Origin: Candidatus Gygaella obscura
GTDB lineage: Bacteria > Omnitrophota > Gorgyraeia > Gygaellales > Gygaellaceae
DNA: 36,278 nucleotides
Assembly (NCBI GenBank): GCA_030765485.1
Contig: JAVCCR010000018.1
Span: forward strand, 1 to 36,278
Reading direction: 5' to 3'
Below are positions 1 through 36,278 of the stretch, in pieces; the stretch's first letter is position 1; the number at the start of each line of letters is the position of its first letter. The translations under genes were made by a program, and so were the position numbers. The notes beneath the pieces are model-generated. The model worked only from the letters and a program-made list of their open reading frames with translations. It was not told the origin of the DNA and made no database searches.

Positions 1-2
1 AA

Positions 3-3000
3 AACATTCCTTCCAGTTTGGCTCACACCGTTTCTTCTCAAGACCACGGCTATGACGGTGCCGGATTATTAACAGCTATAGGTAGATTTTTGCTTGGTGT
101 TGGCAGATGGAGCAAGGTTAGTGTTGACGAAGGATTAATAGATGAAGCTATAAACTATATAACAACAGGTATTAATATTGAAAAAGCTAAGTTTTTAGAA
201 AATGTTATTATTCGTCGCGGACCTCCAAGCTTTAATAAACCTTCTTTTAACCTCATTAATCCTTTTACTGGAACCCGTTATGTTTTCCTAAGAGAAGGAG
301 CTTCTCTTGAAGAAATAACCCACGAACTTTTAGCTGCTAAGGGCGGCCTAATCCACAAAGAAGTTGAAGAACTGGTAGTAAGATTAGCTAAATCATCAGA
401 AAATAGCAGAACTAGAGAGCTAGTAAGCAAGTTAGGCGGAGGGGTTAGCGGAATATTAAACGAAAATTTTCCAGCTATTTCATTTGCTCTCACTCCGTCA
501 ATAAGTTATATAGAAAATAAAAAATTAATACCAAAAATTAAAAAATGGTTATGTGCAATTGAGATACGTGCCGGTCCTTATATTTTTAATGAATTCAATA
601 AATCCTATCTTGAAAGAGGTTTGCATGAAGTATTAGCTGAAATATTACGTAGATTTTATACTGCTACACAAAAACCTACCAATAAAATTAAACCTAAATT
701 CGACAACGGTGGCGATAAGTTATCTAACTCATTGTTTAATAAAAAAGGAAAACTTAAAAGAGATGTATATGTCCCGTTTAAAGATATTTCGGTAGATTCA
801 TTTACTATCAAAGAGACGGTTAATTTTTCTTTTGAAAATTCTAGCTATAAAATGCCAGAATCTGTAGTATCAGCAGCAAAAATCTGTGTAATTGCATGCA
901 AATTTTTAGTTATTGTAATATGCTTAGGACTGGTTAATGCTTATTTTCAAGATGAGATGAGAATTCTTAATAATAATTTTCGATTAGGTTCAGAATTAAT
1001 TATTACGCTGGTTGGAATTTATTATTTGTCGAAGATTATTTTTAGTTGGTTTATTCGAGATGTTACTAATTTTTTAGTAGATGTTTTGGATGAACATTGG
1101 GAAGGGGGACAAAAGTTTTTTAGGTTTTGCTTAGGTGATAAGGTTGAGTCATTAACACTTTACGAAATAAAGAAAGAAAATGGAATCTACTCAAGAATAC
1201 CTAGGGAAATAAAGGTTAAAGCAATTGCGATTGGATTGTTTGGGTTTCATTTTTATATTGATGATGGATTTCTAATAAGAGTAATAAGATGGGTGAACTT
1301 TGTTATCTATCTTACTCCTAATTGGATGGGTACATTTTCAGGGTGGCGGTCTTTAAAAGAGATAAGCAGTGAATTATTAAAGGACTCTAAAGAATCTTGT
1401 AAGAAAGTTATTGAAAAATTAAAACACAAAAGGCCAGTTAAGGAACCAGTAATTAATAATCTGCTATGTATAATGGATGCGGGCGATTCCGACAATGGTG
1501 GAACACAAACAAGTCCACCAGACACCACGTCACAAGTTACAAGTAAGAATAATCTTGTCACATGTCACATGACACTTGTTACTGGTGACTTCGACAACGG
1601 TGGGAAAGATGAAAAAGCATATTTTATGTGTATTGTGGAAGAAATGAGAGGATTTACTAACAGGCTACCAAAAGATAGGGATGAATTAGAAAAAATTCTC
1701 CAAGGTTGGTATTCTGTGAGTGAGGCTGTAAAGTATTTAGGAATTAAAAAGAGAATAGCTTTTTATGATTTAAGAAAAGAATTTAGCATTAAAGGGGTTA
1801 AGGTTGATTTAGCTGGTTTGAGGAGTAGATTCTATTACCATAAAACAGAATTGGATAGAGTGTTAATTATTAACAGAGATCGTTTTAAAAAAATTGCTGA
1901 TTTAATGGAAGAAGTAGTTGGGGTGCAACCGGAAAACATAAATGATTTAGAAGAGCTACTTCTTGATTGGCGTGTTAGCAAAGAAGTTTCTTCTTATTTT
2001 GGCTTTAAAAGTAGAGGTACGTTTTATAGTATTTTAGAAAAAGCCGGGGTTAGAAAGGTTAAAGTTAACCTTATTCATAAACCAACAAAAGTTTATTATT
2101 ATGCAAAAGATATAGAAAGATTTAAATTAATTGATCTGCTTAGATTTTTAAAGGTAAAAAAACAGGTAGAGGTGCATTTAAATAGGAGTATAGGAACCAA
2201 GAATGAATTAATTAAAGTTTTAAGTGGTTGGCATAGAATAGAAACTATTCAGGTCTATCTTGATCTTAAACATAGTAGATTGTGGAAGATGGCAAGTAGG
2301 GGGGAGATTAAGACTGTGCTGATTGAGCTTTTTGGCTGCAGAAACGGCTACTCCATTCCGCCACAAGAAGCAAATAGGCTTATTCTTGAGAGAAAAGAGT
2401 ATTTAGAAAAAACAATGAATTTTGTAGAGGCACATACAGGTAAAAAACCTAAATCAAAAAAAGTTCTTTTTGCTGTTATTGAAAAGTGGGAGACTGCTGG
2501 TTCTTTATATAAAAGACTTGGTTATAGTGATCCAAGTTCGGTTACAGATTTAGCTAATGTAAAAGGATTAGAGTTTATTCTTTTTAGATCACCGGATGAA
2601 AATGTCGCAAAATATAGGTTTTCGCCGGATGTAGTTGAAAAATTAACAAATGAACAAAAAGGAAAGAAACAGAAGCTGTATGACTTTTATATGTCTTATT
2701 ATCCACGCAGAGCTGTAACTGTTGAACAGGCTATAAGTGAGGTGTTGATTTGGGATACTACAAAATCATTAGCTCAAAAAGTTGGGTGTGAAGAAGCTTT
2801 AATATCTGCCTGGACTTCTAGGGGTAGATTAGAATATGCTCAGGATTATTTGTCGGGTGGTTTTGTAAGGACTTGGCGTTATCCGCCAGAGGAAGCTCAA
2901 AAGCTAAAAGCTTTAAATGCTAAGTATATTAAGCAGATTAGAAAGGCGATAGGCTCTTATATGCAACAAGATCAAATGAGCGATGAGGCTTTTGTAAGTG

Positions 3001-5564
3001 AATTATTAAAATGGAAAACGATTAAAGAGTTAAGAAGAATCTTAACGATTTCAAAAATAAATATATCTGTGCTTATAAGTAGTGGAGTTGTTAAAGCATT
3101 TTTATTCAAGCGCGTAGGACATAAAGATCATTATCGTATTCCACCTCAGGAAGTAGAACGACTTAAGGTAGTCGAAGCCAGAGCTTCGGACTTTAATGAA
3201 TTATTTTTTGAGCGAAGCAGTGAAGGTATAGATTATTCGATTGTCAGCAAGTTAAGGTTAACGGAGGAGTTTAATTTGTGGGTGCAAAAAGTTAAAATTG
3301 ACAGAGTTGTTCTAAATTTTTCGATAGAACAAATTAGCGCTAAAAAAGAAGAGGAAAAGAAAAATATAATATATGATTTGATTGTATTGTCAAAGCAAGG
3401 CAACTCGATTGCTTTTGGGAAGCTTTTAGAATTATTTGATAAAGATTTGCGCAAAATAGTTAATATTTCTTTTACGAGAAATAGTAATCAAAACTTATCT
3501 TATCAAGATAGACTTTCTTATACGCAATTTGGTTTGTTCAATGTTGTTAGGAATTTTATATTTATGGGTGAATTTAGGCCGTACTTTTATAAGTCTTGCT
3601 TAGGGTACATATTAAACATAATAAGAGATGATAGAAAAAGAAAGCTTGAAGTGGAGGCAATCGCATACAGTAATAAAAATAGATTTGGCAAAGAAACTGT
3701 AAAGGATTTTTCTGATGATAGATACAAGCCCGATATAAACGATAACGGCGGGATAAAGAAAAGTAATTTTAGGGTAGAGGCTGAAAGAATAATTATAGAA
3801 AAGAAACTCAATATATATTTAAAAAATCGATTATTGTTTTCTAATAAAAAGTCTAGTAAGAATGGTTTTGTTTCAGCACTACTAACTTTTTTAGTCTATA
3901 AGCGCTCTCGCAATAAGATTTGGTGCAGTACACTTACTAATAAAATCACTATTCATCCTAAAGCCCGCTTACGTTATTTTGAAACCGATGGAATAATATC
4001 TGATTCAAAAAATAAATACTACCAATTTTTATCAGAGTTAAAAAGGGAAAAATTAATAAAAATCATAGATTCAAAAACATTGAGTGAACTAGGTATTGAG
4101 TCTTCGTATGTATACGTTAAGTCATCAGGGTCAATTGTTTTGATGGCTCATCATCGTATTGTTGGGGCTCAACTAGCAGGTATCTCTATCGTTGCCAAAG
4201 ATTTTATAGATAATAGAAATGTAATTGATCGATTACGGCTTAGTATTCCTATGATTTTGATATCTGGAAAGTCAAAAGTGCTACAACCTTTAATAGAAAG
4301 CAAGGATAATGGAGGAGAAAAAGAAGCATTAGAGAAAGAGGCTGAAAAGTTTACAAAACAAATAGTTTCGCTTGGCGCATCTTTGGAATATTTAGCCAGA
4401 AAAGGAAATTGTTTGTTATTTGTCGGTAAAGTTGCAGGGTTAATTTTTTATTCTAAGGAAAACCGGCCAATATTTCTAAAGCATTTGATTTTACTAAAAA
4501 TACTAAGGATATATGTTAAGTATAATTTGAGATTGCTTATGCCTGTTTTGATAAAACAAGGCAGCAGCCAAGAAGAGATTATTGATACTCTTTACGCCAG
4601 CTTAGGTGATAGGTATTTTAGAGGATTTCATGATTATGATGCAAAATCCAAGCCTTCATTAAGCAAATACGGAAGTTTATATGATAATGGCGGAAAAAAT
4701 CAGATAACCGAAGAAAGAAAAAAATGGAATTTTAAATGGCTTATGGAACAGCGTATGTTAAGACAAAGTGCATATATTGATCAATTGGAGTCAATATTTA
4801 ATGAATGTATGAATCCGGATGCGAGAATTTTGGAAATTGGCTCTGGTGCCGGAACCCTATGGTTGCTTTCGCCTTTTGAACATAGAGAAAAATGGGTCTC
4901 TTTGGATAGCGATTTTCAAGCATTAAGATTGGCTGAGTCTATGAATAATGGGGAAAGTTTTATTGATGCCTCGGTATTTAATTTGCCTTTTAAAGATAAT
5001 CTATTCGATTGCATTATCGGTTTAGAGGTTTTTCCTTATTTTGACAATCTTGAAGGAGTCTTATTAGAAGTCAATAGAGTGTTAAAAAAGAGCGGAAAAT
5101 TTATAAATCTTATTGATTATCCTTGTCAAAAATACTCTTTGGCAAAAGATATCCAAAGAGCCGTTTTAAAGATGGGCTTAGAAGATATCGCTGAGTTTGA
5201 TGAGCTTTCTTTTTGGTCCAGCGACTTAAATGAAGGCTGTTTAAAGAATAGTTTATCCGGGGCATTCGAGAAAAGGCAGATCAGTAAAAAAGAACATGTT
5301 TTAATGACTGCTTGCATTGAAGAAATCAAAAAAAACGGAAGCAGGGAAATTGAATTCGATAAATTATTCAATCCATTATTAAGTTATGAATTGTCCGGAC
5401 TGGGGATTAATGAGTTAATTTCCGGTTACCAGAGATATGATACTCAACCGGTGCAGGGATTTTCTTATTTTATAGCTGAGAAAAACGGTCTTAGAAATGA
5501 TATTTATACTCCGCAGGCTGGGGAATCAAGGGATTACGGTAAAGATAAGCGAGTAATAGATTAG
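3..5564 (+). CDS. giant mosaic protein with DNGG-linked modules (HTH array, sigma-like, methyltransferase), 5' partial
   Basis: The frame is open to the left edge, so the start lies outside the window; a TTG at 18 is only the first possible in-window start and is used for numbering here. Six DNGG tetrapeptides (residues 229, 492, 526, 1242, 1430, 1556) divide it. Module 1 (to 228) has a THEL...H stretch that is not a full HExxH. Module 2 (233-491) has at least two membrane segments (about 287-307 and 325-345). A 30-residue Thr/Val/Ser linker follows. Module 3 (530-1241) carries six excisionase/MerR-like helix-turn-helix repeats (about 555-1051), then a sigma-70 region-2-like segment (about 1115-1210). 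Modules 4 and 5 are unrecognised. Module 6 (1560-1848) is a class I SAM methyltransferase: motif I E1606-x-G-x-G-x-G1612, acidic D1630. The frame ends at TAG 5562 but continues open beyond it. The overall function is unknown; the methyltransferase and HTH calls are good, the sigma-like call moderate. Confidence 0.8.
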   Translation, partial: NIPSSLAHTVSSQDHGYDGAGLLTAIGRFLLGVGRWSKVSVDEGLIDEAINYITTGINIEKAKFLENVIIRRGPPSFNKPSFNLINPFTGTRYVFLREGASLEEITHELLAAKGGLIHKEVEELVVRLAKSSENSRTRELVSKLGGGVSGILNENFPAISFALTPSISYIENKKLIPKIKKWLCAIEIRAGPYIFNEFNKSYLERGLHEVLAEILRRFYTATQKPTNKIKPKFDNGGDKLSNSLFNKKGKLKRDVYVPFKDISVDSFTIKETVNFSFENSSYKMPESVVSAAKICVIACKFLVIVICLGLVNAYFQDEMRILNNNFRLGSELIITLVGIYYLSKIIFSWFIRDVTNFLVDVLDEHWEGGQKFFRFCLGDKVESLTLYEIKKENGIYSRIPREIKVKAIAIGLFGFHFYIDDGFLIRVIRWVNFVIYLTPNWMGTFSGWRSLKEISSELLKDSKESCKKVIEKLKHKRPVKEPVINNLLCIMDAGDSDNGGTQTSPPDTTSQVTSKNNLVTCHMTLVTGDFDNGGKDEKAYFMCIVEEMRGFTNRLPKDRDELEKILQGWYSVSEAVKYLGIKKRIAFYDLRKEFSIKGVKVDLAGLRSRFYYHKTELDRVLIINRDRFKKIADLMEEVVGVQPENINDLEELLLDWRVSKEVSSYFGFKSRGTFYSILEKAGVRKVKVNLIHKPTKVYYYAKDIERFKLIDLLRFLKVKKQVEVHLNRSIGTKNELIKVLSGWHRIETIQVYLDLKHSRLWKMASRGEIKTVLIELFGCRNGYSIPPQEANRLILERKEYLEKTMNFVEAHTGKKPKSKKVLFAVIEKWETAGSLYKRLGYSDPSSVTDLANVKGLEFILFRSPDENVAKYRFSPDVVEKLTNEQKGKKQKLYDFYMSYYPRRAVTVEQAISEVLIWDTTKSLAQKVGCEEALISAWTSRGRLEYAQDYLSGGFVRTWRYPPEEAQKLKALNAKYIKQIRKAIGSYMQQDQMSDEAFVSELLKWKTIKELRRILTISKINISVLISSGVVKAFLFKRVGHKDHYRIPPQEVERLKVVEARASDFNELFFERSSEGIDYSIVSKLRLTEEFNLWVQKVKIDRVVLNFSIEQISAKKEEEKKNIIYDLIVLSKQGNSIAFGKLLELFDKDLRKIVNISFTRNSNQNLSYQDRLSYTQFGLFNVVRNFIFMGEFRPYFYKSCLGYILNIIRDDRKRKLEVEAIAYSNKNRFGKETVKDFSDDRYKPDINDNGGIKKSNFRVEAERIIIEKKLNIYLKNRLLFSNKKSSKNGFVSALLTFLVYKRSRNKIWCSTLTNKITIHPKARLRYFETDGIISDSKNKYYQFLSELKREKLIKIIDSKTLSELGIESSYVYVKSSGSIVLMAHHRIVGAQLAGISIVAKDFIDNRNVIDRLRLSIPMILISGKSKVLQPLIESKDNGGEKEALEKEAEKFTKQIVSLGASLEYLARKGNCLLFVGKVAGLIFYSKENRPIFLKHLILLKILRIYVKYNLRLLMPVLIKQGSSQEEIIDTLYASLGDRYFRGFHDYDAKSKPSLSKYGSLYDNGGKNQITEERKKWNFKWLMEQRMLRQSAYIDQLESIFNECMNPDARILEIGSGAGTLWLLSPFEHREKWVSLDSDFQALRLAESMNNGESFIDASVFNLPFKDNLFDCIIGLEVFPYFDNLEGVLLEVNRVLKKSGKFINLIDYPCQKYSLAKDIQRAVLKMGLEDIAEFDELSFWSSDLNEGCLKNSLSGAFEKRQISKKEHVLMTACIEEIKKNGSREIEFDKLFNPLLSYELSGLGINELISGYQRYDTQPVQGFSYFIAEKNGLRNDIYTPQAGESRDYGKDKRVID
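1529..1589 (+). repeat. imperfect inverted repeat inside coding sequence between two DNGG motifs
   Basis: The left arm 1529-1545 and right arm 1573-1589 are complementary at 14 of 17 positions around a 27-base loop that contains a duplicated TCACATG. It lies in a low-complexity linker encoding Thr, Ser and Val, flanked by DNGG motifs at 1491 and 1593. It could be a small palindromic element carried in frame, or chance in low-complexity DNA. Confidence 0.5.
1680..3170 (+). repeat. six tandem excisionase/MerR-like helix-turn-helix repeats (protein level)
   Basis: Six units begin near residues 555, 641, 729, 814, 905 and 991, a period of about 86-91 residues. Each starts with a short helix ending in Trp, then a helix-turn-helix of the type W-x(3-5)-A/V-x(2)-L/F-G, a wing, and a Y-x-x/P-P-E-x-E/A-x-x-L/K closing helix. 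Repeats 3, 5 and 6 close with almost the same IPPQE or YPPEE phrase. The pattern fits the HTH_17 excisionase family, whose members bind DNA. The repeats have diverged strongly at DNA level, so the array is old. Confidence 0.72.
5562..5564 (+). other. single in-frame TAG interrupting the mosaic frame
   Basis: The TAG at 5562-5564 is the only stop in frame between the left edge and 9902. Codons 5565-5747 directly after it are open and encode a DNGN motif plus the first half of a GNAT-like fold, which would be lost if translation restarted at ATG 5748. No good ribosome binding site precedes 5748. TAG serves as an ordinary stop at 13123, 19625 and 23907, so it is not reassigned generally. Options are a recent nonsense mutation, a base error, stop readthrough, or reinitiation. 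Confidence 0.75.
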
Positions 5565-5747
5565 GAAAGCGATTCGGGTTTTAAACTGCAAGATAACGGC
5601 AATAAAAAGGTAAAACTGTTCAGGCAGCTTAGCGAAGAGGAAAGAGCTGATATATCTTATTGGGAAAGTGTTTCCAGCTTACATCTTGAAAAAGATTGTT
5701 TTTTCGCAGTAGAAAAAAACCATATCGTAGGAATTCTTTCGTATCGC

Positions 5748-8700
5748 ATGCAGCCTAATTACGATAGGGTTATTATTCTTGGTCTTTATGCAAAGCAGTG
5801 GAAGGAGCGTTTGGATATACGAGAGATGCTTTGGCATCGCGCCTGGCAGTTGTTTAGTAATGTTGGTGAAGTTACTTTAACCGATATTCTTTCAACCGGT
5901 CTTTCTGCATGGAAAGAGCTCGTAGGAGAAGATAACATTGTTGAAATTCCCGAAGGGGATATTGTGGCTTATCAAGTATCTATTAAACGCAATAATCATG
6001 ATAATGGAAGTAGTAACGATGTTTTTATTGATGTTGAGGAAAAAGTATTCAACAATCGGATAAGACATTGGGAACTTTTGGATGGCGGGATCCCCTTATT
6101 AGATCCTGAGATTTATAGGGGAGATAATGGAGGTTTTAAAAAAACTACTTTTTCTTTAACGAGTTATTTGGCAAGCAGTATGCTCTTATTGAATTCTATT
6201 TTTATGGACGGTTGTTCAATCTCTTCGGTAGATATGCAACAGTATAAATCTCAACAGGTACAGATACCACAGAATGAATTAGCTCAGTATTCTGCTGCCA
6301 TAAATCAATGCTTAGCGCAGCGTAATTATCATCTTGCAATGCGATATTATGTCGAGTTATATTCTAAACACAGAGATTTATTCAGCCAGATTAGTTTTAA
6401 AAGCCAAGCTTCCAAAGATATTATGGTTGATGAGATTATTGCTTCTAAAGCTAATTTAGGTAAGGAATCAGACTTGGACCCAGAAGGTATTTTAGAAGCA
6501 ATGGATGTTACTTCTGAGGAAATCATCAAAAGCCATGAAAGATTATTAAGAAGAGATAATTTTTTAGTTGCCTTTTGTTCTGCCAGGGTCTTGGCTAAAT
6601 TAGGAGACTATTCTTGTAGGGATATTTTAATAAAGGGTATGGATAGAGATTTTAATTTAGGTCAAATTTACCGTTTAAACAATATAAAACCTGAAGACCA
6701 GGAGAAAATTGAAGATTATATTGCTATGGCGGCAGCTTCCTATCTGGCGGAAATTGCCGATACTGCTGCCGAGGGTTATTTTATTAGGGTTTTGACTGAT
6801 AAAAGCCATGATTTGAATTATAGAATTAATGCATTAAATTGTTTAGCTAATTACCCTGGGAATTTTTCCAATGAAGCTCTTATGGAAGTGGTTTATGATA
6901 ATTCTGTTAAAATCCGCTCTGGGTCAATAGTGCTTCTAGGTGAAAGAATGGAAATTAGAGCAAAAGATATTTTCATAATCGGTCTTCAAAGCGGAATTGA
7001 AGAAGTGATTCAAGCTTCTGCAGTGTCCGCAGCGTTTATTGAAGATACGCGTGCAATAAGTCATATCGGAGAGCTTTTATATTCGAATATATCAGAAGAT
7101 ACCAAATTAACCTTAATATCAGCATTGGTTCGGCTTGGCACAAAAAAAGCACTTCATATTCTAATGGCATTCTCTAAATTAAGTCAAGGTAAATTGCAGG
7201 AATCTGCTTTAGCAGCAATAGCTAATTTTGATGAGCCAGAGGCAAAACATATCCTTGTTACAGCGCTAGAAGAAGATAGGGCTTCTTTAAGAAGTATTGC
7301 CGCAGAGTCCCTTTCAATTTACCTAGAAGACGACAGAACTTTATTTAATAAAATTAACTTTCTTTTAAAAACAGATACAAGTGATGAAGTAAGGGCTTCT
7401 TGCATAGCCAGTTTATCTACTGTTGGGATAAAAGAAGCCGAAGATATTATTTATAATTATTCATATGATAGTAATTGGCGCATTAGAAAAGAAGCTGCAC
7501 TAGGTCTTGATAGATATGTTGATAAAAAGGCAATCGATAGGATAAGCGATTTGATGTATGATGTTAATGAAAAGGTAAGGCAAGCGGCAACTATAGCTGC
7601 AGCTAATAAATTGGAAGATAATCCGATATTACGCATTGATATGGAAGTTAAGTTGGAAGACCCTTCAAAGAAAATTAGAAGCATTGCTGCTATGGTATTG
7701 GCACCACATTTAGATAAATACCCGCAGTTTAATACCAATATTAGAAGAATTTTAGTAGATAGCGATATTCAAGCTAAAGCGGGTATTTTATTAGCAATAG
7801 CGCAATCCAATACAGAAGTAGCTGCAAGTGTTATAAAACCATTTTTACGCAGCAATGAACCTTTATTAAAGCATACTGCAATTACTTCTTTAGCCAGCAT
7901 GGACAATGTCAATATCAGTCAATTATTAACTGGTTTTGTTAAAGATAATGATTGGCATATTAGACAGGCAGCAGCTTTGGCTTTAGGTAATAGTTCAGAT
8001 TGGAATAATGTTGGTCATCTTCGCAATCTTATGCGCGATAATAATCCTTTTGTCAAGGCTGCAGCAATAGGTTCTTTTGCTAATTTGCCTAATGCACCGG
8101 TAAATGAATTAGTTCCATTTTTACAAGATAAAAGTTGGCAGGTTAGACATAAAACAATAGAGGTAATATCGCCAAAGATACCGGAGATGCCGGATTTAAG
8201 TAAAACTCTTTCAAGGCTTGCCAGATTTGATGATAGCTCATTGGTTCGTTCAGAGGCATTACTTTCGTTAGCGCCTATTAGCCAGCCACAAGTTATAGAT
8301 GTTGCAAATAATAACTTAAGAAGTAACGACTGGCTCCTCAGAAGAAATTCCGCATTAGCTTTAGGAAGTAGTAATTCACCGCTTACAATCACACCTTTGG
8401 TAAATATTTTAAGAGATCCACATCCTATGGTAAGAGCCGCAGCTATTCAAAGCCTTGGCCCTAAGATGACAAAATATCCTACTATTAGTAATTACGTTCA
8501 GCCTCTTTTGAATGATAGCAATTGGAGGGTGAGGCGTTCAACTGTAGAAACAATCGGTAATTTTTCAAGAACCAATTTTAAAAACGTAATAATTCCAAAG
8601 CTTCAAGATCCTTCTCCGGAGGTTCGTTTTAGCTCTGTTCAGAGTTTGGCGAAATTTAACACTTTAGATGTTACAAGAGCATTAATACCTACTTTAAAAG

Positions 8701-9902
8701 ATCCATCGCTATATGTTCATAAAATGGCAAAGATGGCTTTAGCAAAACAATTAGTTCTACATCCTGATTTTGAAAGAATATTCCCAGAGTTAAAAGAATT
8801 AAAACCTTTTATAGACGAATTAAAATCTACAGCAGGAGCGATAGTACATGTTTACGAAGGAATAAACCCTAAATATGAATTTAAAGCTAGGCAAGGATTC
8901 AATATTGGTTGGCATCATGTATATAGATCTGATAATTGGTCGCAAGACCTACAATTAAGAAAGAGTTTAGAATTAATAAATATTTTATCAGCGGGTAAAG
9001 TTGAGTTTAGAGAAGGTAATTGGTCCGGAAATCCTTCATCATCACAAAATGATATTCATAGAATTGGAGAAGATCTTTACAGAAGTTATCAAGATGCCAA
9101 GAGGACTAATCGAAAGTTTATTTTAATTGGTAATAGTGCTTTTAATAAGATGGGCCCCAAATCTTTTTCATACATCAAACAAAAATATAATAATCCTGTT
9201 ATCATGGCTGATCGTTATATTGGTACGGGTTATCCAGCGGTAGGATTTATTGGTATAAATATTGATTCAGTAAAGGAAATGTCGATTGAAAAACCAATTA
9301 TTGTTGGTTCTCAAGGCGACCCAGTATTTTTAATTCCTCAAATCTTTACAAATGAAAAATATTTTAAGTATAGAATGTACTCTGAGGTAAGGCATGCGGG
9401 AACCAAAGGATATTTCGATCATCCAGATTCAGTTTCGACAATAATTAACTTTTCTGGGTTTGTTGCACCTAATATCAGCAAAACCCAACAGTATTTGGAT
9501 ATTTTTAATAGAAAAATAAATGTTCTTTATGAGTTTTCTGAATTTAAGCAAAAATTTGAAACGCAAAATAGCCTTCCAAAGAACACATTTTCGGAGTATA
9601 ATTTTAATAGTATTAAGCCAGTTATAACGCATAGACCAGGACCTTTTTACAAAACATATAAAGGTAATATTCCTATAGTAAGACAGCCAGTGCCTAATTT
9701 TGCACCTTCTATGCCAAAAACTATTTATGAGCCGGTTAAACAATTTGAGGTTCCAAAAAAGTTTAGATCAGGGACTAATTTTAAATCATACACACCATCT
9801 ATTTATAATGTTCCAACTTATACGCCACCGATTGTTCCAAAGATGCCTGAACCGTCACCGCCACCTATATATAAACTACCTTCATTTAATAGACGTAGAT
9901 GA
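5748..9902 (+). CDS. GNAT-like, internal lipoprotein-like signal, HEAT-repeat and putative hydrolase protein
   Basis: ATG 5748 is the first Met, but the frame is open from 5565 and the GNAT-like domain begins there, so this is probably the second part of the mosaic gene. The GNAT-like region (to about residue 84) lacks a clear RxxGxG/A acetyl-CoA motif. DNGS (85-88) and DNGG (126-129) linkers follow. Residues 130-156 look like an export signal: Lys-Lys, a hydrophobic core and a Gly-Cys end (C156), although the lipobox is poor. Residues about 260-1017 are roughly twenty HEAT repeats of about 31 residues with the phrase D-x-x-W-x-V/I-R-x-x-A-A. A C-terminal domain (about 1030-1260) has G-N-S1130-A-F, D1191 and H1216/H1225, which could be an alpha/beta-hydrolase-like triad (tentative). 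The tail is proline-rich. HEAT arrays bind proteins; the role here is unknown. Confidence 0.75.
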   Translation: MQPNYDRVIILGLYAKQWKERLDIREMLWHRAWQLFSNVGEVTLTDILSTGLSAWKELVGEDNIVEIPEGDIVAYQVSIKRNNHDNGSSNDVFIDVEEKVFNNRIRHWELLDGGIPLLDPEIYRGDNGGFKKTTFSLTSYLASSMLLLNSIFMDGCSISSVDMQQYKSQQVQIPQNELAQYSAAINQCLAQRNYHLAMRYYVELYSKHRDLFSQISFKSQASKDIMVDEIIASKANLGKESDLDPEGILEAMDVTSEEIIKSHERLLRRDNFLVAFCSARVLAKLGDYSCRDILIKGMDRDFNLGQIYRLNNIKPEDQEKIEDYIAMAAASYLAEIADTAAEGYFIRVLTDKSHDLNYRINALNCLANYPGNFSNEALMEVVYDNSVKIRSGSIVLLGERMEIRAKDIFIIGLQSGIEEVIQASAVSAAFIEDTRAISHIGELLYSNISEDTKLTLISALVRLGTKKALHILMAFSKLSQGKLQESALAAIANFDEPEAKHILVTALEEDRASLRSIAAESLSIYLEDDRTLFNKINFLLKTDTSDEVRASCIASLSTVGIKEAEDIIYNYSYDSNWRIRKEAALGLDRYVDKKAIDRISDLMYDVNEKVRQAATIAAANKLEDNPILRIDMEVKLEDPSKKIRSIAAMVLAPHLDKYPQFNTNIRRILVDSDIQAKAGILLAIAQSNTEVAASVIKPFLRSNEPLLKHTAITSLASMDNVNISQLLTGFVKDNDWHIRQAAALALGNSSDWNNVGHLRNLMRDNNPFVKAAAIGSFANLPNAPVNELVPFLQDKSWQVRHKTIEVISPKIPEMPDLSKTLSRLARFDDSSLVRSEALLSLAPISQPQVIDVANNNLRSNDWLLRRNSALALGSSNSPLTITPLVNILRDPHPMVRAAAIQSLGPKMTKYPTISNYVQPLLNDSNWRVRRSTVETIGNFSRTNFKNVIIPKLQDPSPEVRFSSVQSLAKFNTLDVTRALIPTLKDPSLYVHKMAKMALAKQLVLHPDFERIFPELKELKPFIDELKSTAGAIVHVYEGINPKYEFKARQGFNIGWHHVYRSDNWSQDLQLRKSLELINILSAGKVEFREGNWSGNPSSSQNDIHRIGEDLYRSYQDAKRTNRKFILIGNSAFNKMGPKSFSYIKQKYNNPVIMADRYIGTGYPAVGFIGINIDSVKEMSIEKPIIVGSQGDPVFLIPQIFTNEKYFKYRMYSEVRHAGTKGYFDHPDSVSTIINFSGFVAPNISKTQQYLDIFNRKINVLYEFSEFKQKFETQNSLPKNTFSEYNFNSIKPVITHRPGPFYKTYKGNIPIVRQPVPNFAPSMPKTIYEPVKQFEVPKKFRSGTNFKSYTPSIYNVPTYTPPIVPKMPEPSPPPIYKLPSFNRRR

Positions 9903-9911
9903 GGAGATGCA

Positions 9912-10478
9912 ATGAATAAAAAACCACCATTATTATACCTATTCTCAATAGTTAATATCATTCTAAGCGTAAGTGGAATTATATTATTTTTTAATTTTTT
10001 CTATATGACAATAATTGTTGGCTGGGTTACAGATGTGCCTATCGACACAATTTTTCTTTGGATTAGGATTTTTATTTTGCAGAGATTAGCTTTAATCCTT
10101 GTATCTTTTTGTTTGGCTTTACTTTTTTGGGCAGGAGTTTCTCTTTTATTTAATAGAATAAAAGCGGTTAAATTAACCAAAACTGCCTTAATGGGAGTAA
10201 GTTTAGGGGTGTTAATATACATTGTGGATGGGATATTATTTTCTTCTAGTAGTATTAAACTAGATTATTTTTTAAAGGATTGTTTTTTTGTTTTATTGTT
10301 TTTTTCTTATTCGTTTATACAAGTGTATTACCTAAATACTGATACTGTTACATCTTTATTTGACGATACAGATATAAGATTAAGGTATGATAGATATGCT
10401 ATTGTAGTTTTTATAATCTTAGGTTTTTCTTGGTTGATGAGTTTGATAAGCAGCTATTTTTTGAAAACTTTATTTTAA
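9912..10478 (+). CDS. hypothetical integral membrane protein, 188 aa
   Basis: I do not recognise a family. The protein has about five hydrophobic segments (near residues 7-32, 50-80, 92-112, 120-140 and 163-185) with Lys/Arg between them, so it is an inner-membrane protein. A GGAG ribosome binding site lies at 9903-9906, and the gene starts 9 bases after the HEAT protein stop, so it is translated with it and may belong to the same unit. The next gene, also a small membrane protein, starts 6 bases downstream. No catalytic motif is visible. Confidence 0.75.
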   Translation: MNKKPPLLYLFSIVNIILSVSGIILFFNFFYMTIIVGWVTDVPIDTIFLWIRIFILQRLALILVSFCLALLFWAGVSLLFNRIKAVKLTKTALMGVSLGVLIYIVDGILFSSSSIKLDYFLKDCFFVLLFFSYSFIQVYYLNTDTVTSLFDDTDIRLRYDRYAIVVFIILGFSWLMSLISSYFLKTLF

Positions 10479-10484
10479 TTTAAT

Positions 10485-10925
10485 ATGGGTAATAATCTTT
10501 CTAAATTTTGGGCATTTGCTAATGTGTTTATAGTGATTTTATATTTTTTGTTTCAAGGATTATTTCTTGGTTTGATATTTATTTCAACAGGAATAATGCA
10601 TTGGATTGGTTATTATCATTTAGTTATATTTTTGGTAAGCCTTCCAATGAGTTTGATGTTAATAATTGGGATTGTATTAAAAATAGATTTTTTTAGAAAA
10701 CTAGCGATTGGTTTAACATGGTGGAGTTTAATAACTGCTCCTATTGTTCGTATAGCTAATTTGATATATTCATCAATAGAGTTGGATGATCTTAACTATG
10801 TTATGGAATATTTACTCGATTTTCGTTCTAGTTACACTATTGTTTTATTCATTCTTTTAAGGATTTACATTATTCTTGTTCTCCGTAAACACAACGCAGG
10901 TTATTTATTTAGTAGGGATGAATAA
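10485..10925 (+). CDS. hypothetical integral membrane protein, 146 aa
   Basis: About four hydrophobic segments (near residues 10-35, 42-66, 74-95 and 115-133) and a short charged C-terminus mark a small inner-membrane protein of unknown function. No Shine-Dalgarno sequence is seen in the 6-base gap after the preceding membrane gene, so translation is probably coupled. The similar size and layout of the two neighbours could mean paralogy or a heteromeric pair, but I see no convincing sequence match between them. Confidence 0.72.
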   Translation: MGNNLSKFWAFANVFIVILYFLFQGLFLGLIFISTGIMHWIGYYHLVIFLVSLPMSLMLIIGIVLKIDFFRKLAIGLTWWSLITAPIVRIANLIYSSIELDDLNYVMEYLLDFRSSYTIVLFILLRIYIILVLRKHNAGYLFSRDE

Positions 10926-10940
10926 CTAAAGGAGTCTCCC

Positions 10941-11285
10941 ATGCAAGAAAAACGATTTGCCCGCAGATTTAACACAAACGATACTCTTCAGTGTCTGGTG
11001 GCTGATAAAAAAGCAACAATATCAGATATCAGCCTTACCGGTACGAGGCTTAAGCTAGAAGGAAGCTATGATTTGGATAAGGAGCTTGAGCTGATGTTCA
11101 GGTTTGTGCCTGGTGCGCAGATAATCGTAATGGCAAAGCCTGTCTGGAACAGACAGGATGGCGAAAAAGTCAAAATCGGGGTAAATTTCACTAAGTTCTC
11201 TGATTCTGATAAGCAGAAGTTGTATCAGTTTATGTTTCAAAGGTTTAAGGATGAGTTCAAAAGTGCTTGGTGGGCAGATACTTAA
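10941..11285 (+). CDS. PilZ domain protein, 114 aa
   Basis: This is a single PilZ domain, the c-di-GMP receptor fold. The N-terminal RxxxR is R5-R9, and the D/NxSxxG motif is intact (D29, S31, G34). The rest follows the usual PilZ barrel, ending in a helix with several aromatic residues. Known single-domain PilZ proteins bind cyclic di-GMP and act on partner proteins, typically in motility, adhesion or exopolysaccharide control. A strong AAAGGAG ribosome binding site sits at 10928-10934. It precedes a second PilZ gene that has its own promoter. Confidence 0.9.
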   Translation: MQEKRFARRFNTNDTLQCLVADKKATISDISLTGTRLKLEGSYDLDKELELMFRFVPGAQIIVMAKPVWNRQDGEKVKIGVNFTKFSDSDKQKLYQFMFQRFKDEFKSAWWADT

Positions 11286-11291
11286 AAAAAG

Positions 11292-11320
11292 TTGTTTTTT
11301 TGCTAGCTATATGTTATACT
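11292..11320 (+). promoter_or_regulatory. sigma-70-type promoter for the second PilZ gene
   Basis: The -35 is TTGTTT (11292-11297), the spacer is 17 bases, and the -10 is TATACT (11315-11320). Transcription would start near 11327, giving a leader of about 15 bases holding a full AAGGAGGT (11328-11335) ahead of the ATG at 11342. Confidence 0.65.
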
Positions 11321-11341
11321 TAATTATAAGGAGGTAGTTCT

Positions 11342-11692
11342 ATGTCCGTATTCTCCACAGAGGAGCGCCGTGAGTTTGAACGTATTGACGTAAGTTTTCC
11401 AGTGGAAATCGAACCCAAAAAAGGCGCAAAGCGTATCAAGGCAGAAGCCAGGAATATCTGTGGTGCTGGGATGGCTGTGGTTTTAAAGAAAAAAATACCT
11501 CTTAAGGATGATGTAAGATTGATTTTACAGATTCCAGACAACCGTCAACCTTATAGCATTTATGGTAAGGTAGCCTGGGTTCAGGATGCGCCAGAAGGTC
11601 AAAATGTCCTGGGAGTAGGTTTTCATTCCGTGGATCTGTTTAGGCTTTGGCGAATTTTCAGATTGCCGGAAGTCCGAAAACCTATGTTTTAA
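11342..11692 (+). CDS. PilZ domain protein with variant NxCxxG motif, 116 aa
   Basis: This is a single PilZ domain. RxxxR is present at R10-R14, but the second motif reads N38-x-C40-x-x-G43, with Cys where Ser is usual. The remaining barrel (GKVAW, the GVGFHSVD phrase) is typical of the family. It should still bind c-di-GMP, because the arginines and the N/D and G positions are kept, but the Cys could alter affinity or make the site redox-sensitive (inference). It has its own promoter and a perfect Shine-Dalgarno. It follows another PilZ gene and precedes the glycan operon, 122 bases downstream. Confidence 0.9.
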   Translation: MSVFSTEERREFERIDVSFPVEIEPKKGAKRIKAEARNICGAGMAVVLKKKIPLKDDVRLILQIPDNRQPYSIYGKVAWVQDAPEGQNVLGVGFHSVDLFRLWRIFRLPEVRKPMF

Positions 11693-11719
11693 ATTCCAAA
11701 TAATTAAATAATAAAACAC

Positions 11720-11748
11720 TTGACCATAGGCTTTGTCTATGGTAAATT
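11720..11748 (+). promoter_or_regulatory. promoter of the glycan operon with a dyad in the spacer
   Basis: The -35 is TTGACC (11720-11725) and the -10 is TAAATT (11743-11748), 17 bases apart. An inverted repeat ACCATAG-N7-CTATGGT (11723-11743) fills the spacer and overlaps both elements. A repressor bound there would block polymerase. The same dyad followed by AAATTTTT could instead be a weak terminator of the PilZ gene. Confidence 0.5.
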
Positions 11749-11788
11749 TTTACTACTTTTATAGTAAAGGTTTTAAAAAGTTTTTAAA
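11749..11788 (+). promoter_or_regulatory. two further inverted repeats in the leader of the glycan operon
   Basis: TTTACTA-N6-TAGTAAA occupies 11749-11768, and a perfect 17-base palindrome TTTAAAAAGTTTTTAAA occupies 11772-11788. Both lie between the -10 and the GGGAG ribosome binding site (11804-11808). Candidate binders are the LacI-type and PilZ-ROK regulators encoded downstream. AT-rich palindromes also arise by chance. Confidence 0.4.
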
Positions 11789-11814
11789 TATTATATATAA
11801 CACGGGAGAGCTTA

Positions 11815-13125
11815 ATGGGTTTTAATAAAAGAGGGGTAGGTTTTTGTTGTTTAGTGCTTTTATTGGCTTTTGTTTTTATCGGCAACTGGGGATGTGTTTC
11901 TAATCAGATTACTGATTCAGATTCATTAATAATATGGCACTGGATGACAGACAGAGAAGAAGCATTTAATACTTTAGCAATAAAGTATGAGGAACTTACC
12001 GGTATAAAAATCCAATTTGATCTTTTTACTCCTTCTGATGTGTATTCACAAAAAATCATTGCTTCCGCACAAGGCAAGACCTTACCAGATATTTTCGGAA
12101 TTCTAGGCAAAAAAAGAGACGCTGCTGCCTTCGTAAAAGCAGATTATGTTCTGGATCTAACCAGCTATATGAATGAGGACAATGATAAATGGCGTAGTAT
12201 GATTTTTGATAAGGCATTAAGCCTCGGAGAGTTTAAAGAAGGCAATGTTTTTAAAGCTGCAGCAGGCGTGTATGCAGTTCCCATTGACCTAATGAATGTA
12301 CAGATGGTTTATAATAAAAACTTGTTTAAAAAAGCAGGTCTTAATCCTAATAGGCCTCCTCAAAGTTGGAATCAGTTTATTGAATATTTAAAGACGTTAC
12401 GCGCAAACGATATCGGAGGATTTGCCAGCGGTTGGGCAGAGACATGGCTAATTGACAGTTTTGCCTTAAACTATGCATTTAACATTATGGGTGAAGATAA
12501 AGTTATGGCTACGATTAAGGGAGCCGCATCTTATAATGACTCGGATTGGATAAAGGTGTTTAAACTTTTTGAAGAGATTCGTGATGTTGATGGGTTAGTC
12601 TCAGGTGTGGTAACAATGGATAATAAATATGCCGAACAGCTTTTCTCCAATGAAAGGGCTGCTTTTGCCTATAACGGCAGCTGGTGTATTAATGTTTATA
12701 AGGGTATGAATCCTGATTTGGAGTACGCAGCAATGATGCCTCCGCCATTTACAAGAAAAAACCCTATGGTTATCTGGGGTTCAGCTGGAGCTTCTTTTTA
12801 TATAAATAAAAAATCACCCAAAGCAGAAAAAGCAGTTAAGTTTTTAAAGTGGCTTACAGAAGAGGATCAGCAGGTATTTTTGATTGAGAAAACAGTAAAT
12901 CTGCCTTCAAATAAAAAATGTTTAACCATGATACCTAAAGCCTTATCGCAGTTTGCCGATGACTTAAACAATATCACCCATCCTAATATCTGGCCGTATG
13001 AAGAGTCTCCTAAGGTAACCGAGGCATTTGATAAAGGGATACAGTCTATTATTATTGGTGAAAAAACCGCAGAACAGGTGGCTGCGGAAGTTGATAAGGT
13101 AAAACAAAAGGTTTTAGCAAAATAG
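11815..13125 (+). CDS. sugar ABC transporter substrate-binding lipoprotein, 436 aa
   Basis: This is an extracellular solute-binding protein of the MalE/UgpB type (family 1), which captures an oligosaccharide and delivers it to the MalF/MalG-like pair encoded next. The N-terminus has basic residues, a hydrophobic core and an N-W-G-C end, so the mature lipoprotein would start at C27, although N at -3 is unusual. The length and landmark phrases (ITVWHW-like start, GKTLPDIF, an internal NGSWCINVY, and a WGSAGASFYI stretch before a final helix with A-VKFLKWLT) are typical. GGGAG at 11804-11808 is the ribosome binding site. It is the first gene of the operon, and the stop is 3 bases before the permease start. 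The substrate is likely a glucan- or mannan-derived oligosaccharide, judged from context only. Confidence 0.92.
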   Translation: MGFNKRGVGFCCLVLLLAFVFIGNWGCVSNQITDSDSLIIWHWMTDREEAFNTLAIKYEELTGIKIQFDLFTPSDVYSQKIIASAQGKTLPDIFGILGKKRDAAAFVKADYVLDLTSYMNEDNDKWRSMIFDKALSLGEFKEGNVFKAAAGVYAVPIDLMNVQMVYNKNLFKKAGLNPNRPPQSWNQFIEYLKTLRANDIGGFASGWAETWLIDSFALNYAFNIMGEDKVMATIKGAASYNDSDWIKVFKLFEEIRDVDGLVSGVVTMDNKYAEQLFSNERAAFAYNGSWCINVYKGMNPDLEYAAMMPPPFTRKNPMVIWGSAGASFYINKKSPKAEKAVKFLKWLTEEDQQVFLIEKTVNLPSNKKCLTMIPKALSQFADDLNNITHPNIWPYEESPKVTEAFDKGIQSIIIGEKTAEQVAAEVDKVKQKVLAK

Positions 13126-13128
13126 TTT

Positions 13129-14001
13129 ATGTATAATAAAAGGTTATCGAATTATTTTTTCATATTACCGGCTGTTTTAATATTCAGTATGTTTTATATC
13201 TACCCATTTTTTAAGACGCTTCAGTTAAGTCTTCATTCTTGGGATGGTATACAGCCTACGATGCAGTTTGTCGGGCTAGCTAATTTTAAAGAACTGTTTT
13301 TAGATGATAAGGCCTGGTGGTCATCAATGCTTAATGCCGGGTATATTACTTTTTGGGCATTGACATTCCAGAATGCCATTGCTTTAGTGCTTGCCTTGGC
13401 ATGCGATAAGGCTTTGCGTATCGGTTCAGTTTACAGGGTAATATTTTTTATACCACCGGTTCTTTCAGAGATTGTTGTAGGTCTTGTTTGGAAGTGGATC
13501 TATAACGGTGATTATGGGATACTTAATCATTGGTTGGTTAGTTTAGGTCTTGGGTCATTAGCTAGCGATTGGCTGGCTCAGCCTTCAACAGCTCTAACCG
13601 CTATTGCCATAGTTCATTCCTGGAAGGGTTTTGGCTGGGCGTTTATAATTCTTTTGGCGGGTTTGCAGACCATACCAGCTCAGCTTTATGAGGCTGCTTA
13701 TGTTGATGGCGCCAATGCCTGGAGAAGATTTATCAATATTACTATACCGATGATGGTGCCGGTTTTTATTATGGTAATGATTCTTACTGTTCTAGGTACA
13801 ATGCAAGGATTTGCGTTGATACTTGCAATGACCGGAGGTGGTCCGGCAGGCCATACGGAGGTTCCGGTTATCAGGATATTAAATTCTATGAAGAATAGTC
13901 AATTTGGTTATGCCTGTGCGCAGGCATTGATATTCGGGATGATTTTAGTGACGATTTCTTTTATTCAGATTAGGGTCTCCAAATTCTTAAAACAGGAATA
14001 A
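13129..14001 (+). CDS. sugar ABC transporter permease, MalF/UgpA type, 290 aa
   Basis: This inner-membrane permease has about six transmembrane segments and the binding-protein-dependent transport signature (EAA loop: EAAYVDGANAWRRF then IPMMVP), which contacts the ATPase. Length and topology match MalF-family subunits lacking the extra periplasmic loop. It pairs with the downstream permease to form the translocation pore for the sugar delivered by the upstream lipoprotein. Its stop codon overlaps the next start by one base (TAATG), giving translational coupling. Confidence 0.92.
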   Translation: MYNKRLSNYFFILPAVLIFSMFYIYPFFKTLQLSLHSWDGIQPTMQFVGLANFKELFLDDKAWWSSMLNAGYITFWALTFQNAIALVLALACDKALRIGSVYRVIFFIPPVLSEIVVGLVWKWIYNGDYGILNHWLVSLGLGSLASDWLAQPSTALTAIAIVHSWKGFGWAFIILLAGLQTIPAQLYEAAYVDGANAWRRFINITIPMMVPVFIMVMILTVLGTMQGFALILAMTGGGPAGHTEVPVIRILNSMKNSQFGYACAQALIFGMILVTISFIQIRVSKFLKQE

Positions 14002-14834
14002 TGCAGAAACTTAAAAGAATATTCAGCAATATCTCAATTCACTTTTTGCCCTTAATAGTTGCGGTTAGTTGTATTTTGCCACTTTTATGGATGCTTTCAT
14101 CAGCTTTGAAAACTCAGCAGACGGTTTTTAAAGACATGAGTTTAATACCAGAGGTTTCCCATTGGGAAAACTTTATCCTTGCCTGGGGTAAGGGCGGTTT
14201 TAGCATGTATTTCCTAAACAGCATCATGTATACCGTGCTTGTGGTTATTGGAATTGTATTGATTTCGTCTCTAGCGGCATTTGCTTTTTCCAGATTGGAC
14301 TTTCCTTTTAAGAATTTTATTTTTTATGTATTTTTAGCAGCAATGATGATTCCTCTTCCGGGTTCATTCGTTCCTTTATATGTTTTGCTTGTAAAGTTAG
14401 GTTTGGCCAATACCAGAGTAGGCTATTGTTTTTCCATGATTAATGTAGGGTTATCTTTAAGTATTTATCTACTGAAGACATTTTTTGATAAATTGCCAAG
14501 AGACTTAGAGGATGCAGCGCGTATTGATGGTTGTAGCAGAATCGGCATATGGTGGCATGTGGCATTTCCTCTGGCGCGCCCGGCAATCGGAGTGGTTACG
14601 ATTTATAATACTCTAAATGTATGGAATGAATATATTCTGGCATTGATTATCTTACAGTCTAAGAGTTTAATGCCTTTACAAAGAGGCCTGATGGTTTTTC
14701 AAGGTGCACATATAACTGAGTACCCGTTATTAATGGCTGGTATTACGATTACGATAATACCTATTTTAATAGTTTATCTCTTCTTACAGAAATTTATTAT
14801 TAAAGGTCTGACTGCTGGAGCGGTAGTAGGTTAA
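14001..14834 (+). CDS. sugar ABC transporter permease, MalG/UgpE type, 277 aa
   Basis: This is the second permease of the importer. It has six hydrophobic segments, and the EAA loop reads LEDAARIDGCSRIGIWW followed by a FPLARPA stretch. The C-terminal GLTAGAVVG is close to the usual MalG ending (GxTAGAVKG). It is coupled to the preceding permease by the TAATG overlap. No nucleotide-binding subunit follows, so the importer must use a shared MsmK/UgpC-like ATPase encoded elsewhere, as is known for many CUT1 importers. Confidence 0.92.
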   Translation: MQKLKRIFSNISIHFLPLIVAVSCILPLLWMLSSALKTQQTVFKDMSLIPEVSHWENFILAWGKGGFSMYFLNSIMYTVLVVIGIVLISSLAAFAFSRLDFPFKNFIFYVFLAAMMIPLPGSFVPLYVLLVKLGLANTRVGYCFSMINVGLSLSIYLLKTFFDKLPRDLEDAARIDGCSRIGIWWHVAFPLARPAIGVVTIYNTLNVWNEYILALIILQSKSLMPLQRGLMVFQGAHITEYPLLMAGITITIIPILIVYLFLQKFIIKGLTAGAVVG

Positions 14835-14837
14835 ATT

Positions 14838-17105
14838 ATGAAAAAGATTATTTTATTAACATTTTGTTTTTTATTTTCTTTTTGTTCCTTTGTTTTTACA
14901 CAGGAAGATTCTTTAGGGCTAGTTAAAAGAGCTTGGGAAGCACAAGGAAAAAAAGAATTTGATAAAGTTTTTCAGATTACCGATCGTTGTATTGCGCTTT
15001 ATAAAGATGAAGCAGATATCCAGCAGAAAAGCTTAAGTAAAATGCCGGAAGGCTCTGATGCCAAGGCGTATGAAGTTTTAAACAATGTTGCTACAAGTTA
15101 CTTTATCCAGGCAGAAGCCTTGATGCGTCAGGAAAGCTTAGAAGATGCAAAGGAGAAGTTTAAGTTTGTGGTGGATAATTATCCTTTTTCCCAGGCCTGG
15201 GATCCTAGAGGTTGGTATTGGTCTGTGTCTAAGGTGGCTCAGGAAAGTATTGATAAGATAAACAACAGACTGACGGATAAAGATGCAGAGATTTATGCCT
15301 TAAAAGAGGCAATACCTGTAATTAAGATTAAACTGCATGATTCTGGAACGGACGAGCCAATAGATTATAATAAGTACGGCAAGTTTAAGAATATCGGTAC
15401 AAAAGATTATACCTATGATATAGAAGACCAGGAAGGTTTATCCCTTGTATGCGGCGAAGGGGTATATCCAAATACTTCAAGCGTGCGGTGGAATCCTCTT
15501 TTTGTAGAATATAGACGCGCAAGAAAATTAGGCGGTTCGGTCTGGGATTATGTGCATTCAAAGAATCTACAGGCGGCATTTTTTAAATGGGCATCTTCTA
15601 CAGAACCTATGGGGGCAAAGTTATTTTATACCGCAAATATTTTAGAAAAAAGCGGTCTTATAAAGCAAGCCATAAAAACCTACTATTCTATTGTTGTTCA
15701 TTTTCCTTCAAGCTACGGATGGACATACTGGCATACGCCGTGGTATCTGGGGGAAGCATCGATTTATAAGATAAAGTATTTATTGCGTAATAACCCAGAA
15801 CTGAACTGGGAGTTAAAGGATGCCAAAATCCAGATTATAAACGGATTCGATAATAATGTGGCTAACGATATTGCGATTGTTAACCCGGGCGTATTGCAGA
15901 AACAAAAGAATAAATTTGATTTTAAAAAAGCAGTAAGGGAAGTAATTGCAAAGCTGAAGAAAAAAGTTATTAAAAAGCGCGGAGAAGGAAAGGTAAAATT
16001 AGTCCAGTATGATGATGGTAAATGGCAGATGCTGGTTAATGATAAGCCTTATATGATTAAGGCAATTACTTATGCTCCTACGCCAGTTGGTGAGAGCCCT
16101 GATGAGGGAACGATGACTAACTGGATGGAATATGATTCTAATGATAATGGCAGAATTGACGGGCCATTCGATAGCTACTTAGATACGGATAAAAATAAAA
16201 CTCCTATTGGGGATTTTAAGCTTATGAAGGAAATGGGTGTAAATACTATAAGGCTTTATCATCATCCGCTAAAGATTAACAAAAAATTGCTGCACACGCT
16301 TTATAATGATTACGGTATGCATGTTATCCTGGGGGATTTTTTAGGTAAATATGCCATAGGTTCAGGTGCCAGCTGGTCAGAAGGTACGGATTACTCTAAT
16401 CCTACCCATCAAGAGAATATGTTAAAGTCAATTTTAGGTATGGTTAAAGAATTTAAAGATGAACCGTTTATATTGTATTGGCTTTTAGGTAATGAAAATG
16501 TCTATGGTTTAGCCTGTAATGCCGATAAGGACCCGGATAGTTTTTTCAAGTTTGCTAATAAAGTGGCTTTAGAAATAAAGAAAATTGACAAAGAACATCC
16601 TGTGGGAATTTGTAGCGGCGATACATTATATTTAGATGTGTTTGCTAAAAACTGCCCGGATATAGATATATTTGGAACTAATTCCTATAGAGGTAATTTT
16701 GGTTTTGGCGGTCTTTGGGAACATGTAAAGGATTACGCTGATATCCCTGTAATTATAACCGAATACGGTTGTCCGGCATACGGTGAAGATTTGACTCAGG
16801 AAGAAGCCGAAGATTTCCAGGCAGATTATCATAAAGGCACCTGGGAGGATATTTTGATTAATTCTCAAGTCGATCCTGGTTTTGGCAATGCCATAGGTGG
16901 TGTGGTGTTTCAGTATCTGGATGAATGGTGGAAGGCGTATGAACCTTATACGCATGATAAAAAGGGTTTATTTACCGGCCCGTTTCCTGACGGTTATATG
17001 CATGAAGAGTGGCTTGGCATATGTGGACAGAAAAAAGGAGATGATTCACCGTTTTTAAGACATTTAAGAAAATCCTATTTTTATTATAAGAAGGCGTGGA
17101 GATAA
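14838..17105 (+). CDS. secreted TPR plus clan GH-A glycoside hydrolase, 755 aa
   Basis: A signal peptide (about residues 1-21) is followed by a TPR-like helical region (about 25-330) with a repeated hairpin phrase ending in a FP-S-x-x-W pattern. A TIM-barrel hydrolase occupies about 375-755. The acid/base is probably E553 in LLGNEN, and the nucleophile E642 in IITEYG, the usual GH-A spacing. An EF-hand-like loop (residues 433-444, DSNDNGRIDGPF) sits at the start of the barrel and may bind calcium. The architecture resembles GH2, GH5 or GH72 barrels, and I cannot choose among them. It would act in the periplasm or outside on a beta-linked glycan, feeding the importer encoded just upstream (4-base spacing). 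A paralogous barrel without TPRs is encoded at 18332-19627. Confidence 0.8.
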   Translation: MKKIILLTFCFLFSFCSFVFTQEDSLGLVKRAWEAQGKKEFDKVFQITDRCIALYKDEADIQQKSLSKMPEGSDAKAYEVLNNVATSYFIQAEALMRQESLEDAKEKFKFVVDNYPFSQAWDPRGWYWSVSKVAQESIDKINNRLTDKDAEIYALKEAIPVIKIKLHDSGTDEPIDYNKYGKFKNIGTKDYTYDIEDQEGLSLVCGEGVYPNTSSVRWNPLFVEYRRARKLGGSVWDYVHSKNLQAAFFKWASSTEPMGAKLFYTANILEKSGLIKQAIKTYYSIVVHFPSSYGWTYWHTPWYLGEASIYKIKYLLRNNPELNWELKDAKIQIINGFDNNVANDIAIVNPGVLQKQKNKFDFKKAVREVIAKLKKKVIKKRGEGKVKLVQYDDGKWQMLVNDKPYMIKAITYAPTPVGESPDEGTMTNWMEYDSNDNGRIDGPFDSYLDTDKNKTPIGDFKLMKEMGVNTIRLYHHPLKINKKLLHTLYNDYGMHVILGDFLGKYAIGSGASWSEGTDYSNPTHQENMLKSILGMVKEFKDEPFILYWLLGNENVYGLACNADKDPDSFFKFANKVALEIKKIDKEHPVGICSGDTLYLDVFAKNCPDIDIFGTNSYRGNFGFGGLWEHVKDYADIPVIITEYGCPAYGEDLTQEEAEDFQADYHKGTWEDILINSQVDPGFGNAIGGVVFQYLDEWWKAYEPYTHDKKGLFTGPFPDGYMHEEWLGICGQKKGDDSPFLRHLRKSYFYYKKAWR

Positions 17106-17179
17106 CAAAGGAGGGGTGAATATTGGAAATAAATTTAGTTGACACTTTATTAAAATACAAAGCAAAAAGGAGGAGCTGT

Positions 17180-18322
17180 ATGAAAAAAATAGCTTCATTT
17201 ACGGTTGTTGCTTTGTTAGGTTTGTTTTTGAGCATGCAGGCAATTGCTCAGGAAGTTAAACCTTTCAATGTCTATACAGACAAGAACTCAAGCGACAATC
17301 ACTTTGCACCTTCTGGTTGGATGGGAGATTTCGGTGATTTAAGGTTGGATGATCAGAACACCGATAATCCATATTCAGGAGGAACAGCTGTAAAGATTAC
17401 CTATAGTGGAAAGAGGTCACAGAATCAAGGTTGGGCAGGTATTTTTTGGCAGAACCCGCCGAATAACTGGGGTTCGAAAAAAGGTGGTTTTGATTTAACA
17501 GGATTAAATAAGCTTACCTTTATGGCCAAAGGTGAAAAAGGTGCAGAAGCCATTTCTAAGATTAAGGTTGGTGGTATAAAGGGACAGTATGCAGATACCG
17601 CTGAAGTAGAGATTGGTCCGATTGAGTTGACCAGCGATTGGCAGGAATATTCGCTTAATCTGGTTGATGCTGATCTTTCTTATATTAGTGGAGGATTTGC
17701 TTTTGTTATAAACGCAGATCTTAATCCTGAAGGTGCTGCGATTTATTTAGATGATATTAAGTTTGTCAATGATTCAAAGCTTAAGGCAGAAGTAAAAAAA
17801 GCTGAGAAGCTGCCGTTTTATGTATATTCAGATAGTTCATCAATCGGAAATCATTTTATTCCTTCCGGTTGGATGGGCGATCATGGCGATATCAAGCTTA
17901 AGACAAACCATGCTGAGGATCCTTATTTAGGCAAAACCTGTGTAAGGATTACTTATTCTGCAGAGGCCACTCAGGGTGCTCGCTGGGCAGGTATGTTTTG
18001 GCAGAATCCACCGAATAACTGGGGCGATATAGATGGTGGTTATGATTTGTCTAATGCCACAACGCTTACCTTCTGGGCAAGAGGTGAAAAAGGAGGAGAG
18101 CGTCTTGAAGAGTTTAAAGTTGGTGGTATAATGGGAAGGTATTCTGATAGTGATACTGCCATGATTGGACCAGTTGTTTTAAGCAATGAATGGAAACAAT
18201 ACTCAATCGATTTAAAAGGCAAAGACATGAGCTATATCATGGGAGGATTTGCTTGGGCTACCAATATGGATGTTAATCCAGAGGGAGCTATATTCTATAT
18301 TGATGAGATAGTTTTCGAATAA
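17180..18322 (+). CDS. secreted protein with two tandem carbohydrate-binding-like domains, 380 aa
   Basis: The start at 17180 is chosen because AAGGAGG (17167-17173) precedes it and it gives a clean signal peptide ending in QAIAQ. An in-frame TTG at 17123, itself preceded by AAAGGAGG (17107-17114), would add 19 residues. Two homologous beta-sandwich-like units follow, about residues 27-197 and 212-380. Each contains HF-x-PSGWMGD, a WAG-x-FWQNPPNNWG phrase and a closing GAxxYxDxIxF. The fold looks like a galactose-binding/CBM type domain (CBM4/9- or CIA30-like), but I cannot name the family. Conserved Trp and Asn residues suggest sugar contact. It sits between two glycosidases, so it is probably an accessory glycan binder. 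Confidence 0.75.
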   Translation: MKKIASFTVVALLGLFLSMQAIAQEVKPFNVYTDKNSSDNHFAPSGWMGDFGDLRLDDQNTDNPYSGGTAVKITYSGKRSQNQGWAGIFWQNPPNNWGSKKGGFDLTGLNKLTFMAKGEKGAEAISKIKVGGIKGQYADTAEVEIGPIELTSDWQEYSLNLVDADLSYISGGFAFVINADLNPEGAAIYLDDIKFVNDSKLKAEVKKAEKLPFYVYSDSSSIGNHFIPSGWMGDHGDIKLKTNHAEDPYLGKTCVRITYSAEATQGARWAGMFWQNPPNNWGDIDGGYDLSNATTLTFWARGEKGGERLEEFKVGGIMGRYSDSDTAMIGPVVLSNEWKQYSIDLKGKDMSYIMGGFAWATNMDVNPEGAIFYIDEIVFE

Positions 18323-18331
18323 AGTAATTTT

Positions 18332-19627
18332 ATGCAGATTAAATCAGTGTTAAGGGAGGCAAAAAGGGTCAGCTGCTTAACTTTTTGTCTCCTTTTTTCT
18401 TTTTCGGTCTTGGTTTTTGCCAAGGAAAAAATTCCTAAGCCTTCAAAGGTAGAAATCAGAAAATATAAGGATAGCCGCTACAGGCTTTTAGTCAACAGGC
18501 GCGACTATGCTATTAAGGGAGTCTGTTATAATCCTATTCCTATAGGCGAGGGGTATGATTATGATTTTTTTAAAGACGCAAGAAAGCCTTGGTTGGTTGA
18601 CGGCGAGTTAATGAAACAAGCAGGGATAAATACTATAAGGCTTTATCAGTCAAGCGAAGACACAGAAGCGGTAAAAGAATTAATTTCGGACTTATACAAT
18701 AAATTTGGAATTAGAACTATACTTGGCAATTGGCTTGGTTTTTGGAATTATCCCGGGCCATGTTACGGTGATGAGGGGTTTTGTGAAAGAGTAAAAGAAG
18801 AAGTTCTAGATATGGTGCGTGCATATAAAGATGAGCCAGGAATTTTGTTTTGGGTTTTAGGTAATGAAAATAATTACACCTTTGATGGCAGAATAAGGCC
18901 GTGGAGCACTGAAGATATTGATAAGATGGATTGTCCGATGAAGCAAAAGTTTGAACGGGCAAGACTCTATTATTCATTTGTAAATGAGCTGGCTAAAGAA
19001 ATTAAGCAAATTGATCCTAATCATCCGGTTTGTCTGGGGAATGGTGAGTTGATCGGGCTTGAAACGGCTAATGAAGTGTGTCCGGACATAGACATAGTGG
19101 GTGTGATTGTTTATAGAGGTAAAACTTTTGGCAATATGTTTAAGGGAGTAAAAAATTATTTCGATAGGCCGATTGTATTTATTGAATTCGGTGCAGATAG
19201 CTATGATGCCTATCTTGATAAAGAGGATCAGAATATACAGTCGTTTTTTCTGGAAGCCCAGTGGGTTGAGATTTATAAGAATATGTTTAAATCAAGAGAG
19301 GGAGAAGGAAATTGTCTGGGTGGATTTATGTTTGAATACAGCGATGAGTGGTGGAAATATAATGAATATAATGTTCAAGGCTGGTTAGAACATGATAGAA
19401 CTTCCAATTGGTCCAACGGAGCGTATTACTTTGACATAAAGGCAAAAAACAATAAGAATATGAATGAAGAGTGGTTTGGTATTGTTGGACTAAAAAAATG
19501 TGAAGTTGAAGGCAATCTTGATTTAAGGACTCCAAAGAAGAGCTATTTTGTTTTAAGGGAGTTTTGGAAAAATCCGGTAAAAAGAATAAGAGAAATAAAA
19601 AATGAAAAGAAAAATATGCGCAGGTAG
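18332..19627 (+). CDS. secreted clan GH-A glycoside hydrolase, 431 aa
   Basis: This is a paralogue of the barrel in the 755-residue protein, sharing YAIKG, NTIRLY, the LGNEN acid/base motif (E179), a PIVFIEFG nucleophile strand (E285), DEWWK and an EEWFGI-GLKK segment near the end. The N-terminus is a signal peptide after a longer basic n-region (hydrophobic core about 15-31). It lacks TPRs and the EF-hand-like loop. The two enzymes probably cut related linkages in one glycan, perhaps one endo and one exo or transglycosylating (inference). The gene starts 9 bases after the binding-domain gene and overlaps the next gene by 26 bases. There is no clear ribosome binding site, so it is likely coupled. 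Confidence 0.8.
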   Translation: MQIKSVLREAKRVSCLTFCLLFSFSVLVFAKEKIPKPSKVEIRKYKDSRYRLLVNRRDYAIKGVCYNPIPIGEGYDYDFFKDARKPWLVDGELMKQAGINTIRLYQSSEDTEAVKELISDLYNKFGIRTILGNWLGFWNYPGPCYGDEGFCERVKEEVLDMVRAYKDEPGILFWVLGNENNYTFDGRIRPWSTEDIDKMDCPMKQKFERARLYYSFVNELAKEIKQIDPNHPVCLGNGELIGLETANEVCPDIDIVGVIVYRGKTFGNMFKGVKNYFDRPIVFIEFGADSYDAYLDKEDQNIQSFFLEAQWVEIYKNMFKSREGEGNCLGGFMFEYSDEWWKYNEYNVQGWLEHDRTSNWSNGAYYFDIKAKNNKNMNEEWFGIVGLKKCEVEGNLDLRTPKKSYFVLREFWKNPVKRIREIKNEKKNMRR

Positions 19628-21188
19628 TTTATTAGTTTTAGGTATTTTTATAAGCTGTATTAGTTTAAGTTTTGCAGATAATTTAAAGAATTGTCCTGAA
19701 GACACTTTTTATATTGTCGAACAATCAAAAACAGAATACTTTTTTAAAAAAGACTATAAAGGATTCTTGGCTTATTTAAATAAGCATAAATCTTGTTTAG
19801 GGGAAGAGTTTATAAAGTACTACACTGCATCTGCCAGATTTGCGGAATTGAAACAGTATGAAGATTCTCAAGATTGGCAAAGGTATTTTGATTTAAAGGA
19901 AGATTATTTTACCGTAATCGAGAATAACTTAAGCGAAGTAATAAATGCAATTAGTTCATCTGTTAACGCTTTTCAAATTGAGGCTTTATATCTTGATTGG
20001 ATTTTAGAAAAACAAAAAACTGGTTTTAACGAGAACGAAAAGCTAGATGCTTTAATGGAATATATAAAAGATTACGATAATGATCCCAGTCAATTTAAAT
20101 TATTAAAGTCTGTTGCCGATAGATTATTGGATGAAGGTCTTGATAGGCAAAGCGGTATCATTTACGATATCTATGCAAAAAAATTGATTAAAAACAATCT
20201 TAATTCTGATTTATTGTTAAAGACCGCAGAAGATGCATTTAAGGATGGCCGTTTTAAGCTGGCTAGATCTTTATATACTGCATATTTAGAGGTTATTTAT
20301 TCTACTGCTTCAAAACAGGAGTATCTCGAACATATTATCAGGATCATTAATCTGTTTGTTGATATTGGCTGGCAGCCAGGTATTGATAGTGACTTTGCCG
20401 AAGAGCTTTTCCAGCAGCTGGAAGAAAATTTTTCAGAAGGTTTTGATGCAACAATATTGTTTCTTAGAGCTTACAATCTAGAAAGAATGTCTTTTTACCA
20501 GGAGGCAATTACACAATTTAGGCAGTTTATAACGCGTTTTCCCAATGATGAAAAAATCAATCAAGCTTTGTTTCATGCAGGAATGATAGAGCTGTATCTT
20601 CTGAATAAAAAAGAAGGCCTGGATTTATTAAAACAGATTGTCGATAAAAATAATAAAAGCGGGTATTTAAAGTCTGCACTTTATTATTCTGCGCTATATC
20701 TGCAGAAAGAAGATTTAACTGAACAAGCCAAAGCTTATTATCAGAAATTAAAAGATATTCTTGAGGCTGATACAATAATTGATGGAAAGTTACTTTCTTT
20801 GACCAATGATAGGCTTAATGAGATAAATAATACAAAGCCATTAGAGAATAATTTACGTTTCTTTATGGAGGCAGGTTTTGATTCAGTAAAGCTGTTGGGC
20901 AATGTTTCTATTACGCCTGTGCCGGCTAAGGCCTATGTGAATGATAATGTTGAGATGGCTAGTAGTTACTTTGTCGGCAATGTGGGGTGTTTTCAACCGG
21001 TTTTGGATTTTATATGGTCAGGCGATTTGGGAAGCGCCTCGGTTTTAAACAGTACACAACAGTTCAGCACAACTTATAGTACACAGGGGCCAAAGATAAT
21101 ACTTTTAAGTGTAAAATCAGCAATTGAATTGGTGGGTAAGCATATCGCTATTATTGAAATCTTTAAAAAAGGACAAGAAAATAATTGA
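19602..21188 (+). CDS. secreted TPR protein with C-terminal PKD/Ig-like domain, 528 aa
   Basis: The signal peptide ends near residue 25. Residues about 50-410 form TPR/SEL-like helical repeats, including an AITQFRQFITRFPND unit typical of YbgF/BamD-type TPRs. The last 100 residues are beta-rich and resemble a PKD or Ig-like sandwich (DFIWSGDLG, then a TYSTQGPKIILLSV strand). It would be periplasmic or cell-surface and probably scaffolds the glycan enzymes or the barrel protein encoded next; no enzymatic motif is visible. The first 26 bases overlap the preceding glycosidase in another frame, which signals coupling. Confidence 0.75.
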   Translation: MKRKICAGSLLVLGIFISCISLSFADNLKNCPEDTFYIVEQSKTEYFFKKDYKGFLAYLNKHKSCLGEEFIKYYTASARFAELKQYEDSQDWQRYFDLKEDYFTVIENNLSEVINAISSSVNAFQIEALYLDWILEKQKTGFNENEKLDALMEYIKDYDNDPSQFKLLKSVADRLLDEGLDRQSGIIYDIYAKKLIKNNLNSDLLLKTAEDAFKDGRFKLARSLYTAYLEVIYSTASKQEYLEHIIRIINLFVDIGWQPGIDSDFAEELFQQLEENFSEGFDATILFLRAYNLERMSFYQEAITQFRQFITRFPNDEKINQALFHAGMIELYLLNKKEGLDLLKQIVDKNNKSGYLKSALYYSALYLQKEDLTEQAKAYYQKLKDILEADTIIDGKLLSLTNDRLNEINNTKPLENNLRFFMEAGFDSVKLLGNVSITPVPAKAYVNDNVEMASSYFVGNVGCFQPVLDFIWSGDLGSASVLNSTQQFSTTYSTQGPKIILLSVKSAIELVGKHIAIIEIFKKGQENN

Positions 21189-21202
21189 TATAACAAGTTA
21201 TA
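21189..21202. repeat. short palindrome before the outer-membrane barrel gene
   Basis: TATAACAAGTTATA has six-base arms around AA and lies directly after the TGA of the TPR gene, inside an AT-rich 45-base gap with several TATAAT-like strings. It may be an operator or chance. Confidence 0.25.
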
Positions 21203-21233
21203 GGTATATAATTATATATAATTAGTAAATATA

Positions 21234-23909
21234 ATGAAGAAAAAAGTATTTAGTGTTTTTATAATTGGTTGTTTTTTAATAATAAGTTATTCCCAAGTTT
21301 TTGCCCAGGCAATGACTGCGGAGTTCTTATGCGACATAGGTAAAACCTATTATATTAGAGGTCAATTCTCCGATTCGACAATAGAATTTAAAAAAGTTTT
21401 ACTTATTGATGAAAATAATAAGATTGCTAGAAAATACCTGGATATGATTCAGGAAAAGTCGGGCAAGGTTGTTGAACAAGTTTTAGTTTCCGATACCAGC
21501 AGAAGGCTTGCTATCGATAAGGCACTACAGTTAGTTGAAAATAAACCTATTGTCAATATCAATTATGTAGTCAAACAACCTGATACTCAAGCTAAATCAG
21601 AAGAAAAAGATTTATTAACCGTTTCCGGTGAGCTGCAGTTAGGTGTTGGAATAACCAGTGATGATGTTATCTGGAAATTTGCCAATGCAGATTATGTAGG
21701 AGTGCCGCAAGAGAAGAATTGGAGATATCTTTGGGGGGAAGACGGTGTTAATACATATGATAGGGCTATTTATGATAGTTTAAAATTAAACCTTGAATCA
21801 AACTTAACTGACAAGATAAGCCTTTATAATCAGATCGTAATTGATCCCTGGACATTTATAGGAACAAGTGATGCCTATGCAACTTCTACTACCGATGGAG
21901 ATTTTGCTGATATTGAATATAAATATTGGTCTGGAGATAGGCGTTTGTTAGATGAAGTTTATCGAACCAATAAGGGCAATATTATAACTATTGCCAATGT
22001 TAAGGTTATTGATGGTTTAACAAGTCCTTATACCCCAGTTGGTGTAACCGATTGGTCAACGAACTTTAACGAAATCCCTTCAGTTGATATAAATTATAAA
22101 TACCGTCCTTTTAGAAAACTCTGGCTTGATTATAAGGATGAGGATATCCTTAATGTGCGTATTTTTGCTTTGTCAGATCAGTATGAGGCTTTAACCAGCG
22201 ATGATCCATTAAAGCTTTCCAATAACCGTATCTGGTGGGAAGAAAGCCCTTGGCTTGATGAATATGAACCTTCAAGGATATTCTATCCAGATGATGGTAC
22301 TCTTCCTGTAAAGCCAGGCCGCTGGATAAGAAGATTATCTTTTGTGGCAAAAGATAGTGATTATAATAGATTAACATTCTTAAGAGGAGCTTCCATAAAA
22401 GCATTTGATGGTGATGTACAATTTGTTTCAGCATCTCCTTTAAGTCTATGGGATGAGTATGAAAGTTCTAATTCTTTGCACTCAGCATTAAGGGCTAAGT
22501 TTAGACCTAGAGAAGATCTCATGCTGGGGATCACTATGACTTCTAAAATGGGTTTTAATGCTGCAAGCCCGGAAGCAGAAAATCATGTATTTGCAACAGA
22601 TGTTGATTATAAACTAAGTTCTGAAACAAGTCTTTTTGCAGAGGCGGCAGGAAGCTATACTGATATTGAAGAAGCTACAGGTAAACAGAATATGTATGAT
22701 GGCTGGGCAGGCGCAGTGGGGGTAAAATACGGAGAGGTGGATTTAGGTTTTGTCGGTACTTCGGTTGATCGGGCTTTAAAGGCAGAGAATGAATCGTATA
22801 ATCCTAAACCAAAATTTGAATTAAGCGTAAAACAGATGGAAAAAGATTTTTATCCAGCATTGTCAAACTACCGTTATACAAGAAGAGATAGTTTTTATTC
22901 TCGTCACATAAGTTTTGCTCAGCTCTCTCCGGAAAATGATGAGTTTCGCTTAGGCGATGGTATTGATAGAGGCCGCAGGGTGATTTCATTGACCGCAAGA
23001 GAAACTATGTTTGAGAATAAATTAGGTTGGTTTTTACAGGATAGGTATGTTAGAAGCGACAGTAATAAATATATTGAAAATGACTCCAGATTTGAATCCA
23101 CAATAAGTTTTACAGATAAGCTGACTGCTAAATTTTTAGGTTGGCATATGGATTTACCAAAAACAAAATATCATCAGGATCCTTTTATCTATGAGAAAAC
23201 TTCATACGCATTAACGGATTATTTTATAAATAGCGAAGATTATATTGAAAACGAGGATATTTTAGAAGGGTTAGATGCTGATGTTGCTGGTTTCGGCGGT
23301 GGTCTAAGGTATGATTTTAATCCTAAATTTGCCGTTGAAGGTGTTTATGAAAACACCAATGACCCATGTGATTTTCCCAGGATTCTTTTGACGGATTCAT
23401 ATGTAGGTTCAAGTGAAACTCACGATGGCATACTCTATGATAATGTAGTTCCTTTTCTTTATGATCAGCGAGAATTCTTTGACCTTCCGCCTTATGACTA
23501 TTACAGTATTGTAAAAGGACGTGTGATTTTAAATCCATTTGAAAAACTTCAGGCTATATTGAGCTATACTAAAAACAGTAATAAGTTTACCGCCGGTATC
23601 GATGAGAACATTAATCATTTTGGCATGGAATTAAAATACAGCCCTAAGAAAAACTTGACCTTTTGGGCAAAATATATTTATTCCAAGCTCTATGATTTGT
23701 ATGCAGCCAACAAAGAAAGAAACCTTTATTATGAAGGGCATAATAATTTCTTTTTAGGCACGCAGTATCATATTGACGAAAACCAGTCTTTAGAATTAAT
23801 GTTTGGTGAGTTTGTTGATTATGATGCTGATTATACAGATTCGACATGGTCGCTTTCGGCTTTGGATACACAGCATATAGTTAGGATATTCTTTAGAAAG
23901 AAATTTTAG
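21234..23909 (+). CDS. outer-membrane beta-barrel protein with N-terminal TPR, 891 aa
   Basis: A signal peptide (about residues 1-25, ending FAQA) precedes a short TPR pair (about 30-80) and a linker. The remaining 780 residues alternate aromatic and polar residues in the manner of transmembrane beta-strands. The chain ends in ...IVRIFFRKKF, the C-terminal Phe signature used for barrel assembly by BamA. Many Trp/Tyr and Asp residues are consistent with a glycan-conducting or glycan-binding porin. It is the last gene of the glycan operon, so a role in outer-membrane passage of hydrolysis products is the natural guess. I do not recognise a named family. Confidence 0.75.
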   Translation: MKKKVFSVFIIGCFLIISYSQVFAQAMTAEFLCDIGKTYYIRGQFSDSTIEFKKVLLIDENNKIARKYLDMIQEKSGKVVEQVLVSDTSRRLAIDKALQLVENKPIVNINYVVKQPDTQAKSEEKDLLTVSGELQLGVGITSDDVIWKFANADYVGVPQEKNWRYLWGEDGVNTYDRAIYDSLKLNLESNLTDKISLYNQIVIDPWTFIGTSDAYATSTTDGDFADIEYKYWSGDRRLLDEVYRTNKGNIITIANVKVIDGLTSPYTPVGVTDWSTNFNEIPSVDINYKYRPFRKLWLDYKDEDILNVRIFALSDQYEALTSDDPLKLSNNRIWWEESPWLDEYEPSRIFYPDDGTLPVKPGRWIRRLSFVAKDSDYNRLTFLRGASIKAFDGDVQFVSASPLSLWDEYESSNSLHSALRAKFRPREDLMLGITMTSKMGFNAASPEAENHVFATDVDYKLSSETSLFAEAAGSYTDIEEATGKQNMYDGWAGAVGVKYGEVDLGFVGTSVDRALKAENESYNPKPKFELSVKQMEKDFYPALSNYRYTRRDSFYSRHISFAQLSPENDEFRLGDGIDRGRRVISLTARETMFENKLGWFLQDRYVRSDSNKYIENDSRFESTISFTDKLTAKFLGWHMDLPKTKYHQDPFIYEKTSYALTDYFINSEDYIENEDILEGLDADVAGFGGGLRYDFNPKFAVEGVYENTNDPCDFPRILLTDSYVGSSETHDGILYDNVVPFLYDQREFFDLPPYDYYSIVKGRVILNPFEKLQAILSYTKNSNKFTAGIDENINHFGMELKYSPKKNLTFWAKYIYSKLYDLYAANKERNLYYEGHNNFFLGTQYHIDENQSLELMFGEFVDYDADYTDSTWSLSALDTQHIVRIFFRKKF

Positions 23910-23927
23910 GGCTTTATAAATTTATCT

Positions 23928-23933
23928 TATAAT
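23928..23933 (+). promoter_or_regulatory. possible -10 element before the PilZ-ROK gene
   Basis: A perfect TATAAT lies 15 bases before the ATG at 23949. No convincing -35 is found 16-18 bases upstream, so a promoter is only possible. The resulting leader would be under ten bases. Confidence 0.3.
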
Positions 23934-23948
23934 ATAATTTAGAAAATA

Positions 23949-25292
23949 ATGGAAAGAAGAATTTCGTCAAGATTCGCAAAAGATCTTCCGGTATGTTTGG
24001 ATTTTGCTCCAGAGTTAAATCTTAATATAAAAAGTATTACCCGCGATATATCACATAAGGGGTTTTTTACCTTTCTTGATTTATCTGAAGTAGAGCTTCC
24101 TCCAAAAGTTAGGGTTAGCTTATCATTGTCAGATAATTGCCTATTCGAAAGTTCTGCTGAAATTGTCCGCATCATACAGCAATCCGGACGTATTACAGGT
24201 TTAGGTGTAAGGTTTGACTACCGTGATAGCAACCAGCAGGAATTAATATCTACATATATTCAGAATAATTTTTCCGCACAAAATATATCTTCAAGAGGTA
24301 AAACTTTAGAAAGCCGCTTAGGGCAGCGTTTATCTGACCGAGAAAAAATTAACTTCGAAATTTTAAATACATTTCGTATCAAAGGTCCTATTTCTAAGAC
24401 TCAGATAGCTCAGATTATAAATCTAAATATGGGTACGCTCACTAATTATATAAATAGTTTTATAAAAGATGATATTGTAAAGATTAAGGGGTTTGATGTT
24501 TCTACTGGAGGTAGACCACCGGAATTATTAGAGATTAATGCAAATTATGCTTTTATTATAGGAATTGAGATATCCGATAAATTTATAAAAGGTATAGCAA
24601 TTAATTTTGCAGGATTGGTGGTAGTTAAAAAGGAGATTTTTATTGACGAGTCTGTTAACAATGCCTTAGATGCATCATTGATAGAAAGCTTAATCCTTGA
24701 TCTGGCAAACAATCTGAATATTGATTATTCTAAGATCATTGCCTTAGGTCTTGGAGGTGTGGTTTCTTTTGACGATATAGCCCTGGTGAAGAAAACTCTG
24801 GAGGAAAGATTTAAGGTTCCGATTATATTTGAGAATAGTTTTAATGCATCGCTTTTTGCAGAGTGTTGGCTGAGCGGAGTCAAAGACAAAAAAAGAAATA
24901 TAATGTATTTAGCTGATTTTAATCACATCAGTATGCTTCAGGGAGAAAATCTGTTGCTTGATAATGGTAGAATAGGAACAAAAGACTCTCTGAGTAATGA
25001 GGTTATGAATAATGATAGTGTTAATGTTGTGGTCAAAGACATAATAGAGGAAAGTGAAAAAAATCTAGCTTGTATTGTAAATGTTTTAAGTCCAGATGTA
25101 ATCGTGATCGCATCAAGCTTTATAAAACTGCAAGAGAATATACTCGAAAAAGTGAAATCAATCATTAATAAATGGTGTTTTGATGATATAGCTAAAAATA
25201 TTGAGATTATTTCTTCCCAGCTTGGAAATGATTCAGTCTCCTTTGGTATGGCTTCTTTGGCTCTTCGCGATATGTTCATACAGATTCAATGA
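23949..25292 (+). CDS. PilZ-wHTH-ROK fusion transcription regulator, 447 aa
   Basis: Three parts are visible. An N-terminal PilZ domain (about 1-95) has intact c-di-GMP motifs RxxxR (R4-R8) and DxSxxG (D33, S35, G38). A winged helix typical of ROK/NagC/XylR repressors (about 115-185) includes S-K-T-Q-I-A and the STGGRPPELLEIN wing. A ROK sugar-kinase-like domain (about 190-447) follows. The ROK part looks catalytically dead: the usual ENDANAA site reads ENSFNAS, the GxDIG phosphate loop reads GIEIS, and the Cys-rich zinc motif is missing. It should therefore be a DNA-binding regulator with c-di-GMP as a likely ligand and perhaps a sugar. It follows the glycan operon by 39 bases, so control of that operon is likely. 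Confidence 0.85.
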   Translation: MERRISSRFAKDLPVCLDFAPELNLNIKSITRDISHKGFFTFLDLSEVELPPKVRVSLSLSDNCLFESSAEIVRIIQQSGRITGLGVRFDYRDSNQQELISTYIQNNFSAQNISSRGKTLESRLGQRLSDREKINFEILNTFRIKGPISKTQIAQIINLNMGTLTNYINSFIKDDIVKIKGFDVSTGGRPPELLEINANYAFIIGIEISDKFIKGIAINFAGLVVVKKEIFIDESVNNALDASLIESLILDLANNLNIDYSKIIALGLGGVVSFDDIALVKKTLEERFKVPIIFENSFNASLFAECWLSGVKDKKRNIMYLADFNHISMLQGENLLLDNGRIGTKDSLSNEVMNNDSVNVVVKDIIEESEKNLACIVNVLSPDVIVIASSFIKLQENILEKVKSIINKWCFDDIAKNIEIISSQLGNDSVSFGMASLALRDMFIQIQ

Positions 25293-25343
25293 TTTTTTCT
25301 AATCCTGACTTAAATAAGAAAATTCAATTAATAATTTATATGA

Positions 25344-25366
25344 AAAAAATATTTACAGTATTTTTT
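25344..25366 (+). terminator. weak AT-only hairpin after the PilZ-ROK gene
   Basis: AAAAAATA (25344-25351) can pair with TATTTTTT (25359-25366) around TTTACAG. The stem has no G-C pair, so termination strength is doubtful. Confidence 0.3.
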
Positions 25367-25390
25367 TAATTAAATTTTATAAAAAAATAT

Positions 25391-25419
25391 TTGCAAATGT
25401 TTGAAAACTATGGTATTTT
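25391..25419 (+). promoter_or_regulatory. sigma-70-type promoter with extended -10
   Basis: The -35 is TTGCAA (25391-25396), the spacer is 17 bases, and the -10 is TATTTT (25414-25419) with an upstream TGg extension. The start would be near 25426, followed by GGAGG at 25433-25437 and the ATG at 25441. Confidence 0.5.
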
Positions 25420-25440
25420 GAGAAAAGAATTGGAGGTTGT

Positions 25441-26637
25441 ATGGATAAAAAGATAAAGCTTTTTCTTTTTGGACTTATTGGTCTATCTTTTATAAGCATA
25501 ATCTTCGCCTTTTTCTTATATATGAGTAAGCAAAAAGTAGTCCAGGATTATAATGTTTTAAATAGTAGTTATTCTGATTTAAAAGATGAAAGCGAAAAGC
25601 TTTATAGAGAAATAAAATCTGCCCAGATGAATTATAATCTTAAGCAGAAAGAAGTAGGGGTCATTACTCAAGAATTAAATGCGACAAAACAAGATAGGGA
25701 TCAGATTTTAGAAAAGTTCGAGATATTAAAGAAAGAACTAAATAATATCCGTAATAGGGTTTCAAGTCCCGTCATTCAAACGCAAGCGTCTGTTAAAATT
25801 GAACCAGTAAGAACGCAAGTCAAAGAAGAATCAAGAGATGATGATGGAGATTTAGTTGTAAAAAGCGATGAAAAATATTGGGCAGGAATTCTTAAACAAA
25901 AATCATCTTTAGCGGTTGAAGTAAAAAGGCTTCAGCAGAGAATTAATGAAATCAATATCAAGGTTTCCGAAATTGAAAACGAAAAATCTGATTTTGCATT
26001 GCAGCTTAGGAAATCAAAACAAGAAAACGATAACTTAATAAGGGAATTAGATTACAATAAAAAGCTTGCGGATAATATTTCATTGGAACTTTTAAGAGAA
26101 AAAAGAGACAAGCGAGAATTATTAGATCAATTTAAGACAATAAGAGAAGAAAACTTTGTTTTAAGTAATCAGCTTAAACAGACTCTATCAGCAAAATTAT
26201 CCCTTGAGAAAAAGATTGATACGATAAGGCTCAAGAAAGATAAGCTGGATGAAAAGATCAGTCAGGTGGATATTATATTACAACAAAGATTGGATGAACT
26301 GGGAGATATTAGAAAAGAGATAGAATCTACAAGTCTTGGTTCCAGCTCTATTGGTTCATCTATTGAGCTTCCTGCTATTATAGTAAAGCCCGATGGCGCA
26401 TATGGAATAGAAGATAGGGTTATTTCCGCAAGGGTAGTTTCTGTTGATAGGAAAAATAATTTTGCAATCGTAAATTTGGGCAAAGAACATGGAATCGATG
26501 AAGGTAAGATATTTAAAGTCTTGCGTAATAATACTCAAATAGGGGTATTACAGGTAATTCAGGTTAGAAAAAGCGTTTCCGCCTGCGATATAAAAGAAGA
26601 AAGCGTTTCTATTTCAGTTGGCGACAAAGTTCTTTAA
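25441..26637 (+). CDS. membrane-anchored coiled-coil protein with C-terminal beta domain, 398 aa
   Basis: One N-terminal transmembrane segment (about 7-28) anchors the protein with its bulk outside the cytoplasm. Residues about 30-300 are a long heptad-rich coiled coil (Lys/Glu/Leu-rich), interrupted near 110-140. The last 75 residues form a small beta domain with V-VSVDRKNNFAIVNLGKEHGIDEG and a final V-VGDKVL. This resembles the C-terminal domain seen in MreC-like and FlgT-like envelope proteins. A structural envelope role is likely, but the gene is not recognised. It has its own promoter and a GGAGG ribosome binding site. Confidence 0.7.
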   Translation: MDKKIKLFLFGLIGLSFISIIFAFFLYMSKQKVVQDYNVLNSSYSDLKDESEKLYREIKSAQMNYNLKQKEVGVITQELNATKQDRDQILEKFEILKKELNNIRNRVSSPVIQTQASVKIEPVRTQVKEESRDDDGDLVVKSDEKYWAGILKQKSSLAVEVKRLQQRINEINIKVSEIENEKSDFALQLRKSKQENDNLIRELDYNKKLADNISLELLREKRDKRELLDQFKTIREENFVLSNQLKQTLSAKLSLEKKIDTIRLKKDKLDEKISQVDIILQQRLDELGDIRKEIESTSLGSSSIGSSIELPAIIVKPDGAYGIEDRVISARVVSVDRKNNFAIVNLGKEHGIDEGKIFKVLRNNTQIGVLQVIQVRKSVSACDIKEESVSISVGDKVL

Positions 26638-26684
26638 TTTGTTTTTATCCTTTTATGATTTTTACTGCAATCTTTATTTAATAT

Positions 26685-27689
26685 ATGGTTTACATTCCAA
26701 AAAAAGTCAGCATTGAAGATGTTGCTCGCCTTGCCGGTGTATCTGAGGCAACAGTTTCCCGGGTGATAAATAAACTTGGTACTGTCAAAAAGATCAATCG
26801 CATAAAGGTAGAGGATGTTATTAAAAGGTTAAAGTTTGTTCCTAATGTCAGCGCTCAGCGTTTAGCCAAGGGAGTGAGTAATTCTATTGCTTTAGTAATT
26901 CCTCATTACGAAGGGATATTCTTTTCTTTCTTTGCAATTGAAATTTTAAGAGGAGTTGGTATAGCCTGTGAACAGCTCAAGATGGACTTATTGCTTCATA
27001 TTGCAAAAGGGGAAGATAGCTTTAATTTAAAAGGTCTAGGCGGAGTAATCTTTGCCGATATTCTTAATAACAGAAAACAGCTTGAAAAAGCTGTAGCAGA
27101 AGATGTAAACTGTGTTGTGATAAATAACCTTGTTGAGGATTTAAAGGTCAGTAGTATTTATATCGATAATAAAAAAGGAGCTCAGCTTGCCGTTGAGTAT
27201 CTTATTGGTTTAGGGCATAAGGAAATCGCTGTGGTAACTGGAGATCTTATGACCCAAGCTGCAGCAGAACGTCTTGAAGGATATAAAGATGCATTAGGGA
27301 AGAAAAAAATTCCAATTAGAGATGATTTTATCATAAAAGGAGATTATAGTCGTCGTTGCGCAAGGGATGCTGCAGAAAAATTACTTTCTTTGGATAAAAG
27401 ACCTACAGCTATATTTGCCTGTTCTGATGATATGGCTTTAGAGGTAATGCAGGTTGTTATGGAGCACAATTTGAAGGTACCTAAAGATGTTTCTATAATC
27501 GGTTTTGATGATAATCCGCAGTGTTTATATGCACCAATTGCGCTTACTACAGTACGCCAGCCATTGTTAGAGATGTCTAAAAGGGCGGTTTTGTTATTGA
27601 AGGATCTTATTTCATCAAAGAAGCAGGAAACCAGTAAAGAGTTATTGTCTACGCAGCTTGTAATCAGAGATTCTTGTCAGGCTGTTTGA
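26685..27689 (+). CDS. LacI-family transcriptional regulator, 334 aa
   Basis: The N-terminal HTH (V-S-I-E-D-V-A-R-L-A-G-V-S-E-A-T-V-S-R-V, about 8-27) and hinge helix are canonical LacI. Residues about 60-334 are a periplasmic-binding-protein-like effector domain, with landmark ...TAIFACSDDMALEVM and VSIIGFDDNP. Such proteins are dimers that bind palindromic operators and release them on sugar binding. The best local target is the glycan operon promoter at 11720-11788, since that operon encodes sugar uptake and ends less than 3 kb upstream. No Shine-Dalgarno is seen before the ATG. Confidence 0.9.
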   Translation: MVYIPKKVSIEDVARLAGVSEATVSRVINKLGTVKKINRIKVEDVIKRLKFVPNVSAQRLAKGVSNSIALVIPHYEGIFFSFFAIEILRGVGIACEQLKMDLLLHIAKGEDSFNLKGLGGVIFADILNNRKQLEKAVAEDVNCVVINNLVEDLKVSSIYIDNKKGAQLAVEYLIGLGHKEIAVVTGDLMTQAAAERLEGYKDALGKKKIPIRDDFIIKGDYSRRCARDAAEKLLSLDKRPTAIFACSDDMALEVMQVVMEHNLKVPKDVSIIGFDDNPQCLYAPIALTTVRQPLLEMSKRAVLLLKDLISSKKQETSKELLSTQLVIRDSCQAV

Positions 27690-27740
27690 TTTAAGGCTTT
27701 TTTGGTTCCTTCCAAATGAGTGTTTATAAAGACTAGATTA

Positions 27741-27756
27741 ACACAATTTATAGTGT
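27741..27756 (+). promoter_or_regulatory. NrdR box 1
   Basis: ACACAATTTATAGTGT matches the 16-base NrdR consensus (acaCwAtATaTwGtgt) at 15 of 16 positions. NrdR is the ATP/dATP-sensing repressor of ribonucleotide reductase genes. It lies upstream of the nrdJ promoter. Confidence 0.8.
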
Positions 27757-27771
27757 AATTATTTTAATCAT

Positions 27772-27787
27772 ATACAATATATAGTAT
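27772..27787 (+). promoter_or_regulatory. NrdR box 2
   Basis: ATACAATATATAGTAT matches the consensus at 14 of 16 positions, with a perfect core. It is 15 bases after box 1, a start-to-start spacing of 31 bases or about three helical turns, which is the classic NrdR arrangement. It ends 4 bases before the -35. Confidence 0.8.
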
Positions 27788-27791
27788 TCTC

Positions 27792-27820
27792 TTGACAAAA
27801 TATTTTTTATGTTTTATACT
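27792..27820 (+). promoter_or_regulatory. consensus sigma-70 promoter of nrdJ
   Basis: TTGACA (27792-27797) and TATACT (27815-27820) are separated by exactly 17 bases. The start is near 27827, and a full AAGGAGGT ribosome binding site lies at 27871-27878. This is the strongest promoter in the window. Confidence 0.82.
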
Positions 27821-27882
27821 AATAAATCGTTCAACAATACAGAAAATAATTCAATCCGATTTTACAATATAAGGAGGTTTCT

Positions 27883-30800
27883 ATGGAGTTAAAACTTTCC
27901 GATAATGCCCTCAAGGTTTTAGAAAGAAGGTATTTATCTCGGGACGAGAATGGTAAAGTGACTGAGACGATAGAAGAATTATTCCGTAGGGTCAGTAAGG
28001 CGATTGCCCGCGCGGATAAATTTTATGGCAAAAAGAAAAAAGAAATAAAAGAAACAGAAGACAAATTTTTCGGCCTTATAAGTAATTTAGATTTTATGCC
28101 TAATTCGCCTACTTTAATGAACGCGGGAAAAGATATAGGTCAATTAAGCGCGTGTTTTGTTTTGAAGATAGAAGATTCCATGGAGTCAATTTTTGAAACA
28201 CTTAAAGCAACAAGTCTTATTCATAAATCAGGCGGTGGAACAGGATTTAGTTTTTCCCGTTTGCGTCCCACCAATGCAGTTGTTAAAACTACAGGAGGTG
28301 TTGCTTCCGGACCAATTTCTTTTATAAAAGTATATGATGCCGCGACTCAGGCTGTGAAACAGGGCGGAAGAAGGCGTGGTGCGAATATGGGAATTTTACG
28401 AGTGGACCATCCTGATATTTTAGATTTTATACAGTGCAAGGATAAAGATAAGGAGATTTCAAATTTTAATATATCAGTTGCCGTCACCGATAAATTTATG
28501 CAGGCCTTTAGCAATAATAAAGATTACGATTTAATTGATCCGCATACCAAAAAGTCTATTGGAAAATTAAATGCGCGTAAAGTTTTTGATATGATTGTAA
28601 AACAGGCGCATAAAAACGGAGAGCCAGGGATTGTGTTTATTGATAAGATGAATGATTTTAATCCTACTCCTCATTTGGGTGAGTTTGAAGCGACCAATCC
28701 GTGCGTTAGCGCCGATACCTGGGTAATGACGGGAATCGGTCCGCGGCAGGTTAAGGAGCTTAAAGGCAAACAGTTTATTGCTGTGACAAACGGCGATTAT
28801 CACAAAAGCGGCGAGAAAGGATTTTTTTCTACAGGAGTAAAACCGGTATATACCTTAAAAACTAAAGAAGGTTTTAAAATCCGCCTTACTTTGAATCATC
28901 CGGTATTAAAAGTGAAGGATAAAACAAGGTATAGGTTAGAAAGTGAATGGGTGAAAATTGAGAATCTTGAGATTGGAGATAGGGTAATTCTTAATAACCA
29001 CGCATGCGTTGCTTGGGAAGGAGAGTATTCTTATAAAGAGGGATATCTAATTGGCCTTTTAATAGGGGACGGAACTGTGAAAAAGGATGCGGCCGTTCTT
29101 TCTTCTTGGGGTGATACAGTTGGCGCGATGAATGTACGAGAAAATGTAATGAATTGTTTGGCTGATTTTTCGGCTAGAAAAGATTTTTCTGGTTGGGTGC
29201 CGGTTAAGAATAGGAGCGAATATAGATTAAACTTGAGATCTTTTTCGGATTTGGCTTTTGAGACAGGGCTTAAACCGCACGATAAAAGGATTAACGAGAA
29301 AATAGAAAAAGGGTCTTCAGAATTCTCTAGAGGCCTGTTACAAGGCATATTTGACGCAGATGGCTCTGTAATCGGAACACAGGAAAAAGGTGTTTCTGTA
29401 AGGCTTTCCCAGAGCGATTTATTGTTATTAGAGACCGTACAGAGAATCCTGCTTCGGTTCGGCATATATTCAAAGATTTATTGTTTGCGCAGGAAAGCCG
29501 GGCCTTATTTTTTGCCGGACGGTAAAGGCGGCGTGAAAGAATATCAAATCAAAGATCAGCATGAACTTGTTATTTCAGGAGAAAGTATTTTAACTTTTGT
29601 CAAGAAGATCGGTTTTAAAGATGAGGATAAAAAGACTAAACTGGAAAACACTATAAAGAAATACAAGAGGAATTTAAATAAAGACTGTTTTGCCGCTTCT
29701 GTCGAAGAGATTATTTTTGAAGGGATGGAAGAAGTTTACGACGTTCAAATCCCCGGTATAAATTCTTTTGATGCCAATGGTTTTGTAGCGCATAATTGCG
29801 GAGAACAAGTTCTTTTGCCATTTGAAAGCTGTAATCTGGGTTCAATTAATCTGTCTAATATGGTTAGTGGAGAAAATAGTACAATTGGTGTTGATTGGAA
29901 TAAACTTAAAAAAACCGTTCATCTGGCAGTACATTTTTTGGATAACGTTATTGACGTTAATAATTTTCCTTTAAAGCTGATTGAAAAGAATACAAAGCTT
30001 ACTAGAAAAATCGGTTTAGGTATTATGGGTTGGGCAACTATGCTTTGCAAGTTAAATATCGCATATAACTCTGAAGAAGCGCTATTATTGGCTGAAGAGG
30101 TGATGTCATTTATTCTCAAAGAGGCGCAAAAAAAGTCTGTTTCATTAGCTAAACAAAAGGGTGTTTTTCCTGCGTTTAAGGGTTCGATATATGATAAGGC
30201 GGGAATGCCGAAGTTAAGGAATGCTACTCTTACTACGATCGCTCCCACAGGAACGATAAGTATTATTTCCGGTCCTTGTTCATCAGGTATAGAGCCATTG
30301 TTTGCCTTGTCTTATTACAGAAATGTAATGGATAATGATAAGCTTGTGGAGACCGATCCTGTTTTTGAGCAGGTTGTTCGGGCAAGGGGTCTTTATAGTA
30401 GGGAGTTGATGGAACGGATTGCTGAGTCTGGATCAATTAAAAAGATTGCGGAAATTCCAAAAGAGTTAAAAGATGTTTTTGTCACTTCTCATGATATAGC
30501 TCCTGAGTGGCATATAAAGATGCAGGCGATATTCCAGAAATATACAGATAATGCCGTGTCAAAAACGATTAATTTCTCCAATAAAGCAACCGAAGAGGAG
30601 GTATATCAGGCGTACACCTTAGCTTATGAGCTGGGTTGTAAGGGGGTAACTATTTATCGTGATGGCAGTAGGCAAGAACAGGTTTTAAATATCGGTAAAA
30701 AAGACAAAGAAAAAACAGGCACCATGGTTTTAAATCTTGGTAGCATTGAGCCATTGCCTAGGCCAGAGGTGGTAAAGGGCACCACTACAAAAGTTGCTAC

Positions 30801-31245
30801 AGGCTGTGGTAATTTATACGTTACTATAAATTATACTGAAGACGGAAGGCCATTTGAATTGTTTACCCAGATGGGTAAAGCCGGTGGTTGTGCAGCTAGC
30901 CAGCTTGAGGCAATTGGTAGGCTTGTATCTTTATGTTTTCGTTCCGGGATAGAGACTAAAGCAATCGTGGATCAATTAAGAAATATTCGTTGTCCTTCTC
31001 CTTCCTGGGAAAAAGGCCAGAGGATTTTTTCTTGCGCTGATGCAATTTCCCGCGTAATAGAAAAACGTTTGGAAAATGAGGTTGTTGGTGCAAATAGTGA
31101 TACTAAAGTATTAGAAGAAGAGTTTCTGACTGCCAAAAGGCATTCTGTTGGTAACATTGTAGGGGTTTGTCCTGATTGCGGAGGAGCGCTTAGGCATGAA
31201 GAGGGTTGTGTTAAGTGTCATGCCTGCGGTTATTCTAAGTGTTAA
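27883..31245 (+). CDS. nrdJ: class II (B12-dependent) ribonucleotide reductase with intein
   Basis: This enzyme reduces ribonucleotides to deoxyribonucleotides using adenosylcobalamin to make the thiyl radical, so it works with or without oxygen. The precursor is 1120 residues; removing the intein (274-638) leaves 755, normal for NrdJ. Visible landmarks are the first redox Cys C91 (LSACF), the active-site NPC-GE with thiyl Cys C639 after the intein, the second redox Cys C650 (ESCNLGSINL), and a C-terminal Cys-rich zinc-ribbon-like tail (CPDCGG...CVKCHACGYSKC) used for reduction in this class. It has its own promoter and two NrdR boxes upstream, with an intrinsic terminator after it. The ATG has a perfect Shine-Dalgarno. 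No B12 riboswitch is seen. Confidence 0.95.
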   Translation: MELKLSDNALKVLERRYLSRDENGKVTETIEELFRRVSKAIARADKFYGKKKKEIKETEDKFFGLISNLDFMPNSPTLMNAGKDIGQLSACFVLKIEDSMESIFETLKATSLIHKSGGGTGFSFSRLRPTNAVVKTTGGVASGPISFIKVYDAATQAVKQGGRRRGANMGILRVDHPDILDFIQCKDKDKEISNFNISVAVTDKFMQAFSNNKDYDLIDPHTKKSIGKLNARKVFDMIVKQAHKNGEPGIVFIDKMNDFNPTPHLGEFEATNPCVSADTWVMTGIGPRQVKELKGKQFIAVTNGDYHKSGEKGFFSTGVKPVYTLKTKEGFKIRLTLNHPVLKVKDKTRYRLESEWVKIENLEIGDRVILNNHACVAWEGEYSYKEGYLIGLLIGDGTVKKDAAVLSSWGDTVGAMNVRENVMNCLADFSARKDFSGWVPVKNRSEYRLNLRSFSDLAFETGLKPHDKRINEKIEKGSSEFSRGLLQGIFDADGSVIGTQEKGVSVRLSQSDLLLLETVQRILLRFGIYSKIYCLRRKAGPYFLPDGKGGVKEYQIKDQHELVISGESILTFVKKIGFKDEDKKTKLENTIKKYKRNLNKDCFAASVEEIIFEGMEEVYDVQIPGINSFDANGFVAHNCGEQVLLPFESCNLGSINLSNMVSGENSTIGVDWNKLKKTVHLAVHFLDNVIDVNNFPLKLIEKNTKLTRKIGLGIMGWATMLCKLNIAYNSEEALLLAEEVMSFILKEAQKKSVSLAKQKGVFPAFKGSIYDKAGMPKLRNATLTTIAPTGTISIISGPCSSGIEPLFALSYYRNVMDNDKLVETDPVFEQVVRARGLYSRELMERIAESGSIKKIAEIPKELKDVFVTSHDIAPEWHIKMQAIFQKYTDNAVSKTINFSNKATEEEVYQAYTLAYELGCKGVTIYRDGSRQEQVLNIGKKDKEKTGTMVLNLGSIEPLPRPEVVKGTTTKVATGCGNLYVTINYTEDGRPFELFTQMGKAGGCAASQLEAIGRLVSLCFRSGIETKAIVDQLRNIRCPSPSWEKGQRIFSCADAISRVIEKRLENEVVGANSDTKVLEEEFLTAKRHSVGNIVGVCPDCGGALRHEEGCVKCHACGYSKC
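28702..29796 (+). other. LAGLIDADG intein within NrdJ, 365 aa
   Basis: The N-terminal splice residue is C274 (block A, CVSADTWV). Block B is TLNHP with the expected His. The C-terminal end is VAHN followed by +1 Cys (C639). Two LAGLIDADG-type endonuclease motifs are present (LIGLLIGDG and LLQGIFDADG), each with its Asp, so the homing endonuclease may be active. The insertion lies between Pro273 and the catalytic Cys of NPCGE, a site used by known RNR inteins. The enzyme is inactive until the intein splices. Confidence 0.93.
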
Positions 31246-31270
31246 TTTTATTTAAATAAGTTTAATAAAA

Positions 31271-31302
31271 AAAGAGCAATTTTTAAAGATTGCTCTTTTT
31301 TA
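31271..31302 (+). terminator. intrinsic terminator of nrdJ
   Basis: A ten-base stem AAAGAGCAAT / ATTGCTCTTT (31271-31280 and 31289-31298) with an eight-base loop is followed by a run of T. It ends within 10 bases of the mnmG start. Confidence 0.82.
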
Positions 31303-31310
31303 ATAATGTG

Positions 31311-33176
31311 ATGAAAAAATTCGATGTTATTGTTATTGGTGCAGGGCATGCAGGGATAGAGGCGGCTTTAGTCTGTGCAAGGCTTAAATGTAAGACGGCA
31401 CTCATTACTTTTAAGTTTGATACGATAGGTGAGATGAGTTGCAATCCGGCAATAGGAGGTGTTGGTAAGGGTCAACTTGTCAAAGAGCTTGATTGTTTAG
31501 GCGGTGAGATTGCCAAGGCTGCGGATAGTTGCGCGATACAGATGCGTACGCTTAATGCTTCTAAGGGTCAGGCTGTGCGTTCTACTCGTGCTCAGATTGA
31601 TATGCGAAAATACAAAGAATATATGCAAGGTGTTGTTTCAAAACAGAAAAATCTTACTGTTATTGCTGGTGAGGCAAAAGAACTACTATTAGATAAAAAT
31701 CAGGTTAAAGGCGTTGCTGTCAATAATGATAAAGTATTAGCAAAGAATGTTGTAATTGCCGCAGGGACATTTTTAAACGGTGTGATCCATGTTGGACTTA
31801 AACACCACAGCGCAGGCCGCATTAATGAATCTCCCAGTATAAGTTTGCCTGGGCAGCTTAAAAATATAGGTTTTAATATTTTGCGTTTTAAAACCGGAAC
31901 CTGTGCAAGAATTGATCAACATTCAATCGATTATAGCAAGTTGATTGAGCAAAAGACAGATCTTTTAACATTGCCGTTTTCTTTTCAGACTAAAAGAAAC
32001 CCTTTGGAAAAAGTTAGTTGTTTTATTGCCTATACTAATAAAAAAACCCACAGAATAATTAAGTCATATTTAAAAGAATCTCCTTTATATTCAGGTAAAA
32101 TAAAAGCAACTGGGGTAAGATATTGTCCGTCTATTGAGGATAAGATAGTAAAGTTTCCAGAAAAACAGCGTCACCAGGTTTTTTTAGAACCTCAAGGGTT
32201 GGATACGGACTGGATTTATTGTAACGGTATTTCAACCAGCCTTCCGGAAAAAGCTCAAGATAAAATGATTCACTCTATTAAAGGGTTAGAAAACGCAAAG
32301 ATATTTAGATACGGCTACGGCATAGAGCATGATGTGGTTGATTCTACACAGCTTTATCCGACATTGGAGAGTAAAATTATAAGAAGTCTTTATTTTGCCG
32401 GTCAAGTTGACGGCACGACCGGTTATGAAGAAGCAGCCAGTTTAGGGTTTATTGCCGGAGTAAACGCCGCAAGAAAAGTTAAAGGAAGAAAACCTATAGC
32501 GTTAGACAGAGCCCAAGGCTATATCGGCGTATTGATAGATGATTTGGTTACAAAAGGCACCAATGAGCCATATAGAATGTTTACCTCGCGCGTAGAGTAC
32601 AGACTCCTATTAAGGGAAGACAATGCCGATTTAAGGCTGAATAATTTAGCTAGTGAAATCGGAATCTTACCAAAAAGTTATATTACAAAAGTCGATAAAA
32701 AACAAAATAGCATCAATAAGCTAAAAAGTATTTTGTGTAAAATAACCCTAAAGCCGGACAAAAAGATAATAAATAGTTTTAAAAAATTAGGTGTGGGCTT
32801 GGTGAACAAAAAATATAAATTATCCGAATTGCTAAAAAGGCCGCAGGTGGATATTGGAATGTTGACCTCTTTTATTAAACCCCACAGGTTTGATAAGGGT
32901 GTTTTAATTCAAGTGGAGATAGACATAAAATACGAAGGTTTTATTAAAAGACAGCTAGCAGAAGTTGAAAGGTTTAAGCATCTGGAAAACATAAAAATCG
33001 CTGATAGAATAGATTATGATTCTGTGCCGGCTTTAAGCCGCGAGATAAAGGAAAAACTTAATAAATTTAAACCCTTAAATTTAGGTCAGGCTTCGCGTAT
33101 TTCAGGGGTAACGCCGGCTGCTGTATCAATCTTGATGGTGTATCTAAAAAAACTTAGAAGTGAAAAAAGAATCTAA
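31311..33176 (+). CDS. mnmG: tRNA uridine-5-carboxymethylaminomethyl modification enzyme MnmG (GidA)
   Basis: With MnmE, this FAD enzyme adds the aminomethyl-type group at U34 of certain tRNAs. The start is placed at ATG 31311, which gives the canonical N-terminus MKKFDVIVIGAGHAGIEA with FAD motif G10-x-G-x-x-G15. An upstream TTG at 31290 would fall in the terminator. Other landmarks are CNPAIGGVGKG, GTFLNG, GQVDGTTGYEEAA and FTSRVEYRLLLREDNAD; the C-terminal helical domain ends in ASRISGVTPAA. The length of 621 is normal. There is no ribosome binding site, because the terminator T-run abuts the start, so translation may be leaderless. Its last 17 bases overlap the next gene. Confidence 0.95.
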   Translation: MKKFDVIVIGAGHAGIEAALVCARLKCKTALITFKFDTIGEMSCNPAIGGVGKGQLVKELDCLGGEIAKAADSCAIQMRTLNASKGQAVRSTRAQIDMRKYKEYMQGVVSKQKNLTVIAGEAKELLLDKNQVKGVAVNNDKVLAKNVVIAAGTFLNGVIHVGLKHHSAGRINESPSISLPGQLKNIGFNILRFKTGTCARIDQHSIDYSKLIEQKTDLLTLPFSFQTKRNPLEKVSCFIAYTNKKTHRIIKSYLKESPLYSGKIKATGVRYCPSIEDKIVKFPEKQRHQVFLEPQGLDTDWIYCNGISTSLPEKAQDKMIHSIKGLENAKIFRYGYGIEHDVVDSTQLYPTLESKIIRSLYFAGQVDGTTGYEEAASLGFIAGVNAARKVKGRKPIALDRAQGYIGVLIDDLVTKGTNEPYRMFTSRVEYRLLLREDNADLRLNNLASEIGILPKSYITKVDKKQNSINKLKSILCKITLKPDKKIINSFKKLGVGLVNKKYKLSELLKRPQVDIGMLTSFIKPHRFDKGVLIQVEIDIKYEGFIKRQLAEVERFKHLENIKIADRIDYDSVPALSREIKEKLNKFKPLNLGQASRISGVTPAAVSILMVYLKKLRSEKRI

Positions 33177-33837
33177 CTATCAGATTTTAAAAGAATATTG
33201 TTTAAAAGAAGGCGTAGACCTTTTCGGTGTCGCCGATATCAGTAAAATAAAACATAAATTTAACTTTCCTAAAAGTATTTTAAAAAAAATAAATCGGGCA
33301 ATTTGTCTTGGAGTAAGATTGTCTAAAGGTGTATTAATGGAGATAGAAGATAAGCCCACCTTACTTTATTCCCATCATTATAAAAACTTAAACACCTATC
33401 TTGATCAGCTTGCATTTAGAGTGAGTTTATTTTTAGGAAGAAAAAGTGAATTAGCGATTCCTGTTCCTTCTTCTCAGATTATTGATTGGAAAAAACAGAT
33501 TTCTCATGCTTCACATAAAGAGATTGGTTATCTAGCAGGATTAGGTTGGTTAGGCAGGAATAATCTTTTAGTCAATGAAGATTTTGGTAGTCAGATACGC
33601 TTGGTGACTATTCTTACCAGTTTTAATTTAAAATCAGATAAGCCCACAAATAAAACTTGCGGTAGTTGTTTTAAATGCCTTAAGGAGTGTCCTGCGCAGG
33701 CAATAAAAAAAGACCCTAAGAAATTTGATCATATCCGGTGTTTTGAGAAGGTCAAAGAATTTAGCAAGATGCCCGGAGTACATCAGTATATCTGCGGCGT
33801 ATGTATCCGTGCCTGTAGCGGAAGAAAAAATAAATAA
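33160..33837 (+). CDS. short QueG-like protein with two 4Fe-4S clusters, 225 aa
   Basis: The protein belongs to the COG1600/epoxyqueuosine-reductase-like group. The N-terminal half resembles DUF1730 (AGLGWLGRNNLLVNEDFGSQIR), and the C-terminal part carries CxxCxxCxxxCP (CGSCFKCLKECP) and CGVCIRACSG. At 225 residues it is much shorter than full QueG (about 350-380), and the second cluster motif ends CSG rather than the usual CPWN. It starts with GTG inside mnmG, a 17-base overlap. True QueG makes queuosine at tRNA G34, so the mnmG neighbourhood suggests tRNA wobble modification. A short paralogue with another reductive role is equally possible. Confidence 0.75.
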   Translation: MKKESNYQILKEYCLKEGVDLFGVADISKIKHKFNFPKSILKKINRAICLGVRLSKGVLMEIEDKPTLLYSHHYKNLNTYLDQLAFRVSLFLGRKSELAIPVPSSQIIDWKKQISHASHKEIGYLAGLGWLGRNNLLVNEDFGSQIRLVTILTSFNLKSDKPTNKTCGSCFKCLKECPAQAIKKDPKKFDHIRCFEKVKEFSKMPGVHQYICGVCIRACSGRKNK

Positions 33838-33865
33838 AAAATTTGTTTCATAAGCTCGGAAATAT

Positions 33866-33874
33866 TGTTAAAAT
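33866..33874 (+). promoter_or_regulatory. possible extended -10 promoter for the terminal secreted protein
   Basis: TGTTAAAAT (33866-33874) matches the extended -10 form TGnTAnAAT. The only -35-like string, TTGTTT (33843-33848), is 20 bases upstream of the -10, which is too far, so the call rests on the extended -10. Confidence 0.35.
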
Positions 33875-33903
33875 GAATAAGTCAGTAGATACACAAGAAC
33901 AAA

Positions 33904-36278
33904 ATGATTAGAAAACCACTTTTTATTTTATTAATTTTATGTTTTGTGAGAAGTGTTTTTGCTGCTTCTGGAGTGGAAAGCACGCGGATTTATAACTTAG
34001 ATACCGCAGTTAGCTCAACAAGTTATTATCGGGCTGTTACAGATATTGATCAGCTTAGTTATAAGGGGTTTGATGTAGTTTTGCCTTATGGCAGCCAAAA
34101 TTACCCTACTGCCGCTACAGAAGAAAATCTTACTAGTGATGACGCCACATTAGATTATATGGAGTCCGTTGTAGGTAACTATCTTGGATTCACCTTTAAA
34201 TTTAAAGTCGCAGAACCAGAAGAGGATATTACTCAGTTACAGTTTTTTGTTAAGGGAGCTTACGCTGATAATCCTCCAGCTGGCAACCTCAATTTTTATG
34301 TCTGGAATGGTGCAAGCTATATTACAACAGGTCTAAGTAGTGATGCTTTTGTTAATGCACACGCAGTAAACAATGACAGTCATACCACAATCATAACAGA
34401 TACAAGTTATATCCAAAATTATATCGATTCAAACGGTATAGTCAACTGGCTTCTTGAGACAAGCGCAGTATGCAACCCTTTGCATTGTTGTTCTTTGGTT
34501 TTTGCCCTTACTAAAGAAAAATATGAGCTTGTTTGTGATACCTTAGGAGCAGCGTCTTTGACTCATCCCAAGATACCCGGCATGCCCAAAATGGAATATG
34601 ATCACGATGAGTATATAAAACTACCTTGTTTAGCAAAAGATAACAATGGTTTATTAAAACTTAGTTACGTAGAAGCTGTAAGCGAGGTTACCTTCTTAGA
34701 CCAAAGTAAACTCGTTGTTGTTGATCATCCTGCAGATATCGAAATTTTTCCCAATGAATTTCATGCAAGATTTAAACCTTTTCCGGAATTTAAAATTATT
34801 GCAGTTGATAAATTTCAAGCTCCCCTTAGTGTTAAAGGTGTAGATGCGGCGGATTATTTAGATCAAATCAAAGAAATCGATGGCGAAGTTATACCTATGC
34901 AATGTTCGCAGGTTCCTGGATTGGTCGAACCTTACGAGATTACAATCGATTTAGGCGATATGAGTAATGCCCAAGTTATTCAGCTTTTTGTAAACGGCTA
35001 CACAAATCATCTAGGCTATGAACAAAGCATGAAGAAAATTAAAGACTTAGGTTTAGATATAGAAGCTCCTGTTTTTGAAATTCCCGATGCAGAGGGCCAG
35101 TGGCAAGTCTATATTCCTGCAGGTTCCCGCGTGCCGCTTGTATTAGGTTTAACCGATTTTTCAACCAAAACCTATGTTTACGATTTTACAGAGGCATTTA
35201 AAAACGGCGATTATAGAATTCGGATTAAAGGCACTGTAGATATGCGCATTGATGCGATAAAAATCAATACGCATAAAGAAAAAAGGGATATTTATGTACA
35301 TGATGCTGATTTAAACAGTGCTGAGCTTTCTTTTCATGGTCGGCCTAAATCATATCAGATTAATCTGGGCAGAAAAGAGGTTTATAGTTATGATTATTAT
35401 GATGTGGATGGAGATTGTCAGAACAATATTGCCAAAGGCGCTTATACAAGATATGGGGATGTTGCTTCTTTATTGCAAGAAGCAGATGATAAATTCGTTG
35501 TTATGACTACAGGTGATGAATTGGCTTTAGGTTTTTCCGATAAAGACGTGCCAGATTTAAAGCCAGGTTATAAAAGAAGTTACCTATTATATTCTAATGG
35601 TTACTATAAACGATTTATTTTTCCAGATAATCCGTCTAACAAAGTCGGACAGCTTCCTTTTAGCGGAATGTCCACTTATCCTTACCCTGCAACTGAAAGC
35701 TACCCAGACTCAAAAACTTACCAGGATTATATAGAAAATTACAATACCAGAATAGCAACTGAAGACACGCATCATAGCATGTATGTTGATTATGTAACCA
35801 TGACCGTGAATTACGATCAGGATCCAAATGTTGCCATAAATACTACCCTTGGTGGAACTTCCCAGAGCGGCAATGTTTCCGTAGCGTATACTTTGACCGA
35901 TGCTGATTTAGGTTCAGGTACTGATACTGATACTTCAAGCATTACTGCTGAGTATAGTATTGATTCCGGAGTTAGTTGGAGCGCAGCTACAGAAGCGGCT
36001 GTAGGAAGTGATGGTACAACTGGCTTAAACGCTGAGAGTACAGGTACTACCCATACATTTATTTGGGCTTCGGCAACAGACATAACGGATTCATCAAGTA
36101 ATGCTGCACAATTTCGTATAACTCCCCAGGATGAGGATAAAACTACGGCTGCAACTGCAGTAGATAATGGAACAGATTTTACAGTTGACAATGAAAAGCC
36201 CACTTTCTCTGGAGGTTCATACGCTCATTCAGATGCGTCTCTTACATTGATGTTCAGTGAAGATATTGATGTTACGCC
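33904..36278 (+). CDS. large secreted surface protein, 3' partial (791 aa visible)
   Basis: The frame from ATG 33904 is open to the right edge. A signal peptide (about 1-20, LCFVRSVFAA) precedes a beta-rich region. Visible parts include a DUF-like start (about 20-240) containing C-NPLHCC-S and a later Cys (possible disulfides), a middle region with a WQVYIPAGSRVPLVL phrase and DxDGD-type acidic loops (about 400-640), and from about 640 a Ser/Thr/Asp-rich Ig- or Big-type repeat with a DNEKPTFSG boundary. This last unit resembles the repeat series of bacterial adhesins, where Asp-rich termini bind calcium. The protein probably continues with many such repeats and may be a cell-surface adhesin. 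No Shine-Dalgarno is seen. Confidence 0.75.
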   Translation, partial: MIRKPLFILLILCFVRSVFAASGVESTRIYNLDTAVSSTSYYRAVTDIDQLSYKGFDVVLPYGSQNYPTAATEENLTSDDATLDYMESVVGNYLGFTFKFKVAEPEEDITQLQFFVKGAYADNPPAGNLNFYVWNGASYITTGLSSDAFVNAHAVNNDSHTTIITDTSYIQNYIDSNGIVNWLLETSAVCNPLHCCSLVFALTKEKYELVCDTLGAASLTHPKIPGMPKMEYDHDEYIKLPCLAKDNNGLLKLSYVEAVSEVTFLDQSKLVVVDHPADIEIFPNEFHARFKPFPEFKIIAVDKFQAPLSVKGVDAADYLDQIKEIDGEVIPMQCSQVPGLVEPYEITIDLGDMSNAQVIQLFVNGYTNHLGYEQSMKKIKDLGLDIEAPVFEIPDAEGQWQVYIPAGSRVPLVLGLTDFSTKTYVYDFTEAFKNGDYRIRIKGTVDMRIDAIKINTHKEKRDIYVHDADLNSAELSFHGRPKSYQINLGRKEVYSYDYYDVDGDCQNNIAKGAYTRYGDVASLLQEADDKFVVMTTGDELALGFSDKDVPDLKPGYKRSYLLYSNGYYKRFIFPDNPSNKVGQLPFSGMSTYPYPATESYPDSKTYQDYIENYNTRIATEDTHHSMYVDYVTMTVNYDQDPNVAINTTLGGTSQSGNVSVAYTLTDADLGSGTDTDTSSITAEYSIDSGVSWSAATEAAVGSDGTTGLNAESTGTTHTFIWASATDITDSSSNAAQFRITPQDEDKTTAATAVDNGTDFTVDNEKPTFSGGSYAHSDASLTLMFSEDIDVT

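Follow-up and report, generated by a model that had tools for sequence, protein, structure and literature searches.

In viral polyproteins, a short site is found at each joint, and between lineages these sites change together along the chain. MARTX toxins are large secreted proteins with exchangeable modules, which are released by a built-in cysteine protease (PMC6315884, PMC2900308). Giant open reading frames of more than 20 kb are known in the Omnitrophota, including one of 39,678 residues in 'Ca. Velamenicoccus archaeovorus', and as far as they are described there, these giants have few annotated domains and an unclear function (PMC10066038). Here, we analyse an Omnitrophota giant whose modules meet, at nearly every joint, at a short peptide, Asp-Asn-Gly (DNG).

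The window, i.e. the whole stretch of 36,278 nucleotides that was analysed, is one contig (C16) of a 1.38-Mb genome (G000). The giant frame starts outside the window, and its upstream part lies on two other contigs, C33 and C10. C33 has 45,927 bases and is one open frame from end to end, 15,308 codons; with 45.9 kb free of stops, it alone exceeds the 20 kb of the described giants. Its end, in reverse complement, is identical to positions 1-51 of the window (forward strand), an exact overlap of 51 bases that continues the frame, while C10 and the start of C33 overlap by 114 bases, also in frame. Joining C10, C33 and the window gives an ORF of 24,182 codons that starts at an ATG in C10 (C10:117567) and ends with the TAG at 5562-5564. 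With 72.5 kb it takes up 5% of the genome, and its last 1,853 codons are found in the window (3-5564, forward strand). The join of C10 to C33 is based on the 114-base overlap, and the join of C33 to the window on the 51-base overlap together with the gene order in G111, a genome of the same genus in which a single contig (C15) carries homologues from both sides of this join in one frame.

This giant gene is conserved in the Omnitrophota. The 386 N-terminal residues have a 76% match in the Candidatus Omnitrophota bacterium M55B134 MAG, the closest named relative, and the N-terminal domain is common to other giant frames, found in 63 of the 128 genomes of the order, with frames of up to 57,756 codons.

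The first-pass annotation described a single giant frame over 702-6134 and missed the in-frame TAG at 5562-5564, ten codons upstream of the next DNG, which interrupts it. Directly past this TAG the frame reopens, and the first start codon there is the ATG at 5748. In G111, the corresponding frame of 2,800 codons has no stop at the matching place, and both there and in G037, an Omnitrophota genome from another lineage, the HEAT part and the modules upstream of it are in one frame. The HEAT part is constrained, with a dN/dS of 0.24. The data do not distinguish between a recent nonsense mutation, read-through and an assembly error.

All features of the window discussed below are on the forward strand. 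The nine DNG(G/N/S) copies reported earlier are all present. The DNGG at 702-713 (GACAACGGTGGC) opens a module with two predicted membrane segments and no Pfam match (702-1490). DNGG is found again at 1491-1502 (GACAATGGTGGA) and at 1593-1604 (GACAACGGTGGG), where a module of 716 residues with HTH_17 DNA-binding-type repeats begins (1593-3740, Pfam E 5.9e-9). The DNGG copies at 3741-3752 (GATAACGGCGGG) and 4305-4316 (GATAATGGAGGA) open modules of 188 and 126 residues (3741-4304 and 4305-4682), both without a confident family. At 4683-4694 (GATAATGGCGGA) DNGG opens a methyltransferase module (4683-5561), which has a paralogue in C33, at residue 20670 of the giant, and the homology begins at DNG in both. 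A fold prediction without alignment for 4305-5561 gave a mean pLDDT of only 37. Past the TAG, the DNGN at 5592-5603 (GATAACGGCAAT) opens a GNAT-like module (5592-5999), which the giant frame contains three times, here for the last time and always with DNG at the start, and a DNGS follows at 6000-6011 (GATAATGGAAGT). The last copy, the DNGG at 6123-6134 (GATAATGGAGGT), is followed by a signal-peptide-like stretch (FKKTTFSLTSYLASSMLLLNSIFMDGC) and opens the HEAT-repeat module (6123-9899), which forms the C-terminal end of the giant frame; in G037 it is also C-terminal, in one frame. Among the domain labels given in the first-pass annotation, methyltransferase, HTH_17 and HEAT are backed by Pfam, GNAT has a weak match (E 0.13), and "sigma-like" finds no Pfam support. 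Its remark that the motif is absent from the 3.8 kb HEAT region is correct. An Rfam search over positions 1-12000 of the window gave no RNA element.

In the window part of the frame, the nine DNG compare with 0.54 expected, and the seven DNGG with 0.03 expected. When the part past the TAG is counted in, the whole combined frame has 50 DNG where 5.6 are expected (Poisson P about 5e-30), and the permuted tripeptides DGN, NDG, NGD, GDN and GND occur 5, 3, 11, 8 and 3 times. The invariance is limited to DNG; residue four, mostly Asn, Gly, Asp or Ser, is not conserved. A genome-wide pattern search for DNGG placed 15 of its 20 matches in the two contigs of the frame and five outside, compared with 13 matches for the backward pattern as a control; according to this pattern search, the five outside matches are at background level and DNGG shows no enrichment in the rest of the genome. 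With a stricter pattern, DNGG followed by Lys or Arg, the genomes could not be separated from background among 285 genomes of the phylum. A literature search found no treatment of the DNGG peptide.

Pfam matches in the frame include guanylate kinase, NUDIX, HAD, sugar-phosphate isomerase, HD, glycosyltransferase, response regulators, histidine kinase, NDK, HPr, several methyltransferases, HTH and HEAT. By eye, the catalytic residues of NDK (HGSD) and HAD (DFDDT) are apparently intact. The Pfam domains of the array sit between DNGs, and only one of the 50 DNG lies within a Pfam domain; this exception (residue 5023) belongs to a histidine kinase, whose normal motif for ATP binding reads DNGRGIP here. 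Every copy of the triplicated GNAT-like module and of the duplicated methyltransferase module starts at DNG. More generally, BLAST alignments start at DNG in 9 of 24 cases within G000, where 1.2 are expected, and in 26 of 92 cases between genomes, where 5.5 are expected. The proposed check, whether modules recombine at DNGG, is positive, with DNG at the start of modules that were duplicated or exchanged. The giant as the sole source of essential enzymes was ruled out, with stand-alone NDK and guanylate kinase genes present in all eight genomes checked, and the modules of the giant are therefore extra, diverged copies. A scan of the genome contigs with the NDK-containing stretch gave no match.

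The comparison with G111 shows how strictly the joint is kept. All 26 DNGs of G000 that can be aligned to G111 are DNG there as well, compared with 43% conservation for tripeptides in general; the 26 include one shifted by one residue by the aligner and another whose local alignment is weak. The identity is 0.72-0.77 in the domains, 0.47 over the eight residues preceding DNG, 1.0 for D, N and G, and 0.44 over the following five, in a profile of pairs that were selected for DNG in both genomes (the count of 26 was made without such selection). A joint that is strictly conserved while its surroundings drift suggests that it is recognised by the cell. Whole modules are gained and lost between these joints. 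Modules found only in G000 (15083-15451 and 17081-17213) or only in G111 (C7 4965-5168, C7 5466-6211 and C15 812-1068) have DNG at both ends, and the module at 20936-21065 is replaced between the two genomes by one that, by eye, is glutamate-racemase-like. Where the modules allowed an estimate of dS, dN/dS is 0.08-0.25, and by these rates the modules are under purifying selection. The earlier observation that each copy uses different codons holds for the full 12 bases in the window, but the copies at 702 and 1593, and those at 4305 and 6123, are identical over the first 11 bases. Across 43 DNG copies, we found 12 codings. As the codons vary, yet the peptide is conserved in 26 of 26 pairs at a dS of about 0.6-2, we agree with the suggestion that selection keeps the peptide. 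The first-pass proposal of a peptide-level joint between unrelated modules is in this way backed by the module starts, by the invariance of DNG in two species and by the fact that no more than one of the 50 DNG falls inside a Pfam domain.

In other Omnitrophota giants, different joints are found. SSP[LIV] joints occur in the giants of G037 (C5), G160 and G215, with SSP counts of 70, 68 and 55, and fewer SSP are found in those of G288, G148, G079, G139 and G308. DGG joints are present in G069 (27) and G222 (22). In G037, each Pfam domain that was examined sits between SSP motifs, and none spans one. Homologous borders can be followed between lineages: the HAD module at its start and the histidine kinase at its end are marked by DNG in G000 and by SSP[LIVA] in G037, and the A1 module at its start by DNG in G000 and by SSP[LIVA] in G288 and G148. 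The A1 module is present in 12 of 384 genomes, every time within a long open frame (2,150-57,756 codons). At SSP joints, the enrichment of alignment starts is weaker than at DNG. Several giant ORFs of about 10,000-58,000 codons have no enriched joint motif, and the motif-less giant of G104 and the motif-rich one of G215 belong to the same genus. The first-pass annotation had regarded homologues with the same modules and no DNGG as evidence against its idea; such homologues exist in other genera, some with a replacement motif, and some giants have none.

Only three Tat-type motifs are found in the whole frame, located 5, 7 and 8 residues past a DNG, one of them with a lipoprotein box. Tat-type and lipoprotein signals act at N-termini, and release at DNG would therefore explain their placement. 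The N-terminal domain of the giant matches a C39-type peptidase in Pfam. Cys120 and His208 are conserved in five aligned sequences and are also visible in G242 and G471. The C39-like domain is a candidate processing enzyme, nothing more. C39 enzymes classically cut after Gly-Gly, which only 15 of the 50 joints offer, and the domain is present both with and without the DNG motif. As the motif-specific protease, legumain (C13) was rejected because it is absent from 11 genomes, and archaemetzincin (M54) because its module is absent from G111 and does not correlate with the motif. Among C13, M54 and C39-like enzymes, we found no protease whose presence follows the motif.

A joint of this kind could have a structural role, as a hinge or spacer whose tight turn separates the domains of a giant that stays intact as a scaffolded multi-enzyme. 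Joints rich in Gly and Asn are common turns, the residues around DNG are slightly hydrophilic, with a mean hydropathy of -0.5 and -0.7 in the two flanks compared with -0.3 overall, and other lineages manage without the motif. However, a spacer has no need of the same three residues at one joint after another amid freely varying neighbours, some DNG-to-DNG intervals are just 14-41 residues long, and the Tat-type signals would end up internal. We therefore consider a spacer rather unlikely, although it is the alternative to be taken most seriously. DNG could also be recognised without being cut, as a site of modification, docking or attachment that is bound, for instance, by a surface or secretion factor at each module. 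Invariance and lineage-specific switching are expected of any recognition site and fit this equally well, but no candidate partner was found and a docking peptide need not sit so consistently at the edges of modules, which makes this explanation improbable.

Two further explanations need no recognition of the peptide. DNG may be a functionless scar, left where genes were inserted at the DNA level at one short sequence. The exact gain and loss of modules at DNG agrees with this, and so does the GC3 of the DNG codons, 0.47 compared with 0.28 for the rest and raised also at DGG and SSP joints, as though an older DNA sequence were still visible. The strict conservation of the peptide under varied codons, at the divergence given above, is hard to combine with a scar, and we give it little credence. 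The first-pass annotation suggested, as one option, that the labile Asn-Gly bond may free the modules, by a scission or deamidation that would be spontaneous and need no enzyme; Asn-Gly is the most labile pair. This is very improbable: 77 more Asn-Gly pairs are found in the frame outside DNG, the Asp at the first position would be unnecessary, and Asn-Gly lability as the mechanism is disfavoured because the homologous joints of sister lineages carry SSP[LIV], which is not labile, and other lineages have DGG.

A processing site is the reading that we favour. According to our model, the product would behave in evolution as a polyprotein. Its N-terminal part is conserved and comprises a signal-peptide-like start and the C39-type cysteine peptidase-like domain, its core is rich in membrane segments, and its array of complete enzyme-like modules is variable. 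In this genus, Asp-Asn-Gly is the obligatory link between accessory modules and would be a recognition site, most likely of a protease that frees them after translation. Upon release, the Tat-type and lipoprotein-type signals just downstream of DNG would become N-terminal. The specificity would have been re-set lineage by lineage, as DNG, DGG or SSP[LIV]. It is an even call, in our judgement, that the gene encodes a modular, polyprotein-like giant with modules joined by a recognised, lineage-specific peptide that most likely serves as a processing site; the cleavage itself we infer from the sequences. More tentatively, and a little short of even, bacteria of this lineage may make dozens of enzymes, regulators and exported proteins as a single cellular polyprotein of some 24,000 residues, and cut it at a tripeptide that is specific to the lineage. 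Between the cut sites, modules would have been acquired, lost and exchanged, and site and protease would have changed together across lineages (DNG, DGG, SSP[LIV]).

Cutting would make the giant a cellular, non-viral polyprotein of a size that the literature found does not describe, and a case of genes turned into modules of a single chain. The precise, lineage-specific joint motif makes processing directly testable at DNG, DGG and SSP[LIV]. The giant resembles peptidase C39, the bacteriocin-leader peptidase, in its Pfam match and in keeping Cys120 and His208, but no ABC exporter part is seen in its domain and most joints lack the Gly-Gly. A conserved short site at the joints, a probable recognition site as in processed polyproteins, is found here, and the giant would work like viral polyproteins with lineage-specific protease sites; it differs from them in being a cellular gene with modules of unrelated origin and no assigned protease. 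It would also work like the MARTX toxins, without being one of them, in that modules are exchanged as units at the peptides between them. Neither the MARTX cysteine protease domain nor RTX repeats gave a Pfam match in the scanned pieces of the frame, and the giant, known here from sequence alone, has metabolic and regulatory enzyme modules and is more than four times larger. The closest likeness is to the Omnitrophota giants (PMC10066038), with the same phylum, size class and membrane segments, and many genomes of the order likewise carry giant frames; unlike those giants, as they are described there, this one has dozens of enzyme-like modules and a motif at their joints.

At the short joint peptides that separate the modules of the Omnitrophota giant frames, codons ending in G or C are commoner than in the rest of the frame, both in Candidatus Gygaella obscura and in five other genomes (the same-genus G111, and G069, G037, G160 and G288). 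The fraction of such codons is 0.47 at DNG joints, compared with 0.28 for the remaining frame, 0.58 against 0.36 for DGG joints, and 0.47-0.54 against 0.35-0.39 for SSP joints.

In G. obscura, the first DNG of the giant frame comes shortly after the end of an archaemetzincin-like module (residues 4524-4618, in stretch L063), which carries the HExxHxxGxxH motif. No counterpart of this module was found in G111. The A1 module (residues 18065-18234; stretch L024, 12335-12844, minus strand) belongs to a family without a name, present in 12 of the 384 genomes of the class and only within long open frames.

The frame is interrupted in the window by an in-frame TAG at 5562-5564, where G111 and G037 have one continuous frame, and the first start codon after it, ATG 5748, lies within the GNAT-like module. 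The genes downstream (9912-25292) encode small membrane proteins, a sugar ABC transporter, GH2-like and TPR proteins, and a PilZ/ROK protein.

In the related genome G242, positions 22777-196044 of contig C2 form a single open frame of 57,756 codons that continues past the contig end, and its N-terminal domain is the same as in the G. obscura frame. In the latter, residues 6371-12438 are a stretch of 6,067 residues without DNG, and the part most common to different genera falls in this stretch, with 24-57% identity.
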